A stretch of DNA of 64,000 nucleotides, from the NCBI RefSeq assembly GCF_002968335.2, contig NZ_CP134398.1, positions 1,860,001 to 1,924,000 on the forward strand, read 5' to 3'. The position numbers and the translations under genes are program-made. The notes under the pieces were generated by a model. The model saw nothing but the letters and a program-made list of their open reading frames with translations, had not been told where the DNA came from and ran no database searches. Positions 1 through 64,000 of this stretch are shown piece by piece; the stretch's first letter is position 1; every line of letters begins with the position of its first letter. This DNA is from Mycobacterium sp. ITM-2016-00316. GTDB taxonomy: Bacteria > Actinomycetota > Actinomycetes > Mycobacteriales > Mycobacteriaceae.

Positions 1-381
1 CGCCAGGCACAAGCCGATCTCGTCGATGGATGCCTGGTAGACCTCCGGCGCCGTCGTCATCACCACGCTCAATGAGGAAGCCGACGTCGCAGCGCGCAAG
101 GCCCTGACGGCCCGCGGGATTCGCTCTTTCTCATTGCTCGACTGGCGCAGGTCATGGCCTTCGAAAGGGCGAACCTGACGCCAGTACAGCTGCAGCACCC
201 GGTGCGCGAGGTCGGGGATCGGCACGGCCAGCTGGTCCGCCGGGTACTCGGGCAGGTTCTCGATGCAGTGGTCGATGAGCGCCATCAGGATCGCGAGTTT
301 GTAGGTCGCGACCCGCACCCCGGTCTCCAGGATCGCCACCATGCGCTGCCCGAGCAGCAGGGGGTCGATGGCGTGCGGCAC
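1..381 (-). CDS. HNH-endonuclease-type protein, N-terminal part (cut by window edge)
   Basis: The frame stays open from a GTG at 381 to base 1 with no stop, so the gene runs off the left edge and only about 127 N-terminal residues are visible. An in-frame TGA lies upstream of the GTG and no ATG lies between, so GTG is the only reasonable start. The visible part has an ATYKLAILMALIDHCIE helix followed by a block rich in Trp and Arg (LYWRQVRPFEG). This is the kind of N-terminal region I associate with actinobacterial HNH endonucleases of restriction or repair type. The catalytic HNH residues would lie outside the window, so the family call is inference. It is divergent from the next gene, with 114 bases between. 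Confidence 0.5.
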   Translation of the reverse strand, partial: MPHAIDPLLLGQRMVAILETGVRVATYKLAILMALIDHCIENLPEYPADQLAVPIPDLAHRVLQLYWRQVRPFEGHDLRQSSNEKERIPRAVRALRAATSASSLSVVMTTAPEVYQASIDEIGLCLA

Positions 382-495
382 AAAGCCTTGGTAACGGGGC
401 GCCGCCCATCCGGCTCAACTTGTCGGTGCCCGCTGTCATTCTGTCCGGCTGGCATGCGCACATCCGTCGCAGTCAATCGTGATGGGAGCGGAACG

Positions 496-1299
496 GTGAG
501 CAAGGGTTCATCCGGTGGGTCTGGCGGCGTGGGCGTCCTGTTTGTCGTCATCGTCGTGCTCATCGCGGCGGTGCCGAAAGAGGTGTGGATCACCCTCGGA
601 GCCATGACTGCACTCATCCTGGTGATCTGGATGGTCTCCAAAGCGGTTGAGGCTGCCGAGAAGAGACGTGTCGAGGAGCAGGAACGTCTACGCATAGAAC
701 GCGTGGCGCAGGCGGCCGCCGCCAAGCATGAACGCGTGGAGTGGGAGCGCCGGGAGAAGCAGGCGCGCATCGACATGCTCGGGCCGCAGAATGCAGTGCT
801 GATGGAGTCTGCGCTGAGAGCGGTCAAGCAGGTTGCCGGCACCGAGGCCGCTCGCGCCGGGTGGTTGGGTGATGTCGACTTCAGCACCGATATTGCCGGG
901 ATCGCCGACGGCTTCGCGAAAGCGCATGCCCTGAACGCCGTGACGGGCAAGCTGTCGGCGCTGACCAAGCCGAACGCCGATGACCGCCGAATCCTCGCGG
1001 AGGCGCGCACCACCATCGCGAACCTGGAACGCACCGCGATCGAGCGGGTCGAACTGATCGCTCAGTGCGCCGTCGAGGCACGACACATCGACGCTTCGTT
1101 GCGCGCCGAGCGCGAGGATGCCCGCGTTGCCGAACAGCGGGCCGAGCTGCACGGCACGCTCAGCGCGATGCTCTACGGCATTGAGGCAACACCGGACTCC
1201 ACGCCGACGAACTCGGCGGTGGACGCGGTGATGGCGCGGGTGCAGGCCTACCGGGAGATCAAAAGCCAGATCGAACAGGCGCGCGGCGCCGGCGCCTGA
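496..1299 (+). CDS. Membrane-anchored coiled-coil protein of unknown function
   Basis: The protein has 267 residues. The frame is open much further upstream, but that part overlaps the divergent gene at 1-381. The GTG at 496 has a GGAG about seven bases before it, so I chose it. After a Gly/Ser-rich start come two adjacent hydrophobic segments, around residues 12-26 and 29-47, forming a short membrane hairpin. A long charged coiled coil follows, rich in Glu, Arg and Ala (around residues 50-110). The remainder is helical and soluble, with repeated Ala/Glu/Arg heptads. I do not recognise the family. The layout (membrane hairpin plus long cytoplasmic helices) suggests a scaffold or sensor at the membrane, but no enzymatic motif is visible. 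Confidence 0.7.
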   Translation: MSKGSSGGSGGVGVLFVVIVVLIAAVPKEVWITLGAMTALILVIWMVSKAVEAAEKRRVEEQERLRIERVAQAAAAKHERVEWERREKQARIDMLGPQNAVLMESALRAVKQVAGTEAARAGWLGDVDFSTDIAGIADGFAKAHALNAVTGKLSALTKPNADDRRILAEARTTIANLERTAIERVELIAQCAVEARHIDASLRAEREDARVAEQRAELHGTLSAMLYGIEATPDSTPTNSAVDAVMARVQAYREIKSQIEQARGAGA

Positions 1300-1352
1300 C
1301 GAAGCGGTACTTGGTGCCGCGGGACCAGTCCGTGGCGTCGTACGGTGTTTTC

Positions 1353-3047
1353 ATGTCGAAGTCCCAGCGCCCTCGCGGCGGCGCACCGGCCGAACCCGAC
1401 CTGATGGGTGAGGTGCGCACGGCTGTGGCCGATCCCGACCCACTGCACCTGCTCAGCTACGTCAGCATGCTGCTGACCGCGGTGGATCCCCGCCGCAAGA
1501 AGCATCCGTTCGACGCTCCCGACGGGCCGAGCCGCGAAGAGTTGGCGGCGATGTTCATCGACGTACCGGCGCCGGAGACCACCGCACTGCTGGCCGTCAT
1601 CGCCGCCCTCGTCGACGACGAGATCCTGCGGGCGCGGATCCGACGAGAACTGGCCGCCCGGGATCACACCACACCGGACTGGCTGAGTCGGCTCGACCAG
1701 ACATCGGCGTACCGCGCTGTCCGCATGACGCACATCCTCGGTGACGGCGACAACATCATGATCGGCGCGCGGGTGGCGGGCGGCTACGAGGCCACCTGCG
1801 TCGTCTACGTCGACCACAACATGGGGCAACTGGTCAAGGACGCCTTCGTCATTCCCGAATCCATCGAGTACGTCGTCGGCCAATACCAGAGCCTCGACGA
1901 TGACCCGGACACGACGTGGGAGGACGTGAGCCTCGCCGATGCCCGCGCGTGGATCGAACCCGCGATCGACATGGCGGCTCGCACCTACCCGCCGCTGGAA
2001 ACCGAATCCTGGCCGGCGTGTCGCCCCCTGGTCGAGTGGCTCACCCGCACACTGCCGGCCGGCGGAGCCGGTTATCAACGCCCGCAAAGGAACACCGACA
2101 AGCTTGATCTACTCGCCGATCGATTCTTCGGCTCGCTGCCGGGTCGTGCTTTCGACGACGCCGATCATCGCGGACTGCTGGACTCGATATTGTGGTACGC
2201 CACCGATTACGGGCCGGGTGACCCGTTGCGCTGGAGTGACGTGCGTATCGAAATTCTGTTGGCAGACTGGCTGCCCCGCAAGGTCATTGCTGCCACCGAG
2301 TACCTGGCTCTGGCGCCCGAGCTGCTGCGGGCCTTCGTGTGTTTCGCGCACGACGAATCGGGTGTGCGTGCGGATCTCACCGACCAGACCTTGAACGCCA
2401 TCGATGCCTGGACCCCCGAGTACATGCGGGCGATCGCTGCGCCCCGGCAGTCGTTCGGTGCCCTCGGATTCGATCCTCGCGAGCTCGACGAGTCGATCGA
2501 ATCAAACTGGTTCGAGGAGCTGGAATTGGACGGCCTGGCAAAGGGAGTCGGCGGTCATGAGCAGTTGGACGCACTCGACACCGCACCGTTGCCCGACGAG
2601 CCGTTCGACTGGTCGCGCATCCCTGATGACATCGACGCCCGCGTCGCCGAGGTGCTCGAGTTGACCGACCGGTGCTGCGATGCGCTGCTCGACGTCGAGT
2701 ACCGCACGGTGTGCCGACGGGTACTGGCTCGCGTGGCGTCCCGCGCTCCGCAGGTGTTCCGGCGCAAAGGTCGCGTGGAAACCGCGGCAGCGGCCGTGGT
2801 GTGGATCGCCGGCAAGGCGAACGGATTGTTCGACTACGGAAGCCGACTGCGAACATCGGACATCGTGCGGCACTTCGATATCAAAAGCAGCCCATCCCAG
2901 CGCGGAGAGGTGATGCTGCGGGCCGGCGGATCTCCGTCCGAGTACCTCGATGTGCGACTCGGCTCGGCGGACTATCTGGTCTCCACCCGCCGGGAGTGGA
3001 TCATCGGGCGCCGTGATCATCTCCGACAGCGGATTTCGGCAGACTGA
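1353..3047 (+). CDS. DUF6398-like domain protein, 564 residues, function unknown
   Basis: A start at ATG 1353 gives a normal N-terminus beginning MSKSQR; the frame is open 42 bases further upstream. The first 230 residues look like an SEC-C/plasmid-type helical domain. The middle (around 240-400) is helical. Residues around 430-520 (from DIDARVAEVLELTDRCC through the AAAAVVWIAGKANGLF segment) look like the DUF6398 domain, which I know from actinobacterial proteins of unknown function; its cyclin-like helical look is inference. The C-terminus continues in helix-turn-helix-like sequence (TSDIVRHFDIKSSPSQRGE). That pattern is compatible with nucleic-acid binding but proves nothing. No transmembrane segment is seen. 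It lies 53 bases downstream of the coiled-coil gene on the same strand. Confidence 0.6.
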   Translation: MSKSQRPRGGAPAEPDLMGEVRTAVADPDPLHLLSYVSMLLTAVDPRRKKHPFDAPDGPSREELAAMFIDVPAPETTALLAVIAALVDDEILRARIRRELAARDHTTPDWLSRLDQTSAYRAVRMTHILGDGDNIMIGARVAGGYEATCVVYVDHNMGQLVKDAFVIPESIEYVVGQYQSLDDDPDTTWEDVSLADARAWIEPAIDMAARTYPPLETESWPACRPLVEWLTRTLPAGGAGYQRPQRNTDKLDLLADRFFGSLPGRAFDDADHRGLLDSILWYATDYGPGDPLRWSDVRIEILLADWLPRKVIAATEYLALAPELLRAFVCFAHDESGVRADLTDQTLNAIDAWTPEYMRAIAAPRQSFGALGFDPRELDESIESNWFEELELDGLAKGVGGHEQLDALDTAPLPDEPFDWSRIPDDIDARVAEVLELTDRCCDALLDVEYRTVCRRVLARVASRAPQVFRRKGRVETAAAAVVWIAGKANGLFDYGSRLRTSDIVRHFDIKSSPSQRGEVMLRAGGSPSEYLDVRLGSADYLVSTRREWIIGRRDHLRQRISAD

Positions 3048-3269
3048 CGGATCCACTCCCGGCTACACGCACGAGCGAGCCGGCTGCTCGGAGACGAGTT
3101 CACCCTGCGGGATCTGCGGTTGCTGCATGAGGCGATCGTGGGGGAGACGTTGCAGCGCGACACCTTTCGGCGCGCCGTGGAGCCGCACCTGGAGCCCACC
3201 GGTGAACGGGTGGCCCTCGGTCGGGGGCGTCCGGCTGAACTGTTCCGGCGCAACGCACATCGCACCTGA
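3048..3269 (+). pseudogene. Remnant of an NrtR-like NUDIX regulator (C-terminal winged helix only)
   Basis: Directly after the preceding stop, a frame without any start codon encodes about 73 residues. The core LLGDEFTLRDLRLLHEAIVG, then a TFRRAVEPHLEPTG segment and a final GRGRPAELFR, ends at a TGA (3267-3269). This matches the C-terminal winged-helix domain of NrtR-type transcription factors and ADP-ribose-pyrophosphatase-like NUDIX proteins. The pattern FTxxELRxxxEAxxG...FxRxx...GRGRPAxLFR is characteristic of that tail. The NUDIX box and the whole N-terminal two thirds are missing. The fragment is therefore the stub of a deleted or rearranged gene. The preceding gene's stop (3045-3047) is in the same frame, so a fusion by deletion is also possible. 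Confidence 0.7.
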
Positions 3270-3323
3270 CTTGACGTTCAAGCGGCGCTCGCCGGCGCCA
3301 ACATCTCCTACTGGTGGCCGTGA

Positions 3324-3713
3324 TCAGGCCCTGATCACGGCCACCAGTGCAGCGTCGATGATCTTGTCGTCACGAGTGGCAACGGTGAGGTTGCGGCGCA
3401 GTGCCTGCGCCACGATCGCCCGATCGAATGGGTCCTTGTGTTGCCACGGGAGCCGTCCGGCGAGGATCGCGTCGGCAGACTCGATGGGCAATTCCACGGC
3501 GCTCATGCCGGCAATGATGTCCGGCCAAGCCGACAGTAACGCCTCACCATCGAGTCTCCCGATCCTGGTTTTGATGGCGATTTCCCACGCGGAAGCGGCA
3601 CTGACGACGACGTGGGTTTCGGGTTTGATCAGTTCTGCCATGGCTGCGGCCTCCACTTCGGCCGGTGAGCTGGCCAGCCATAGGAGGGTGTGGGTGTCCA
3701 GAAGAACGTTCAC
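3324..3713 (-). CDS. vapC: VapC-type PIN-domain RNase toxin
   Basis: This 129-residue protein has the PIN fold hallmarks. An N-terminal VLLDTHTLLWL carries the first metal-binding Asp (residue 6). A central SAASAWEIAIK carries the conserved Glu. DPFDRAIVAQA and TRDDKI near the end carry the remaining acidic residues. VapC toxins cut specific RNAs (tRNA or rRNA) and stop growth when the antitoxin is degraded. The GTG start at 3713 overlaps the antitoxin stop in a GTGA arrangement, so the two genes are translationally coupled. All four acidic positions appear intact, so the toxin is probably active. Confidence 0.88.
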   Translation of the reverse strand: MNVLLDTHTLLWLASSPAEVEAAAMAELIKPETHVVVSAASAWEIAIKTRIGRLDGEALLSAWPDIIAGMSAVELPIESADAILAGRLPWQHKDPFDRAIVAQALRRNLTVATRDDKIIDAALVAVIRA

Positions 3714-3952
3714 GACTCGTCTGCGCCGTCCCATGCGTGTAGTTCGGCCTCGGGCAGCGGTTCATCAAAGTCATGGGGGATGCGCAGGGCTGGCAACTGG
3801 CCGAATGTGCGCGGAAGGGGCTGCACCGGTACCAGCCTGGCAATGGGGCGGCCATGATTCGTGATGGTCACAGATGCGCCGGTCCGTTCAACTTCGGCCA
3901 GGATGCGATTCAGCTGGTTCTTGGCTTCCGTGCTGGTCACCGTGCTTTCCAT
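3710..3952 (-). CDS. vapB: Phd/YefM-type antitoxin of the VapC partner
   Basis: The 80-residue antitoxin has the N-terminal DNA-binding fold of the Phd/YefM group. STEAKNQLNRILAEVERTG is followed by a strand VTITNHGRPIARLVP, and then comes a proline-rich acidic tail that would thread into the PIN toxin. The ATG at 3952 was chosen because everything upstream in the frame lacks family similarity and the operator-like palindrome lies just before it. It is translated ahead of vapC and ends in a GTGA overlap with it. Such antitoxins normally repress their own promoter through the upstream inverted repeat, in complex with the toxin. Confidence 0.85.
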   Translation of the reverse strand: MESTVTSTEAKNQLNRILAEVERTGASVTITNHGRPIARLVPVQPLPRTFGQLPALRIPHDFDEPLPEAELHAWDGADES

Positions 3953-3981
3953 ACGCCCATGGTAGATCGGAGAAGCTAATC

Positions 3982-4000
3982 GCGCTAGCGTAACTAGCGC
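3982..4000. promoter_or_regulatory. Probable operator of the vapBC operon
   Basis: Two perfect 7-base arms, GCGCTAG and CTAGCGC, are separated by CGTAA. They lie 29-48 bases upstream of the antitoxin ATG, the usual place for the autoregulatory site of a Phd/YefM antitoxin. No other gene is close enough to share it except the distal end of the next gene. Assignment to this operon is inference from position and symmetry. Confidence 0.6.
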
Positions 4001-4046
4001 AATAAGATCGGTAGGCCGAGGGCAGCAAGCGATCAGGCCTTCCGCC

Positions 4047-4880
4047 TCAAGTAAGACGCCCGGCCCGCAGCGCCGCCCTTGCCAACGCGGCAGCTGCAGG
4101 ACTGATCCAGTTGAGGTCGGCGAGCCGCCGCGGCCGATCGCAAACGTTGACCAGCACATCGTGCGCGGTCAGCCGGTACAGCACGTCTGACGGGACGGGT
4201 TCACCGTCCTCGCGACGCCAGCCCAGCTGGGTCAACGCTTCGGCGATGCCTTTGAACCGAACGCCGCCGTCCTCCGCGCCGCCGGCCTGTGCCAGGAACA
4301 ACAGCGTGGCGTGGCATTCGAACGCTTCGCCGTCAGAGGGAATCAGTCGCGATGCGAGATGGCGCCACAACACCGCCGGATCGCGCTGGGCGGCGATGCC
4401 GGCCTTGGTCAGCACCAGCGAGCCCTTCAGCTTGCGCAGCAATCCCATCGCCTGCAAGGACTCCCGAAAGTTCAGCAGTGCAGGGCAATTGGCTTCACGG
4501 TTGTTCTTGCCCATCCACTCGGCCACCTGCGGCACCACCGCTGCTGCGGCGGTCATGTCAGAGGGTTTCAGATAGCCGGCCGATGTCAACGGGATGGCGT
4601 CCTTCACCGCCCGGTCCAAGAACCATTGGTGTGCGGTCAGATTGGCTCGCAGGATGTCGTCGTCGACGATGGTGGGTGCCGAACTCAACTGGACAAGGCC
4701 CGCGACGAAGTTGACGAGCACGGGACCGTCCGGCAACCGGCTCAACAGGGAGATGAGGCGCGAATCCAGCCCGCCCAGCACTGCGGAGACGAAGGGACCG
4801 TGCAGTGCCTCGTTGAGCCGCGCGAGTTCGAACAGTTCCGGATCAGGTAGCACCGTGGCGAGCTGCACGGAGCGTTTCAT
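4047..4880 (-). CDS. Conserved actinobacterial hypothetical with winged-helix-like segments
   Basis: The protein has 277 residues. The start at 4880 has a strong Shine-Dalgarno (CTGGAGGCG directly before ATG); an upstream ATG at 4943 lacks one. The sequence is helical and soluble. It contains LTSAGYLKPSDM, a motif I know from actinobacterial proteins related to the plasmid pRiA4b ORF-3 group. It is followed by LRKLKGSLVLTKAGIAAQRDP, which resembles a winged-helix wing with a TxxG turn. A function cannot be assigned; nucleic-acid binding is possible. It is upstream of and co-directional with vapBC, but 94 bases separate them, including the vapBC operator, so it probably has its own promoter. 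Confidence 0.6.
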   Translation of the reverse strand: MKRSVQLATVLPDPELFELARLNEALHGPFVSAVLGGLDSRLISLLSRLPDGPVLVNFVAGLVQLSSAPTIVDDDILRANLTAHQWFLDRAVKDAIPLTSAGYLKPSDMTAAAAVVPQVAEWMGKNNREANCPALLNFRESLQAMGLLRKLKGSLVLTKAGIAAQRDPAVLWRHLASRLIPSDGEAFECHATLLFLAQAGGAEDGGVRFKGIAEALTQLGWRREDGEPVPSDVLYRLTAHDVLVNVCDRPRRLADLNWISPAAAALARAALRAGRLT

Positions 4881-5028
4881 CGCCTCCAGGCCTGCGGGTT
4901 TTCCTCGCGAAAGCCGGTTAGAGGTCGCGCGAACAATCACCACTCAACTGCTGTACATCCGATCGGAGCTGGTGTCGTGATCGATTCCGGACGAAGAGTG
5001 TGTCAACCCGATCGCTCCCAGCATCTAG

Positions 5029-5050
5029 TTGTCGCTCATTTGTCGCTCAT
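5029..5050. repeat. Tandem 11-base direct repeat in the divergent intergenic region
   Basis: TTGTCGCTCAT occurs twice head to tail within the 305-base gap (4881-5185) between two divergent genes. This gap must hold both promoters. Apart from the repeat I see no RNA gene, small coding frame with a ribosome site, or terminator in the gap. The repeat may be a regulator binding site; this is inference from position only. Confidence 0.35.
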
Positions 5051-5185
5051 AGGTGGGCACCGACGGACCCGTCTTTTTCGCGGCAACGCGGATGACCAGT
5101 GTGACCCCGCAACAACTCACCGGGATACTTCGCGTCGCACCCGGGTAACCTCAACCCCAATGGACGACGGATCAGGGGGACCCCA

Positions 5186-6229
5186 ATGAGCCTCGTACTG
5201 GGCCTTTCGGTGACTTCGAAGGACATCCACGGCGAGCTAGTCGACGGTGACACCGGCGAGGGCCAGCCGATCGACCGCGCCGTCGTGGACGCCGACCACA
5301 TCGACGAGTTCCTGGCAGAACTCCCGGCCGATGCCGACCTGCGCGCCGTCGGCATCACCTGGTCACACGACGCCGAAACCGAGGCCGTCAAGGTCCGCGA
5401 AGCCCTGGACGCCTACGCCGGCGGCGCACCTGTCGTCGCCGTCCGCGATGTGGAGGCGACCGCAGCCCTGGCCCGCGGCATCGCCGATATCGCCGGACAC
5501 GACTTCGCCGTCATCTGCGTCGTCGAGCCCGACGGGGCCGTCGTGGCCACCGTCGACGGCTTCGAGATCCACGTCGAAAGCATCGACCACGCCGACGCCG
5601 CCACCCTGAACGACCGGGTCCGCGCCATCGTGCGCGCCGCCCGCCCCAGCCCCGACGCCGTCTACATCCTGGGCTCGCAGGACCCCGACGACCTGGTCGC
5701 CGCCGTGTCTGAGGAAACAGACCGCCCCGTCATCACCGCCACCGAGGCCGACTTCGCGCTCACCCGCGGCGCCGCCCTGGCGTCCGCGCTCACCGCGAAC
5801 GCACGCGAAGCCCCCGAAACCAAGAAGCGCATCACCCGCGACGGTGCGCTGGCCATCGCCCTGGGATCCGCGGCGGTCGTCTTCGTCGTGTCGCTGTCGG
5901 TCGCGCTGACCGCCCCGCAGGCACCCGAACCGCCGCCGCAGCCCGTGGCGGCCGTCGAAACGGCTCCGCCACCGCCTGCGGCGCCGCTCAGTCCGGTACC
6001 GCCGCGCGCGTCCCGGGAGATGGCCCGGACCCTCAACATCGCCCCGGCCGCCCCGGCGCCGCCACCACCGCCGGCTGCCGCGCCCGCACCACCACAAGCC
6101 GCACCCGCACCACCACCCCCGCCGGCCGCGGCCCCCGCACCGCTGCAACCGTCGGTGCCCGCGGTGCAGGAGCCGCGGCTGCGGGACCGCATCCTGGACC
6201 GCATCCCGATCATCGGCCGCTTCAACTGA
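5186..6229 (+). CDS. DUF7159-type membrane protein with Pro/Ala-rich tail
   Basis: The 347-residue protein starts at an ATG preceded by a GGGGGA ribosome site. The N-terminal 200 residues form an actin/Hsp70-like alpha/beta domain (start LVLGLSVTSKDIHGELVDG). It belongs to the mycobacterial DUF7159 type, seen for example at the N-terminus of Rv0312. A single transmembrane helix follows around residues 219-242 (ALGSAAVVFVVSLSVALTA). The tail after it is almost entirely Pro and Ala (around 243-325) and ends in a short basic segment (RLRDRILDRIPIIGRFN). The tail should lie outside the membrane. Its function is unknown; the architecture suggests cell-envelope spanning. It is followed 49 bases later by the next co-directional gene. 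Confidence 0.75.
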   Translation: MSLVLGLSVTSKDIHGELVDGDTGEGQPIDRAVVDADHIDEFLAELPADADLRAVGITWSHDAETEAVKVREALDAYAGGAPVVAVRDVEATAALARGIADIAGHDFAVICVVEPDGAVVATVDGFEIHVESIDHADAATLNDRVRAIVRAARPSPDAVYILGSQDPDDLVAAVSEETDRPVITATEADFALTRGAALASALTANAREAPETKKRITRDGALAIALGSAAVVFVVSLSVALTAPQAPEPPPQPVAAVETAPPPPAAPLSPVPPRASREMARTLNIAPAAPAPPPPPAAAPAPPQAAPAPPPPPAAAPAPLQPSVPAVQEPRLRDRILDRIPIIGRFN

Positions 6230-6278
6230 CCACCTGCTCGCTCTGACGCGCCACGCGCATCCGGCTACGTTGTAAGCC

Positions 6279-6896
6279 GTGAGTGTCACCCCGGCAGACC
6301 TGACCGGCACCGAGCGCGCTGTGCTGCTGGTCCTGATGGCCGAATCCCGCCCGGTGCCCAACCCCGACCTGATCGCGCTGGGCCCCCGCCTGGAGAAGGC
6401 CGGCCGCGACAAGCTCAACAGCCTCGGCCTGATCGAATCCGACCGCACCGGTGGCCGTTTCGTGCACGAGCTCACCGACCGCGGCTGGCGGGTCTGCCGC
6501 GACATCCTGAGCGCCGCCCCGCCCGCCGGCGCCACCGGACCGGCGAAGACCCTGGGCACGATCCTGCACGGCTTCGAGCGCTACCTGCATCGCGCCGACC
6601 TCAGCCTGGCCGATGTGTTCTGGCCCGACACGCCGAGCGGCCCCGCCGACCGGATCCGTGACGCCTACACCGCCCTGGCCGCCCGCCCCGGCGCCTGGGT
6701 CGCACTCGCGACACTGCGCGCACAGCTCGATGACCTGCCCCGCACCGCGATCGACGACGCGCTCGGCGAGCTGTACCGCGCCGGCGCCATCAGCCTCATC
6801 CCCGAGGAAAACCAGAAGGTCCTCACCCCGGCAGACCGCGCCGCCGCGCTGGAAGTCGGCAATCAGGCCAAGCATCTGATTAGCATCGAGGCTTAA
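6279..6896 (+). CDS. Winged-helix-like partner of the double ATPase
   Basis: The 205-residue soluble protein starts with GTG. Residues 8-75 look like a winged helix: a helix TGTERAVLLVLMAESRPV, a recognition-like helix LEKAGRDKLNSLGLIES, and a wing-like segment ending in ELTDRGWRVCRD. A second domain (about 85-190) has a similar helical layout with TLRAQLDDLPRTAIDDALGELYRAGAI, again like a winged helix with a conserved L-x-x-L-x-x-x-GAI pattern. Its stop overlaps the ATG of the following large ATPase in a TAATG, which indicates coupled translation and a common complex. I infer a DNA- or nucleoprotein-binding adaptor for the ATPase. No named family is claimed. Confidence 0.65.
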   Translation: MSVTPADLTGTERAVLLVLMAESRPVPNPDLIALGPRLEKAGRDKLNSLGLIESDRTGGRFVHELTDRGWRVCRDILSAAPPAGATGPAKTLGTILHGFERYLHRADLSLADVFWPDTPSGPADRIRDAYTALAARPGAWVALATLRAQLDDLPRTAIDDALGELYRAGAISLIPEENQKVLTPADRAAALEVGNQAKHLISIEA

Positions 6897-9800
6897 TGCA
6901 GGATGCACATCGCGACGCGCTCGCCGCGCTTCGCCTCACCTGGGCGCCCACCAGTGACGATCTGTGGCGCCCGCAGGCCACCCACGTGGACGGCCTCAAC
7001 GAGCGCGCCATCGAGGACGTCATGGACGCGTTCGGCGACGCGCTGCGTGATCCCGACACCGCCCCGCTGGGCGTCGCGATCCGCGGTCAGGCCGGCTCGG
7101 GCAAGACCCACCTGCTCGGCCAGATCCGCGAACGCGTGCAGGCCGGCGGCGGATTCTTCTTCGTCGTCGAACTGCTGGACGCCGCCAGCTTCTGGGAATC
7201 GGTGCGCAGCGGCGTCCTGGAGAGCCTCGGCCGCCCCGGTGAGCACCGCGAAACCCAGCTCAAGGACCTGCTGTGGGAGTTGTCCTCCATCGCGCACGTC
7301 TCGCGCGCCGACCGCCGCGCCATCATCGGCGACGAGGACCTCGAACCCGAGGTGCTCGACGACTTCGTCAACACGCTGGCCAAGGCGCGCCGCGATGTCC
7401 GCGACTGCCACCAGACCCTGCGTGCGCTGGTGTTGTTGGCCGCCAACGATCTTGGCGCCCGCGATATCGGCGACGCCTACCTGCAGGCCAGCGAGGAGGT
7501 CGGCGCCGAGGACCGTCAGGCCTGGCGGTTGCGCGGCACCAGCCCGTCCGCGCAGCAGTGCGTGCGCGATATCGCCCGGCTCACCGCGCTGGCCGGGCCC
7601 GCGGTGCTGGCGCTCGACCAGATCGACACCCTGCTCGCGCAGACCTCCACGCGCACCGACGAGGCCGGACCCGACGCCGACGGCGTGCTCGAGCAGGTCG
7701 CGCACGGCCTGATGTCGCTGCGGCAATCCATGCGGCGCACCGTCGCGGTGGTGGCGTGTCTGCCCTCGGCGTGGGAACGCATCCGCGATCACGCCACCGC
7801 CAGCGTGTCCGACCGGTTCCGGGTCACCGCGCCGCTGGCGCCGCTGCCCAGCGCCGATATCGGCCGCGCCATCCTGGAACGCCGGTTCGCCGCCAGCTAC
7901 GCCTCGGTCGGGTTCACCCCGCCGTACCCGAGCTGGCCGATCCTGCCCGCGGCCTTCGACGGCGCCGCCGGGCACACCCCGCGCCAGCTGCTGATCCGCG
8001 CCGACAAACACGTCCGCGACTGCCTGCTGCGCCGCGAGGTCATCGAGATCCACCGCTTCGGAGCCGTCCCCAAACCGTCGGATCCCCAGCCGGACAACGA
8101 CATCGACACCTCGCCGATCGACCGGCGCTTCGCCGAGTACCGCCGCCGCGCCGTCACCGCCGCCGCCCTGGACCCCGACGGCGAGGACACCGCGGTGCCC
8201 GCCCTGCTCAACGCCGCGCTGACGGCGTGGATCGTCGAACACGGCGATGACCAATCCTACAAGTGCGACCCGCCGCCCGGCTCACACGTCGTGCTGCACG
8301 CCCGGCTGCGCCACACCATCGACTCGGCCACCGACGACGAACGGCACTGGGCGTTTCGCGCGGTCGGCGCCACCAACGCCGTCGCCGCCCAGAACCGCAT
8401 CAAGAAGGCCTACAGCGCAACGGGTCTCGGGTCCGGATCGGACCGGCGCGGGCTGTTCCTGCTGCGCAACGACCCCTGGCCGAGCGGACCGAAGACCCAG
8501 AGCCTGATCGACGAGGTCAAGGCCGCCGGCGGGCGGACTTTGGCGTTGGCCGACAACGACATCCGCACCATGGCCGCGCTGCGCGACCTGATCGCCGAGG
8601 ACGTGCACGGGCTGACCGACTGGCTGCGTGAACGCCGGCCCGCGCACGGCATTACGCTGTTGCAGGAGGCCCTGGACTTCGAGGCGCCCGCCGCCGTGGT
8701 CGTCGAGCAGCCGGTAGCGGAACCCGAAGCGGAACCGCTGCCGGAAACCCAGGTGTCCGACACCCAGATCCCGCTCGGCATCGACCTGCACACCGACGAG
8801 ACGGTGGCGATCGATCTGGCCATGCTGCGCAAGCACATTGCCATCTTCGCCGGCTCCGGGTCGGGCAAGACGGTGCTGATCCGCCGCCTCGTCGAGGAGT
8901 GCGCACTGCGCGGGGTGTCCGCGATCGTGCTGGACCCCAACAACGACCTGTCGCGCCTGGGCACCGCGTGGCCGGTGCTGCCCAACGGCTGGCGGCCCTC
9001 CGACGAGGCCCGCGCCCAGGACTACCTGCAGAACACCGAGGTCGTCATCTGGACGCCGCGCCGCTCCAACGGTCGCCCGCTGGCGTTTCAGCCGCTGCCC
9101 GATTTCCCGAGTGTCGTCGATGACCGCGACGAGTACCAGGATGCAGTCGAATCGGCCTGCGCCGCACTGGAACCCCGTGCGCTGATCGCCGGGCAGACAC
9201 AGAAGGCCAACCGGTCCCGCGCGGTGCTGCGGGAAGCGTTGCAGCAGTACGGCCGTCAACCCGCGCCGACGCTGGACGGGTTCATCGACATGCTCGCCGA
9301 CCTGCCCGACGACGTCAGCAACCTGGCCGACGGCCGCCGCATCGCCGCGGACATGGCCCAGGATCTGCGGGCCGCGATGGTCAACGACCCGATGTTCGGC
9401 GGCGCGGGCCAGCCCGTCGACCCGGGTGTGCTGCTGACTCCGTCGGAGGGCAAGCGGGCCAGGGTGTCGGTGATCAGCATGATCGGTCTGCAGTCCGACG
9501 AGGCGCGCCAGGGCTTCGTCAACCAGCTGCAGATGGCGTTGTTCGCCTGGATCAAACGCAACCCGGCGGGCGACCGGCCGCTGGGCGGGCTGCTGGTGAT
9601 GGACGAGGCGCAGACCCTCGCCCCGTCGCGCGGCACCACGGCCAGCACCCGCAGCACGCTGGCGCTGGCCTCCCAAGCCCGTAAGTACGGGCTGGGCCTG
9701 GTGTTCGCCACCCAGTCGCCGAAGGGCCTGCACAACCAGATCCCCGGCAATGCGACCACCCAGTTCTACGGGCTGCTGAACTCACCGGTGCAGATCGGCA

Positions 9801-9988
9801 CCGCCGAGGAAATGGCCAGGGCCAAGGGCGGATTGGTGCCCGATATCAGCCGCCTGCGGGCCGGCAACTTCTACGTCGCCACCGAGGGGGAGGCGTTCCA
9901 CCGCGTCGTCGCGCCGTGGTGCCTGTCCTATCACGCGGCCAGCCCGCCGTCGGCCGAGGACGTGCTGGCGTTGGCGCAGGCGGATTGA
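6896..9988 (+). CDS. Large two-ATPase protein: AAA/ORC-like N-half, HerA/FtsK-like C-half
   Basis: This 1030-residue protein has two complete P-loop modules. The first has Walker A GQAGSGKT at 64-71 and a Walker B-like LALDQID around 238-244, in an ORC/STAND-like AAA context. Between about 400 and 620 is a domain of mixed helices ending in an acidic Glu/Pro linker (around 600-620). The second module has Walker A GSGSGKT at 653-659 and Walker B VMDEAQ around 901-906. After it come SQARKYGLGLVFATQSPKG and a C-terminal FYVATEGE segment, all typical of HerA/VirB4/FtsK-like translocases. There is no membrane segment, so it is a soluble DNA-pumping or remodelling machine by inference. It is coupled to the small winged-helix-like gene. 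Confidence 0.8.
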   Translation: MQDAHRDALAALRLTWAPTSDDLWRPQATHVDGLNERAIEDVMDAFGDALRDPDTAPLGVAIRGQAGSGKTHLLGQIRERVQAGGGFFFVVELLDAASFWESVRSGVLESLGRPGEHRETQLKDLLWELSSIAHVSRADRRAIIGDEDLEPEVLDDFVNTLAKARRDVRDCHQTLRALVLLAANDLGARDIGDAYLQASEEVGAEDRQAWRLRGTSPSAQQCVRDIARLTALAGPAVLALDQIDTLLAQTSTRTDEAGPDADGVLEQVAHGLMSLRQSMRRTVAVVACLPSAWERIRDHATASVSDRFRVTAPLAPLPSADIGRAILERRFAASYASVGFTPPYPSWPILPAAFDGAAGHTPRQLLIRADKHVRDCLLRREVIEIHRFGAVPKPSDPQPDNDIDTSPIDRRFAEYRRRAVTAAALDPDGEDTAVPALLNAALTAWIVEHGDDQSYKCDPPPGSHVVLHARLRHTIDSATDDERHWAFRAVGATNAVAAQNRIKKAYSATGLGSGSDRRGLFLLRNDPWPSGPKTQSLIDEVKAAGGRTLALADNDIRTMAALRDLIAEDVHGLTDWLRERRPAHGITLLQEALDFEAPAAVVVEQPVAEPEAEPLPETQVSDTQIPLGIDLHTDETVAIDLAMLRKHIAIFAGSGSGKTVLIRRLVEECALRGVSAIVLDPNNDLSRLGTAWPVLPNGWRPSDEARAQDYLQNTEVVIWTPRRSNGRPLAFQPLPDFPSVVDDRDEYQDAVESACAALEPRALIAGQTQKANRSRAVLREALQQYGRQPAPTLDGFIDMLADLPDDVSNLADGRRIAADMAQDLRAAMVNDPMFGGAGQPVDPGVLLTPSEGKRARVSVISMIGLQSDEARQGFVNQLQMALFAWIKRNPAGDRPLGGLLVMDEAQTLAPSRGTTASTRSTLALASQARKYGLGLVFATQSPKGLHNQIPGNATTQFYGLLNSPVQIGTAEEMARAKGGLVPDISRLRAGNFYVATEGEAFHRVVAPWCLSYHAASPPSAEDVLALAQAD

Positions 9989-10018
9989 CGCTGCGCGGAT
10001 TCGGGTACGCGCCACAGC

Positions 10019-10972
10019 ATGGATGTGTACAACGTTGCTTTCGAATGGACCGACACCAACAGACACTGGCTGGTGGAAGTGCCCATCAGAGTCACCGCGT
10101 ACCTGGTCATCGCGCTGATCGCGCGCTATCTGATCCACCGCGCCATCGACCGCGCCACCACCGGCAGAAACCCGAAGATCGTCGCCGAAGCCCAACCCGA
10201 CGCCGGCGAATCCCCGTCCAAAAAGCCGCCCCTGCTGCGCAATCTGCGCGAACGCTCCGGTTCGGCGAACGCCGCCAAGGTCGCCGCCCGCCGCCAGCAG
10301 CGCGCGCAGACCATCGGGTCGGTGCTGAAGTCGACCGTGTCGATCGTGTTGCTGGTCTGGGTGGTGCTGACCATCCTCAACGTCTTCGGGGTGAACATCG
10401 CGCCGTTCATCGCCTCGGCCGGCGTGGTCGGCCTGGCCATCGGTTTCGGCGCGCAGAACCTGGTGCGTGACTTCGTGACCGGTGTGTTCATGCTGCTGGA
10501 GGACCAGTACGGCGTCGGGGACACCGTCGACCTCGGCGAGGCCACCGGGGAGGTGGAATCCGTGGGCCTGCGCATCACCACCGTGCGCGATATCGACGGC
10601 ACACTCTGGTACGTCCGCAACGGCGAGATCGCCCGGGTCGGTAACATGAGCCAGGACTACGCGGTCGCCCGCGTCGAGGTGCCCGTCGCGCTGAACGCCG
10701 ACCTGCATGAGGCCGAGAGGGTCGCGCTGGACGCCGCGCGGGAGGCGATCAAGGACGAGGCCATCGCCGCCAAGGTGATCGGCGAGCCGGAGATGCTGGG
10801 TGTGCAGACCATGTCGGTGGACCAGGTGACGCTGCGGCTCACGCTGAAGACCAAGCCCAACGCGCAGTGGTCGGTGCAGCGCCGGCTGCGCCGCGAGATC
10901 CTGCGGGCCTACGACGAGAACGGTATCGACCTGCCCTACCCGCTGCTGCGGGCCTCCGCAGGGGCCGAGTAG
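10019..10972 (+). CDS. mscS: MscS-family mechanosensitive ion channel
   Basis: The 317-residue protein has an N-terminal helix (around 21-42), a basic loop, then two helices around 105-155. The second is the Gly/Ala-rich pore helix of MscS (IASAGVVGLAIGFGAQNLVRDFVTG). After it comes the beta domain (DQYGVGDTVDLGEATGEVESVGLRITTVRD) and the alpha/beta vestibule domain. MscS channels open on hypo-osmotic stretch and release small solutes. It lies 30 bases after the ATPase gene on the same strand, so co-transcription is possible, but a functional tie to the ATPase is not implied. Confidence 0.92.
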   Translation: MDVYNVAFEWTDTNRHWLVEVPIRVTAYLVIALIARYLIHRAIDRATTGRNPKIVAEAQPDAGESPSKKPPLLRNLRERSGSANAAKVAARRQQRAQTIGSVLKSTVSIVLLVWVVLTILNVFGVNIAPFIASAGVVGLAIGFGAQNLVRDFVTGVFMLLEDQYGVGDTVDLGEATGEVESVGLRITTVRDIDGTLWYVRNGEIARVGNMSQDYAVARVEVPVALNADLHEAERVALDAAREAIKDEAIAAKVIGEPEMLGVQTMSVDQVTLRLTLKTKPNAQWSVQRRLRREILRAYDENGIDLPYPLLRASAGAE

Positions 10973-10975
10973 CCC

Positions 10976-13054
10976 CTAGATCAGGGCGTCGCAGGTGATG
11001 GGGAGATCGCGCACCCGCACCCCGGTGGCATGAAAGACCGCGTTGGCCACCGCCGCCGCGGAACCGACGATGCCGATCTCCCCGGCGCCGCGCGATCCCA
11101 TCGGGTTGGCGTGCTCGTCGACATCGTCGAGCGCGATCGCCTCGATGGCGGGAACGTCGGCGTGCGAACTGATGTGGTAGGTCGCGAAGTCGCGGGTCAC
11201 GATGTGCCCGAAGCGCGGATCGCGCACGCTGTGCTCATGCAAGGCCATCGACAGGCCCATCGTCATGCCGCCGATCAGCTGTGAGCGCAGCGTCGTCGGG
11301 TTGATCACCCGGCCCACCGAGAACACCCCCAACATCCGGGACACGTGCACCTCGCCGGTGAACCGGCTGACCCGCGCCTCCACGAAATGTGCACCGAAGG
11401 AGTACATCCCGAACTTCTCGGCCTCCTCGTTCGCGTCGGCTGCCGACGCGGTGGTGTGCACGCCGACCTCGGGGTGCTCGCCGTGGTCATGCCGGAAGGA
11501 CCGGGCCGCGGCGACGATGGCCCGCCCCCACGACGTGATGCCCGACGAGCCGCCGGCCACCGAGGCGCTCGGCAGCGCGGTGTCGCCGATCTGCAGGTCG
11601 ACCGCGGCCAACTCGACGCCCAGGGCATCGGCGGCGATCTGCGCCAGGGCGGTCCATGCGCCGGTGCCGATGTCGACCGCGCCGATCTGCACGACGAACC
11701 GGCCGGGCGTGGCGTGCTCGATGCGGGCGGTGTTGCCGGGCATCACCATCGCCGGGTACACCGCCGACGCGACACCGGAGCCGGTCAACCATTCACCCTC
11801 GCAACGATTTCCGGGCTTGGGGTCGCGGCCGGCCCAGCCGAACCGTTCGGCCCCGGTCTGCAGGCACTCGATGAGCCGACGGTTGGACCACGGGTTGCCG
11901 GTCTCCGGGTCGACGGGCGGCTCGTTGCGGATGCGCAGTTCGATGGGGTCGATATCGCAGGCCACGGCGAGTTCGTCCATCGCCACTTCCAGCGCGAACA
12001 TGCCGGGGCATTCACCGGGTGCCCGCATCCAGAACGGCACCGGGACATCCAGGGGCGCGAGTCGGTGCGAGGTTGCGCGGTTCGGCGCGGCGTACATCAT
12101 CCGCGTCGGGGTCGCGGTCTGCTCGGCGTACTCCTTGACCGTCGCGGTTTGTTCCACCACGTCATGGCTGATGGCGGTCAGGCTGCCGTCCGGCATGGCG
12201 CCCAGGCGCAGATGCTGGATGGTCGGAGTGCGGTAGCCGACCATGTCGAACATCTGTTGCCGCGTCAGCGCCAGTTTCACGTGCCAGCCCGGAAGTCGTT
12301 GCGCGGCCATCACGGCCAGCACATTGTGCGAATGCGGGGCACCCTTGGAGCCGAACCCGCCGCCGACGTTCTTGGCGATTATCCGCACCTGCTCGGGGTC
12401 CAGGCCGAACGCCGAAGCGATCTCCTTACGCGCGGCGTGCACACCCTGGGTGGAATCCCACAGCGTGAGCTCGTCGTTGTCCCACAGTGCGATACAGGCG
12501 TGCGGCTCCATCGGGCTGTTGTGCTCGTGCGGGGTGGTGTAGGTGTTGTCGATGACGACGGCCGCCTCGCGCAGTGCGGCCTCGGCATCGCCCTGGGCGG
12601 TCACGGCCGGGTAGTCCGGGTTGACCTGCTCGGGGGTGTAGAGCTTCGGGTGCTCGGCGGTCAGTTCGGCGTCGACGGGTTGCTCGTCGTATTCGACGCG
12701 CACCAGCGACGCTGCCTGCCGGGCGGTTTCGGCGCTCTCGGCGAGCACACCGCCGATCAGCTGGCCGCGGTAATGCACGGCGGGGTCCTGCAGCACCGCG
12801 AGGTCACCGTTGGAGGCGTCGGCGAGCTTCGGGGCGTCGAATACGGTGAGCACCGCGGCCACGCCGTCGATGGCTGCCGCCGCGGAGGTGTCCATGGCGG
12901 TGATGCGGCCGTGGGCGATGGTGGCCTGGATCGGATGCAGGTACACCGGGTTCTCGACGCCGAACTCGAAGGCGTACGGCGCGGTGCCGGTGACCTTGGC
13001 CGGGCCGTCCAGGCGGGTGACGGCGGTGCCCATCACGCGGTGTGCCAGCGTCAT
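10976..13054 (-). CDS. Molybdenum hydroxylase large subunit (PaoC/XDH-like, Mo cofactor)
   Basis: The 692-residue subunit belongs to the xanthine oxidase family. It carries the molybdopterin cytosine dinucleotide site in this family. Seen are the N-terminal domain start RLDGPAKVTGTAPYAFE, GGGFGSKG in the cofactor region, RAPGECPGMFALEVAMDELA, and the C-terminal GAGEIG loop with the catalytic Glu around residue 659. The start at ATG 13054 overlaps the stop of the FAD subunit (ATGA). Subunit order 2Fe-2S, FAD, Mo and the Fe-S cysteines in the FAD subunit point to the PaoABC aldehyde oxidoreductase type rather than purine dehydrogenase. No Tat signal is present. The substrate is unknown; aromatic or aliphatic aldehydes are the likeliest. 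Confidence 0.88.
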   Translation of the reverse strand: MTLAHRVMGTAVTRLDGPAKVTGTAPYAFEFGVENPVYLHPIQATIAHGRITAMDTSAAAAIDGVAAVLTVFDAPKLADASNGDLAVLQDPAVHYRGQLIGGVLAESAETARQAASLVRVEYDEQPVDAELTAEHPKLYTPEQVNPDYPAVTAQGDAEAALREAAVVIDNTYTTPHEHNSPMEPHACIALWDNDELTLWDSTQGVHAARKEIASAFGLDPEQVRIIAKNVGGGFGSKGAPHSHNVLAVMAAQRLPGWHVKLALTRQQMFDMVGYRTPTIQHLRLGAMPDGSLTAISHDVVEQTATVKEYAEQTATPTRMMYAAPNRATSHRLAPLDVPVPFWMRAPGECPGMFALEVAMDELAVACDIDPIELRIRNEPPVDPETGNPWSNRRLIECLQTGAERFGWAGRDPKPGNRCEGEWLTGSGVASAVYPAMVMPGNTARIEHATPGRFVVQIGAVDIGTGAWTALAQIAADALGVELAAVDLQIGDTALPSASVAGGSSGITSWGRAIVAAARSFRHDHGEHPEVGVHTTASAADANEEAEKFGMYSFGAHFVEARVSRFTGEVHVSRMLGVFSVGRVINPTTLRSQLIGGMTMGLSMALHEHSVRDPRFGHIVTRDFATYHISSHADVPAIEAIALDDVDEHANPMGSRGAGEIGIVGSAAAVANAVFHATGVRVRDLPITCDALI

Positions 13055-14046
13055 CGTGCACGTCCTTCCACGACGGAGGTCAGGGTAGCCACGATCGTCC
13101 GCTTCGTCAGCTCCACCTTGAACTCGTTGCCGTCCAACGGTTTTGACTGTGCCAGTTCGGCGGCGGCGGCCTGTTCGAACGCCTCCGCGCCGGCCGGTGC
13201 GCCGATGAGCGTCCGCTCGGCGAGGCGGGCCCGCCACGGCTTGTGCGCGACGCCGCCGAGCGCGATGCGGGCGGAGCCGATGGTGCCGTCCTCGATGACC
13301 AGTTCGGCGGCCACCGAGGTCAGCGCGAAGGCATAGGAGGCGCGGTCACGGACCTTGCGGTACGTGGAGTGCGCGCCGGCCGGTGGTGCGGGGATCTCGA
13401 CGGCGGTGATCAACGCACCGTGCGGCAGGGTGGTGTCGCGGTCGGGTTCGTCACCGGGCAGCCGGTAGAACTCGTCGATCGGCAGCCGGTGGTCACCGTC
13501 GGCATCCACGTAGACGATCTGCGCATCCAGCGCCGTCATCGCCACCGCCATGTCCGAGGGGTGCACCGCCACGCAGTGTTCGGAGGCGCCGAGGATGGCG
13601 TGATAACGCACATAGCCGCCGATGGCCGAGCAACCGGTACCGGGTTCGCGCTTGTTGCACGGCGTGCTGACGTCCTGGAAGTACACGCAGCGGGTGCGCT
13701 GCAACAGGTTTCCGCCGGTGGTTGCCAGATTGCGCAGCTGGCCGGACGCGCCGGAGAGCAGCGCGCGGGCCAGCACCGGGTAGTTCCCGCGCACCACCGG
13801 GTGGGCGGCCAGATCGGCGTTGCGCACATCGGCGCCGACGCGCAGTGACCCGTCGGGCTGCACGTCGATGTCCTGCAGCGGGAAGAGGTGCCCGACGTCG
13901 ACCAGCAGGGAGGGTTGTGCGACACCGAGTTTCATGTGGTCGACCAGGTTGGTGCCGCCGGCCAGGAACATGGCGTCGGGGTGCTCGGCGAGCGTGGTGA
14001 CCGCGTCCTCGACGCTGGTGGCGCGGTGATAGTCGAAGGGAATCAT
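13051..14046 (-). CDS. Molybdenum hydroxylase FAD subunit with extra 4Fe-4S site (PaoB-like)
   Basis: The 331-residue subunit has the FAD-binding PCMH motifs FLAGGTNLVDHMK and ATTGGNLLQRTRC. Right after these, a Cys-rich insert (RCVYFQDVSTPCNKREPGTGC) carries three of the four Cys that hold a 4Fe-4S cluster in E. coli PaoB. This insert is not found in ordinary xanthine dehydrogenase FAD subunits. The start at ATG 14046 overlaps the stop of the 2Fe-2S subunit, and its own stop overlaps the large-subunit start. It passes electrons between the Mo centre, Fe-S clusters and FAD. Confidence 0.88.
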   Translation of the reverse strand: MIPFDYHRATSVEDAVTTLAEHPDAMFLAGGTNLVDHMKLGVAQPSLLVDVGHLFPLQDIDVQPDGSLRVGADVRNADLAAHPVVRGNYPVLARALLSGASGQLRNLATTGGNLLQRTRCVYFQDVSTPCNKREPGTGCSAIGGYVRYHAILGASEHCVAVHPSDMAVAMTALDAQIVYVDADGDHRLPIDEFYRLPGDEPDRDTTLPHGALITAVEIPAPPAGAHSTYRKVRDRASYAFALTSVAAELVIEDGTIGSARIALGGVAHKPWRARLAERTLIGAPAGAEAFEQAAAAELAQSKPLDGNEFKVELTKRTIVATLTSVVEGRAR

Positions 14047-14558
14047 CGTGCCGCCGTCTGGATCGCGCCGACGATGTTCGGGTAGGCCGCGCAGCGACAC
14101 AGGTTGCCGCTCATGCGTTCCCGGATTTCCTCAACGGTGAGCTCGGGGGTGGCTTCCAGGTCGTCGCTGACGTGGCTGGGCGCACCGGATTTGACCTCGT
14201 CGAGCATGCCGACCGCCGAGCAGATCTGTCCAGGCGTGCAGTACCCGCACTGAAACCCGTCATGGTCCAGGAAGGCCTGCGCGACCGGGTGCAGCGCGTC
14301 GTCCTCGCCGAGGCCGGCGGCGGTGACGATCTCCGCGCCGTCGTGGGCGACGGCCAGACCGAGGCAGGTGGTGGCGCGGCGGCCGTCGATCAGGACGGTG
14401 CACGAGCCGCACTGGCCGTGGTCGCAGCCCTTCTTGGGGGCGGTCACGCCGAGGTGCTCGCGCAGCAGATCCAGCAGGGTGGTGCGGTTGTCGATGCGAA
14501 CCGTGCGGTCGGTGCCGTCGACGTGCACGGTGACCTCGGTGAAGTGGGCTGACTCCAT
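14043..14558 (-). CDS. Molybdenum hydroxylase 2Fe-2S subunit (PaoA-like)
   Basis: The 171-residue subunit holds two 2Fe-2S clusters. The plant-ferredoxin-like set GCDHGQCGSCTVLIDG plus a later Cys lies in the first half. The second set is CGYCTPGQ and the C-terminal CRC near residue 154. It is the first gene of the three-gene operon. Unlike E. coli PaoA it has no twin-arginine leader, so the enzyme should be cytoplasmic. No XdhC/PaoD-type maturation gene adjoins the operon. Confidence 0.9.
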   Translation of the reverse strand: MESAHFTEVTVHVDGTDRTVRIDNRTTLLDLLREHLGVTAPKKGCDHGQCGSCTVLIDGRRATTCLGLAVAHDGAEIVTAAGLGEDDALHPVAQAFLDHDGFQCGYCTPGQICSAVGMLDEVKSGAPSHVSDDLEATPELTVEEIRERMSGNLCRCAAYPNIVGAIQTAAR

Positions 14559-14625
14559 GGCGGGTGGTTACCCGGATGGATTGCGGCGAAACTCGGGCCC
14601 TGAGAAGCCGGCGGCGGCGAAGTTG

Positions 14626-14653
14626 GTACCTGTTTCAGTACCATATCAGGTAC
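14626..14653. promoter_or_regulatory. Probable operator of the RHH/Doc toxin-antitoxin operon
   Basis: GTACCTG and CAGGTAC form perfect arms 14 bases apart, and a further GTACC lies in the middle (14638-14642), giving three related half-sites. The array ends 10 bases before the antitoxin ATG. Multiple short half-sites next to the start are what a ribbon-helix-helix antitoxin would bind cooperatively. The assignment is inference from symmetry and place. Confidence 0.6.
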
Positions 14654-14663
14654 GATCGGCAGC

Positions 14664-14861
14664 ATGCCTTCGTTGAACCTCGACTTTGACGACGCCGAGA
14701 TGGACCTGATCCGCGCGGCTGCACGCGCCGATGACCTGTCGTTGAAGAAGTTCGTGCACGCCGCGGTGATGGAGCGCGCCAGTATGCACAAGCGCAGGGT
14801 CGCGGAGGCCGCCCGCGTAGTGGCCGAGCGTTCGGCCGAGCTCAACCGCCGTCTGGCATGA
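14664..14861 (+). CDS. Ribbon-helix-helix antitoxin paired with Doc
   Basis: The 65-residue protein opens with a beta strand (SLNLDF) and two helices ([28 protein letters not shown]), the MetJ/Arc ribbon-helix-helix pattern. A basic/acidic helical tail follows that can cover the toxin. It overlaps the toxin start (ATGA). Classical Doc toxins are usually paired with Phd-fold antitoxins, so this pairing is a different antitoxin class. It should neutralise Doc and repress the operon at the upstream palindromic half-sites. Confidence 0.75.
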
Positions 14862-15268
14862 CGGAATACCTCGACCGCGAGGATGTCTTGACTGCGGGCT
14901 CGATTGCCTTCGGTGCGGAGCTTCAGGTCCGGGACTACGGACTGCTCGACGCCGCGATTGCCCGGCCGCAGGCCACGGTGTTCGGCGTCGATGCCTACCC
15001 GGCCATCTGGGACAAGGCTGCGGCGCTGCTGCAGTCCTTGGCGCGCAACCACGCGTTGGTCGACGGGAACAAGCGAACGGCCTGGGCGGCGGCGTGGACG
15101 TTCCTGCACATCAACGGTTTTGAACTGGCCGCAGACTTCGACGTGGATCGGGCCGAGGATCTGATGAACGAGGTAGCTACCACCGAACGTGGACTCGATG
15201 ACATCGCCGCGGCTCTGACCGGCTTCGCGACTACCCCTCCGCGGCAGCCACCAGCGACCGGAGCGTGA
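14858..15268 (+). CDS. doc: Doc-type Fic-fold kinase toxin
   Basis: The 136-residue protein has the Doc active-site motif HALVDGNKR (His65 to Arg73), followed by [17 protein letters not shown], matching Doc rather than longer Fic AMP-transferases. In the family, Doc phosphorylates elongation factor Tu and halts translation. All motif residues are present, so it should be active. Its 3' end overlaps the end of the convergent prfC gene by 38 bases, so the two genes cannot be separated without damage to one reading frame. Confidence 0.88.
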
Positions 15269-16850
15269 TCTCCGGGTTGTCCCGCTGGAAGCCCTGCAGC
15301 CGCCACGGCGTGGAGAACAGCACCAGCATGACGCCGTCGCTGCGGGTCAGCACCTCCGCGGAGACCTGCTTGTTCATGAAGTCGGCGTCCTTGGGGTCGA
15401 CGATGCGCGCCACCTGATAGGGCAGCGACTCCAGCGCGATCGGGGAGCCGATCTCGGCAGCCATCCGGTGCTGGGCCACCTCGAACTGCATCGGCCCGAC
15501 GGCGGCGAACACCGGGGCCTGCTCACCGCGGCGGTCCGAGCGCAGCACCTGCACCACACCCTCCTGGTCCAGCTGCTCGATGCCCTTGCGGAACTGCTTG
15601 TGCTTGCTCGGATCGGTGCCGCGCGCCACCGAGAAGTATTCCGGGGAGAAGCTCGGGATCGGCGGATAGACCACGGGCACATCGCGATACAGCGTGTCGC
15701 CGGGGCGCAGCACCGCGGCGTTGGCCAGCCCGATCACATCGCCGGGCCACGCATCGTCGAGCGTGGAGCGCTGCTGGCCGAACACCGACTGCGCGTACTT
15801 GGTGACGAACGGCTTACCGGTGCCGGCGTGGGTCAGCACATCGCCGCGCTCGAACGTGCCCGAGCACACCCGCGCGTACGCGATGCGGTCACGGTGCGAG
15901 GAATCCATCCCGGCCTGCACCTTGAACACGAACGCGCTGAACGGTGACTCGACCGGCCGCGGCGTCCCGTCCACGTCGACGATGGGCCCCGGCGAGGGCG
16001 CCAGCTCGACCAGCACGTCGAGCAACTGGTTCACGCCGAAGTTCAGCGCCGCGGAGGTGAACAGCACCGGGGAGGACTCGCCGGTGCGGAAGGTGTCCGG
16101 ATCGAAGTCGGAGCCGTCCATCGACAGCAGCTCGGATTCCTCGACCGCGGTCTCCCAGTCGGTGCCGGCGGCCGCCAGCGCGTCGTCGGCCGGGATGTGT
16201 TCCTCTGGCGCCGCGGTGGCACCGCCGGCGGTGCGGGTGAACCGGATGTAGTGGCCCTTGCGGCGGTCCATCACGCCCTTGAAATCGCCGGCGATGCCGA
16301 CCGGCCAGGTCAGGGGAGTGGTGCGCAGCCCGATGCGCTCGTGGATCTCGTCCATCAGCTCCAGGGCATAACGGCCCGGGCGGTCCCACTTGTTGATCAC
16401 CGTGATGATCGGGATGCCGCGGTGCTTACACACCTGGAACAGCTTCAGGGTCTGCGGCTCAAGGCCTTTCGCGGCATCGATGAGCATCACCGCGGCGTCG
16501 ACGGCGGTGAGCACCCGGTAGGTGTCCTCGGAGAAGTCGGCGTGGCCGGGGGTGTCGAGCAGGTTGATGACGCAGTCGCGGTACGGGAACTGCAGCGCGG
16601 TCGAGGTGATCGAGATACCGCGGGCCTTCTCCATCTCCATCCAGTCCGACACCGTGGAGCGCCGCCCCGCCTTGCCGTGGATGGCGCCCGCCTCGGTGAT
16701 GACCCGCGCATGCAGGGCCAGCGCCTCGGTCAGCGTCGACTTACCGGCGTCGGGGTGGCTGATCACGGCGAAGGTGCGCCGCCGGGCGGCCTCCGCGGTG
16801 ACGCGGGCGGCGGACTTGGTGTCGGCGGTGGTCAGGGTGTTCTCGGTCAT
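15231..16850 (-). CDS. prfC: Peptide chain release factor 3 (GTPase)
   Basis: The 539-residue protein has the translational GTPase motifs SHPDAGKST (G1), DTPGHADF (G3) and NKWDRPGR (G4). These are followed by the RF3-type domains 2 and 3 (FVFKVQAGMD, FTSAALNFGVN, GPMQFEVAQHR). RF3 removes RF1/RF2 from the ribosome after peptide release. The start at 16850 follows a GGAGGCGAG ribosome site; the frame is open 93 bases upstream without one. The gene's end is nested into the end of doc. The convergent overlap is odd for a housekeeping gene and suggests the TA pair was inserted next to it. Confidence 0.95.
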   Translation of the reverse strand: MTENTLTTADTKSAARVTAEAARRRTFAVISHPDAGKSTLTEALALHARVITEAGAIHGKAGRRSTVSDWMEMEKARGISITSTALQFPYRDCVINLLDTPGHADFSEDTYRVLTAVDAAVMLIDAAKGLEPQTLKLFQVCKHRGIPIITVINKWDRPGRYALELMDEIHERIGLRTTPLTWPVGIAGDFKGVMDRRKGHYIRFTRTAGGATAAPEEHIPADDALAAAGTDWETAVEESELLSMDGSDFDPDTFRTGESSPVLFTSAALNFGVNQLLDVLVELAPSPGPIVDVDGTPRPVESPFSAFVFKVQAGMDSSHRDRIAYARVCSGTFERGDVLTHAGTGKPFVTKYAQSVFGQQRSTLDDAWPGDVIGLANAAVLRPGDTLYRDVPVVYPPIPSFSPEYFSVARGTDPSKHKQFRKGIEQLDQEGVVQVLRSDRRGEQAPVFAAVGPMQFEVAQHRMAAEIGSPIALESLPYQVARIVDPKDADFMNKQVSAEVLTRSDGVMLVLFSTPWRLQGFQRDNPEITLRSLVAAAEG

Positions 16851-16977
16851 CTCGCCTCCGATGATATTTGCCCAGGTGGCGAAACGGATAATCGCCGGAG
16901 AATGCTCACCCACCTGCAGCGACGTTGATTCCTTCAAGATCACCCCAAAGGCCTGCGGGTTTTGTCACGATGACGCG

Positions 16978-17661
16978 ATGAGGAAAAAGAGCTGGTTGAT
17001 CTTTGCGGGTCTGCTGGCCGTTCTTCTCGTCGCCGCCGTGGCGGTGGCGCCGTGGGCGTACAAGACCTATGTCGAACGACCGCCCGACGCGCCCCTGGCG
17101 CTGCCGCCCGGCGCCGGTCCCGCGAGCACCGACGTCGACGGATCCTGGACGGTGCAACCCGGATCGTCGGCCGGCTACCGCGTCCAGCAGCAGCTGCTCT
17201 GGCTGATGGTGGACGTCAACGGGCGCACCGATGCCGTCACCGGCGGCGCTGAGATCCGCCAATCCCAGCTGGTGTCGGCCAAGTTCACCGTCGACGTCGC
17301 GGCCCTCGACTCCGGGCGCCCGGGCCGCGACGAACGCTTCCGCAGCACCGACGCGCTGGACACCGCGGCGTTCCCGACGGCGACGGTGAGCATGAACATG
17401 CCCGTCGATCTGGCCGCGGTGCCCGCGGACGGCAGCCCGGCGCGGCTCGAGGTGCCCGTGCATCTGACGCTCAAGGGCGTGACGCGGGTGGTGAGCGCGC
17501 AGATCGACATCCAGCGCAACGGCGACCGCGTCGACGTCGCCGGGACCATCCCGATCAGATTCTTCGACTTCAATGTGGATCCGCCGCGGCCGCCCGCCTC
17601 GTTATTGGAGGTGCAGCCGGTCGCGACCATCGAATTCCTGGTGCACCTGGCCAAGGGCTGA
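16978..17661 (+). CDS. YceI-family membrane-anchored lipid-binding protein
   Basis: The 227-residue protein has an N-terminal signal-anchor helix (around 5-25, SWLIFAGLLAVLLVAAVAVA). Its outer domain matches YceI: a start DGSWTVQPGSSAGYRVQ, then SGRPGRDERFRSTDALDTAAFPTATV, and VPVHLTLKGVTRVVSAQI. YceI folds are lipocalin-like barrels that bind isoprenoid lipids, for example quinones. It probably acts in the cell envelope. The start is the ATG before the hydrophobic segment. It is divergent from prfC and convergent with the sulfatase, with one base between the genes. Confidence 0.88.
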   Translation: MRKKSWLIFAGLLAVLLVAAVAVAPWAYKTYVERPPDAPLALPPGAGPASTDVDGSWTVQPGSSAGYRVQQQLLWLMVDVNGRTDAVTGGAEIRQSQLVSAKFTVDVAALDSGRPGRDERFRSTDALDTAAFPTATVSMNMPVDLAAVPADGSPARLEVPVHLTLKGVTRVVSAQIDIQRNGDRVDVAGTIPIRFFDFNVDPPRPPASLLEVQPVATIEFLVHLAKG

Positions 17662-17662
17662 C

Positions 17663-19444
17663 TCAGCGGCGGAACCGGGCCAGCACGCGCCCGAGCAGCC
17701 CACCCGATTCCGGGGCCGGGGGCCGGCGGCGCACGTACGGCCACGGTGCGTTGCGCTCCGGCACCGCGGCGGCCCGTACCTGCTTGAGCTGCATGCGCAG
17801 CAGCGCCCGCAGCTCGTGCAGCGCCGGGTCCTCCCAGCGGTTCACTGCCTCGGCGGGATCGCCGGTCAGGTCATAGAGCTCCCACTGATCGTCGAGCACA
17901 TCGCTGCGGTAGCGCTGGGCGCCGCTGCCGGTGTAGGCCAGCTGCCGGACCCCTGGCTCGGTCCAGGTACCCGGATCGTCGAAGGTGCGCACCACCTTCC
18001 ACAGCCGGTCATCGGCGCGCACCACCAGACCCTCGAAGTTGCCGGCGACCTGCACCGGTACCCGGATGCGCAGCGGTGCAGGGGGATTGACGTCCCGACC
18101 GAGCTGGCGCGCCAGCCCGGACGCCCCGGTGTCGCCTTCGAGCACATTGTCGCGGGTCAACAGATACACCGCGCGGTCTTCATCGGCCGGGCCGCCGTCC
18201 ACGACGGGCATCAGGTCGTGTCCGGGGAGCGGATGCACCTCGCTGAACTCGGCGGCCAACTGCGCAGCGACCGCGGGCACGTCGACGCCTGCCGCACCGA
18301 GCAGCGTCGGCACCAGATCCACATGCGAGGTGGGCGCGGTGACCGTGCGTGCCGTCGTCGCCCCCGCGCCGATTCGGGCGATCACGAACGGCACCCGGGT
18401 CGCCTCGTCGTAGAGGTTGAACCACTTCTGGTGCAGCCCGCCGTGCGCACCCAGCAGTTCCCCGTGATCGGAGGTGCGCACCAGCACCGCGTCGGTGGAG
18501 CCCGCGGTGACGGCGCGGCGCACCCGGTCCAGCGGGCCGTCGACCTCGGCGTGCAACCGGTAGTACAGGTCGCGGTACTCCTGCGCCTTACGGCGATAGG
18601 TCCGGGCGACCGACGCGGCGGGCCCGTAGCCGGAGTAGTAGGCATCGCGGAACGCCGCCTGCGCGGCCGGCTTGCTGCGCAGATCCTCGTTCGCGGTCGG
18701 CGCGGCCGGCACCTGCGGGGGATCCAGCGGCGAGGCCTTCAGCGGGCTGCGCCGCGACCACGCCGGAAACAGCACGATGTCATGGGGATTGACGAAGCTG
18801 GCGACCAGCAGGAACGGCCGCAAAGCCGCGGCATCACCGGCGCGGCGCCGGGCATACCGGTCCTCCAGCCACGCCACGATCCGGTCCGCGAACAGCGGGT
18901 CGCGCCGAAAACCACTGTTGGCCAGGGCCGCTCCGTGCGGCTCGGGCCCCACCCAGCCGGAGAACCCGTAGGGCGCCAGTGGGTCCGCGTCGAGATAGGC
19001 CTGCACGGCGGCCTGGTCGACGACCCCCTTGCGGTCATTGGTGGCCAGGATCTTGCCGGTCGCCGGGTCCTCCAGGTCGGCATGCGAGATGTGCCACTTG
19101 CCGTCGTAGTGGGTGTCGTATCCGGCTGCGCGGAACCAGTTTCCGAGTGTGGGCACCTCACCGGGGCGCAGCCAGCGCAACCGCGAATCGTCGTAGCGCT
19201 TGCCCAGGCCGTCGGTCTGGGTGACGCCGTGCAGGTCGGGGTAGTGCCCGGTGAACAGCGTCGGCCGGCTCGGTACGCAGGCCAGCGACCCGGTGTAGTG
19301 CCGGGTGAAGCTGACGCCGTGCTCGTCGAACCAGCGCCGCCCGCTCAGCGTGCGCTGCCGCCAGGCCAGCACGTCGGGCGACTCGTACGGGGGGACCGCG
19401 CGTTCCTCGTCGGTCATCAGGATGACGATGTCGGGTTGACTCAC
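17663..19444 (-). CDS. Sulfatase family enzyme
   Basis: The 593-residue protein opens with DIVILMTDEER and has the sulfatase signature CVPSRPTLFTGHYP. Its Cys56 is the residue converted to formylglycine by the FGE enzyme. Later TSDHGELLGAHGG and QKWFNLYDEATRVPF give further metal- and substrate-site residues typical of the alkaline phosphatase superfamily. There is no signal peptide, so it should be cytoplasmic. The substrate is unknown; arylsulfates or sulfated lipids are options. Its GTG start at 19444 lies opposite the small membrane protein gene, so the two share a promoter region. Confidence 0.9.
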   Translation of the reverse strand: MSQPDIVILMTDEERAVPPYESPDVLAWRQRTLSGRRWFDEHGVSFTRHYTGSLACVPSRPTLFTGHYPDLHGVTQTDGLGKRYDDSRLRWLRPGEVPTLGNWFRAAGYDTHYDGKWHISHADLEDPATGKILATNDRKGVVDQAAVQAYLDADPLAPYGFSGWVGPEPHGAALANSGFRRDPLFADRIVAWLEDRYARRRAGDAAALRPFLLVASFVNPHDIVLFPAWSRRSPLKASPLDPPQVPAAPTANEDLRSKPAAQAAFRDAYYSGYGPAASVARTYRRKAQEYRDLYYRLHAEVDGPLDRVRRAVTAGSTDAVLVRTSDHGELLGAHGGLHQKWFNLYDEATRVPFVIARIGAGATTARTVTAPTSHVDLVPTLLGAAGVDVPAVAAQLAAEFSEVHPLPGHDLMPVVDGGPADEDRAVYLLTRDNVLEGDTGASGLARQLGRDVNPPAPLRIRVPVQVAGNFEGLVVRADDRLWKVVRTFDDPGTWTEPGVRQLAYTGSGAQRYRSDVLDDQWELYDLTGDPAEAVNRWEDPALHELRALLRMQLKQVRAAAVPERNAPWPYVRRRPPAPESGGLLGRVLARFRR

Positions 19445-19548
19445 CCGTCAAATTGAACACCAGATTGTTGGGATCGGTAGCGAATGCGCCCGGCTGTACT
19501 TGCGCCATGACGACGCCAGAGCGGCGGCGCACCCCGAAAGGACAACCG

Positions 19549-19830
19549 ATGAACGTGATCCCCGCCCAGCTGCAGGACCTGACCAAGCGTGTCGAGAAGA
19601 CCCCGGCCCTGATCATCGCCCTCTTCAGCGGCCTGACCGCGCTGTGGTCGGTGTACCGGCTGCTGTGGCTGGTCTACGCGGGCTTCGCGCTGTCCACCTT
19701 CGGGTTGTCCCCGATCTCGCTGATCATCTCCTTCGTGGTGTGGACCGTGGTCGCGGTGGCCGCCGGCCTGGCCGCATTCGCCTTCTGGACCCGCTACAGC
19801 GCCGTCGAGGGCGAGCAGCCCGAGCAGTAA
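19549..19830 (+). CDS. Small two-helix membrane protein of unknown function
   Basis: The 93-residue protein starts at ATG 19549 after an AAAGGA ribosome site (an upstream in-frame ATG at 19507 lacks one). It has two hydrophobic helices: around 15-45 (PALIIALFSGLTALWSVYRLLWLVYAGFA) and 50-80 (ISLIISFVVWTVVAVAAGLAAFAFW). A short acidic tail follows. I do not recognise the family. It lies divergent from the sulfatase and is followed 67 bases later by the LmeA-like gene on the same strand. Confidence 0.65.
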   Translation: MNVIPAQLQDLTKRVEKTPALIIALFSGLTALWSVYRLLWLVYAGFALSTFGLSPISLIISFVVWTVVAVAAGLAAFAFWTRYSAVEGEQPEQ

Positions 19831-19897
19831 GCGCACGTCAGCACCGGCGGCGAGGAACTTCGGGTTCCCGCCGCCGGTCGTTTGGCAGACTGTGCAG

Positions 19898-20869
19898 ATG
19901 TCGACGCAGCCGCCCGAACCGCCGCGTGACCCGGCGACCCGGCGGATACCGCGACCGCCGCGCCCCGAGCTCCCGGTCCAGCGGCCACCGCGTCCCGAGC
20001 CGCCGACGCAACGCCTCCCGCGTCCCGAGCCGCCCACCCAGAAGATCCGGGTCCCCGACCCGGTGACCCAGCAGATCCGCACGCCACCGCCGCCGCCACC
20101 GGCGCCGCCGGTGCGGCCGCCCGGGATGGCGCCCCCGCCGCCCCCGGCCGCACGCAACAAGCAGAGCATCGTGCTGATCGCCGTCATCGTGGTGGCGGTG
20201 CTGGTCGGCGGACTCGCCGCCGCAGAGCTCTACGCCCGGCACCGGGCCGGCACCGTGCTCTCCGGTATCACCGACTGCCTGGTCGAGGACACCGCCGATG
20301 TGTCGTACTCGGTGACGCCGCCGTTCCTGTGGCAGTACCTCACCGACCACTACTCCGACATCTCGGTCATCACCACCGGGGACCGGGTGCAGGAAGCCAA
20401 GGGCATGACCGCCGATGTCACGCTCAGCGATATCGACCTGCAGCCCACCGCCGACGCGAAGGGCACCATCGGGTCGGTGACGGCCACCCTGGACTGGACC
20501 GCGGACGGGATCAAGCAGACCGTCGCCGAGAACCTGCCGGTCGTCGGCGACCTCGTCACCGATGTGCGCACCGACGCGGCCGCGGGCACCCTGATCATGG
20601 ACGCCACCGGTGGCACCACCATCACCGCACGCCCGGAGGTCAACGCCGGCAATCTGGAGCTCAACGTCGTGGACGTCACCGGGCCGTTCGGCAGGGACGC
20701 CGTGCAGACCGCGCTCAGCGAGCTGACCACCACGCTGAATGACAACTACCCGCTGGGGATCAAGGCCGACAGCGTCGCGGTGACGAGCACCGGTGTGACC
20801 GGGAAGTTCTCGTCCACCGACGCGGCGATCCCGACCGGGGAGAGCGACTCCTGCTTCGAGGCGCTCTAA
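19898..20869 (+). CDS. LmeA-like DUF2993 membrane protein
   Basis: The 323-residue protein has a cytoplasmic N-terminus (1-88) made of Pro/Arg repeats (RPPRPEPPTQ, RLPRPEPPTQ, IRVPDPVTQQ). A transmembrane helix follows at about 90-115 (SIVLIAVIVVAVLVGGLAAAELY). The outer domain (120-323) has the DUF2993 features: RAGTVLSGITDCLVEDT, VTGKFSSTD and the C-terminal short tail. LmeA/DUF2993 proteins are periplasmic lipid-binding proteins acting on lipoarabinomannan and envelope maturation. The two Cys (in TDCLVED and the final CFEAL) may form a disulfide. GTG at 19892 is an alternative start. Confidence 0.8.
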   Translation: MSTQPPEPPRDPATRRIPRPPRPELPVQRPPRPEPPTQRLPRPEPPTQKIRVPDPVTQQIRTPPPPPPAPPVRPPGMAPPPPPAARNKQSIVLIAVIVVAVLVGGLAAAELYARHRAGTVLSGITDCLVEDTADVSYSVTPPFLWQYLTDHYSDISVITTGDRVQEAKGMTADVTLSDIDLQPTADAKGTIGSVTATLDWTADGIKQTVAENLPVVGDLVTDVRTDAAAGTLIMDATGGTTITARPEVNAGNLELNVVDVTGPFGRDAVQTALSELTTTLNDNYPLGIKADSVAVTSTGVTGKFSSTDAAIPTGESDSCFEAL

Positions 20870-21687
20870 GCCCGCGACCGCAGCGCATCGCGTGTGCGCA
20901 GGTAGATGTAGCGCTCGGTGTGGTCGGGCAGGGCGTCGATCACCAGCCAGCCCAGATCCCGCAACAGATCAGCGGCGTTCACCGCCAAATATGGAAAGCG
21001 TTGCGCAGCAAGATAATCGCAGTTCACTCCCACTTTCTGGGCCGGCCATCCCATGGCGATGACGGCTTCCCGGAACCCGTCGGTGACGTGAATCTGGGTG
21101 TGGGTCGGGCGCAGCCCACCGTCGGAGAGAATGAGGCGAACCCTGGTCTCTTCGGGTGTCCGGGCACCGGGGTCGATGTCGGCGATGGCCTCCTTCGCCC
21201 CGTTGATTCCACGTGAGCGCGGGTAGCGCTCGGCCAATCGCAGGATGTCGTCCTTCGAGATGCGGGCTTGCCGGGCGAGTTGGTCCATGAGTGCGACGGC
21301 GATATCGCGGTCATGGTGGCGCGCCAGGTCCAGTGCGGTGCGAGCCGGACTGGTGACCGCCAGAGGTCCCACGACGGTGATCTCATCGACCGCGATCCGC
21401 TCATTGCGGACGATCAGACCCGGCGGATGCCTGCTCTTGAGCGCGATCAGTTCGACGGGTTCCGCGGTGACAGCCCACGGGTCCAGATACAGGCCGGCGG
21501 CGGTGCGCCCCGCAATGACACCGGATTGCCCACACCACACCCAGGCCGCGTGAGCCCGGTCTTCCAGGGTGAGTTCGAGACCTTTGTGGACGTATACGTT
21601 CGGCAGGACTCGGGTGTAGCGAGATCGGAGCTCGCCGCGGGACACGGCTCTGCTCGCGATGGCTTCACTGCCCAGAAATGCGTACAT
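20866..21687 (-). CDS. AbiEi-like/DUF559-type protein with degenerate nuclease domain
   Basis: The 273-residue protein begins with the helical segment of AbiEi-like proteins (AIASRAVSRGELRSRYTRVLPNVYV), then the VIAGRTAAGLYLDPW and SPARTALDLARHHDRDIAVALMDQLAR blocks seen in the large mycobacterial family. In most members the C-terminal Vsr-like domain reads like DLGWPDxKVAVEYEGDHHR. Here it reads VIAMGWPAQKVGVNCDYLAAQRFPYL, so the EGDxHR residues are missing and the nuclease should be inactive. Its end overlaps the LmeA-like gene end by 4 bases. Family role: proposed antitoxin or nuclease; this copy is likely non-catalytic. Confidence 0.65.
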   Translation of the reverse strand: MYAFLGSEAIASRAVSRGELRSRYTRVLPNVYVHKGLELTLEDRAHAAWVWCGQSGVIAGRTAAGLYLDPWAVTAEPVELIALKSRHPPGLIVRNERIAVDEITVVGPLAVTSPARTALDLARHHDRDIAVALMDQLARQARISKDDILRLAERYPRSRGINGAKEAIADIDPGARTPEETRVRLILSDGGLRPTHTQIHVTDGFREAVIAMGWPAQKVGVNCDYLAAQRFPYLAVNAADLLRDLGWLVIDALPDHTERYIYLRTRDALRSRA

Positions 21688-21883
21688 GGCGACATGCTCG
21701 CCAGCGGTACCGACACGTGTGGGTCCCTCTGCCCCAGATCGAGGTGAGGGTTGTGGATAACAGGGTGCCTGGGTGATTTACGACCGTGGGCTCGATGTGG
21801 GCCAGAGGGTGTTGACCACAGTATGGGAGGAGGCCGGCGCCGCAGCAGTGAACACTTTTCCGAATCTGCCTAGTCCGGTGGGG

Positions 21884-21904
21884 CCGTCGTGTTACACACG
21901 ACGG
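21884..21904. promoter_or_regulatory. Perfect 9-base inverted repeat before the amidohydrolase gene
   Basis: CCGTCGTGT and ACACGACGG are exact complements separated by TAC, and they lie 29 bases upstream of the GTG start at 21933. They sit between the start and the probable promoter region. The size and central spacing suit a homodimeric repressor such as GntR or TetR type. No such regulator gene is adjacent, so the partner is unknown. A transcript hairpin is possible but has no U-run. Confidence 0.55.
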
Positions 21905-21932
21905 AAGGGACGCCGGCCACAGGGAGTGCATC

Positions 21933-23693
21933 GTGTTCGATCTACTGATCACCGGCGGCACCGTCGTCGACGGCACCGGGGCCGACCGGTTCACCGCCGA
22001 CGTCGCCATCAAGGACGGCAAGATCGTCGAGGTCCGCCGGCGTGGGCCGAGCGACCCCGTGCTGCAGGCCGACGCCGCCGAGACCATCGATGCGACCGGC
22101 AAGATCGTCGCGCCCGGTTTCGTCGACATCCACACCCACTACGACGGCCAGGTCAGCTGGGACGACCTGCTGGAACCGTCGAGCAACCACGGCGTCACCA
22201 CGATCGTCGCCGGCAACTGCGGAGTCGGCTTCGCGCCGGTGCGCCCAGGCCAGGAACAGTGGCTGATCGAACTGATGGAGGGCGTCGAGGACATCCCGGG
22301 CACCGCGCTCACCGAGGGCATCACCTGGGGCTGGGAGACCTACGCCGAATACCTCGATGTCATCGGCCGCCGCGAACTCGCCGTCGACATGGGCAGCCAG
22401 ATCGCGCACGGCACCGTGCGCGCCTACGCCATGGGGGAGCGCGGCGCCCGCAACGAACCGGCCACCCCCGACGATATCGCCGCGATGAGCCGGATCGTCC
22501 AGGAGGCCATCGAGGCCGGCGCACTGGGCTTCTCGTCATCGCGCACCCTGGCTCACCGCGCGATGGACGGCGAACCCGTACCCGGAACCTTCGCCGCCGA
22601 GGACGAACTGTTCGCGCTCGGCCGGGCCACCGCGGCCGGCGGCGGCGCGGTGTTCGAACTCGCCCCGCAAGGTGCCGCCGGCGAGGACATCGTCGCGCCC
22701 CGAAAGGAATTGGAGTGGATGCGCCGGCTCGGCGAGGAGATCGACTGCGCGTTGAGCTTCGCCCTCATCCAGGTCGACGCCGACCCCAACCTGTGGCGGG
22801 AACAGCTCGACCTGTCCGCGGCCGCGCACCAGGCCGGAAGCCGGCTCTACCCGCAGGTCGCGGCCCGCCCGTTCGGCATGCTGCTCGGCTTCCCGGGCCA
22901 CCACGCCTTCACCCACCGGCCCACCTACCGCAAGCTCAAGGCCGCGCTCAGCCGCGAGGAGCTGGCCGCCCGGCTCGCCGAACCCGCTGTGCGCGCGGCG
23001 ATCCTGTCCGAGGAGGACCTGCCGCTCGACCCCAACGTGCTCTTCGACGGCATGTTCGCGCTGGCGCAGTACTCGGGCGACCGGCTCTACTCGCTGGGCA
23101 ACCCGCCGGACTACGAGCCCACCGCCGAGCGCACGGTGTCCGCGATCGCCAAGGCGCGCGGCGAGGATGTGCTGACCACCATGTACGACCTGATGCTGGA
23201 GGCGGACGCCGCCACCATGCTGATGCTGCCGATGTTCAACTACGCCGAGGGCAATCACGACGCGATCCGCGAGATGCTGACCCACCCCGCCGGGGTGCTC
23301 GGCCTGTCCGACGGCGGTGCGCACTGCAGCATGATCTGCGACGCCTCCTACCCGACGTTCCTGCTCACCCATTGGGCGCGCGACCGGCACCGCGGCGATA
23401 AGCTGCCGCTGGAGTACGTGATTCGCAAACAGTCCCGCGACACCGCGCAACTGTTCGGGCTGACCGACCGCGGCGTGATCGAGATCGGAAAGAAGGCCGA
23501 TGTCAACGTGATCGACCTCGACGCGCTGACGCTGCACGCCCCGCGGATGGCCTATGACCTGCCCGCCGGCGGTCACCGCCTGGTCCAGGGCGCCTCCGGC
23601 TACACCGCCACCATCGTCAACGGTGTCATCACCCGCCGCGACGGGGTCGACACCGGGGCGCGTCCGGGCCGGCTGGTCCGCGGGAGCCGCTGA
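21933..23693 (+). CDS. N-acyl-D-amino-acid deacylase/amidohydrolase
   Basis: The 586-residue protein has the amidohydrolase metal motif HTHYD (His67, His69), preceded by [21 protein letters not shown] and SDGGAHCSM carry further metal ligands, and VVDGTGADR is near the N-terminus. These match the D-aminoacylase branch, which removes acyl groups from N-acyl-D-amino acids. Actinobacteria have many paralogues, so the substrate is not fixed. The GTG start is preceded by AGGGAG with six bases between. It overlaps the following chorismate mutase gene by one base (TGATG), so they form an operon. Confidence 0.82.
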
Positions 23694-24241
23694 TGCGCGG
23701 ACTCGCGGTCACGTTGGCGGCCTTGGCGGTTGCCGCCGCGCCGGTGGCGGGCGCCGATGTGCTCAGCCCGCTGCACCCGCTGGTCGACGCCGCCGCGCAG
23801 CGACTGCTGACCGCCGAACCGGTGGCGGCCAGCAAGTATCTGATGGGCGGGCCGATCGAGGATCCGCAGCGCGAAGCGCAGGTCCTCGACACCGTGGCCA
23901 CCGCGGCCCAGGCCCAGGGCGCCGACCCGGCCTATGTCCGCGACGTGTTCCGCGACCAGATCGACGCGACGGTGTCGTTGCAGTACAGCCTGTTCGGCGA
24001 CTGGAAGGTCGACCCGGCCGCCGCGCCGGCAAGCGCCCCGGACCTGGCGTCGACGCGGGCAACCATCGACGGCCTCAACCAGACCATGGTCGCCGAGATC
24101 GCCCAGCGGTGGCCGGACCTCCAGGCCCCGACCTGTCGCGCCGAGCTGGGCGCCACCATCGACGAGGTGGCCGTGAACCGGGGGCTGGACCCGCTCTACC
24201 GGCGCGCGCTGGAATACGCCACCCACGACTACTGCCGCTGA
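23693..24241 (+). CDS. Secreted chorismate mutase (AroQ-gamma)
   Basis: The 182-residue protein has a signal peptide (about 1-21, LAVTLAALAVAAAPVAGA) and an all-helical body. The segments LVDAAAQRLLTAEPVAASKYL, DTVATAAQAQGADPAYVRDVFRDQIDA and LNQTMVAEIAQRW match secreted chorismate mutases such as Rv1885c. Two C-terminal Cys, in PTCRAEL and in HDYCR, fit the conserved disulfide of that group. The enzyme converts chorismate to prephenate outside the cytoplasm, where its role is unclear. Translation is coupled to the amidohydrolase by a TGATG overlap. Confidence 0.88.
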   Translation: MRGLAVTLAALAVAAAPVAGADVLSPLHPLVDAAAQRLLTAEPVAASKYLMGGPIEDPQREAQVLDTVATAAQAQGADPAYVRDVFRDQIDATVSLQYSLFGDWKVDPAAAPASAPDLASTRATIDGLNQTMVAEIAQRWPDLQAPTCRAELGATIDEVAVNRGLDPLYRRALEYATHDYCR

Positions 24242-24247
24242 GCCGAG

Positions 24248-25786
24248 CTACAGCACATCCTTGATGGCGTTCTTGAGCGCCTCGGCCTCGGTGCCGAACA
24301 CCGCCTGCACGTTGCTGCCGACCTCGATCACCCCGGCTGCACCCAGACTCTTCAGCCGGGCCTGATCGACCTTGGCCGGGTCGGCGACCTCCATCCGCAG
24401 CCGGGTGATGCAGGCGTCGACATTGACCAGGTTCTCCCGGCCGCCGAACGCCGCGATGACCTGCTCGGCCTTGGTATCGGCGCGCGCCGGTGCCGCGACG
24501 GTGGCGACCGTGGTGGTGGACTCGCCGGCGTCGCCGAGGTTGGCGGCCTGCTCGGCCTCGAATTCCGCCTCGGGTTCGCGGCCCGGGGTACGCATGTTCC
24601 ATCGGGTGATCGCGAACCGGAACAGCAGGTAGTAGATGACGAAGAACGCCACGCCCATCCCGATCAGCAGCGGGATGTTCTTGGCCGCCGGTGCGGTGCC
24701 GTACAGCAGCAGATCGATCAGGCCCGCGGAGAACGAGAAGCCCAGATGGATGTCGAGCATGTAGGCGATCGCCAGCGACAGACCGGTCAGCACCGCGTGG
24801 ATGACGTACAGCGGGAACGCCACGAACATGAAGGCGAACTCCAGCGGCTCGGTCACGCCGGTGAGGAACGCCGTCAACCCCGCCGCGGACAGGATGCCGA
24901 CCGCGACCTTGCGTTGCTTCTTGTTGGCCACATGGATCATCGCCAGTGCCGCGGCGGGCAGACCGAACATCAGGATCGGATAGAACCCGGCGGTCAGGTG
25001 CCCGCCGGTGGGGTCGCCCGCGGCGAACCGGGTCAGCTCGCCGGTGACCACACCCTCGGGGGTGTCGTAGTCGCCGTAGAGGAACCAGATGTAGGAGTTC
25101 GGGATGTGGTGCAGGCCCACCGGTATGAGCATGCGGTTGGCGAACCCGTAGACGAACGCACCCAGCGCGCCGGCGCCGCCGATGAACTGGCCCAGCCCGG
25201 TCAGCCCGGCGTCGAAGATCGGATAGAAGTAGCTCATCGCAAACGAGACGAACAGGCTGGTCAGCGAGACCACGATCGGGACGAACCGGCGGCCGCCGAA
25301 AAAGCCGAGATAGGACGGCAGTTCGATGGTGTGGTACTTGTCGAACAGCCACGCGGTCAGCAGGCCGATCACGATGCCACCGAACACGCTGTAGTTGATC
25401 TGCGCCTGTTCGCCGGCCTTGTCGAGCACCCCGTCGAGCACGAACGGCGACATGGTCTCGAAGACCTTGTCCATCACCAGGTAGCCGACCACGGCGGCCA
25501 GCGCAGTGGAGCCGTCGGCCTTCTTCGCGAACCCGATCGCCACACCGACGGCGAACAGCAGCGCGAGGTTGTCGAACAGCGCGCCGCCGGCGGCGCTCAT
25601 GGCCTGGAAGAACGGCCCGATGACGGGTGCTTCGATGCGGCCCAGCAGGTCGGGCTGGCCCAGCCGCAGCAGGATGCCCGCCGCAGGCAACACCGCGATC
25701 GGCAGCATGAGGCTCTTGCCGAGCCGCTGCAATTGCGCGAATCCCGGAATACTGCGACTGCTTTGACGTTTCGTCGACCCACCCAT
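24248..25786 (-). CDS. nagE: PTS N-acetylglucosamine permease, EIIC-EIIB fusion
   Basis: The 512-residue protein has a ten-helix EIIC domain (about 20-395) with LMLPIAVLPAAGILLRLG near the start. A linker follows, then an EIIB domain whose phosphorylated Cys is at about 459 in DACITRLRME. The adjacent EIIA, nagB and nagA genes identify the sugar as N-acetylglucosamine rather than glucose. It imports and phosphorylates the sugar. Unlike E. coli NagE it lacks a fused EIIA domain; that is supplied by the divergent gene. The gap between the two starts is 67 bases. Confidence 0.9.
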   Translation of the reverse strand: MGGSTKRQSSRSIPGFAQLQRLGKSLMLPIAVLPAAGILLRLGQPDLLGRIEAPVIGPFFQAMSAAGGALFDNLALLFAVGVAIGFAKKADGSTALAAVVGYLVMDKVFETMSPFVLDGVLDKAGEQAQINYSVFGGIVIGLLTAWLFDKYHTIELPSYLGFFGGRRFVPIVVSLTSLFVSFAMSYFYPIFDAGLTGLGQFIGGAGALGAFVYGFANRMLIPVGLHHIPNSYIWFLYGDYDTPEGVVTGELTRFAAGDPTGGHLTAGFYPILMFGLPAAALAMIHVANKKQRKVAVGILSAAGLTAFLTGVTEPLEFAFMFVAFPLYVIHAVLTGLSLAIAYMLDIHLGFSFSAGLIDLLLYGTAPAAKNIPLLIGMGVAFFVIYYLLFRFAITRWNMRTPGREPEAEFEAEQAANLGDAGESTTTVATVAAPARADTKAEQVIAAFGGRENLVNVDACITRLRMEVADPAKVDQARLKSLGAAGVIEVGSNVQAVFGTEAEALKNAIKDVL

Positions 25787-25853
25787 GCGGGGAGCTTAAA
25801 CGAGAAGCGGCGAAGCCAAGACCATGTTGGGCGACGCTCGTAGTGTTGGGACC

Positions 25854-26315
25854 ATGACGACGACAGTGATCGCCCCGGTGGCCGGGCGCGCGGTGGCCCT
25901 CGGCGATGTACCCGACCCGGTGTTCGCCCAGGGCATGGTGGGTTACGGCGCCGCGATCGACCCGCCGCGCGAGGTCATCACCGCGGTCGCGCCGGTCGGC
26001 GGCCGGCTGCTCAAGCTGATGCCGCACGCCTTTGTCGTGCTGACCGCCGACAACGTGGGCGTGCTGGTGCATCTGGGTCTGGACACCGTCGCACTCGACG
26101 GGGAGGGTTTCACCACTCACCTGCAGCAGGGTGAGCAGGTCCGCGCCGGGCAGCCGGTGATCACCTTCGACGTCCCGGCGATCGTCGCCAAGGGACTCGA
26201 CCCGATCGTGCCCGTCGTGGTGATGGACGAGCGCGAAGCCGCCAACATCTCGGTGACCGCCGCGCTCGACGCCGCGATCGCGTCCGGCGACGAGCTGTTC
26301 GTGTCGAACCGCTGA
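25854..26315 (+). CDS. PTS EIIA (glucose/GlcNAc type)
   Basis: The 153-residue protein has the EIIA-glucose fold, with the phosphorylated His at residue 73 (VLVHLGLDTV) and the assisting His at 58 (PHAFVVLT). The N-terminal APVAGRAVALGDVPDPVFAQ is typical. It takes phosphate from HPr and passes it to the NagE EIIB Cys. The start at ATG 25854 was chosen over an in-frame ATG at 25824, which lies in the promoter gap. It overlaps nagB by one base (TGATG). Confidence 0.9.
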   Translation: MTTTVIAPVAGRAVALGDVPDPVFAQGMVGYGAAIDPPREVITAVAPVGGRLLKLMPHAFVVLTADNVGVLVHLGLDTVALDGEGFTTHLQQGEQVRAGQPVITFDVPAIVAKGLDPIVPVVVMDEREAANISVTAALDAAIASGDELFVSNR

Positions 26316-27100
26316 TGGAGGTCATCATCGTCGGCGGTCCGCCCGAGATCGGCACCCTGGCCGCCGACGCAATCAGCGCGCTGCTGCACCGCAAGCCCGA
26401 CGCCGTCCTCGGGTTGGCCACCGGATCCTCCCCGCTGGCGATCTACGACGAACTCGTGACCCGTTGTGCGGCAGGGCAGATCTCCTTCAGACAGGTCCGC
26501 GGCTTCACCCTCGACGAGTACGTCGGCCTACCCGCAGAACACCCCGAGCGCTACCGCAACGTCATCGACAACGTGTTCGTGTCCCGGGTGGATTTCGCGC
26601 CCGGCGCGGTGCAGGGCCCCGACGGGCTGGCCGCCGACATCCCGGCCGCCTGCACCGCCTACGAGGAAGCCATCCGCGCGGCCGGCGGCATCGACCTGCA
26701 GATCCTCGGCATCGGCACCGACGGTCACATCGGCTTCAACGAACCCGGGTCGTCGCTGGCCTCGCGCACCCGCATCAAAACCCTGACCGCACAGACCCGT
26801 TCGGACAACGCCCGATTCTTCGACGACGATATCGACGCGGTGCCCACCCACTGCCTGACCCAGGGGCTGGCCACCATCCTCGATGCCCGCCACGTCGTGC
26901 TGGTGGCCACCGGCCGGCAGAAGGCCGAGGCCGTGCACCACCTCGTCGAGGGCGCGGTGAGCGCGATGTGGCCGGGATCGGTGCTGCAGCATCACCCGCA
27001 TGTGACGGTGTTGCTCGACGATGCCGCCGCGCGCCGGCTGCAGCTGGCCGACTACTACCGCGAGACGCACCGCTCCAAACCCGACTGGCAGGGCATCTGA
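26315..27100 (+). CDS. nagB: Glucosamine-6-phosphate deaminase
   Basis: The 261-residue protein shows all NagB motifs: LGLATGSSP, FTLDEYVGL, GIGTDGHIGFNEPG and VLVATGRQKAEAVHHLVEG. It converts glucosamine-6-phosphate to fructose-6-phosphate and ammonia. The length is normal. It lies between EIIA (TGATG overlap) and nagA (adjacent), so the order follows the pathway from uptake to glycolysis. Confidence 0.95.
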   Translation: MEVIIVGGPPEIGTLAADAISALLHRKPDAVLGLATGSSPLAIYDELVTRCAAGQISFRQVRGFTLDEYVGLPAEHPERYRNVIDNVFVSRVDFAPGAVQGPDGLAADIPAACTAYEEAIRAAGGIDLQILGIGTDGHIGFNEPGSSLASRTRIKTLTAQTRSDNARFFDDDIDAVPTHCLTQGLATILDARHVVLVATGRQKAEAVHHLVEGAVSAMWPGSVLQHHPHVTVLLDDAAARRLQLADYYRETHRSKPDWQGI

Positions 27101-28225
27101 GTGTTGCTGGCCGCTGACACCCTGCTGACGGGCGCGGACCTGTTGCGGCCCGGCTGGATTGACGTGGCCGAGGGGACGATCCGCGCCGTCGGTGCCGGGG
27201 CGCCACCGGGTCCCGCGGACCATCAGCTCGCCGTCGTGGTGCCCGGGTTCGTCGACACCCACCTGCACGGCGGCGGCGGCGCGAACTTTTCCGCCGCCTC
27301 GGCACAGGAGACCGCCACCGCGGCCGCGCTGCACCGCAGGCACGGCACCACCACGCTGATCGCCTCGCTGGTGACCGCCGCTCCCGACGAATTACTGCGG
27401 CAGGTAAGCAGTTTGGCCCCCGATGTCCGGGCCGGTGTGCTGGCCGGCATCCATCTGGAAGGCCCGTGGCTCTCTGTGCACCGCTGCGGGGCGCACCAGC
27501 CCGCGCTCATGCGTGACCCCAACCCGGCCGAGATCGACCGGGTGCTGGCCGCCGCCGACGGTGCCATCGCGATGGTGACGCTGGCCCCCGAACGCGACGG
27601 TGCGCCGGCGGCCATCGCACAACTCACCGCGGCCGGGGTGGTGGCCGCGGTCGGTCACACCGAGGCCGGCTACGCGCAGACCCGCTCGGCCATCGACGCC
27701 GGCGCCACCGTCGGCACCCACCTGTTCAACGCGATGCGTCCGATCGACCGGCGCGAACCCGGCCCGGTTGTCGCGCTGCTGGAGGACGCCCGGGTGACCG
27801 TCGAGCTGATCACCGACGGTGTGCACATCGACCCGGCCATCTACCGGTTCGTCACCCGAAGCGTTGGCGCTCAGCGGGTCTCGCTGATCACCGACGCCAT
27901 GGCGGCCACCGGGATGTCCGACGGCCGCTACGAACTGGGCCCGCTCGGGGTGGATGTGGTCGACGGGGTGGCCCGGGTCGCCGGCACCGACACCATCGCC
28001 GGCAGCACCGCCACCATGGACCGGGTGTTCCGATTCGCCGTGGCGCACAGCGGGTTGGCGCGCGATGAGGCGCTGCTGCAGGCCGTCGCCCAGTCCTCGA
28101 TCAACCCGGCCCGCGCCCTCGGGCTCCCGGCGAACACGCTGACGGCCGGCGCCACCGCCGATCTGGTGGCGCTGGACCGCGATCTCGCCGTCACCGGTGT
28201 GCTGCACCGCGGGGCGTGGGTATAG
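27101..28225 (+). CDS. nagA: N-acetylglucosamine-6-phosphate deacetylase
   Basis: The 374-residue protein has the metal site DTHLHGGGG, the ligand-carrying blocks LEGPWL, VGHTEAGYAQ and LFNAMRP, and the catalytic Asp in LITDAMAATGM. It removes acetate from N-acetylglucosamine-6-phosphate, feeding NagB. The GTG start directly follows the nagB stop without spacing, so translation is coupled. NagA also serves recycled cell-wall amino sugars. Confidence 0.94.
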   Translation: MLLAADTLLTGADLLRPGWIDVAEGTIRAVGAGAPPGPADHQLAVVVPGFVDTHLHGGGGANFSAASAQETATAAALHRRHGTTTLIASLVTAAPDELLRQVSSLAPDVRAGVLAGIHLEGPWLSVHRCGAHQPALMRDPNPAEIDRVLAAADGAIAMVTLAPERDGAPAAIAQLTAAGVVAAVGHTEAGYAQTRSAIDAGATVGTHLFNAMRPIDRREPGPVVALLEDARVTVELITDGVHIDPAIYRFVTRSVGAQRVSLITDAMAATGMSDGRYELGPLGVDVVDGVARVAGTDTIAGSTATMDRVFRFAVAHSGLARDEALLQAVAQSSINPARALGLPANTLTAGATADLVALDRDLAVTGVLHRGAWV

Positions 28226-28232
28226 CGCGGAC

Positions 28233-28469
28233 TCACAGCGCCGGGCAGGTACCCCCGAGCGCGCAGGGCAACACGGCATCCATCCAGCCGTGGTTGTTCT
28301 GCATCGTGGCCAGCAGCCACGCCCCGAGCGCGACGACCGAGAACGCGCCGGCGGCGCCCAACGCGACCACCAACACCAGCAGCGCGATACCGGCCGCCGA
28401 ACCGCTCGCCATCAGCCGCACGGCACGCACCACCACGTCGATGATCCGTACCATGAACATCAGCACCAT
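28233..28469 (-). CDS. Small single-helix membrane protein
   Basis: The 78-residue protein has one long hydrophobic region (around 20-55, SAAGIALLVLVVALGAAGAFSVVALGAWLLATMQ) and a short tail with two Cys (PCALGGTCPAL). This could be a membrane-anchored small protein with an outside disulfide. Codon bias is normal for the genome. The start is uncertain, as three ATG codons lie within 16 bases. It is convergent with nagA (7 bases apart). No family is recognised. Confidence 0.5.
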   Translation of the reverse strand: MVLMFMVRIIDVVVRAVRLMASGSAAGIALLVLVVALGAAGAFSVVALGAWLLATMQNNHGWMDAVLPCALGGTCPAL

Positions 28470-28574
28470 GGGGTCACTGTATTCGCGGGCGCCGGGAAAT
28501 CAAGATGCCGCTGAGCAATGGCACGTTCGGGGCGCCGGTCAACGGTCTGGGACCGTTTGGAGCATGATGGGCAC

Positions 28575-28970
28575 ATGCCCGACGAACCCGAACTCAATGT
28601 GCTGGGCGGACCGCTGGAGCCGTGCGGCACCGACCCGGTGACCGGCTTCTACCGCGACGGCTGCTGCTCGACGGGCCCCGAAGACGCGGGCCTGCACACC
28701 ATCTGCGCGGTCGTGACGGCCGAATTCCTGGAACATCAGCGCTCGATCGGCAACGACCTGAGCACGCCGATGCCCCAGTACCGGTTTCCCGGACTGACAC
28801 CGGGGGATCGCTGGTGTGTCACCGCGGTGAACTGGCTGCGCGCCTATCAGGACGGCTGCGCCGCCCCGGTGGTGATGGCGTCCACCCACGAGAACACCCT
28901 GCAGGTCGTCCCGCTGGAGGCGCTCGCCGAGCACGCCGTCGACGTTCCCGACGATGCCAGCGATCTCTAG
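28575..28970 (+). CDS. DUF2237 family protein
   Basis: The 131-residue protein begins LNVLGGPLEPCGTDPVTGFYRDGCC and goes on with ICAVVTAEFLEHQRSIGNDL and GDRWCVTAVNWLRAYQDG. This is the full DUF2237 signature, including its conserved Cys pair. The family is small, soluble and of unknown function. The start at ATG 28575 fits the conserved N-terminus. Its end overlaps the end of the patatin gene by four bases. Confidence 0.88.
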   Translation: MPDEPELNVLGGPLEPCGTDPVTGFYRDGCCSTGPEDAGLHTICAVVTAEFLEHQRSIGNDLSTPMPQYRFPGLTPGDRWCVTAVNWLRAYQDGCAAPVVMASTHENTLQVVPLEALAEHAVDVPDDASDL

Positions 28971-30610
28971 GTGATGTAGCGGTTGCGCCAGCGCTCGAAT
29001 CGGTTGCGCGGCCGCCCAACCCCGGAGAGCACCTCGCTCATCGGTGCGGCCGCCGACGCCTTGACGCGTCTGGGTGGTCCGGCCGGGGTCGCCTCCTCCC
29101 ACCAGATCGGTTGCAGCAGAGCCGAGGTGATCGGAATGGCCCGCTCGACGCGTTTGTGCCCCCAGGCGCAGGCCCGGTCGATCGAACCCCGCGACGGCGC
29201 CAGGTTCACCGGCGACAGGGTGGGTGAGAACCGGACGATGTGGTCGGAGTAGGGCAGGTTGCGCACCATCTGCAGCTGGATGGCCTGCGCGATCGGCGCC
29301 AGCCACAGATGCCGCGGATCCCACTGCGGGTGGAAACAGTCGAAGGCCAGATAGCAGGCGTTGCGGGTGCCCAGGCGGCCATCCCGGATCCGCTTCCACG
29401 CCAGCTCCACCGGCACATTGCTGGCCGTGCCGCCGTCGACGATCGCCGCGACATCGTGGGTCGCCAGCACCGCGTCCAGGATCGGGACCATCCGTGGGTC
29501 CCGGGTCTCATGGTGCAGCACGCCGGGAATGGCCGACGAGAATGATGCGGCGTCAACGACATTGACGTCGCGGGTCAGATCGTCACCGCCGATGACGATC
29601 GCCTTGACCACCCGCGAATCGATGAAGGCCGCGGCCTGCCACAGCCGGGCCGCCACCTCGGGCCCCATACCGATGGGCAGGAAGGGCAGGGTGCGCAGCT
29701 TGAGCACGGCGAGTTCCTGATGGCGGAACTTGGCGGGCAGCGCGGCGAACGATTGCCTGCGCACCCCGGCGATCACCGCGTCGAACGGGATGCCCAGATC
29801 CGACATCCGCAGCTGCTCACCGTCGGGGCGGGTGAACAGCGCGTGCGCGAACTGGTCGAAGCGCAGGGAGAACACCCCGGTCAGCCCATGCCTGCGGCGC
29901 AGCTGTTCGGGCCCCAGAATCGACCGGTAGGACACCGTCTTGGCCCACGCCACATACTCCTGGATCGGCACCGGCAACGACCGCGCCATCACCGAACCGA
30001 TCACCGACCCGATGGACGAGCCGATCATGTAATCGGGCACCTGCCCGGCCTCCAGCAGCCGCTGCATCCCGCCGATGTAGACGAAGCCCGCGCCACCGCC
30101 GCCGCCGAGTACGGTCACCAACTTCTTGTTGCCGACCTCCGCGTCCAGTTCGCGCAGTGAGAAATCACTGCCGTGGCGGTCGGCCAGCGAACGCCGCTGC
30201 GTGTCCTGGTCCGCGGCGAGCACAGTCAGCACCTCGCGCGCCGCGGTCAGCGCGCTCACCCCGTGTTTCTGCTCACGCAACGGTGCGTGCAGGGCGTCGA
30301 CCACCCGGGACTGCCAGCCCCTCAGCTCCGAACCGACCGCCACGTCGCCGCGCCCACGCGTCCCGCCGGGGCCGGCCGCACCCGGTTCGAAGTCGGCCAG
30401 CTTGGCGAAGTTGAGCAGGTAGCGCAGCTTGCGGACCTGCTCGGCGTTCAGCACGTCCGGGTGGGCCAGGTTCAGCCGGACCAGCCGGTTCTCCATCTTC
30501 TGCAGCGCCAGCGCCGGTTCACCGGAGGGCAGGTCCGCCCCGAGTGCCTCGGCGTTCTCCTGCTCTTCGGCGGAGTCGGCCGGCTCGGCGTCGGCGAACG
30601 GGGTCTGCAC
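28967..30610 (-). CDS. Patatin-like phospholipase (NTE type)
   Basis: The 547-residue protein has a long N-terminal helical region (1-160). The patatin domain follows, with the oxyanion glycine loop GGGGGAG at about 169-175, the nucleophile motif GSSIG (Ser199) and the catalytic Asp in VDGGTASN. It should be a serine lipase/esterase acting on membrane lipids. The GTG at 30610 was chosen; the frame runs further upstream but into the next small gene. No signal peptide is seen, so it is cytoplasmic or peripheral. Confidence 0.85.
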   Translation of the reverse strand: MQTPFADAEPADSAEEQENAEALGADLPSGEPALALQKMENRLVRLNLAHPDVLNAEQVRKLRYLLNFAKLADFEPGAAGPGGTRGRGDVAVGSELRGWQSRVVDALHAPLREQKHGVSALTAAREVLTVLAADQDTQRRSLADRHGSDFSLRELDAEVGNKKLVTVLGGGGGAGFVYIGGMQRLLEAGQVPDYMIGSSIGSVIGSVMARSLPVPIQEYVAWAKTVSYRSILGPEQLRRRHGLTGVFSLRFDQFAHALFTRPDGEQLRMSDLGIPFDAVIAGVRRQSFAALPAKFRHQELAVLKLRTLPFLPIGMGPEVAARLWQAAAFIDSRVVKAIVIGGDDLTRDVNVVDAASFSSAIPGVLHHETRDPRMVPILDAVLATHDVAAIVDGGTASNVPVELAWKRIRDGRLGTRNACYLAFDCFHPQWDPRHLWLAPIAQAIQLQMVRNLPYSDHIVRFSPTLSPVNLAPSRGSIDRACAWGHKRVERAIPITSALLQPIWWEEATPAGPPRRVKASAAAPMSEVLSGVGRPRNRFERWRNRYIT

Positions 30611-30635
30611 AGTCAGACACTCTAAGTGTCGAGGC

Positions 30636-30830
30636 TCAGTCCTCGGAGCGATCCCGACCACCGACGAAGGCCAGCAGCGCCGGGTCATCGGAGACGAGCC
30701 GCTCGACTTCCTCCCCGCCGTCGCACCGCAGCAGCGCGATGGTGAGCCGATCCGCGGTCCGGGACACCACCTGCCAGTGCGCGCCGGAGTCTTCCCAGCG
30801 GCGGAGTTCTTCGACCGGGTCGCGCGTCAT
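30636..30830 (-). CDS. Small conserved mycobacterial protein
   Basis: The 64-residue protein starts MTRDPVEELRRWEDSGAHW and continues VVSRTADRLTIALLRCDGGEEVERLVSDD. It is a compact alpha/beta small protein seen widely in mycobacteria, without assigned function. The ATG at 30830 gives this conserved start; an in-frame ATG at 30884 is less likely because the sequence before has no family look. It lies upstream of the patatin gene in the same direction, 25 bases before it, so they may share a transcript. Confidence 0.6.
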   Translation of the reverse strand: MTRDPVEELRRWEDSGAHWQVVSRTADRLTIALLRCDGGEEVERLVSDDPALLAFVGGRDRSED

Positions 30831-30920
30831 GTACCTACTATGGCAATGCGGAGCTGGTCGGGGAAGCATGCCGGTGTAGAGCACTCCAACTTCGGGCGGT
30901 TAGGTAGGGTCGCATATCAA

Positions 30921-31550
30921 ATGATCGACATTGACGAGGCACTGCCGATTCTTCCGCGCGAGCTCACCGACATCCCGGACGCGGTGCGCCGGGTCGGCCC
31001 GCCGCAGATACCCCATATCGCCGCGCCGTACGCTGCGCGGCCGGTCGACCCGGACACCGATGCCGAGCTGATCTCGGAGTGGATGAACCTTCCGCATCTC
31101 GCGGAGGCCTGGGAGTACGCCTGGCCGCCGGAGCGCTGGCGGCTCTACCTCAAGGCCCAGCTGGCCGGGTCGTTCTCCCGGCCGTTCCTCACCAGTCGCA
31201 AGGGTGAGGACATCGGCTACGTCGAGCTGTACCGGGCCGCAAAGGATTCCATCGCCACCCGCTATGACGCCGACCCGCATGATCTCGGCATGCACGCCGC
31301 GATCGCGGACACCAAACTGGTGAACCGGGGGATCGCGCCGCTGATGCTGCCGCGGCTGATGAAGGACATGTTCGCCCTGGAACCCGAGTGCCGGCGCATC
31401 ATGTTCGATCCCGACCACCGCAACATCGGTGCGCGCCGGCTCGTCGAGTACGTGGGCGCCACCTTCCTCGGCGAGCACCAGATGGCCAATCGCACGATGG
31501 CGCTCTACGTCTTTCCGCGCACTCCCGAGGACATCCCCGCGCACAAGTAA
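30921..31550 (+). CDS. mbtK: Mycobactin lysine N-epsilon-acyltransferase
   Basis: The 209-residue GNAT-fold protein matches Rv1347c. Shared blocks include LISEWMNLPHLAEAWEYAWP, YVELYRAAKDSI, DPHDLGMHAAIADTK, RIMFDPDHRNIGARRL and FLGEHQMANRTMALY. The active-site His (MHAAIAD) and Asp (FDPDHRN) known for this enzyme are present. It transfers the long acyl chain from MbtL-bound fatty acid to the lysine of mycobactin. The gene is convergent with mbtN, the same arrangement as Rv1346/Rv1347c. Upstream is a partial IdeR-like half (TTAGGTAGGG at 30899-30908), which is not convincing. Confidence 0.92.
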   Translation: MIDIDEALPILPRELTDIPDAVRRVGPPQIPHIAAPYAARPVDPDTDAELISEWMNLPHLAEAWEYAWPPERWRLYLKAQLAGSFSRPFLTSRKGEDIGYVELYRAAKDSIATRYDADPHDLGMHAAIADTKLVNRGIAPLMLPRLMKDMFALEPECRRIMFDPDHRNIGARRLVEYVGATFLGEHQMANRTMALYVFPRTPEDIPAHK

Positions 31551-31561
31551 CGCCGCCGGCG

Positions 31562-32743
31562 CTACGAAGCGGTGCCCATCATCGCTTCGTAGCCGTCGTG
31601 ATCCGGCTTCATCGCGGCCGCGACCAGCTCCCACAGCACCTCGTCGGTGCCGCCGCCCACGCGCGCCAGCTTCATATCGCGCCACCACTGGCCCAGTGGT
31701 GTCTCATCGACCAGATAGCCTGTGCCGCCGAAGATGTGCATGCATTCGGAGACCACTTCCTCACCCAGTCGCGCCGCGCACACCTTCATGGCGGCCGCGG
31801 TGCGCAGGTCGAGTTTCCCCCCTGCGGCGATCCCGGTGAGCGCGTGGCGCAGCATGTCCACCCGTGCCTGCAGGTCGGCCATCCGCATCCGCAGCGCCTG
31901 ATGCTCGTACAGCGTGTGCCCGAACTGGCTGCGGGTCATCATGCGGGCCAACGTGATTCCCAGCACCCGCTGGCAACTGCCGGCGATCTGGCCGGCGACC
32001 GACATCCGCTCGTGGGCCAGCCCCCAGGAGATGGCGGCCAGGCCGATACCCGCCCTGGCCACCAGCGCATCGGCGGGCACCCAGGTATCGATGTGCACCG
32101 CCGCAGTGTCCAGCGGTCCGGCGCCGACCTTGTTGTAGGGCTGCTGCACCCGCACGCCCGCATCATGCAGCGGGATGGCGATGACGACGACGTTGCCGTG
32201 CCTGCTGTCCGGATTGTTGTCGACATTGCGGGCCACCGCCATCACGTAATCGGCGATAGGGGAGAGCGAGACGAACTTCTTGATGCCCTTGACCTCGAAC
32301 CCGTCGCGCACCGAGCGCACCTTGGTCTCGACGATCTGCAGGTCCGATCCGCCGGACTCCTCCGAGGCGCCGACGCACAACACGACCTCGCCGCGGATGG
32401 CCTTCTCGGTGATGTCGCGCAGATGCTCGGAGCGGCCGAACCGGCGCAGCAGCGCGATGGCCGAGTCGTGCAGGCTGACCCCGACGGCGATACCGGCCGA
32501 TCCCAGCTTGCCCAGTTCCAGCGCCAGCGCGATCACCTTGGCCACGTCGGGCTGCTGCGAATCACCCCACTTGGCGGCGAAAACCCCTTCGGCGCCTAGG
32601 TATTCGATGAGCTCGCGGGGGAACTTCCCGGTGCGCTCGGCTGCGGCGGTCCAGGCCCGGACCTGGTCGTCGAAGACCCGGTCCAGCAGCTCCTGGAACT
32701 CCGCCAGCGATGTCGGTTCGGCGGTGTCGATGGTGGCGGTCAC
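31562..32743 (-). CDS. mbtN: Mycobactin acyl chain dehydrogenase (FadE14 type)
   Basis: The 393-residue protein is an acyl-CoA dehydrogenase fold enzyme: [14 protein letters not shown] for substrate and FAD binding, [20 protein letters not shown], and the C-terminal [33 protein letters not shown]. Family knowledge assigns MbtN to creating the cis double bond in the mycobactin acyl tail while it is carried by MbtL. The GTG start at 32743 overlaps the mbtM stop (GTGA). It is the last gene of the mbtLMN operon. Confidence 0.9.
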
Positions 32744-34335
32744 TGTCCGGCGCTCTCCAGGTTGCGTTTGACTTCGAGCCGGCGCAGCTTGCCCGAGGAG
32801 GTTCTGGGCAGCGATCCGGGTCGCATGAAGACGACTTCGGCCGGTACGACGCCACATTCGGAGGCGACCAGCTCGACCAGCGCGGTGCGGGCGGCCGGCT
32901 CGTCGGCGCCCTTGAACTCCGCGGCGATCACCAGACCGGGGCGGGTGGCCGGTCCGTCGGTGCCGACGGCGACGACGGCACCGGCCCGGACACCGTCGAC
33001 CTGGGCGGCCACGGTCTCGATCTCGGTGGGGAAGATGTTGCGCCCGGCGACGGTGATGATCTCCTTGGCGCGCCCGCAGATGACCAGGCTGCCGTCCAGG
33101 AAGTAGCCGATATCCCCGGTGGGGAACCAGTTTTCGCGATCCACGGTGCCCTCGCCCAGGTAACCGCTCATCATCGAGGTGCCGCGGATCTCCACCTCGC
33201 CGACCTCGCGGTCGGCGACATCGCCGGAAAACCGTTCGTGGGGTGCGATGCGGATCTGCATACCGGGGATGGCCTCACCCAGCACCGCGTGCTTGCGGAC
33301 GTAGCCACCGTCATCGGTGACGATGTTGATCTCGTCGACCTGCAGACCGTGCCCGGGTACCGGAACCGCTACCGCACAGTTGGATTCGGCCAGGCCGTAG
33401 GACGGGGCCAGCGCGCCGGGGTCGAGTCCGAACTTGGCCATCTCGGCGGCGAAGCGCCGGCTGCCGTCGCAGTCGACGGGCTCGCCGCCGTTGAGTGCGA
33501 AGCGCAGATTCGAGAAGTCGGCCTCGCTGATCAGGCCGGCGTACTTGCCGACGATGTTGTAGGCCATGTTCGGCGCCGCGGTCAGCGAGGCCCGGCTCTC
33601 GGTGAGCCACTTGATCCAGCCGAACGGTGATGCGGAGAACGCCGATGTCGGCGCCTGCCACAGCTCGGCGCCGGCCAGCGCCATGGTGAGCACGAAGGAC
33701 AGGCCCATATCGTGGTAGAGCGGCAGCCAGGAATGGCCGCAGTCGGCGTCGGTGACCCCGACGCGCTGCACGAGTGCGCCGATGTTGGCCAACACGGCCT
33801 CCGGCGAGAGTTGCGCCGTGCGTGGGGTTCCGGTGGAGCCCGCGGTGCCCTGCAGCACGGCCGTCCCGGTGCCGGTCACCACGCCGCTGTGGGTCGTGGA
33901 GCGCTGCGCGTGCGCGACCGCACCGACATCGTGCACCGCGATGGCACTCTGCACGCCGGCCAGCTCACGCAGCGGCGCGCCGTGGCTGAACACGGTGCGC
34001 ACCCCGACCCGGTCGAACCGTTCCATGGTGGCGCGGGCCCAGCGCTTCGGGTCGGCACCGCGCACCGGTCCGGGCAGGATCGACACGGCGGCACCGGCCA
34101 GGAAGGCGCCGGGGATGGCGGCGATGAACTCCGCGGTGGGATCGCCGACGAGGCCGATCGTGGCGGCGCCGTCATCGCAGATGCGGGCGGCGACATTCTC
34201 GGCGCGCGAGTGAATCTCACCCCACGGGTGACGGGTCCAGGTGCCTGCGCCGGTGTCGAGCACCGCCAGCGCGCGGTCCGTGGAGGTCATCGCATGGGTC
34301 AGCGCCTGCGCCAGCCCCCATGGCGCCGCCGTCAC
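32740..34335 (-). CDS. mbtM: Fatty acyl-AMP ligase for mycobactin tail (FadD33 type)
   Basis: The 531-residue enzyme has the AMP-binding motif [12 protein letters not shown], followed by [15 protein letters not shown] substrate loop (here [14 protein letters not shown]) and [19 protein letters not shown] in the hinge. It activates a fatty acid as adenylate and loads it on the carrier MbtL. The short N-terminus and FAAL-like loop agree with Rv1345. GTG at 34335 overlaps the mbtL stop (GTGA), and its own stop overlaps mbtN. Confidence 0.9.
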
Positions 34336-34601
34336 GAGTTCGCCTGATCCGCGGGCAGTTTGGCCAGGACCACCTTTTCCAGGTCGCCGAGGGTCTCGCA
34401 GCTGAGCAGATCTTCCTCTGACAGCGCGGCGCCCAGGCGATCCTCGATGGCGACCATGCCGACGGCGAAGGCCACCGAATCCATGCCGACATCGTCGACC
34501 AGTCGGGAGTCCCGCGACACCCGGCTGACGTCGATGTTGAGATCGTCGCGCAGGATGGCCAAGAGCTCCGGATTGACCGCTTCGGGCTGTGACATTTCCA
34601 T
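34332..34601 (-). CDS. mbtL: Acyl carrier protein for mycobactin tail
   Basis: The 89-residue carrier has the phosphopantetheine attachment site in [13 protein letters not shown] (Ser of the DSV triplet) within an acidic four-helix carrier sequence. It holds the fatty acid made active by MbtM and desaturated by MbtN before MbtK transfer. ATG at 34601 and a second ATG at 34595 are both possible. It is the first gene of the operon and lies 30 bases after a good IdeR box, so iron represses it. Confidence 0.9.
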
Positions 34602-34630
34602 GTTCGGCGACCCTACACCTGAGAATTTAC

Positions 34631-34649
34631 TCAGGGTAGGCTTACCGAA
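34631..34649. promoter_or_regulatory. IdeR (iron box) operator upstream of mbtL
   Basis: TCAGGGTAGGCTTACCGAA matches the 19-base IdeR consensus TTAGGTTAGGCTAACCTAA at 15 positions, including the whole TAGGC-ACC core. It is 30 bases upstream of the mbtL start, where IdeR with iron blocks transcription. The site lies just after the end of the DUF190 gene. The match count was made by eye on this sequence. Confidence 0.8.
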
Positions 34650-34656
34650 TGTGCCC

Positions 34657-35706
34657 TCAGGGCGACGGGCGGGCGAGTCTCGTGTCGCCCTTTGTGACGC
34701 CCCCGTCAATCGAGACCAGTGCGGGCACAACTTCACTGGTGATCAGGCCATGAACCGCGGTCAGCGGGTCGATCAGGTCGAAACACGCAGCAATCCGGGC
34801 CGGGGTGTCCACGACCACGGTTGTGACGGGGACCTCACGTCCGAGTTGGAGCAGTCTGTCGCCGTGCGGCGCGTGATCGCCGTGGAAGCCCCAGATTCCA
34901 CGCAGCACGGTGGCGCCGCCGCCGGCCTGTCGAGCCCGCAGCACGTCGACGATCGCGCGATGGATGGGCACCCCGTGGTGCCGGGTGCCCTCGGAGGTGT
35001 GGATGGTGAGTTTCTGCCACAGCGGCACGCCGTCGGCGTCGGCGGCGGGCAGGGTCGCCGGCCGGTCCAGCAGCCGTCCGTCGCGCTTGCAGATCTGGAG
35101 TCGCTCCACCGTCATCGCCGCGGCGGGCAGCAGTTCACGCAGGCGCGGCAACGCCGCCGTCACCTGTCCGTCGGTGCCCGACCCGACGATCATCACCGGC
35201 ACCTCGGTGTTGGCGCTGAAGAACCGGGCTCGCCGGCGCGCGCCGTGCTCGGTACCGTCGACCCCGAGAAAGACTGCCGCGCCCGCGAATCCGAGCTCGT
35301 GCAACACCGCGCAGATCTCCCGGTACGCCGGCCGGCCGCCGATCCGGGTCTGACGCCCGATGTACAGCGTGAGCTTTGCCGCGCCCGAACCGTCGACGCC
35401 GGTCCCGGCCCGTTCCAGGGTGACGATGCCGCGCGCGATACCGGCCACCACGGTGGGCGCGAGGCCGGCGATGCGATCGGCGGTGTCCACCGCGACCAGC
35501 GCCACCGGCAGATCCTCGGACGCCGACAGCGAACGGTCGGTGCGCAGCTGATGGCTGGGCCCGAATCCGCCGATGCCGCGCAGCACCACGCTGTCGGCCA
35601 CCTGCTCGGTGCCGATCAGATCGAGCAGTTCATCGGCGGCGAACCCGCGATCACCGCGCAGCCGCTCACCGAAGTACGCGGTCAGCTTCAGCAGTTCGGC
35701 ACTCAC
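34657..35706 (-). CDS. DUF190-repeat protein of the fluoride channel operon
   Basis: The 349-residue protein carries three DUF190-like modules. The glycine-rich signature VVLRGIGGFGPSH (around residues 40-52) recurs as TVLRGIWGFHGDHAP (around 264-278), with a middle copy less clear (LHELGFAGAAVFLGVDG). DUF190 genes are commonly found with crcB channels, and their role is undetermined. The GTG start overlaps the crcB stop (GTGA), so the three genes form one operon. Three modules in one protein is more than the usual single module of about 110 residues. Confidence 0.85.
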   Translation of the reverse strand: MSAELLKLTAYFGERLRGDRGFAADELLDLIGTEQVADSVVLRGIGGFGPSHQLRTDRSLSASEDLPVALVAVDTADRIAGLAPTVVAGIARGIVTLERAGTGVDGSGAAKLTLYIGRQTRIGGRPAYREICAVLHELGFAGAAVFLGVDGTEHGARRRARFFSANTEVPVMIVGSGTDGQVTAALPRLRELLPAAAMTVERLQICKRDGRLLDRPATLPAADADGVPLWQKLTIHTSEGTRHHGVPIHRAIVDVLRARQAGGGATVLRGIWGFHGDHAPHGDRLLQLGREVPVTTVVVDTPARIAACFDLIDPLTAVHGLITSEVVPALVSIDGGVTKGDTRLARPSP

Positions 35707-36077
35707 AGTGCCCGTCCGATCAGCTGGCCCAGCCAGGCCGCCGCCAGTCCCAGCGCGACGCTGAGCACGATATTGGCCACCGCGATCCGTCCCCGGCGTT
35801 CCTCACCGAGCCGCTGGGTTTCCAGCATCCAGGTGGAGAACGTCGTATAGGCGCCGACAAACGCGGTGCCGGCCAGCAGTGCCACGTGCGGGCTGATGGT
35901 CAACGCGCCGACAAAACCCAGCAGCCAGGCGCCGCTGACATTCACCGCGAGGGTGCCCACCGGGAAACCGCCGGCGACCGTGACCCGGGACGACACCGCC
36001 CGGTCGACCAGCAACCGGCACACCGCGCCGACCCCGCCGAGCAGCATCACGCCGGCCCACACCGCGACCGTGCTCAC
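35703..36077 (-). CDS. crcB: CrcB/Fluc fluoride channel subunit A
   Basis: The 124-residue protein has four hydrophobic helices and the CrcB signatures [30 protein letters not shown] and [17 protein letters not shown]. Fluc channels export fluoride as antiparallel dimers. Here two paralogous genes sit together, so a heterodimer is expected. The GTG at 36077 overlaps the stop of the upstream crcB. It is followed by the DUF190 gene with a further GTGA overlap. Confidence 0.93.
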
Positions 36078-36469
36078 CGGACACGCACCCGTCGGACCAA
36101 CGCGGTCATCACCTGCGCCGCCAGCAGGCCCAGTCCGATGCTGACCACGGTGTAGCCGGCGGCCAGCGCGTGGTGACCGTGCTCCAGCATCACCAGCACC
36201 TCGACCTGCATGGTGGAGAACGTCGTCAGCCCGCCGCACAACCCGGTGCCCAACAGCGGACGGCGGTACCCCGATGCGGGCAGCCGTTCCAGCAGCCGGG
36301 TGGTGAAGTACCCGAGCAGCGCGGCCCCGACGATGTTGACGATGAACGTCGCCCACGGCCAGTGCCCCGGCGGCACCGCGAGGACATGGCTGAGCGCGGC
36401 GCGCGCCAGCGTCCCCAGCGCGCCGCCGAGAAACACCGCAGCCACTTCCCGCCGGTCGGTGATCGCCAC
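36074..36469 (-). CDS. crcB: CrcB/Fluc fluoride channel subunit B
   Basis: The 131-residue protein has the same four-helix Fluc pattern: [34 protein letters not shown] and [21 protein letters not shown]. It differs from its neighbour copy in the pore-lining loops, as expected for a heterodimeric pair with fixed orientations. The start is GTG 36469 or TTG 36475. It is the first gene of the operon and is divergent from the SARP regulator, about 47 bases away. I saw no fluoride riboswitch in this short gap. Confidence 0.92.
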
Positions 36470-36516
36470 ACGCAAAGTATGTAGCCCGGCGGCCGTACCG
36501 ATAGTGTCGGCACACC

Positions 36517-39500
36517 ATGACGGCGCAGGATCTCCTCCCGGTGCGGATCTCCGTACTAGGACCGGTCCGGGCGTGGGTGGGTGGTGACCCGGTCGATCTG
36601 GCCGGACCCAAACAGCGGTCGGTGCTCGTCCGGCTGGTCCTGGCGCACGGCGAGGTGGTGTCCGTCGACCGGCTGATCGAGGACCTGTGGGCCGGGGAAC
36701 CGCCGCCGAAGGCGCTGGCGGCGCTGCAGGCCTACATCTCGCATCTGCGCCGGGTCCTCGAACCCGGCCGTGAACGTCGCGCCGCGGCCCGGGTGATCGT
36801 CAGTGCCGCCCCCGGGTACTGCCTGCGGCTACCCGACGAAGCCGTCGACGTGTGGTCGCTGGAAGCCAGGATCGCCGCGGCCGAACACAACAACGATCCC
36901 GTGGAGCGGGCGCCGCTGCTGGAGGATGTGGTCGCCGCGTGGACCGGTGATCCCTACGGCGAGGTCCGCGACGCGCTGTGGGCGGCCCCCGAGGTGGCTC
37001 GGCTGGCCCAGCTGCGGCTGTCCGTCACCGAGGCCCACGCCGCGGCCCAGTCCGCCCTCGGACAGCACGGTGTGGTGGCCCGGGTGCTGGAACCGCATGT
37101 GCGCGATCACCCGGACCGCGAGGCGGCCGCCTGCCTACTGGCGGTCGCCCGGTACCGCTGCGGTCATCAGGCCGCGGCCCTGGACGTGCTGCGCCGCACC
37201 ACCGCCTACCTCACCGAGGAGCTCGGCCTGGAACCCGGTCGGGCGCTGCGGGATCTGGAACGCGACATCCTGCGCCACGCCGATCACCTGGATCCCATCG
37301 CACTCGCGCCGGCGCCGGTGTCGCCGCCCCATGACGCCCCGCAGGCCAGCCCCACCCGCGGCCGCGCCGATGAACTGGCCGCCATCGACGCAGCCGCGGC
37401 CACCGCGGTGCGCGGTGGGTTGCGGGTGGTGTGGATCGGCGGTGAGGCCGGTGCGGGCAAGACCACCGTCGTCGACGCGGCGGCGGCCCGGCTGCGCGAC
37501 GCCGGTTGGACGGTCGTTGCCGGGCGCAGCCCCGAGGTCGACGGCGCGCCACCCGGGTGGGCGTGGACCGAGGTGCTCGAAACCTTCGCCGCCACACTGC
37601 CGCCGCGACAGGCCGGTGCGCTGGCGCCGCTGCTGCACGACGGCCGGGCAACCGCGGAGGGCTCCGCGTTCTGGATCGCGCATGCGCTGGCCGAGGTGCT
37701 CGGGCAGGCGGCCGAGCGGACACCACTGCTCATCGTGCTCGACGACCTGCACCGCACCGACGGTCTGACACTGGAGTTGCTGCGGCTGACCGCAGACCGT
37801 CTCGGTTCGGGGCGGGTGCTCGTCATCGGCACCTACCGGCCCTCGGAATCCGGTGCCGAGCTGGGCCAGGCCCGGGCCGCGCTGGCCAATCACACCGCGG
37901 CGCACCTGACGCTGTCCGGTCTGGACGATGCGGCGCTGACCGCGTTGGCCATCGACTGCGGGCTGCCCGCGGTCACCCGGGAAACGTTGCGGCTGTTGCG
38001 GGACCGCACCGGTGGCAACCCGCTGTTCGTCCGGGAACTGGCCCGGCTGATGGTCGCCGAAGGTGTCGACGCCGCCCACGGCAGGATTCCCGCCGGGGTC
38101 GGGGACGTGGTCCGCCGCCGGCTGGCCCGGCTGCCACCGCAGACCGCGACCGCGCTGCGCCAGGCGGCGGTGCTGGGACGCGAGGTCGATATCACCCTGC
38201 TGGGCGAGCTGGCCCGCAGCGATGACGACGAACTGCTCGATGCGCTGGAACCCGCGGTACTCGCCGGCCTGCTCGACGAACCGGTGCCCGGACGGATCAG
38301 ATTTGCGCACAACCTCATCCGGGACACCCTCTACGAGGACACCTCGGTGCTGCGCCGGTCCCGGCTGCATGCCGCGGCGCTGGACCTGCTGCGGCCGCGC
38401 GGTGCCGACGCGGCCTCGCTGGCCTACCACGCCGTCGCGGCCGCCACCGCCGACACCGCCGCCGAGGCAGCGGTTCTCGTGATACAGGCGGCCAGGGAGG
38501 CCGACGCAGTCGGGGCGCCGGTGGAAGCCGCCCGGCAGTGGCGGGCCGCGGTGCGCATGTTCGAGCTGGCCGGCGCGGACCGCTCGGCGGTGGTACCCGC
38601 CCGGTGCGGTCTCATCGCCGCACTCGCCCAGGCCGGTGATGCGATCGGATCGCGGGAAGAGTTGCACCACACCATGGTTGCTGTCGGTTCCCACGACGTC
38701 TTGGCGGTGCAGGCGCTGACCGCCTCGGACAGCCCGCTGGTGTGGCGGGTCCGCGACGGCGACCTCATCGACCACGCCATCGTCGACCCGCTGCGGCGGG
38801 TGCTGAACCGTGAACAGGCCCCGCAGGTGCGTGCCCGGTTGCTGCTGACCCTGTTCACCGAACTGGAGGGTGTGGAACATGATTCGGCGCTGGCCGCCGG
38901 GGAGGAGGCGCTGGCACTGGCCCGGGCAGTGCATGCGCAGGATCCGGCCGGCAACCAGCGGCTGCTGTGTGCGGCGCTCAACGTGCGGGCCTTTTCCTGC
39001 CTTGGCCCCGACCTGGCCCACGAGCGGGAAAGCGTTGTCGCCGAGCTACTCTCGGTAGCCGAAGCCTGCGATGCCATCGACTATCAGGCGGTGGCACACT
39101 GGTTCGCGTTTCTGGACGCGTCCGGGCGCTCGGATCTGGCGGGTGCGGCCGCGCACGCCGACCAGGCGGTGGCGCGCGCCGGTACCGGCCAGCTCGGTTT
39201 CCTGCTGGGTGTGCTCGACGCCTTCGGTGCGCAGCTGGCCGTGCTGGCCGGCCGGGCCGACGAGGGGGAGCGGGCCTATATCGCCGTCTCGGCGAAGTTG
39301 GCCGAATACGGGGTGGCCAACGGGGCGCATATCGGCATCGTGGGCCGGGTGAGCGCCAACCTGGTGCGCGGCAGCCTCGCCCCGATGGCCGACGATCTGG
39401 TCGCCGTGCACCGCTTCGTGTCCCGCATCATCGCCGACGGCGCCGCGATCGCCCTGCATCAGGCGGGCAGAACCCAAGAGGCCCAGCAGATCTGGGCGCA

Positions 39501-39795
39501 GCGCGTCCCGATCGAGCGATCCTTCTACTTCGTCGCGATGGCGACCCTGCGGGCCCATGCGGCCGTCGCGATGGGCGATCTCGCCGTCGCGACCGCCACC
39601 GCGGCGGAGCTGCTGCCGTACTCCGGGCGGTTCGCCGGCCTCGACAACGGGACTCTGCTCACCGGCCCGGTGGACGCCGCGCTGGCCGCCGTCGCCGAGG
39701 CCACCGGCGATGCCGCGGGTGCCGCGCGCTACCGGCGGGCCGCGGCGGAGCTGACCGAACGGCTGCGCGCGGCCGCCCAAGCCTTGATCGACTGA
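36517..39795 (+). CDS. SARP/AfsR-type regulator with AAA ATPase and TPR-like tail
   Basis: The 1092-residue protein has an OmpR-like winged helix at 8-105 ([29 protein letters not shown]) and then the BTAD domain to about 260 ([20 protein letters not shown]). The ATPase has Walker [10 protein letters not shown] at 308-316 and [13 protein letters not shown] as Walker B. It ends in a long helical tail that is probably TPR-like. Such proteins switch on secondary metabolism or stress genes with signal-dependent ATP binding. It is monocistronic, with a palindromic repeat at its end. Targets cannot be told from the sequence, since no typical cluster adjoins. Confidence 0.88.
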
Positions 39796-39863
39796 CCTTC
39801 GTTGGCGAAACTCGCGTACCGGGCGTCATTTCGGCCGCGCCGACGCCGGGTACGCGAGTTTCG
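39788..39863. repeat. Palindromic intergenic repeat, copy 1
   Basis: Arms at 39806-39827 and 39842-39863 pair over 21 of 22 positions around a 14-base loop. The core is CGAAACTCGCGTACC / GGTACGCGAGTTTCG. The 33 bases from 39788 to 39820, including the stop codon of the SARP gene, are repeated exactly at 41595-41627 after another gene. The hairpin could terminate transcription but has no T-run. Confidence 0.8.
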
Positions 39864-39901
39864 GCGGACCACAGCGGACGTACCGCCAACCGCTGGTTCC
39901 G

Positions 39902-40759
39902 TCAGGTGGTGCACCCCGGGCGCACGGCCCTTCTCCAGGCGAGCGGATTCAGGTTGCGGAACGGGTCGTTGCGCCGTATCGCCAGAAGGTCGGCCAGTGT
40001 CGCCTCCAGTGCCGTCTGTGAGCGCATCTTGACGGTGGCTTCCCACTCTTCGGCGTTTGCGTTCGCGGGCCGTTTCGTATCGATTGGGGATCCGAATTTC
40101 AGGTACATGCGCTGCGGTCGCGGCACCAGGGTGGGGCCCACTCCGCGAATGAGGGGGATCCCGACGCCGGAGACACCGTGCAGACGTTCACCGAGGCCGC
40201 GGGTCATCCGTTCCCAGGTGCCATCGCGTTCGACGAAGCTGCCGTAGACGTCGTCGCCGCCCACCAGTCCGACGGGGATGATCGGGTAGTCGTGTGCGAT
40301 GGCCAGCCGCGCGAATCCGTTGCGTCCCTCCCAATGCAACTGGTACTCCTCGGACTTGAACTTGAGCATGTCCCGGCCGCCCCCGGGGAAGACCAGGACC
40401 GTCTCGCCCTGCCGCATCAGTTGACCCCCGGTCTCGGGGTCGCCGACGACCGCCCCGGCCGCCTCCAACACGTCTCGAAGCACTCCGTTCATATCGGCAA
40501 GCTGACGGGTGGCGAGCCCTCGGACGCGCACGCCGAGTTCGCGGTGCACGAAATACGGAATCGAGACAACCTCGACCCAGCCGGCGGTCGTGTGGTTTCC
40601 GACCAGCAGGAACCTGCCGTCTCGCGGCAGGGTGTGCAGCCCGTCGACATAGACCCGGGACGCATCCACCAGCGGTGCGACCGCATCTGCCACCGCGAAT
40701 ATGGCGTGCTGCATCGCGTGCATTCGGCTCGGTCGATCAGCACGCGGATTCGTGGTCAT
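39902..40759 (-). CDS. Lysophospholipid acyltransferase family protein
   Basis: The 285-residue protein has the PlsC-like motifs VGNHTTAGWVEV (an NHxxxGW variant of NHxxxxD), PGGGRDMLK and IIPVGLVGGDDVYGSF. It resembles mycobacterial membrane acyltransferases that esterify glycerol lipids or fatty alcohols. The start at ATG 40759 follows GGGAGACGAC. It is divergent from the TetR gene, with a perfect operator palindrome in the 114-base gap, so TetR probably represses it. Loss of the catalytic Asp in the NHX4D motif should be checked; other members have it. Confidence 0.78.
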   Translation of the reverse strand: MTTNPRADRPSRMHAMQHAIFAVADAVAPLVDASRVYVDGLHTLPRDGRFLLVGNHTTAGWVEVVSIPYFVHRELGVRVRGLATRQLADMNGVLRDVLEAAGAVVGDPETGGQLMRQGETVLVFPGGGRDMLKFKSEEYQLHWEGRNGFARLAIAHDYPIIPVGLVGGDDVYGSFVERDGTWERMTRGLGERLHGVSGVGIPLIRGVGPTLVPRPQRMYLKFGSPIDTKRPANANAEEWEATVKMRSQTALEATLADLLAIRRNDPFRNLNPLAWRRAVRPGCTT

Positions 40760-40813
40760 GTCGTCTCCCAGCCCCAGTGTGTACATCGCGTCTCGATGTT
40801 CACCGTACCGAAG

Positions 40814-40842
40814 AACTGACCAAACGACCATTCTGGTCAGTT
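40814..40842. promoter_or_regulatory. TetR operator between acyltransferase and TetR
   Basis: AACTGACCA and TGGTCAGTT are exact complements, 11 bases apart. Within them, GACCA-TTC-TGGTC (40826-40838) forms a second perfect palindrome. The site lies between the divergent starts at 40759 and 40874 and is the only symmetric element there. It fits an autoregulated TetR that also controls the acyltransferase. Confidence 0.75.
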
Positions 40843-40873
40843 GGTCCTGCCTGATCGATCGGACATTAGACTC

Positions 40874-41602
40874 ATGGCGGTGAGCACCCCGGCGGTCGGC
40901 CTGCCCGAGCAGCACTCGGCGAAAGCGGCCCGACTTCTGTCGGCGGCCGGCGAGTTGCTCATGGGAAGGGGCGCACGCGGTTTCACCGTTGCCGACGTCG
41001 CCAAACGCGCACACGTGGGGAAGGGCACCGTCTATCTGTACTGGCCGACCAAAGAGGATCTGCTCATCGGCCTGGTCGGACGTGGCTTCCTGGGACTGCT
41101 TGATGATCTGATCGGACGCATTGGCGACGATCCCGACCTTGCACGCCCATCCCGGTTCTGCCCGATGATGCTCGAGGTCGCGGTCAGCCAGCCACTGCTG
41201 GCCGCCATGCAGCGCCATGATGAAGATCTGCTCGGCGTCCTGGCCGACCATCCGCGCTCGGTGGCACTGAATGACACGCTCGGCCCCGGCGCGGTGATCG
41301 GTGCGGTGCTTCCGGTGTGGCGCCGTCACACGTTGGCCCGAAATGATTGGGAGACAAACGATCAGGCTTTTGCCCTGCACGGGCTGGTCACCGGGATCGC
41401 GATGTCCGTCGTCAACCCCGCGCCGCGGCCCCAGCCCGCCGACCCCCTCGGCGTCCTCGGTGCCGCGGTCACCGCGCTGCTCGGACCCGAGCGGGCCAGC
41501 GACAAGCAGTTGCGCTCGGCAGCGGCCGAGATCATCGAGTTCCTCAGGCAGGGCCGGGACAGCGCCCTGCTCTTGATCGGCGGAGCACCCACCGTCGACT
41601 GA
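40874..41602 (+). CDS. TetR-family repressor beside the acyltransferase
   Basis: The 242-residue protein has the TetR helix-turn-helix at about 27-60 (GFTVADVAKRAHVGKGTVYLYWPTKEDLL) and a ligand domain of variable sequence. TAGACT at 40867-40872 is a good -10 hexamer and places the transcript start near 40880. Translation could thus begin leaderless at the GTG at 40880 instead of ATG 40874. It ends in the second copy of the palindromic repeat. The operator in front suggests autoregulation. Confidence 0.88.
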   Translation: MAVSTPAVGLPEQHSAKAARLLSAAGELLMGRGARGFTVADVAKRAHVGKGTVYLYWPTKEDLLIGLVGRGFLGLLDDLIGRIGDDPDLARPSRFCPMMLEVAVSQPLLAAMQRHDEDLLGVLADHPRSVALNDTLGPGAVIGAVLPVWRRHTLARNDWETNDQAFALHGLVTGIAMSVVNPAPRPQPADPLGVLGAAVTALLGPERASDKQLRSAAAEIIEFLRQGRDSALLLIGGAPTVD

Positions 41603-41669
41603 CCTTCGTTGGCGAAACTCGCGTACCCGGGGTTCCCGCGGGCGGATTCACCCCGGGTACGCGAGTTTC
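41595..41669. repeat. Palindromic intergenic repeat, copy 2
   Basis: Arms at 41614-41632 and 41651-41669 pair perfectly over 19 bases (GAAACTCGCGTACCCGGGG and its complement). The loop contains the palindrome CCCGCGGG. As in copy 1, the repeat starts in the last codons of the preceding gene, and the 33-base 5' part is identical. Confidence 0.82.
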
Positions 41670-41690
41670 ACCCCGTAATCAACGGGTGAG

Positions 41691-42383
41691 TCAGCCGAAT
41701 ACCGCGCGCTCGAAGCGGCGGTGCCGGGCGGAGAAGAAACGCAGCAGCAGCATCAGCGGGCCCGGCACACTGGCGGCGATCATCGCGCGCTCGGCATCAT
41801 CGGCCACTCCCAGGATGCGCGGCCCCTCGAAGGACAACCGCCCGCTGCGCCGGGCCGCCTTCTCGATCGCCTCCCAGTCCTCGACCGAGACGTACCGGCG
41901 GATCACCGGGAACAGTTCGCGTTCCTCGTCGGCGATGTGCGCCTGGAGCAGCTGGTGCAGATCGGTCAGCCCGGCGGCCAGCGGCCGGGCCAGCTCCGGG
42001 TCGGCGGACCGCCCGAAGGCCGCGGCCTGGACGCGCAGCCGGTCCAACCGCGGATCCAGCGCGGCATGATCCTCGGTCAGCTCCGTCAGGTCGATGAAGT
42101 CACCCGCGCAGGCCTCGATCACCGGCCACAGCACATCGTCTTCCATGGTGTGGTGATGGTGGATCGACTCACACATCAGCGCGACATAGCGGGCCAAGGC
42201 CTTGGCACGCGGGGGACCGCACGGCAGCCGGCGCTGGGCGACGGCGGTGGTCAGCTCGGCGAGGCGCCGGGTGTCGGTGACCATGGCGCGGTGGGTCAGG
42301 GTGATCCCGCTGAGGTCGGGCGCCGGATCGGCGGGACGACCGATGTTGTCTGCGGAGTGGGCTGATCGTGCGGAATTGTTCAT
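41691..42383 (-). CDS. Hemerythrin HHE-domain protein
   Basis: The 230-residue protein has the hemerythrin-like iron ligands THRAMV (His), SIHHHHTMEDDVLWPVI (His and Glu) and LQAHIADEERELFPVI (His, Asp, Glu). They lie in four helices, then a C-terminal helical extension with a hydrophobic segment (SVPGPLMLLLRFFSA). Such proteins bind a di-iron site for oxygen, nitric oxide or redox sensing in mycobacteria. The start is ATG 42383. Confidence 0.85.
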   Translation of the reverse strand: MNNSARSAHSADNIGRPADPAPDLSGITLTHRAMVTDTRRLAELTTAVAQRRLPCGPPRAKALARYVALMCESIHHHHTMEDDVLWPVIEACAGDFIDLTELTEDHAALDPRLDRLRVQAAAFGRSADPELARPLAAGLTDLHQLLQAHIADEERELFPVIRRYVSVEDWEAIEKAARRSGRLSFEGPRILGVADDAERAMIAASVPGPLMLLLRFFSARHRRFERAVFG

Positions 42384-42477
42384 GCCGGCAACCTTGTAAC
42401 GGCCCACTTGCGACGAACTTGCGACCGGCTTGCACTACGGCGAGACACCGGTGCCGCGGGTAGGCAAGGATGGTGTC

Positions 42478-44112
42478 ATGGTGGCCAATCCGCGAGCCGG
42501 TCAGCCGGCACAGCCCGAAGATCTCGTCGACCTCGCACATCTGGTCACCGCCTATTACACGGTGCAACCCGACCCCGATGACGTCGCGCAGCAGGTGGCG
42601 TTCGGGACGTCCGGGCACCGCGGCTCCGCGCTCGACGGGGCCTTCAACGAGGCGCACATCATTGCCACCACCCAGGCGATCGTGGAGTACCGCGCCGCGC
42701 AGGGCACCACGGGCCCGTTGTTCATCGGCCGCGACACCCACGCCCTGAGCGAGCCGGCCTGGGCGTCGGCGCTGGAGGTGCTGGCGGCCAATGACGTGGT
42801 GGCGATGATCGACGCCGCCGACCGCTACACCCCGACACCGGCGGTCAGCCACGCCATCCTCACCTTCAACCGGGGCCGCGACACCGACCTGGCCGACGGA
42901 ATCGTGGTGACCCCGTCGCACAATCCGCCGCGCGACGGCGGCTTCAAGTACAACCCGCCCAACGGCGGCCCCGCCGACACCGACGCCACCAGTGTGATCG
43001 CCAAGCGGGCCAACGAGATCTTGCGCGACGGCATCCGCTCGGTGAAGCGGGTCCCGCTCTCGCGCGCCCTGCAGGTCGCCCAGCGCCACGACTACCTCAA
43101 CGCCTACGTCGCGGATCTGCCCAACGTGGTTGATCTGCACGCCATCCGCGCGCAGGGGGTGCGCATCGGGGCGGATCCGCTCGGTGGCGCCAGCGTCGAC
43201 TACTGGGGCGCCATCGCCGAGACCCACAATCTGAACCTCACCGTGGTCAACCCGCTGGTCGATGCGACGTGGCGGTTCATGACGCTGGACACCGACGGCA
43301 AGATCCGGATGGACTGCAGCTCGCCGAACGCGATGGCCTCGCTGATCGGCAAGATCGGCGAGTACCAGATCGCCACCGGCAACGACGCCGACTCCGACCG
43401 GCACGGCATCGTCACCCCCGACGGCGGGCTGATGAACCCCAACCACTACCTGGCGGTCGCCATCGACTACCTGTTCACCCACCGCCCGGGCTGGCCGGGT
43501 ACCACCGCGGTCGGCAAGACCGCGGTGAGCAGTTCGATCATCGACCGGGTGGTCGGCGGGCTGGGCCGCGAGCTGGTCGAGGTGCCCGTCGGCTTCAAAT
43601 GGTTCGTGGACGGGTTGATCGGCGGGACAATCGGTTTCGGTGGTGAGGAAAGCGCGGGCGCCTCCTTCCTGCGGACCGACGGCTCAACCTGGACCACCGA
43701 CAAGGACGGCATCATCCTGGCGTTGCTGGCCTCGGAGATCCTCGCGGTCACCGGGTCCACCCCGTCGCAGCGCTACGCCGAACTCGCCGCCGAGTACGGG
43801 GCGCCCACCTACGCACGCATCGACGCCCCGGCCGACCGCGACCAGAAGGCCCGCCTGGCCAAGCTGTCACCCGAGCAGGTGAGCGCCACCGAACTGGCCG
43901 GGGAGAAGATCACCGCCAAGCTCACCAGCGCGCCCGGTAACGGGGCGGCCCTGGGCGGGCTGAAGGTCACCACCGAGAACGCCTGGTTTGCCGCCCGGCC
44001 CTCGGGCACCGAGGACGTGTACAAGATCTACGCGGAGTCCTTCAAGGGACCCGAGCATCTGGCGGAGGTGCAGGAGGCCGCCAAAGATGTGGTGAATACA
44101 GTCATCGGGTGA
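42478..44112 (+). CDS. pgm: Phosphoglucomutase (alpha-D-glucose phosphate specific)
   Basis: The 544-residue protein has the catalytic Ser147 in [11 protein letters not shown], the substrate loop [12 protein letters not shown], and the phosphate-binding C-terminal [14 protein letters not shown]. It interconverts glucose-1- and glucose-6-phosphate, feeding glycogen, trehalose and cell-wall sugars. The N-terminal GTSGHRGS is also conserved. The GTGA overlap with the MFS gene suggests co-transcription. ATG 42478 or GTG 42481 both work as starts. Confidence 0.95.
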
Positions 44113-45377
44113 GCTCTACCGCGGAGGAAGACTGTCCGGCTGACGCCAAGCGGAGGCTGCCGCGCGAGGTCTGGGTCCTGGTCGCCGCCAATATCGTGGT
44201 GGCGCTGGGTTTCGGGGTGGTGGCGCCGGTGCTACCGCAGTACGCCCGGCACTTCGGGGTCAGTATTGCCGCCGCGACGTTTGTCATCACCGCCTTCGCC
44301 GTGCTGCGTCTGATCGGTGCACCGCCGGCCGGATTTCTGGTGCAGCGGCTCGGCGAGCGCAAGGTCTACATCAGCGGACTGGTCATCGTGGCGCTCTCGA
44401 CCGGTGCCTGCGCACTGGCCGAAAGCTACTGGCAGCTGCTGTTGTTCCGGTCCCTCGGCGGTCTCGGTTCGGCGATGTTCACGGTGTCCTCGCTGGGCCT
44501 GCTGATCCGCATCTCGCCGGCCGATGCGCGGGGCCGGGTCGCCGGACTGTTCTCGTCGGGCTTCATGATCGGCTCGGTCGGCGGGCCGGTCCTGGGCAGC
44601 CTGACCGTGGGGTTCGGCCTGTCTGCGCCGTTCCTGATCTACGGCGCCGCGCTGCTGGTCGCCGCCGCCGTGGTGTTCGTCAGCCTGCGGCATTCCACCA
44701 TCGCCGGCCGCTCGGACGAGGACGAGGCCCCGCCGGTGCCGTTCCGCACCGTGTTCGCGCATCGGGCCTACAAGGCGGCGCTGATCTCCAACTTCGCCAC
44801 CGGGTGGGCATCGTTCGGGCTGCGGATCGCGCTGGTTCCGCTGTTCGTCGTGGAGGTGCTGGGTCGGGGCCCGGGTGCGGCCGGGCTGGCGCTGACGGCG
44901 TTCGCGGTGGGCAATATCTCGGTCGTCATCCCCAGCGGGTACCTGTCGGACAAGCTGGGGCGGCGCAAGCTGCTGATCTTCGGGTTGACGCTGGCAGCGG
45001 TGTCGACGGCGCTGGTGGGCTACACCACCTCGCTGCCGGTCTTCCTGGCCGCGGCCTATGTGGCCGGCGCGGCCACGGGGATCTTCGTCTCACCGCAGCA
45101 GGCCGCGGTCGCCGACGTGGTCGGCAACAAATCGCGCGGCGGCACCGCGGTGGCGACCTTCCAGATGATGGCCGACGTCGGCTCGATCGGCGGCTCGCTG
45201 CTGGTGGGGTTGATCGCGCAGTACTTCTCGTTCTCCTGGGCGTTCGTGATCAGCGGGGCGATCCTGCTGGTCGCCGCGCTGGCCTGGGTGTTCGCCCCCG
45301 AGACCAGGGGCCGGCCGCCCGCCGAGCACACCCCGGTCCGCCCGCTGGGCCCAGAGGCCGGCGGCGAGGTGCCCTGA
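44109..45377 (+). CDS. Major facilitator superfamily exporter
   Basis: The 422-residue protein has twelve hydrophobic helices in two halves with a central polar loop (around 190-215, [17 protein letters not shown]). Seen are the loop 2-3 motif [14 protein letters not shown] and a matching repeat [15 protein letters not shown] in the second half. These fit a DHA1-type drug or metabolite exporter. Translation is coupled to pgm (GTGA overlap). The gene is followed by the tRNA-Ala insertion site. Substrate unknown. Confidence 0.85.
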
Positions 45378-45433
45378 CCAGCTGTTTTGAACCTGTGTGG
45401 GACAGTGGTGTACCTTTCAACAGCACCACAAAC

Positions 45434-45506
45434 GGGGCTATGGCGCAGTTGGTAGCGCACCACACTGGCAGTGTGGGGGTCAGGGGTTCGAATCCCCTTA
45501 GCTCCA
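45434..45506 (+). tRNA. tRNA-Ala (anticodon GGC)
   Basis: The 73-base cloverleaf is complete. The acceptor stem GGGGCTA pairs with TAGCTCC and contains the G3-U70 identity pair of alanine tRNAs. The anticodon stem CCACA/TGTGG encloses CTGGCAG with anticodon GGC. The T arm is GGGGTTCGAATCCCC. CCA is not encoded. The 3' half is the crossover site of the island: bases from 45461 recur at 50468. Confidence 0.95.
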
Positions 45507-45507
45507 C
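45461..45507. repeat. attL: 47-base direct repeat within tRNA-Ala
   Basis: The sequence from CACACTGGCAG to TAGCTCCAC (47 bases) is identical to 50468-50514. It covers the anticodon loop to the 3' end of the tRNA. Tyrosine-recombinase islands typically duplicate exactly this part of a tRNA, which leaves one intact gene on the integrase side. Confidence 0.9.
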
Positions 45508-45510
45508 AGA

Positions 45511-45549
45511 CAGAAACCCGCTCTGACCTCGGTCAGGGCGGGTTTTCTG
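45511..45549 (+). terminator. Hairpin terminator after tRNA-Ala (element side)
   Basis: CAGAAACCCGCTCTGACC pairs with GGTCAGGGCGGGTTTTCTG, leaving a small loop and a TTTT just inside the 3' arm. It lies three bases after attL and so is brought by the element. It would end tRNA transcription and shield the island from read-through. Confidence 0.75.
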
Positions 45550-45584
45550 GTTAGTCGGCGGGGTTGCGCGCAGGGCCGATTGTC

Positions 45585-46245
45585 CTAAGTTTGTCCTACT
45601 GCCGGTGGCTGTCCTACGGATGCCGAGAACACCGCCGACGCTGCCGTGAGCCGGTCGTCGGTCACCCGGCCATAGACGGCCTGCGTCATGCGCTCGGTGT
45701 GACCGTGCCAGGCGGCGACGACATCGGCCCCGATACCTGCCGCGCGCATCCGCGAGATATTGGAGTGCCGCAGCTTGCCGAGAGTGATCGCCTTAAGTCC
45801 ACGCCGTGCGCTGCGCGGTGAACTCGCGGCTGTACTCACGCACCGGCAGGGGAGTGCCATCGGCCCGCGAGAGCAACAGATCGGCGTTGGCCAGCGGTCG
45901 GCCTATGGCCAGGTGCTCGCGCAGGTGGGCGGCACGCATCGTCTTGATCATCGACAGCTCGCGCGGCGGGAGGGGGAGATCGCGAGAGCTGCGGTCGGTC
46001 TTCGGCGTCACGATGGTGTCGTGGCCGTTGACATCGACACGGGCCTGGCGGATCCGCAGCGCGCCGGTCTCTAGGTCGATGTCCTGCCAGCGCAACCCGC
46101 CGACCTCCTCGCGGCGCAGACCGAGCAGCGTCAGCGCGAAGCATCCGGCGAGGCGGTGGTTGGCGACGTGATCGAGGAACTGGCCTGCTGCATGTATGTC
46201 GTTTTCGGCGTTAGCTGGGACCACAATTCCTGTGATTCGAACCAC
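45585..46245 (-). pseudogene. Tyrosine-integrase remnant (N-terminus lost, frameshifted)
   Basis: Two overlapping frames together form the catalytic part of a tyrosine recombinase. The upstream frame has TLLGLRREEVGGLRWQDID (catalytic Arg) and ends prematurely in AQRTAWT. A single-base frameshift near 45800-45815 leads into the second frame with LRHSNISRMRAAGIGAD (His and Arg box) and HGHTERMTQAVYG (nucleophile Tyr). The N-terminal arm-binding domain is absent and there is no start codon of good quality. The island can no longer move by itself. Confidence 0.85.
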
Positions 46246-46574
46246 AGTGGCGACGAATGTCCCGTCGCCGGAAAGTGCTGCCCCAACCTGCGCGAACGGC
46301 CGAACTAGATAACGATCCGGTAACGATCTCGGATAGCACCCTGTAGCGGAGCCAAGTTCGCAACCAGATGGGACGCGGGTGAATTTAGTGCCTCTATCTA
46401 AACTTTGCTGATCTGATTCTATTTGCTAGAACTGCAGTTCAAAGGAGTAATATTGCTAGTGTTCGGTTAGCTGAATTACCGGGAACGTTAGGAACTCCTG
46501 TGGGTTATTTGGCTTCCGCAGCCACGGCGGACGGCCTGTCGCCGGGGTCCACTTCGCAACCAGGAGGTTCTGGG
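46246..46574. other. AT-richer gene-free stretch of the island
   Basis: About 330 bases separate the integrase remnant from the small peptide gene. The part around 46390-46500 is clearly less GC-rich than the window and has several TA-rich tracts (for example TATCTAAACTTT, AGTAATATTGC), compatible with a promoter for the downstream cargo. I see no RNA gene or terminator. Confidence 0.5.
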
Positions 46575-46682
46575 ATGTTCACTGAACACCGGACCGACGG
46601 CCACGGTAATGGCCACTGCCAGGATTGCGGGAACACGGTCACGCAGGACATCTGCGATGGCGTCATCCTGTTCCTGTCCTAG
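46575..46682 (+). CDS. 35-residue Cys/His peptide upstream of the protease
   Basis: A consensus AGGAGG (46562-46567) sits seven bases before ATG 46575, the best ribosome site in the island. The encoded peptide begins MFTEHRTDGHGNGHCQDCGN and ends with a hydrophobic tail VILFLS. It has a CxxC pair (15, 18), a further Cys at 27 and three His (5, 10, 14), enough to bind zinc. No family is recognised. It is on the same strand as the protease and the HEPN gene. The strong ribosome site argues against a chance frame. Confidence 0.5.
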   Translation: MFTEHRTDGHGNGHCQDCGNTVTQDICDGVILFLS

Positions 46683-46767
46683 CAGTTGAGGCCGGAGGGG
46701 TGCGCCGGGCCGTCACCGCGACGACCCGGTCACCCTGATGGTCGGTGGCGAGTGCTACAGCTTGGCC

Positions 46768-47670
46768 ATGCCTCCAATTCAGCTACCAACGGCGTCGGCA
46801 CGATCGGTGCGCATGGAAATGGTCTACTGCCCGGACGGCCCCGACGTGGACGCGGAGCAGGCCAAAGAGTTGCGATCACTGGCTTACGGCAGCGCATTCA
46901 TCTTCGAACTCGAAGGCCAGCAGTTCCTCGTCACTGCGCGGCACAACGTGACGGGCCGTCATTGGCAGACGGGCGAGTTCCTTGGTGGATACTCGATGGC
47001 CCCGACCCACATCGTGCTCCATCTCTTGGCGAAGCCGCCCGCTGGCGGCTGGCAGATCGGACCATCAGAGGTCGGGCCGCACGTCGGAAGCACGCAGATC
47101 AAGTTGAAGGCGTTCCTGGTTCCGCTCCTGGGAGACGATTGGAAGCCCCGCTGGATGGAGCACCCGACGTTCGGCGCCGATATGGACGTCGTGGTGTTGC
47201 CAGTCAAGTTCACCGATGACGACACGCTCGTCATTCCCTGGACCACGCCCCTGGTCGAGGCGCGCGAGCCTCACGAAGCGCCCTGGCCCAACCTCGCCGC
47301 CGGGCAGGAAGTCTTCGTCGTCGGCTACCCCGACGCGCTGATCACCGGACCGATGTTCCCGCTCTGGACACGTGGCAGCATCGCCTCCGAGCCGTACTTC
47401 GGTTACACCGTCGCGGACAAGCGCCTACCGCTGATGCTCATCGACGCGAGGACTCGTCAGGGCCAGTCGGGCTCGGCTGTCATGCGGCACCGCCCCGAGG
47501 GCACCGTCGTCACTCGCAGTGACGGTGCGTTGGGCGTGACGACCGGTCCGGTGTCGCAGCTCATCGGGGTGTATTCAGGCCGGACGAGCGACGAGTCTGA
47601 CCTTGGGTTCGTCTGGCGCATGGACGAAGTCGAAGTGGTCTGCCGCAACGGCGTTCAGGGAACAAGCTAG
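46768..47670 (+). CDS. Trypsin-like serine protease of the island
   Basis: The 300-residue protein has the chymotrypsin-fold pattern with the triad His59 (LVTARHNV), Asp140 (ADMDVVVLPV) and Ser234 (RQGQSGSAV). VFVVGYPDALITG and RGSIASEPYFGY form the usual strands. There is no signal peptide or membrane helix, so it should be cytoplasmic, which is unusual for this fold. No ribosome site clearly marks the start; ATG 46738, 46768 and 46813 are all possible. Bacterial cytoplasmic trypsin-like proteases are known from several defence systems, often activated on infection. Its neighbours, the Cys peptide and the HEPN gene, are on the same strand. Confidence 0.75.
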   Translation: MPPIQLPTASARSVRMEMVYCPDGPDVDAEQAKELRSLAYGSAFIFELEGQQFLVTARHNVTGRHWQTGEFLGGYSMAPTHIVLHLLAKPPAGGWQIGPSEVGPHVGSTQIKLKAFLVPLLGDDWKPRWMEHPTFGADMDVVVLPVKFTDDDTLVIPWTTPLVEAREPHEAPWPNLAAGQEVFVVGYPDALITGPMFPLWTRGSIASEPYFGYTVADKRLPLMLIDARTRQGQSGSAVMRHRPEGTVVTRSDGALGVTTGPVSQLIGVYSGRTSDESDLGFVWRMDEVEVVCRNGVQGTS

Positions 47671-47812
47671 AGTCGCGCACGGACCGGATGGCGTGCTGGT
47701 GGCGGTGGTTGCCCCCAACATGCTCAGCCGCTCCATCGGTCTGCGCCTTGTGCCTGGCCGAGCTCGACCTGATGCTTCCTTTTCCTCGCCCACCACCGTC
47801 GGTTGAGGGCGG

Positions 47813-47818
47813 CATAAT
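47813..47818 (+). promoter_or_regulatory. -10 element for a leaderless HEPN-gene transcript
   Basis: CATAAT, one base from the TATAAT consensus, is followed after six bases by the ATG at 47825. In mycobacteria this spacing produces leaderless messages that begin at the start codon. No ribosome site precedes the gene, which supports this reading. Confidence 0.5.
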
Positions 47819-47824
47819 TCGGCC

Positions 47825-48538
47825 ATGGGAGACCCATCGGCCAAAGGGCAGTACGACGTTATCGGGACGCGCCACTATTTTGCGGGTGCACATATCCGCG
47901 CCGCCCGCTTGATGGCGTCACAGTGCCGCGAACGGGAACGCGCTGTTCTGGAGATGCGGCGCGGTGAGTTGCCGACCGTTGACTACGACGCCGAGTCATA
48001 CGCGGTGTGCGCAATCGTTGAGTCTGCGGCGTTCCTAGAAGCCCGCGTAAACGAAATCTGGTTCGCTGCCACGGAGCCGATACGTGCGTCTGCTAGCCAG
48101 CGGCTAGCTGGTCTCGAAGACAAGCAGGTCGACGCCATACGCGACCTGGCCGAGCGGGAAGGTTCGGACCGACTGCCGGTGATCGACAAGCTAGACCAAA
48201 CATTGATCTGCGCTACTGGGCGGGGTATCGAAAAGGGCAGGCGACCCGCTCAGGACGTACGCGGCCTAGTAAAACTGCGCGACGCGTTCGTGCACTTCAA
48301 ACCAAAGCTCCAATGGGACAACGAGGCGCACGCCTTGCAGAAACGGCTGATCCAGTTGGTGCCGCCGAACCCGTTGATGCAAGGAGCGAAACCCTGGTTC
48401 CCGCACCATGTTCTGTGCGCCGGGGTCGCGCAGTGGGCGTGCGACAAATCCGCCGAGTTCATTCACCAGTGGGAACAAGCACTCGGCCTGACCAACACCT
48501 ACAGCATCGAGTACGCGCTGATCATCACCGAGGGATAA
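47825..48538 (+). CDS. HEPN-like helical protein
   Basis: The 237-residue protein is all-helical. It carries an R-x4-H motif (RDAFVHF, Arg152 and His157) late in the fold, following YAVCAIVESAAFLEARVNEIWF. This helix/helix/R-x4-H pattern is that of HEPN-type RNases and HEPN-like dimers in immunity and toxin systems. RNase activity is inference. It lies 154 bases downstream of the protease gene on the same strand and seems to have its own leaderless promoter. It is convergent with the toxin gene that follows. No named family is claimed. Confidence 0.65.
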   Translation: MGDPSAKGQYDVIGTRHYFAGAHIRAARLMASQCRERERAVLEMRRGELPTVDYDAESYAVCAIVESAAFLEARVNEIWFAATEPIRASASQRLAGLEDKQVDAIRDLAEREGSDRLPVIDKLDQTLICATGRGIEKGRRPAQDVRGLVKLRDAFVHFKPKLQWDNEAHALQKRLIQLVPPNPLMQGAKPWFPHHVLCAGVAQWACDKSAEFIHQWEQALGLTNTYSIEYALIITEG

Positions 48539-48595
48539 GGTTCGCGCGGCGCACCCGCAGAGCGAACGGACGTCGTGGCGGCGTCGTCGCACTGA

Positions 48596-49066
48596 TCAGA
48601 ACGTCCACCCCTGCGCCTCGATGTACTCCATGAGATTGAGACACGGCACGCCGAGGTCGCCGCATACGTCGGGGATGCGCGGTTTGTCGAGACTGCCGGT
48701 CGCGGTCTCCTCGGTGACGACGGTGCCGTTGCGCACCATCGCCAGCGCGATGACGAACGGGTCCGCGCCGCTGCGTCTACCGCCCTGCCGGACGAGCCGG
48801 CCGTGCACCGTGAGTATCTGGGCGGCGCTCTGCTGGATGGGGGTTTCGAGCGGCACGAACAGGTCGCCTTGCGCATCGGCCCACCGTTTGGCGTCGTCGT
48901 CGCGCCTGTTCAACTCGCGCTGCACCTCGTCCACCGACCTGATCTGTCCGGCCTCGATGGCGCCCTCGATCTGCACCCAGAGCGTCTGAAACACCTTGGG
49001 CCGGAACAGGTCGCGCCGCCCGTTGAGGATCGCGCTGGTGTCGAACGAATAGAACTGATCGGTCAC
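48596..49066 (-). CDS. DUF4411 PIN-like toxin
   Basis: The 156-residue protein has PIN-fold acidic residues: SFDTSAIL (Asp9), SVDEVQREL (Glu), GADPFVIALA (Asp) and a late VVTEETA. It matches the DUF4411 PIN-like group, which is commonly coded with Xre-ImmA partners. It is probably an RNase toxin. The GTG start overlaps the stop of the Xre-ImmA gene (GTGA), so the antitoxin is translated first. Confidence 0.85.
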   Translation of the reverse strand: MTDQFYSFDTSAILNGRRDLFRPKVFQTLWVQIEGAIEAGQIRSVDEVQRELNRRDDDAKRWADAQGDLFVPLETPIQQSAAQILTVHGRLVRQGGRRSGADPFVIALAMVRNGTVVTEETATGSLDKPRIPDVCGDLGVPCLNLMEYIEAQGWTF

Positions 49067-50259
49067 ACGACGCTCCGCAACTCGGCGGACTCGGCCAGGC
49101 GGGGAATCTGGCTAACCTTCGCGTCCAGGTAGATCGCGGCGGTGTTGCTGTCGATGACCCGGCGGCGGTGGGCGTCGGTCACGGCGCGCACGTATCCTTT
49201 GCCGAGGTCGCGCACGGCGCTGCGGTACCAGTTGCCGCCCGAGGCGCGGTTGCGGTCGGCCTCCTCGTCGTGGGCGACAGTGAACTCGGCGCGGCGCTGG
49301 CGGTACAGCTCGACCGGCACCAGCCCCAGCGTGGACAACCGTCGTAGGAACGCCTCGGCGCTCACACCGAACTGCGCGGCGACAGGGCGCAGTGTGTCGT
49401 AGGTCCACGACGCCGGTATGTCGGTTCGCGCGATGACTTCCGGCCTCGCCCGCACGGCGGCGGCGGGCATCAGTACGGCGGCGGCGATGGCGTTGCACCG
49501 CGCCTCCAACGTTCTGTTGGCGTTGCGCGGCTTGTCGTCGGTCACCACGTCGCACAGCCCCTCGGTGTGGAGCACCAGGTGGATGAACTCATGCAGCAGC
49601 GAGAACAGCCGTGGGCGGGGGTAGTCGCCGCCGTTGAGCACGATGACCGGCAGCACGTCGAAGAACAGCGACATGCCCCGCATCTCGTCCACGGTCACCC
49701 TGCCGCCACGGGTCGCCAGCACCAGCACGCCGGACGCCTCGATGGCCGACACCCACGCATTCAGGTGCTCATAGGGACTCGGAGAGTTCGGCGGGATGGG
49801 CAGCGGCCCGACCTCGATCAGCGTTGATCGGATGCGCGCGGCAATGTCGGTGTCGTTGTCGTCGGCGGACACCGGGACGCGCCAGGCGTCGGGTAGCGCC
49901 CGTTCCTCGGTCTCGGCCAGTTCCAGCGCGAATTCGCGCTGTGTGTGGGCGCGGCGAAACTCCTCATGCAGGTCCGGCGACCACTTCGCCGCGTCGGCAC
50001 CGTCGAGCCGCCGGAAGTCGCGCAGGGTGTCGAACCCCTCGGGCGGCGCAGGGAGGAAGAACACCGCCAGCGACCGCTTGTAAACCTCGGCAGCCTTGCG
50101 TAACTGTGCGATTGTCGGCACAGCCTCGCCCGCCTCCCACGCGGCCACGCGATCGTCAGCCACCCCGATCTTGCGCGACGCCGCTACCTCGATCAGGCCG
50201 CACGATTCGCGTGCCCAACGGAGCACGGAAGGCTCCACCGGGGCGGGTATCGACGGCAT
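49063..50259 (-). CDS. Xre-family regulator fused to ImmA/IrrE metalloprotease (antitoxin)
   Basis: The 398-residue protein has an Xre helix-turn-helix around 20-65 (GLIEVAASRKIGVADDRVAAWEAGEAVPTIAQLRKAAEVY). Further on is an ImmA/IrrE-type zinc metalloprotease with the motif HEFIH (His223, Glu224, His227) in LFSLLHEFIHLVLH. Such fusions repress their own promoter and, in TA pairs, hold back the PIN toxin. ATG 50259 was chosen; an in-frame ATG lies at 50283. The gene overlaps the toxin start by a GTGA. Confidence 0.88.
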   Translation of the reverse strand: MPSIPAPVEPSVLRWARESCGLIEVAASRKIGVADDRVAAWEAGEAVPTIAQLRKAAEVYKRSLAVFFLPAPPEGFDTLRDFRRLDGADAAKWSPDLHEEFRRAHTQREFALELAETEERALPDAWRVPVSADDNDTDIAARIRSTLIEVGPLPIPPNSPSPYEHLNAWVSAIEASGVLVLATRGGRVTVDEMRGMSLFFDVLPVIVLNGGDYPRPRLFSLLHEFIHLVLHTEGLCDVVTDDKPRNANRTLEARCNAIAAAVLMPAAAVRARPEVIARTDIPASWTYDTLRPVAAQFGVSAEAFLRRLSTLGLVPVELYRQRRAEFTVAHDEEADRNRASGGNWYRSAVRDLGKGYVRAVTDAHRRRVIDSNTAAIYLDAKVSQIPRLAESAELRSVV

Positions 50260-50467
50260 AGTCACGATGATGCCGTACGGCACCCACAGGTGGCGGTGGA
50301 ACGGGGGGCGACACGGGCGAACACCAGTTCGACGTGTCCTAACGGTGTCCTACGCCTCCGGGGCACGGGCAAATACGCACTAGACAGACCTGACGTGATC
50401 CGACCATTTGACGTGGACGTATGGACACCCCGCTAGACCAATCGACACCAGCCAGCACATGCAGTTT

Positions 50468-50514
50468 CACACTGGCAGTGTGGGGGTCAGGGGTTCGAAT
50501 CCCCTTAGCTCCAC
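50468..50514. repeat. attR: duplicated 3' half of tRNA-Ala
   Basis: The 47 bases are identical to attL (45461-45507), and the sequences diverge on both sides (t against c before, GTTTTC against AGACAG after). The 5' half of the tRNA is missing here, so this is a junction scar and not a functional tRNA. It marks the distal end of the island. Confidence 0.92.
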
Positions 50515-50520
50515 GTTTTC

Positions 50521-50557
50521 GAAAGTCCGTTCCGGCTTCGGTCGGGACGGACTTTTC
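50521..50557 (+). terminator. Hairpin terminator after attR (original tRNA terminator)
   Basis: GAAAGTCCGTTCCGG pairs with TCGGGACGGACTTTTC around a short TTCG-like loop, and TTTT follows within the 3' arm. Before the island inserted, this hairpin would have directly followed the tRNA. Both junctions thus carry a terminator, one chromosomal and one brought by the element. Confidence 0.75.
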
Positions 50558-50698
50558 CGTTTCCGGGGCCAGCTGTGTGCACCGCCTTCGCCGAACGTGA
50601 CGCGGCGCTCGGCGGGCCGGACTATGTTTGCCATCGAGGCGCATGCGGGGTGAGTGGGAATCGGTCGGCGTCACGCGTATCAACGCAAGGGGATGATC

Positions 50699-51946
50699 GT
50701 GTCGCCCACTGCGCGCAGCCGTCCCCACGAGGCGAATCTCGACGCGGCCGTGTCCGGAGTCGGGCTCGACCCGGCCTTCCAGCCCATCACGGCGCTCGCG
50801 GACGGCTCGGTGGTCGGCTTCGAGGCCCTGACGCGGTGGCCGGCGCTCGGCGACCCCGATCCCGAGGCGGTGTTCGCCCACGCGGCGGCCACCGGCAGGC
50901 TCGGCGGCCTGGAAAAGATGTGCATCGACGCCGCGATCGACAATGCCCTGCGTCGGGACCTGCCTCGGGGCACCCTGCTCGCGCTCAACTGCGAGCCGCT
51001 CGGTAGCCACCTCAGCCGCGCCGAGAACCCGCTGCTGGACCGCGCGCACGACGAGCTGCGGGTGATTTTCGAGCTGACCGAACGCAGCCTGCTCACCCAC
51101 CCGCGGGCGCTGCTGCGGAAGGTGGCGGGTCTGCGTGCGGACGGGTTCGGCATCGCCCTCGACGATATTGGCGCCCATCCTGATTCGCTGGCGCTGCTCG
51201 ACGTCATCTGCCCGGATATCGTCAAACTCGACGTCGATCTGGTGCAGTCCCACCCCACCGACGCCCAGGCGCACATCCTGGCCGCCGTGCTGGCGCACAC
51301 CGAGCGCACCGGGGCGGTGCTGCTCGCCGAGGGCATTGAATCCGACCAGCACCTCGAGCAGGCACTGGCGCTGGGAGCCGACCTCGGCCAGGGCTACAAG
51401 TTCGGACGCCCAGGTCCGTTGGTCGAATCCGTGTCGGTGGCGTGGTCGCCACCGCCGATGAAGCACCCGGTGCAGCCGGTCGGCGACTCACCGTTCGACC
51501 TCGTGGCGGGCAAGGTCCTGGTGCGAACCGCGCGCAAGGCCACCCTGATACCGTTCTCCCGGCACATCGAGGCCCAGGCGCGGCATGCGACCGACCCGCC
51601 GATGGTGATGGCCTCCATGCAGATGGCGCAGCACTTCACCGCTTCCACCAGTGCGCGCTACAGCGAACTGGCGCGGTCCTCGGCACTGGTCGCGATCTTC
51701 GGCCGGGGCCTGCCCGAGGATCTGGGATCCGGCGTCCGGGGCGTGGACCTGGCACCCGACGATCCGCTGTGCGGGCAGTGGATCGTGCTCATCCTCGGGC
51801 CGGACCATTGCGCGGCGCTGATCGCCCGTGAGCAGGACACCACCGGCTCGGTGCCCGAGGCGGAGCGCCGGTTCGATCTCGCCATCACCTACGACCGCGT
51901 TCTGGTCACCGTCGTCGCGCGCAGTCTGCTGGACCGAATCCACTGA
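50699..51946 (+). CDS. EAL-domain c-di-GMP phosphodiesterase with DICT-like sensor
   Basis: The 415-residue protein matches the Rv1357c type. EAL motif residues are seen: EAL in GFEALTRW, LALNCEP (Asn), IFELTERS (Glu), IALDDIGAHPDS (two Asp), IVKLDVDLV (Lys), LLAEGIESDQHL (Glu) and QGYKFGRPGP (Gln). It should therefore cleave c-di-GMP. The C-terminal 160 residues form a separate domain of the DICT type, often a sensory part. GTG 50699 was chosen because AAGGGG precedes it by about six bases, whereas ATG 50693 would abut this site. Confidence 0.85.
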   Translation: MSPTARSRPHEANLDAAVSGVGLDPAFQPITALADGSVVGFEALTRWPALGDPDPEAVFAHAAATGRLGGLEKMCIDAAIDNALRRDLPRGTLLALNCEPLGSHLSRAENPLLDRAHDELRVIFELTERSLLTHPRALLRKVAGLRADGFGIALDDIGAHPDSLALLDVICPDIVKLDVDLVQSHPTDAQAHILAAVLAHTERTGAVLLAEGIESDQHLEQALALGADLGQGYKFGRPGPLVESVSVAWSPPPMKHPVQPVGDSPFDLVAGKVLVRTARKATLIPFSRHIEAQARHATDPPMVMASMQMAQHFTASTSARYSELARSSALVAIFGRGLPEDLGSGVRGVDLAPDDPLCGQWIVLILGPDHCAALIAREQDTTGSVPEAERRFDLAITYDRVLVTVVARSLLDRIH

Positions 51947-52007
51947 GCGGTGCGGTATGTGCACACCGGCTTGGCGCCGCCGCAGAATGGACGCGGGCCG
52001 CTAAAGT

Positions 52008-53903
52008 GTGGGCGATGTGCACCTCTCGCTGTGCTGCCGGAACTCGGGGGGCTTGCAAAGTCGGTGGCGCCAGTTGATCGGCAGTCTCAACGGTTTGGTG
52101 GATCTGGCTGCCAAGCGGCTGATCACCGCGCACACCGACAACGTGGTCGAAGTCTGCGAACTGGTGCTCACCGATCTGGCGGCCTATCTCGGGCTCGATG
52201 TCGCCTTCCTGCGGCACAACGATCACGAGATCCACGCGACCCGGTTGGTGGCGCAGTGGCCGATACGTACCTTCGTGCCCGATCCGGACCCGATCGGTGT
52301 CGTCTACTTCGCCGACGCCGACCCGGTTTTCGCGATGGCCGAATGGCTCAAGGAGCCGTTGGTGATCCGCCCGGAGCCCAAGACCGACGAGTATCAGCAG
52401 ACGATCCAGCAGGGCACCGAGGTTCCGCAGACGTCGCTGGCCTGCGTGCCATTGCTGTCGCATGACGTCACCACCGGCACGTTGGGTTTCGTGAAATACG
52501 GCGACCGGGAGTGGCTGGAAGAAGAGCTCAACGCCCTGAAGACCATCGCGACCATGTTCGCCCAGTTGCAGGCCAGGCTGGTCGCGATCGAACGGCTGCA
52601 GTTTCTGGCAGAACACGACGATCTCACCGGGCTGTGCAACAGCGGGGTGCTCACCGATCATCTCGATGAACGCCTCGCGCCGGGACAGGACGGACCGGTG
52701 GCGGTGCTGTTCACCGACCTGGACCGCCTGAAATCGGTGAACGACCTGTTCGGCCACACCGCGGGGGACGAACTGATCGCACAGTTCGCCCGGCGGCTGC
52801 GCGAATCCATCGGTGACACGGCACTTCTCGCTCGTCAGGGCGGGGACGAGTTCGTGATCGTGCCGCATGAGCCGATGGTGCTGGAGGAGGCCGCGCTGCT
52901 GGCCGAACGGATCCGGCTGCTCGTCCGGGAGTCCTTCACGGTCGGCCGCGAGTTCGTCCGCCGCACCGCCAGTATCGGTGTGGCGGTGGGTTTCCCGGGC
53001 CATGACTCGGCCTCCGATGTGTTGCGCTACGCCGACCTGGCACTGGTCGCGGCCAAGGGCTCGGGAGGTAATGACGCCGCCGTCTTCACCGACGCCATCG
53101 CCCTGAAATACCAGCTGCTCAACGATGTCGAGTTGCACCTGCGCGACGGCATCGAGAGCGAAGCGTTCGTCGTGCACTACCAGCCCGAGGTGGACCTGCG
53201 TACCGGCACGGTGGTCGCGGTCGAGGCGCTGGTGCGGTGGAACCACCCCACCCGGGGCATGCTGCTGCCGAGCGCCTTCATGCCTGTCGCCGAATCCTCG
53301 AACCTGGCAGCGGTATTGGGCCGCAAAGTACTTCAGGACTCCTGCGCGCAACTGCGGCAATGGAAGTCGATGGGGCTCGCGCAGGACGTGAAGTTGCGGG
53401 TCAACGTGTCACCGGTACAGCGGGTGGCCGATGGTTTTGTCGACCATGTGGCGCGGGTGCTGGCGGAGTTCGAGCTCGATCCGGCCTCGTTGAGTCTGGA
53501 GTTCTCGGAGAGCTTCGTCACCGACGACGCCGATCTGAACAACGAGATCCTCACCGCGCTGCGAGCACTCGGCGTGGGACTGGCACTCGACGAGTTCGGG
53601 GCCGCCTACAGCGATTTGAGCAGGCTGAAGTCGCTGCCCATCGACACCTTGAAGATCGACCGGTCATTCGTGCAACACCTCGACGGAAGCAAGGACGATC
53701 TGGCGATCATCCGGGCCATCGTGTCCCTCGGCGAAGCGTTCGGCCTCGGGCTGGTCGCCGTCGGACTGGAGACCGAGGCGGCCGCGCAGATGCTGGTGAA
53801 GTTGGGCTGCCATCAGGCCCAGGGTTTCCTGCTGTCTCCACCGGTCGACGCGGACACCATGGCACAAATGCTGGCGACCGGGACCATCGACTGGCGGTGC
53901 TAG
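52008..53903 (+). CDS. GAF-GGDEF-EAL c-di-GMP enzyme (Rv1354c type)
   Basis: The 631-residue protein has a GAF-like sensor at about 35-200, then GGDEF at 278-282 (RQGGDEFVIV, active-site signature intact), and EAL from about 395 (VEALVRW, Glu406). No RxxD inhibitory site precedes GGDEF. The EAL part keeps NVSP, EFSESF, LKIDRSF and QG, but the usual DDFG is DEFG and AEGVET is VGLETE, so phosphodiesterase activity may be weak. The M. smegmatis homologue is known to be bifunctional. TAAAGT at 52002-52007 could be a -10 element, and GTG 52017 an alternative start. Confidence 0.87.
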   Translation: MGDVHLSLCCRNSGGLQSRWRQLIGSLNGLVDLAAKRLITAHTDNVVEVCELVLTDLAAYLGLDVAFLRHNDHEIHATRLVAQWPIRTFVPDPDPIGVVYFADADPVFAMAEWLKEPLVIRPEPKTDEYQQTIQQGTEVPQTSLACVPLLSHDVTTGTLGFVKYGDREWLEEELNALKTIATMFAQLQARLVAIERLQFLAEHDDLTGLCNSGVLTDHLDERLAPGQDGPVAVLFTDLDRLKSVNDLFGHTAGDELIAQFARRLRESIGDTALLARQGGDEFVIVPHEPMVLEEAALLAERIRLLVRESFTVGREFVRRTASIGVAVGFPGHDSASDVLRYADLALVAAKGSGGNDAAVFTDAIALKYQLLNDVELHLRDGIESEAFVVHYQPEVDLRTGTVVAVEALVRWNHPTRGMLLPSAFMPVAESSNLAAVLGRKVLQDSCAQLRQWKSMGLAQDVKLRVNVSPVQRVADGFVDHVARVLAEFELDPASLSLEFSESFVTDDADLNNEILTALRALGVGLALDEFGAAYSDLSRLKSLPIDTLKIDRSFVQHLDGSKDDLAIIRAIVSLGEAFGLGLVAVGLETEAAAQMLVKLGCHQAQGFLLSPPVDADTMAQMLATGTIDWRC

Positions 53904-53980
53904 TTCCCGTCGCTTCGCTCGCCCCGGTGCTAGCTTCCCGTCGCTGCGCTCGCCCCGGTGCCAGCTCCCCGTCGCTCCGG
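53896..53980. repeat. Tandem 30-31 base repeat at the end of the GGDEF-EAL gene
   Basis: Unit 1 (53896-53925) and unit 2 (53926-53956) read GGTGCTAG-TTCCCGTCGC-cgctcgcccc with few differences. A third, partial unit (53957-53980) follows. The TAG stop of the preceding gene lies inside unit 1, so unit copies can change the C-terminus. The following gene ends at 53982. Confidence 0.75.
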
Positions 53981-53981
53981 G

Positions 53982-54647
53982 TCAGCTCTTGCGGGCCGAC
54001 AACAGCAGTGCGGGCAGCTTCACGCGGCCCTTCGCGTCGCTGTCGAAGCTATGTTCCGGCAGGTTCGGGACGTCGGGCAACTGCACGGCCACGAAGGCCG
54101 GCTGGACGTTCTCGATCGTCCAGACCTGCGACACGGCCTCGCGCAGCTCGGCCTCGGTCACCAGGTTGGGCACCGGGAACGGGGAATCCGGGGGCAGCGC
54201 GTCGGTGGTGAACACCAGCATGTGCAGCACCGCGCCGGGGGCGCACACCTCGTGGATGCCGCGCAGGTAATCCGGGCGGGCCTCGACCGGCAGCGAATGG
54301 AACAGCGTGCAGTCGACGACGGTGTTGAACGGTTCGCCGTCCACGGTGAGGGTGCGCAGGTCACCCTGCACGAAGCGGACATTCGCCAGCCCGCGCTCCG
54401 CGGCGGCGCGGGTGGCGGCTTCGATGGCGACCGTGGAGATATCGGCGCCGACGACGTCGTACCCGGCCGTGGCCAGCGCCAGTGACACATCTCCGACACC
54501 GCAGCCGGCGTCCAGGACGGGACTGGTGATCTTGCCGGCGTCGATCAGCGCGGCGATCTCGGGTTGTGCCTCACCGATGTTCCATGGCGGCGGGCCCGCG
54601 AAGATGTGGTCGGAGTACGCAGCATCCCAGTCCATCACTTCGCCCAT
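53982..54647 (-). CDS. SAM-dependent methyltransferase (class I)
   Basis: The 221-residue protein has motif I VLDAGCGVGDVSLALA (around 44-59), the acidic residue in VVGADISTVAIEAA, and FVQGDLRTL as the loop motif. These bind S-adenosylmethionine. The substrate is open; the N-terminal WDAAYSDHIFAGPPPWNIGEAQPE is typical of a mycobacterial family with small-molecule methylation. The start is 54647 or ATG 54635. It is co-directional with the hydrolase gene upstream (21 bases). Confidence 0.85.
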   Translation of the reverse strand: MGEVMDWDAAYSDHIFAGPPPWNIGEAQPEIAALIDAGKITSPVLDAGCGVGDVSLALATAGYDVVGADISTVAIEAATRAAAERGLANVRFVQGDLRTLTVDGEPFNTVVDCTLFHSLPVEARPDYLRGIHEVCAPGAVLHMLVFTTDALPPDSPFPVPNLVTEAELREAVSQVWTIENVQPAFVAVQLPDVPNLPEHSFDSDAKGRVKLPALLLSARKS

Positions 54648-54668
54648 AGCGCCAAAGCGTAGCGGGAG

Positions 54669-55373
54669 TCAGCGCAGATGTTCACCGAAGAAGGACAGGA
54701 TGCGCCGCCACGCGTCCTCGGCCTCCGGTTCGGAGTACTCCATGCCGGCGATCCGCTCGATCACATCGAACGGGGCGGGGATGCCGAAATCGTTCATGAA
54801 GCTGTGCCCGACGTTCTGGTACTCCTTGATATCGCGGGGTACGCCGCCCTTGGCGAGCACCGCCTCCAGTTCGGCCGCCGATCCGCTGCGCGCGATCCGA
54901 TCCTTCGCGCCGTAACTTGCCACCATTGGGCAGGATTGGGCGAGCACCTCGATGTTCTTGGGGGTCAGCCCGTAGTTGGGCGCGGTCGCGTCGAACAGGC
55001 CGCTGGGCGCGAGTTGCAGGACGAAGCCCGCGCCCATGCAGAAGCCGACCAGGCCGACCTTGCCGGTGCAGTCCGGGTCGGCAAGCAGGTGATCGCGCGC
55101 CGCGACGATGTCGTCGAAGGCGGCACCGGTGCCCGCGAAGTGGGTGCGCATGGTGGCGATCATGCATCTGATCTTGAGGCCGCGTCCGTAGAGCGCGGGC
55201 GCCAGCGTGAGGTACCCCGCCGCGGCCAGGCGGTCACTGGTGCGCCGGACATCGGCGGTCATCCCGCGCACATCCTGCACGACGATGACGGCCGGCCAGG
55301 GGCCTTCGGTGGTGGGTGTCGCGAGGTAGCCGGGCAGCGGGCCGGCTGGTGCTGGATAGGTGACCTTCGGCAT
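54669..55373 (-). CDS. Dienelactone hydrolase family protein
   Basis: The 234-residue alpha/beta hydrolase has the Cys nucleophile at residue 112 in GFCMGAGF, an Asp in SYGAKDRIA, and the His in NVGHSFMNDF. The N-terminal PGYLATPTTEGPWPAVIVVQD is the usual entry of the family. Family members open lactones or esters of small acids. ATG 55373 gives the correct family start, and the open frame upstream is spurious. It is divergent from the TetR gene (148 bases), with an operator-like repeat in between. Confidence 0.87.
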   Translation of the reverse strand: MPKVTYPAPAGPLPGYLATPTTEGPWPAVIVVQDVRGMTADVRRTSDRLAAAGYLTLAPALYGRGLKIRCMIATMRTHFAGTGAAFDDIVAARDHLLADPDCTGKVGLVGFCMGAGFVLQLAPSGLFDATAPNYGLTPKNIEVLAQSCPMVASYGAKDRIARSGSAAELEAVLAKGGVPRDIKEYQNVGHSFMNDFGIPAPFDVIERIAGMEYSEPEAEDAWRRILSFFGEHLR

Positions 55374-55492
55374 GTGGGTTATCCCGTTGTTGTTCAGCTG
55401 AATTGGTTGTCCAGCGCATCTGGCAGTCCGCGGCGGTACGCACGCATTGCCAGCCCAGCGTGCCATATCGCCGAACCATAGGGTCGCATTGG

Positions 55493-55511
55493 AATACAAG
55501 TTGCCTGTATT
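55493..55511. promoter_or_regulatory. Inverted repeat before the TetR gene
   Basis: AATACA and TGTATT flank a seven-base centre (AGTTGCC) and lie 11 bases before the TetR ATG. It is the only symmetric site in the gap between TetR and the divergent hydrolase, so autoregulation and control of the hydrolase are likely. Confidence 0.6.
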
Positions 55512-55521
55512 GTCTCGGGTT

Positions 55522-56166
55522 ATGACGGTCTTTCTCAGGCCAACGGTGACGCCCGGGCCCACGAGTATCGATCGCATTCGTGATGCCGCCGTGCGGACGC
55601 TGGCCGAGAAGGGTGTCGCCGCGACGTCGCTGCGGGCCGTCGCCGAGGAAGCCGGGGTCTCGATCGGCCTGGTGCAGCACTATTTCCGCAACAAGGCCGG
55701 GTTGGTGGCCGCCGTCGACGACTACGTGCTGCAGGTATTCGGGGAGATCATCGAGGCGACACCGGTATCGGAGATGACGAGTGAACATCTCGCGCAGATG
55801 GGTAGCCGGTTCTCCCAGTTGCTCTACGAATACCCGGACCTGGTGAACTACATTGCGCACGCGCTCGTCGAGGGTGACAAGATCGGATCCGTCATCTTCG
55901 ACGGTCTGCTTCAGATCAGCGCCGCGCAGGGGGAGAAGTTGGCCGAGGCCGGCCTGACCAGCCCCGATCTCGATCCGGTGTGGGGTGCCCTCAACCCGCT
56001 GATCCTGCGGGTCGGGGCGATGATCCTACGGCCGCACATCGAGCGTCATCTTCCGGAATCGTTTGTGACCCGCACGCAGCTGCAGCGCTGGGATGCCGCG
56101 GTGACGGGGCTGATCCGCAACGGTCAGGTCCTCGACGCCGCCGCTGTTCCCGCAGCGTGCGATTGA
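55522..56166 (+). CDS. TetR-family regulator (Rv1353c-like position)
   Basis: The 214-residue protein has the TetR helix-turn-helix ATSLRAVAEEAGVSIGLVQHYFRNKAGLV at about 35-63, and a ligand domain with conserved LVNYIAHALVEGDKIG. The start is ATG 55522. Its place next to the GGDEF-EAL, MoeY and EAL homologues resembles Rv1353c. It ends facing the P450 gene, with a 16-base stem-loop between. The divergent hydrolase is the likely target through the palindrome at 55493. Confidence 0.88.
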   Translation: MTVFLRPTVTPGPTSIDRIRDAAVRTLAEKGVAATSLRAVAEEAGVSIGLVQHYFRNKAGLVAAVDDYVLQVFGEIIEATPVSEMTSEHLAQMGSRFSQLLYEYPDLVNYIAHALVEGDKIGSVIFDGLLQISAAQGEKLAEAGLTSPDLDPVWGALNPLILRVGAMILRPHIERHLPESFVTRTQLQRWDAAVTGLIRNGQVLDAAAVPAACD

Positions 56167-56177
56167 CCAATTGGCGA

Positions 56178-56231
56178 GCGTTGATCCCTGGTGCGGGTGT
56201 TCGTGGGGTATGCCCCACCAGGGATCAACGC
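56178..56231. terminator. Bidirectional 16-base stem between TetR and P450
   Basis: GCGTTGATCCCTGGTG (56178-56193) and CACCAGGGATCAACGC (56216-56231) are perfect complements. The loop holds a second small hairpin (TGGGG-TATG-CCCCA). The distal arm contains the P450 stop at 56225. Two convergent genes meet here, so a shared terminator is the simplest reading; no T-run follows. Confidence 0.65.
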
Positions 56232-57598
56232 GCAGTCACCCGGGCGCGGATCGGACCGCCCGGCACCATGGTGAACGGCACGGCCAGCGGGAAATCGGGG
56301 TCCAGAGCGGTGATCTGAACCTCCCTGATGATGGTGGCGATGGCCAGCGTCGCCTCCAGCATCGCGAAATGATCGCCGATACAGGACCGTGGGCCACCGC
56401 CGAAGGGCACGTATTGCCAGCGGTCGCGGTCCTTGGCGTTCTGCGGGCTGAAACGGTCGGGATCGAACTGCAAGGGGTTTGCCCACAGCGACGGATCGCG
56501 TTGCACCGACATGCGACCGAACACCAGCATGGTGCCGGCCTCGACCCGGTACCCGGCCACCTCCACATCCTTTGTCGCCCTGCGTGAGCCGGTCGGTCCG
56601 GGCGGGCACAGCCGCAGCGCCTCCTTGATCACCTGGACGGTGTAGCCGAGCCTTGCGACATCGTCGGTGGTCAGCCGCCGGTCCCCGATCGCGGCAACCT
56701 CGGCGGCCACCCGGTCCTGGATCTCGCGGTGGCGGCCCAACGACCACAGGGTGTAGGTGAGCGTGGTGGCGGTGGTGTCCTGCCCGGCGAACAGGAAGAT
56801 GATCATCTCGTCCCGGATCTCGTTGTCCGACAGCGGCTGGCCGGTCTCCGGGTCGGTGGCGGCGATGAGAGCGTGCACCAGGGGAGCGTCCAGGGTGGGG
56901 TCGGCGCGGCAGGCGGTGATGATCTCGGCGGCCAACCGGCGGATGCCCTCGGTGGCCGCCCGGGCCCGTCGCCGCGCCGGCGTCGGCAGCCAGGACGGCG
57001 CCCGCAGCGGACGCAGCGCGCGGGCCACGGCGTAACTGGTCGCCACCCGCAGCGGTTCGGCGACGGCATCGGATCGCTCGTCGAGGTCCAGTCCCAGCAC
57101 CGAACGCCCCAGCGCCCGCATGGACAGCAGCCGGGCCTGCCCGTTCAGATCGATCTCGCTGCCGCCCACCCAAGAGCCCGTGATCATTTCGGCAGCCTCT
57201 GCCATGTGCCCGGCGAACGAGTCGACGCGTTGCTTGGTGAAAACCGGTTGCAGGGTCCGCCGCCGCGGTAGCCACTCCTCGTGTGGCAAGACGAAAAGAT
57301 TCCCCCCGATGAGGCTGCGCAACTGGGTGGCGACCGCGCTCGTCTTGTCGATGGAACCGTCCCGGACGCTGACGATATCGCGTATTCCCTGAGGTGAGGT
57401 GGCCACCACGATGGGCGGCATGAGCCAACTCGGGCCAAGGCTGAACCGGGTTACCGGACCGCCCGCATCACGCAGGATGTCGGTGCCGGTGTGGAAGTTA
57501 CGCAACGCGTCCCGTCTTTGCCGGTAGGGCAACGGATTGAGCGGGGCGAGCGGTAGTTCGGCCACGGTCCGATCGTGCGTCACCTCGGGCAAGGACAT
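56225..57598 (-). CDS. Cytochrome P450
   Basis: The 457-residue protein has the heme-binding FGGGPRSCIG (Cys406), the oxygen-activation FAGQDTTATT in the I helix, ExxR (KEALR) and the PERF-like block QFDPDRFSPQN. It lacks a membrane anchor, so it is a soluble bacterial P450. The subfamily cannot be given from motifs. Family I-helix and N-terminus resemble lipid/sterol-like mycobacterial P450s. The ATG at 57598 sits immediately after GGAGGT, almost too close to it. Divergent from the MoeY gene. Confidence 0.92.
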   Translation of the reverse strand: MSLPEVTHDRTVAELPLAPLNPLPYRQRRDALRNFHTGTDILRDAGGPVTRFSLGPSWLMPPIVVATSPQGIRDIVSVRDGSIDKTSAVATQLRSLIGGNLFVLPHEEWLPRRRTLQPVFTKQRVDSFAGHMAEAAEMITGSWVGGSEIDLNGQARLLSMRALGRSVLGLDLDERSDAVAEPLRVATSYAVARALRPLRAPSWLPTPARRRARAATEGIRRLAAEIITACRADPTLDAPLVHALIAATDPETGQPLSDNEIRDEMIIFLFAGQDTTATTLTYTLWSLGRHREIQDRVAAEVAAIGDRRLTTDDVARLGYTVQVIKEALRLCPPGPTGSRRATKDVEVAGYRVEAGTMLVFGRMSVQRDPSLWANPLQFDPDRFSPQNAKDRDRWQYVPFGGGPRSCIGDHFAMLEATLAIATIIREVQITALDPDFPLAVPFTMVPGGPIRARVTAR

Positions 57599-57695
57599 AC
57601 CTCCGTCGAGTCGGTCCCCACGCCCCCGTTGGATCGGTCCTAGTGTACGACTCGGATGAGTTCGCGCCGTGGCGCACGAGGATGACGAGGACAGC

Positions 57696-59852
57696 ATGCC
57701 GATCGCTTACCGCGCACAGATTCTGGACCCGGCCGACCCCGCGGACAGCGAAATCCTCGACACGCTCCGGCGGGACCCGGGCATCGAACTCCTGGATCAC
57801 CACGGCCGGCAACTGGCAAGCCTGGAAGGTCTGCGCCCGCCACCGGATCCGGATCTGCTCGCCGAGCCCGGCAGATGGGCGTTCTACCCGTGGCGGCGCG
57901 CCGCCGTGGCGGTGCTGGGGCCGCGCGGATTTCGGGCACTCCGTCTGGACCGCAATCGCAACAGCATCACCGCCGTCGAGCAGGATCGCCTCCGCGAACT
58001 CTCGATCGGAGTGGCGGGTCTGAGCGTCGGGCACATCATCGCGCACACGCTGGCCATGCAGGGGGTGTGCGGGAGCCTGCGGCTCGCCGATTTCGACGAG
58101 CTGGAACTGTCCAATCTGAACCGGGTTCCGGCCACGGTCTTCGATCTCGGGGTGAACAAGGCATACGTCGCCGCGCGCCGGATCGCCGAGATCGATCCCT
58201 ACCTGCCCGTCGAGGTGTTCGACACGGGTCTCAATCCCGAGACGCTCGACGACTTTGTCGACGGTCTGGACATCGTGGTTGAGGAATGCGATTCGCTGCA
58301 CATCAAAGCCGTGCTCCGGATGGCCGCGCAGCAACGGCGCATCCCGGTGCTGATGGCGACCAGCGACCGCGGGATCGTCGACGTGGAACGGTTCGACCAC
58401 GAGCCGGGCCGCCCGATCCTGCACGGATTGCTCGGGCAGCTCGATATCGATCTGCTGCCGGGCATGTCCAATCGCGAGAAGATCCCGCACATCCTTCGGC
58501 ATCTGGAGGCCGACCGGCTGTCGGCCCGCATCGCGGCCTCGCTGCTCGAGATCGACAAATCCCTGTCGACGTGGCCGCAGACCGCCGCCGACGTCGGTAT
58601 CGGTGCGTGCGCGGTGACCGAGGCCGTCCGCCGGATCGGGCTCGGGGAGGAGCTGCGTTCGGGCCGGACCCGTCTCGACATCGGCTGGGCACTCGACCAG
58701 ATTCATGAGCCCGAGATGAACCATCACAGCGGTAGTGACACCGAATGGACCGATTCTCCCGGTCACACAGCGACTTCGGTGGCTGCGCCGGGCGAACTCC
58801 TCGGCGATCTGGCGGTGGCGGCCATGCGGGCACCCTCGGGCGGCAACGTCCAGCCGTGGCGTATCGGCGTGCGGCCGGACGGGGTCGAGATCGGCATTGC
58901 GCCCACCTACACATCGACGATGGACGTCGGATTCCGCGGCAGCGCGGTGGCGGTCGGCGCGGCGCTGCTGAACACCCGCATCGCCGCGGCCGCGCACGGC
59001 GCGCTCGGCGAGGTCAGCGTCTCCGAGGACGCCGGCGGGGTGCCGCTGCAGGTCCGGTTGCGGCTCGGAACAGGCGCCGACGCCGACCTTGCCGGGCTTT
59101 TCGCGGCGATGATGGCGCGCGAGACGAACCGTCATCACGGCGAGCCGCATCCCGTCGATGGTGACCTCGTCACGGCACTGACGGCCGCGGCCGAACATCA
59201 GGGCGGGCGGCTCAGGCTGCTCACCGAGCGCGCCGACATGGAGCGGGCGGCAAGGATCTTCGCTGCCGCGGACCGGATCCGGTTCCTGACCCCGCACCTG
59301 CACGCAGAGATGATCTCCGAGCTGCGCTGGCCGGGTGACCCCGACCCGGACGCCGGTATCGATGTGCGCAACCTCGAATTCGACGAGGGGGATATGGCGG
59401 TGCTCGGCGTGCTGCGCCGCCCCGATGTGATGGCGCAACTGGCCGGGTGGGGCGCCGGCTCGGCGCTCGGTGACGATATGCGCGACCGCATCCTGGCCAG
59501 CTCGGCACTCGCCGTCATCAGCGTGCCAGGGCACAACCTGCGCGACTACGCCGTCGGTGGGTCCGCGGTGGAAGCGGTGTGGATCACCGCTCAGCAGAGT
59601 GGTGTCGGTGCCCAGCCGGTATCCCCGGTCTTCCTGTACGCGCAGACCGCCGAGGATCTGCACGAGCTGTCCCCGGCGTTCGCCGGTGAATTGGGGTCGC
59701 TGCAGCGGGAATTCGACGATCTGATCGGACTGCAGGCCGATGAGTCGATCGCCCTCACCCTGCGCCTGGCACACACCCCGCCGACCTCATTGCCCAGCCG
59801 TCGCAGCCGGGATCGGCTCGCGCTCGCGCCGATTCAGGGGGCCACCCGGTGA
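57696..59852 (+). CDS. moeY: MoeY-like ThiF/nitroreductase fusion (Rv1355c type)
   Basis: The 718-residue protein has a ThiF/E1-like part at about 90-330: VAGLSVGHIIAHTLAMQG for nucleotide binding, ADFDELELSNLNRV for adenylation, then IVVEECDSLHIKAVLR. From about 365 it has a nitroreductase domain (MRAPSGGNVQPWRIGV, ITAQQSGVGAQPVSPVFLY). The length fits Rv1355c (about 715). It is called a molybdopterin biosynthesis protein by similarity to MoeB, but no zinc CxxC or MoaD partner is nearby, so the chemistry is open: adenylation plus flavin redox of an unknown substrate. The start ATG follows GAGG. Overlaps the DUF2127 gene (GTGA). Confidence 0.85.
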   Translation: MPIAYRAQILDPADPADSEILDTLRRDPGIELLDHHGRQLASLEGLRPPPDPDLLAEPGRWAFYPWRRAAVAVLGPRGFRALRLDRNRNSITAVEQDRLRELSIGVAGLSVGHIIAHTLAMQGVCGSLRLADFDELELSNLNRVPATVFDLGVNKAYVAARRIAEIDPYLPVEVFDTGLNPETLDDFVDGLDIVVEECDSLHIKAVLRMAAQQRRIPVLMATSDRGIVDVERFDHEPGRPILHGLLGQLDIDLLPGMSNREKIPHILRHLEADRLSARIAASLLEIDKSLSTWPQTAADVGIGACAVTEAVRRIGLGEELRSGRTRLDIGWALDQIHEPEMNHHSGSDTEWTDSPGHTATSVAAPGELLGDLAVAAMRAPSGGNVQPWRIGVRPDGVEIGIAPTYTSTMDVGFRGSAVAVGAALLNTRIAAAAHGALGEVSVSEDAGGVPLQVRLRLGTGADADLAGLFAAMMARETNRHHGEPHPVDGDLVTALTAAAEHQGGRLRLLTERADMERAARIFAAADRIRFLTPHLHAEMISELRWPGDPDPDAGIDVRNLEFDEGDMAVLGVLRRPDVMAQLAGWGAGSALGDDMRDRILASSALAVISVPGHNLRDYAVGGSAVEAVWITAQQSGVGAQPVSPVFLYAQTAEDLHELSPAFAGELGSLQREFDDLIGLQADESIALTLRLAHTPPTSLPSRRSRDRLALAPIQGATR

Positions 59853-60613
59853 AACTGGATTTCGCACTGCGTTCGTGCGGTCTGCACGGGCACGCGACGT
59901 TCGCCCCGGACGAGACCGCACTCGCCGACCGGCTGCGTGTCGACACGCCGGTCGGGGAGGCATGGCGCTGCCTGCGGTGTGAGACGTTCGTCGTCGGGGC
60001 GCCCCGTGGACGCGGGCCCGCCGACACCGCCCCCGAGGTGCCGCGCGGACGGTTGCTGCGCGACCGGACACTGATGCGCCTGCTCGCGGTGGAGCGGGTG
60101 ATCCGCGCGCTGGTCATCCTGCTGGTGGCCGCCGGGGTGTTCACTCTGCGCAGATCTCACACGGAGCTGCAGCAGAAGTTCGAAGCCGAGCTCCCGTTGA
60201 TTCGGCCGTTGAGTGACCAGATCGGCTGGAACCTCGACGATTCCAAGATCGTCCAGCACATCGGCGAGGCCTTCACCCTGTCCGAGACCACGCTGCTGTG
60301 GATCGCCATCGGGTTGATCGCCTATGCCGTGATCGAGCTCGTCGAGGCGGTCGGGCTGTGGTCGATGAAACGCTGGGGCGAGTATTTCGCGGTGGTCGCG
60401 ACGAGTGCCTTTCTGCCGCTGGAGATCTACGAGCTGACCGAGAAGGTGACCACGCTGCGGCTGCTGGCGGTGCTGATCAATATCGTTGCGGTGGTGTGGC
60501 TGTTGTGGAGTAAGCGGCTGTTCGGGCTCAACGGCGGCGGGCAGGCTTACCTTGCCGAGCATCACACCGAGAGCCTGCTCAGCGTCGAGCGTGCGGGCCT
60601 CGACAAAGGTTGA
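59849..60613 (+). CDS. DUF2127 membrane protein with N-terminal zinc-like motif
   Basis: The 254-residue protein has an N-terminal segment with Cys10, His13 or His15, and CLRC (41-44), which can bind zinc. Four hydrophobic helices follow in the DUF2127 region (VIRALVILLVAAGVF, LLWIAIGLIAYAVIELVEAVGLW, YFAVVATSAFLPLEIYELTE, LLAVLINIVAVVWLLW). The function is unknown. The GTG start overlaps the MoeY stop, suggesting a shared operon and perhaps a membrane anchor for its activity. Confidence 0.82.
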   Translation: MKLDFALRSCGLHGHATFAPDETALADRLRVDTPVGEAWRCLRCETFVVGAPRGRGPADTAPEVPRGRLLRDRTLMRLLAVERVIRALVILLVAAGVFTLRRSHTELQQKFEAELPLIRPLSDQIGWNLDDSKIVQHIGEAFTLSETTLLWIAIGLIAYAVIELVEAVGLWSMKRWGEYFAVVATSAFLPLEIYELTEKVTTLRLLAVLINIVAVVWLLWSKRLFGLNGGGQAYLAEHHTESLLSVERAGLDKG

Positions 60614-62059
60614 TCACAGCGCGTCGCGGGCGTACTGCCGGACAGCCGATTTGGCGACCTTGCCGTTACTGGTCAGCGGTAATTCCGCGACGAAGTGCAC
60701 ATGCCGGGGCCGCTTGAATCCGGCCAGATGCGCCCGCACATGGGCGATCAGCTCATCGACGGTCGGCTGCGTCGGGCCGGGCACCACCACCGCACAGATG
60801 GCCTCGCCCCAGTACTCGTCGGGCACGCCGACCACGGCGGCCTGCTCGACGCCCGGATGCAGGGAGAGTACGTCTTCCACTTCTCGCGAGGACACGTTCT
60901 CGCCGCCGGTGATGATGACGTCCTTGAGGCGGTCGGTCACCACGAGACGTCCGCTGTCATCGATGTACCCGGCGTCGCCGGTGTGCAGCCAGCCGTCGAC
61001 GGTCGCCGGCCCGCCGGGCCAGTACTGTGCGGCGACCTGCGCGCCGCGGACCAGGATCTCGCCGTCGGGGGCGATCCGGATGCTCACCTCGTCGTGCGGA
61101 CGGCCCGCGCTGCGCAGCACCGCGGGATCCTCGGAGCGGTGATCGGACGGGCCGAGAAAGGTGATGTTGCCGCCGGTTTCGGTCATCCCGTAGCCCTGGT
61201 GGAATCCGACGCCGAGTCGCTCGACGGCACGGCGTAACAGATCGGCCGGTATGGCCGCGGAGCCGTAGGAGATATCGCGCAGGGTCAGCAGCTCCGCGGG
61301 GACATCCTCCAGATGCGCCAGCAGGCTGTGCAGCATCGTCGGGGCCAGCGAACACGAGGTCACGCCATGGGTGTTGACCGCCGCGACGAAGGCGTCGGGC
61401 CGGAATGCGGGCACCGGCAACACCGTGGATGCCGCGCTGTGGTGCACCAGCATGTTGTAGCCGGCGACATGGCACATGGGGAAGGGCAGCAGGTAGACCC
61501 CGCCCGCGCGCACCGAGCGGCCGGCGACCGTACCGCGCACCGCGGTGGTGATGGAGCGGTGGGTGTGCAGCACCGCCTTGGGCGCGCCGGTGGACCCGCT
61601 GGTGAACAGCAGCCACGCCGCGTCATCGGGCTGTACCGCGACATCCGGGGCCGTCGCCGAAAGTTGTTGCCACTCCGGTCCGTCGAAGGACATCAGTGCC
61701 TCGACCGTGCCGGCGAGTGGTTCCAGATAGCGGGCGTCGCCCAGCACGACCGCGGGCTGAATCCGGCGCAGCTGGTCGAGGTGCTCGGAGACGCTGAGCC
61801 GCTGATTGACCAGCGTGAGGATGCGGCCGCTGCGTGGCACCGCGTAGTACAGCCGGGCGTAGTCGGCGCTGTTGTCGGCGAGGACCGCGATGCGGTCACC
61901 GGGCCGGCTGCGGTCGGTGATCCAGGACGCCCGCTCGCGCACCTGAGAGTCGAACTGGGCGAACGAGACTGCCGTGCCGTCCGTGGAAATGAGCGCAGCA
62001 CGATCCGGCGCGACGCCGGCCGCGGCGGTCACCAGGTCGTGGATACGGGCGATGGTCAT
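60614..62059 (-). CDS. Acyl-CoA synthetase (AMP-binding)
   Basis: The 481-residue protein has LLFTSGSTGAPKAVLHTHRS, GYGMTETGGNITFL, DGWLHTGDAGYIDDSGRL and the hinge RLKDVIITGGENVSSREVE. These are the four signature regions of acyl-CoA ligases. The C-terminal Lys is in LTSNGKVAK. It joins CoA to a fatty or aromatic acid; the substrate is not known. It ends directly next to the DUF2127 gene stop. It lies 30 bases after the TetR gene on the same strand, which suggests TetR regulates it. Confidence 0.9.
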   Translation of the reverse strand: MTIARIHDLVTAAAGVAPDRAALISTDGTAVSFAQFDSQVRERASWITDRSRPGDRIAVLADNSADYARLYYAVPRSGRILTLVNQRLSVSEHLDQLRRIQPAVVLGDARYLEPLAGTVEALMSFDGPEWQQLSATAPDVAVQPDDAAWLLFTSGSTGAPKAVLHTHRSITTAVRGTVAGRSVRAGGVYLLPFPMCHVAGYNMLVHHSAASTVLPVPAFRPDAFVAAVNTHGVTSCSLAPTMLHSLLAHLEDVPAELLTLRDISYGSAAIPADLLRRAVERLGVGFHQGYGMTETGGNITFLGPSDHRSEDPAVLRSAGRPHDEVSIRIAPDGEILVRGAQVAAQYWPGGPATVDGWLHTGDAGYIDDSGRLVVTDRLKDVIITGGENVSSREVEDVLSLHPGVEQAAVVGVPDEYWGEAICAVVVPGPTQPTVDELIAHVRAHLAGFKRPRHVHFVAELPLTSNGKVAKSAVRQYARDAL

Positions 62060-62089
62060 GTGCCGGTGACGTTACGCACCCGGCGGGGT

Positions 62090-62671
62090 TCAGTCGGTGT
62101 CGGGCAGGATCAGCGAGAGCATGGTGTCGAGCCTGTCGGCCATCGCGTGGTAGCTCATCCCGTTGGTCTGCACCTGCAGCAGGGCGCCCCAGAACAGGGT
62201 TTCCACGGCGTCCAGCACCTCCGGCCAGGCGCCCATCCCGAGGGCGGCGGCGGTCCGGCGGTGCACTTCGGCGGCGACCCGGGCGCGCACCCCGGCCACC
62301 GCGTCGTCGCCGTCGCGCAGCAGTGCCCGCGCGCAGGCCGAGGCCAGCAAGGGTTCGTCGGCGAGCACCAGCGTCACGGCGCGCAACTGGGCGCTGACCC
62401 GGGCGCCCGCACCGGCACGGGGATCGATGGTCAGCGGCAGCTCGTACACCCGATTGAGGTACAGCTCGGCGAACATCGCGTCGATGGACGGAAAGTGCGC
62501 GGACACGGTGGACGGTGCGACCCGGGCCCTGGCGGCCAGTTCGGCGATGGACAGTTCGGCTCGTGCGTCGAGGATCGCCGCGGCCGCGCCGAACACCTGG
62601 CGGTGGGTGTGCTTGCGGCGGTACGCCGGATCCTGCAGATAGGTGACTTCAGCCACCACTGGGCTGGACAT
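62090..62671 (-). CDS. TetR-family regulator of the fprB/ligase locus
   Basis: The 193-residue protein has the TetR helix-turn-helix AELSIAELAARARVAPSTVSAHFPSIDAMFAEL. Its start (ATG 62671) lies within the palindrome GGACATGTGTCC (62666-62677), so binding would block its own translation start region and transcription. An identical-core site lies before the divergent fprB-like gene. It also precedes the ligase gene by 30 bases. It is thus the likely local controller of both. Confidence 0.87.
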   Translation of the reverse strand: MSSPVVAEVTYLQDPAYRRKHTHRQVFGAAAAILDARAELSIAELAARARVAPSTVSAHFPSIDAMFAELYLNRVYELPLTIDPRAGAGARVSAQLRAVTLVLADEPLLASACARALLRDGDDAVAGVRARVAAEVHRRTAAALGMGAWPEVLDAVETLFWGALLQVQTNGMSYHAMADRLDTMLSLILPDTD

Positions 62672-62677
62672 GTGTCC
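62666..62677. promoter_or_regulatory. TetR operator, site 1 (GGACA-N2-TGTCC)
   Basis: GGACATGTGTCC is a perfect 12-base palindrome apart from the central two bases. It spans the TetR start codon. The same GGACA-N2-TGTCC core recurs at 62808. The pair of equal palindromes in one divergent gap is strong support for a single dimeric regulator. Confidence 0.65.
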
Positions 62678-62807
62678 AAGGTATAGCGGTAGCCGAAGAT
62701 TGGCAACATCAGCTCCCAAGACGCCATTGAAGAGCAATTATATGCCAACAACTCTCTGGCCGCGGCCTGAGAAGGTGGAAGACCGCTCCGATTCACTTAG
62801 GTCAATC

Positions 62808-62819
62808 GGACAAGTGTCC
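62808..62819. promoter_or_regulatory. TetR operator, site 2 (before fprB-like gene)
   Basis: GGACAAGTGTCC lies 43 bases upstream of the fprB-like ATG and 142 bases from site 1. It differs from site 1 in one central base only. Its position around the probable promoter fits repression of the ferredoxin reductase gene. Confidence 0.65.
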
Positions 62820-62862
62820 AGTATTCTGGGAAGAGTTCCGATGCCGAGCCGAGGGGGATGTC

Positions 62863-64000
62863 ATGGCCTACGTGATCACGCAGAATTGCTGCAAGGACGC
62901 CAGCTGTGTACCGGTGTGCCCGGTCGACTGCATCCGGCCGGTGGGCGCGTCCGCGGCGGACATGCTCTACATCGACCCGGAATCCTGCATCGACTGCGGA
63001 GCCTGCTTCGACGAATGCCCCGTCGGCGCGATCCACTACGAGGAGGACCTGCCGGCCGGGCAGGAGCGTTTCAAGGACATCAACGCCGCCTACTTCGCGC
63101 GCCATCCGCTGGAACCGGACACCTCCGCGCCACCCGCGTCCCGCCAGGGTGTCACGCCAGGAGATCTGCGGATCGCCGTGGTGGGCGCGGGTCCGGCGGC
63201 CTGCTACGCCGCGGCCGAACTGATCGCCGTCGACGGGGTCCAGGTGAACCTGTTCGAACGGCTACCCACCCCGTTCGGACTGATCCGCGCCGGCGTCGCA
63301 CCCGATCACCAGCACACCAAAGCGGTGGTCGGCATCTTCGAGCGCATCTTCGCCAACCCGCGGTTCGGCTGCCACCTCGGCGTCGAGATCGGCCGCGACC
63401 TCACCCACGAGGACCTGCTCGCACACCATCATGCGGTGATCTACGCGGTCGGTGCGGCGACCAGCCGCGAACTCGGCGTCCCGGGAGAGGATCTGCCGGG
63501 CAGTCATCCGGCCGCCGACTTCGTCGGCTGGTACAACGGGCATCCCGATCATGCCGACCGCACATTCGATCTGGGCACCGAGCGAGCGGTGATCGTCGGC
63601 AACGGAAACGTGGCCCTCGATGTCGCCCGGGTGCTGCTTATGGATCAGCAGGCGCTCGGTGCAACCGATATCGCCGAGCACGCACTGGAAGCGCTGCGTG
63701 ACAACAGAATCCGGGAGGTGGTGATTCTGGGCCGCAGAGGTGTGGCCGACGCGGCGTTCTCGGTGGGCGAGTTCCTGGCGCTGGGCCAGCTCGACGGTGT
63801 CGACGTGATCATCGACGGACCGCTGGAAGACCCGGTCGATGACACCGACCTGTGGGCCACTCTGAAACTCAAGATCGCGCGCGAGTACGCGCAGCGCCCG
63901 GCCACTCCGGGGAACAAGCGGATCGTGTTCCGGTTCATGAGCACCCCGGTGGAGATCGTCGGCGACGAGAGGGTGCATGCGCTGCGGGTGAGCGACGGTG
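62863..64000 (+). CDS. fprB: FprB-like ferredoxin/ferredoxin-NADP reductase (cut at right edge)
   Basis: The start ATG at 62863 follows GAGGGGG, and the frame is open to the last base, so about 379 residues are seen. The first 60 residues are a 7Fe-type ferredoxin domain (CCKDASCVPVCPVDC and CIDCGACFDECPVG). Next comes an FAD domain (VVGAGPAACYAAAELI) and the NADP motif region (IVGNGNVALDVARVLL). It should move electrons between NADPH and ferredoxins, for example to P450 enzymes. The C-terminus lies beyond the window. Confidence 0.9.
   Translation, partial: MAYVITQNCCKDASCVPVCPVDCIRPVGASAADMLYIDPESCIDCGACFDECPVGAIHYEEDLPAGQERFKDINAAYFARHPLEPDTSAPPASRQGVTPGDLRIAVVGAGPAACYAAAELIAVDGVQVNLFERLPTPFGLIRAGVAPDHQHTKAVVGIFERIFANPRFGCHLGVEIGRDLTHEDLLAHHHAVIYAVGAATSRELGVPGEDLPGSHPAADFVGWYNGHPDHADRTFDLGTERAVIVGNGNVALDVARVLLMDQQALGATDIAEHALEALRDNRIREVVILGRRGVADAAFSVGEFLALGQLDGVDVIIDGPLEDPVDDTDLWATLKLKIAREYAQRPATPGNKRIVFRFMSTPVEIVGDERVHALRVSDG

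Follow-up and report, generated by a model that had tools for sequence, protein, structure and literature searches.

Several described systems contain parts like those of the locus analysed here. In the Hachiman, AVAST, Lamassu and DRT systems, a trypsin-like protease is found near a nuclease gene; as the available part of the source presents these pairs, an MBL-type DNase is encoded upstream, the protease is fused to HamA, Avs1a or LmuA, and the MBL nuclease and the fused protease coevolve (PMC12799240). Other trypsin-like peptidases belong to multi-gene systems, none of which, in the available portions of the two sources, has the parts seen here (PMC7159879, PMC13236601). PDC-S45, a phage-defence candidate of PADLOC, is a computed candidate system and appears among the candidate systems in Sinorhizobium prophages (available text of PMC12429752). 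Tha, the tail-activated HEPN defence of S. aureus prophages, is a one-protein effector of 301 aa with an R-x4-H motif, an extra N-terminal part, a HEPN domain that resembles 5yep, and a known tail-protein trigger (available text of PMC11087260). The HepT proteins of HEPN-MNT toxin-antitoxin pairs (6m6w, 5yep, 7ae6) have chains of 132-143 aa. DUF4411, a PIN-type domain, is listed among VapC-type toxin domains (available text of PMC8790059).

The locus compared with these systems lies in the window, the 64,000-nucleotide stretch of mycobacterial DNA that was analysed as a whole. An earlier note had singled out three adjacent genes, encoding a Cys peptide, a trypsin-like protease and a HEPN-like protein, as a candidate new defence cassette. 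All three are carried by a 5.0-kb island in a 5.99-Mb genome (G000; Table 1). The locus is probably what remains, in decayed and mosaic form, of a small phage-related (satellite-like) element in tRNA-Ala(ggc), with accessory modules of separate origin. The three genes are then probably separate cargo rather than one new defence system, and each could be an anti-phage gene by itself.

Table 1. Features of the tRNA-Ala island, in window coordinates
Feature	Position	Strand	Basis or remark
tRNA-Ala (ggc), integration site	45434..45507	+	ARAGORN; 3' end is the left repeat, 45461-45507
Broken tyrosine integrase	45585..46245	-	N-terminal part missing, rest in two frames
35-aa peptide with three Cys	46575..46682	+	Intact ORF; AGGAGG 7 nt before ATG
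Stand-alone trypsin-like (S1/HtrA-like) protease	46768..47670	+	PDC-S45 match, phrog_7688 match; ORF extends upstream to 46738
Junction of two homology blocks	47671..47824	.	G208 match ends at 47663, M. vanbaalenii match begins at 47810
HEPN-fold protein (predicted), unnamed family, R152-x4-H157	47825..48538	+	Intact ORF, 237 aa
PIN-type protein (DUF4411)	48596..49066	-	PF14367, 1.3e-38; convergent with HEPN gene
XRE + ImmA/IrrE (Peptidase_M78) protein	49063..50283	-	PF06114, 2.7e-17; PF01381, 2.8e-7; 4-nt overlap with PIN gene
Right 47-bp direct repeat, attR-like copy of tRNA 3' end	50468..50514	+	Repeat comparison

Perfect 47-bp copies of the tRNA-Ala 3' end mark both edges of the island. 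In genome G034 the tRNA directly adjoins the right-flank sequence, with no island between them; the left neighbours of the tRNA in that genome differ from those in the window. From left to right, the island carries the broken integrase gene, the Cys peptide, protease and HEPN-like genes, and the DUF4411 PIN and XRE + ImmA/IrrE genes, the last two on the strand opposite to that of the peptide, protease and HEPN genes. The integrase remnant comprises two ORFs in different frames, with PF00589 scores of 22.0 and 16.1 bits (both below the cut-off of 27.1), and its pieces are 78% and 74% identical to an intact 393-aa integrase in genome G200. The tRNA repeat, the broken integrase and the PIN/XRE-ImmA pair are island features that were absent from the finding of the earlier note. 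A promoter and terminator scan was uninformative.

Homology blocks were obtained from nucleotide comparison of the window with 29 fetched loci. Positions 46511-47663, which contain the peptide and protease genes, are 81% identical to genome G208, where the island occupies the same tRNA-Ala (72-bp tRNA-Ala repeats 5025 bp apart, with broken TerL pieces between them) and where the locus has no HEPN, PIN or ImmA match. Positions 47810-50273, which contain the HEPN, PIN and ImmA genes, are 87% identical to M. vanbaalenii, which has no protease match; there, the block comes after a gene for a 182-aa integrase-family protein (PF00589, 59.8 bits) and an HTH_17-like gene, and no matching direct repeat was found for it. 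G200 carries a 14.6-kb element at the same tRNA-Ala, between 49-bp repeats 14,644 apart, in which no protease or HEPN match was found. The window aligns to G200 at 44002-46185 (79%, left end and integrase) and at 48596-50527 (86%). From the matches to G208, M. vanbaalenii and G200, therefore, the window island has a protease block followed by a HEPN block between G200-type element ends, and its joins are at about 46185-46511, 47663-47810 and 48538-48596.

Besides its integrase, the G200 element encodes an excisionase (xis)-like HTH protein, a primase-polymerase, a resolvase, TerL (phrog_38, 4.5e-87), and the PIN and ImmA proteins; among its 20 called genes, no capsid or portal match was found in the 10 scanned by Pfam or the 8 scanned by PHROGs. 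Judging from its genes, this element resembles what the window island decayed from. No match to the G200 element's genes for replication and packaging was found in the window, and the window copy has no TerL match. A TerL tail remnant between the protease and HEPN genes had been suggested by P0004, an 84% HEPN relative whose ORF begins with a TerL tail. The linker score of 46 was reached by 7 of 2000 shuffles, but scores of 47 or higher came from at least 8 of 1318 stretches of the window; this candidate was not significant and was not used as evidence.

Taken singly, the three genes are much as the earlier note had described them: three intact, same-strand ORFs in a row, for a peptide, an intact-triad protease and a helical protein bearing the HEPN R-x4-H motif. 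The triad, given there as His59-Asp140-Ser234, is H69-D150-S244 in 310-aa numbering and is complete in 32 of 32 aligned sequences (the window's sequence and 31 chosen among the matches listed, 120 of 487 found). The protein probably starts at 46768 (300 aa) rather than at 46738, because MPxIQLP is where its relatives P0025 and P0030 begin. By eye, the sequence has no evident signal peptide. The predicted fold is of the chymotrypsin/HtrA type, with an alignment to DegS that covers nearly the full length, and a search of PDB sequences with the protease profile gave no match. Trypsin_2 is the sole Pfam match of the 300-aa protein, at 27.2 bits against a cut-off of 27.6; PF13365.13 is listed for P0023, which is identical to the window protease, and a relative in genome G281 passes with 33.5 bits. 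The PADLOC PDC-S45 profile matches the window protease at 4.5e-11 and all 32 aligned sequences. Pairwise omega for the protease is 0.17.

In G206, genes for a DrmMI-like methylase and a UvrD-like helicase flank a protease relative, within a DpdE/DrmD-like defence locus, and the gene order in G042 is similar; in G262, TerL, a methyltransferase and a DNA invertase are encoded in the phage-like region around the protease gene. Relatives are present in 16 viral-contig loci, where each neighbour family is found in at most 3 loci (and these 3 are closely related to one another), and a protein search of phage records found none. Of the 89 plasmid records with the protease (69 of them Klebsiella), five neighbourhoods were opened and have no common partner by annotation; on a Rhizobium plasmid, a PIN gene adjoins the protease gene.

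The small peptide upstream of the protease is probably a real gene of the protease branch to which the window and G208 belong. Its counterpart at the same place in G208 is a 34-aa peptide, preceded by its own AGGAGG and beginning with its own ATG. Frame and stop are identical despite a 7-nt indel, 22 of 28 aligned residues match, and the pairwise omega is 0.28, over 28 codons only. On this comparison of two genomes, the peptide and the protease may be a real pair. A tentative alternative, compatible with the explanation as a decayed mosaic element, is that they constitute a two-gene unit in which the peptide is a metal- or redox-sensitive regulator, an inhibitor or a substrate, and in which the HEPN gene is an unrelated neighbour. 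The retention of both genes in G208 and the window, the G208 Shine-Dalgarno site and start codon, the frame that survives the indel, and the omega value all argue for such a unit. However, it is seen in two genomes only, tblastn of the loci fetched by then revealed no convincing peptide match beside other, more distant protease relatives, and the peptide could instead be a leader peptide. We know of no Cys peptide as part of PDC-S45.

The HEPN-like protein belongs to a small family, of which 57 members were found in a set of 5.8 billion proteins. Of 50 aligned sequences (chosen from the 57, the window's own included), all have R152 and 49 have H157. Structure prediction supports, with caveats, a HEPN helical-bundle fold, and 5yep is a top structure match; Foldseek against PDB and BFVD gave no significant match, and the HEPN profile had no match among PDB sequences. 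In a Pfam scan, the window protein matched only DUF6279 (E 0.15) and did not match PF18735. PF18735 (RiboL-PSP-HEPN) and PADLOC RTasHEPN are weak matches in 9 of the 50 aligned sequences each (best 9.5e-4 and 1.1e-3, respectively; PF18735 matches were counted up to an E-value of 1). The same scan gave comparable E-values for unrelated families (DUF6279, best 1.4e-3). Pairwise omega for the HEPN gene is 0.12. In M. rhizamassiliense, a HEPN relative is followed 88 bp on by a bSEFIR-type gene, and in G039 and G121 the HEPN relatives have counterparts of other G200-element genes nearby. No HEPN relative was found in phage records or viral contigs; four plasmid records have one, and all four neighbourhoods were opened and have no common partner by annotation. 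Neighbours across the five protease and four HEPN plasmid loci include an integrase, transposases, a SIR2 gene, an AbiEii-type gene and restriction genes.

The link to defence that the earlier note had drawn is borne out as a defence-like character of each family alone (the PDC-S45 match in 32 of 32 sequences, the DpdE/DrmMI-like locus of G206, the bSEFIR-type neighbour), but not as a joint system. The note had proposed one cassette in which the protease senses or processes something and the HEPN protein cuts RNA. As one system, the protease would work on the HEPN protein and activate this RNase, and the Cys peptide would serve as a sensor or an inhibitor. Such a system is now quite unlikely. 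The shared strand, the close spacing and the intact catalytic residues are consistent with one system, and protease-activated nucleases are a known principle, exemplified, in the available part of the source, by the MBL nuclease and trypsin-like protease of Hachiman and AVAST (PMC12799240). Co-occurrence also exceeds chance. Among 297 genomes of the genus, the protease is found in 14 and the HEPN protein in 17, several of these matches being fragments that were counted all the same. Both are found in four genomes (G000, G042 on different contigs, G281, and G283 at a distance of 53 kb) versus 0.8 expected by chance (hypergeometric p 0.005, with no correction for ancestry), an excess that would also be expected if both genes simply favour islands. 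A link between the two families, and hence a case against separate modules, is best supported by the intact neighbours in G281: a 241-aa HEPN relative, a 72-aa ORF and then the protease relative, on one strand, with HEPN and protease 393 bp apart. The protease relative is an intact 378-aa frame with the triad present and a 56-aa insert near its C-terminal end. PADLOC, run on six G281 genes around the pair, gave PDC-S45 for the protease, no match for the HEPN relative, and weak matches for one other gene.

Against one system, the homology blocks break between the protease and HEPN genes. In addition, the homologues are apart in most genomes that have them, a pattern that the earlier note had itself taken to count against a cassette: 10 of the 14 protease genomes lack HEPN, and 13 of the 17 HEPN genomes lack the protease. 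The three genes are not conserved together; the protease and HEPN genes are adjacent in just two of the 297 genomes, G000 and G281, and in G281 their order is the reverse of that in the window and no Cys-peptide match was found at the locus. Among 394 genomes of the class (HEPN in 3, protease in 7), both are found only in G000, and among 100 relatives (4 each) in G000 and G042. Viral contigs contain the protease 16 times, with no HEPN relative. A cassette in which the protease activates HEPN was set aside as the main reading because of the block break and the poor co-occurrence, not because of any failed activity test. A literature search, with most subscription papers outside its reach, found no paper joining HEPN with a trypsin-like protease in phage defence.

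It is also improbable that the modules are plain genomic debris, decaying leftovers without a current role. A broken integrase and the absence from the window of the G200 replication and packaging genes would fit this idea. Yet the four larger genes are intact while the integrase is broken, and their omega is 0.05-0.17 versus relatives, a value that measures whole lineages rather than the time since the decay of the island.

The DUF4411 PIN protein is, from its sequence, a probable toxin RNase, and together with the XRE-ImmA protein it makes a putative toxin-antitoxin-like pair. PIN identity is 94% in M. vanbaalenii and 90% in G200, where that of ImmA is 92%; omega versus relatives is 0.05-0.16 for PIN and 0.10-0.13 for ImmA. 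PIN is found in 13 of the 297 genomes of the genus, with HEPN in 2 of them and with the protease in 1. That the HEPN gene and the convergent PIN/XRE-ImmA genes are one module (for example, with ImmA controlling both RNases) is very unlikely in spite of the 2.46 kb shared contiguously at 87% by the window and M. vanbaalenii, for convergent genes are not one operon, and a fixed unit was rejected since, at the same tRNA in G200, no HEPN gene accompanies PIN/ImmA, and 15 of 17 HEPN genomes have no PIN match.

The preferred reading remains a decayed mosaic element. A satellite-like element would have integrated into tRNA-Ala(ggc) and then decayed, with breakage of its integrase and loss of its replication and packaging genes, and three modules would have been kept: the Cys peptide and protease, the stand-alone HEPN gene, and the PIN/XRE-ImmA pair. 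By analogy with Tha, the HEPN protein is most likely a self-contained, infection-triggered RNase, which would dimerise, sense something made during infection, cut RNA, and stop both cell and phage. The protease would act separately, as a stand-alone effector or regulator, perhaps held or tuned by the Cys peptide, and PIN would be an RNase toxin under the control of the XRE-ImmA protein. A broader and rather doubtful proposal is that mycobacterial TerL-type satellites carry swappable one- or two-gene defence modules, two of them not yet described as functional units (a family of stand-alone HEPN RNases, and a PDC-S45 protease under the control of a very small Cys-rich peptide), and that decayed copies keep these modules because they protect the host. 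The locus tempers inference of guilt by adjacency, since recombination in a tRNA hotspot is the simplest explanation for this row of three defence-like genes. It further draws attention to a small and unnamed family of HEPN proteins, and to a group of TerL-bearing mycobacterial elements whose cargo is testable gene by gene.

Compared with the known systems, the locus resembles the nuclease-protease pairs in having a trypsin-like protease near a nuclease-like gene, but the 300-aa window protein stands alone, without fusion to HamA, Avs1a or LmuA, and HEPN lies downstream. Directly upstream of the protease is the 35-aa peptide and, before that, the broken integrase, rather than an MBL-type nuclease. 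HepT chains are shorter than the 237-aa window protein, and no MNT gene was recognised beside the HEPN gene in the Pfam scan. RiboL-PSP-HEPN (PF18735) and RTasHEPN are weakly matched in aligned relatives, the window protein itself matching neither. Tha and the window HEPN protein, a putative one-protein effector of a phage-related element as well, share the motif and a resemblance to 5yep, one of the top structure matches here; the length, the extra N-terminal part and the known trigger of Tha are differences. The likeness to phage satellites and TerL-bearing integrative elements is one of gene content and comes through the G200 relative, which has the integrase, xis-like HTH, primase, resolvase and TerL genes between att repeats; the window copy is without most of these genes. 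Finally, the likeness to PDC-S45 is that its model is matched by all 32 aligned sequences, the window protease among them, and if the protease protects alone, this would provide a function for a candidate family whose relatives are found in viral contigs and on plasmids from several phyla.

Outside the window, a single other case has been found in which a gene for a relative of the HEPN protein adjoins one for a relative of the trypsin-like protease. In this genome, G281, the two genes are separated by a 72-aa ORF, and the pair provides a site for testing a possible link between the HEPN and protease families.

In Mycobacterium rhizamassiliense, the gene for a HEPN relative lies 88 bp from a downstream bSEFIR-type gene (match 4.7e-62). 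P0004 is a close HEPN relative (84%). Upstream in its ORF is a stretch that matches the TerL C-terminus of the G200 element (49-60% over 65-93 aa), and from this TerL-tail match it seems that a terminase gene directly precedes HEPN in the P0004 contig.

The G200 element itself contains an integrase, a xis-like HTH gene, a primase-polymerase, a resolvase, TerL, and the PIN/XRE-ImmA genes; no capsid genes were recognized among the genes scanned. This element is possibly a representative of a mycobacterial phage satellite family. PIN and ImmA genes are also present in genome G104 (L123), but in broken pieces.

Coordinates of HEPN loci, the TerL-bearing element, and the right flank of the island
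Feature	Locus	Coordinates	Size
HEPN and protease relatives, both intact, same strand, HEPN first	L164 (G281)	8150-10405	
HEPN relative, then bSEFIR-type gene, then 493-aa gene	L010 (M. rhizamassiliense)	5986-9372	
TerL-bearing element in tRNA-Ala	L155 (G200:C24)	1499-16219	14.6 kb
Two large genes adjoining the island's right end (EAL + DICT protein; GAF-GGDEF-EAL protein)	window	50654-53903	

Relatives of the protease are also carried by plasmids. Klebsiella accounts for 69 of the 89 plasmid records with such a relative, at 29% identity among the matches listed; dgt and queH genes lie near the relative in the one Klebsiella plasmid neighborhood examined (L106). The relative in genome G206 matches the PDC-S45 profile at 4.9e-15. 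In its locus (L067) it has a DrmMI/type IIG-like methylase of 1370 aa on one side and a UvrD-like helicase on the other, and a HEC-05-like gene and a gene for a DpdE/DrmD-like helicase adjoin them; gene order in genome G042 (L068) is similar. These two loci may represent a version of a known helicase-methylase defense locus that includes a protease.
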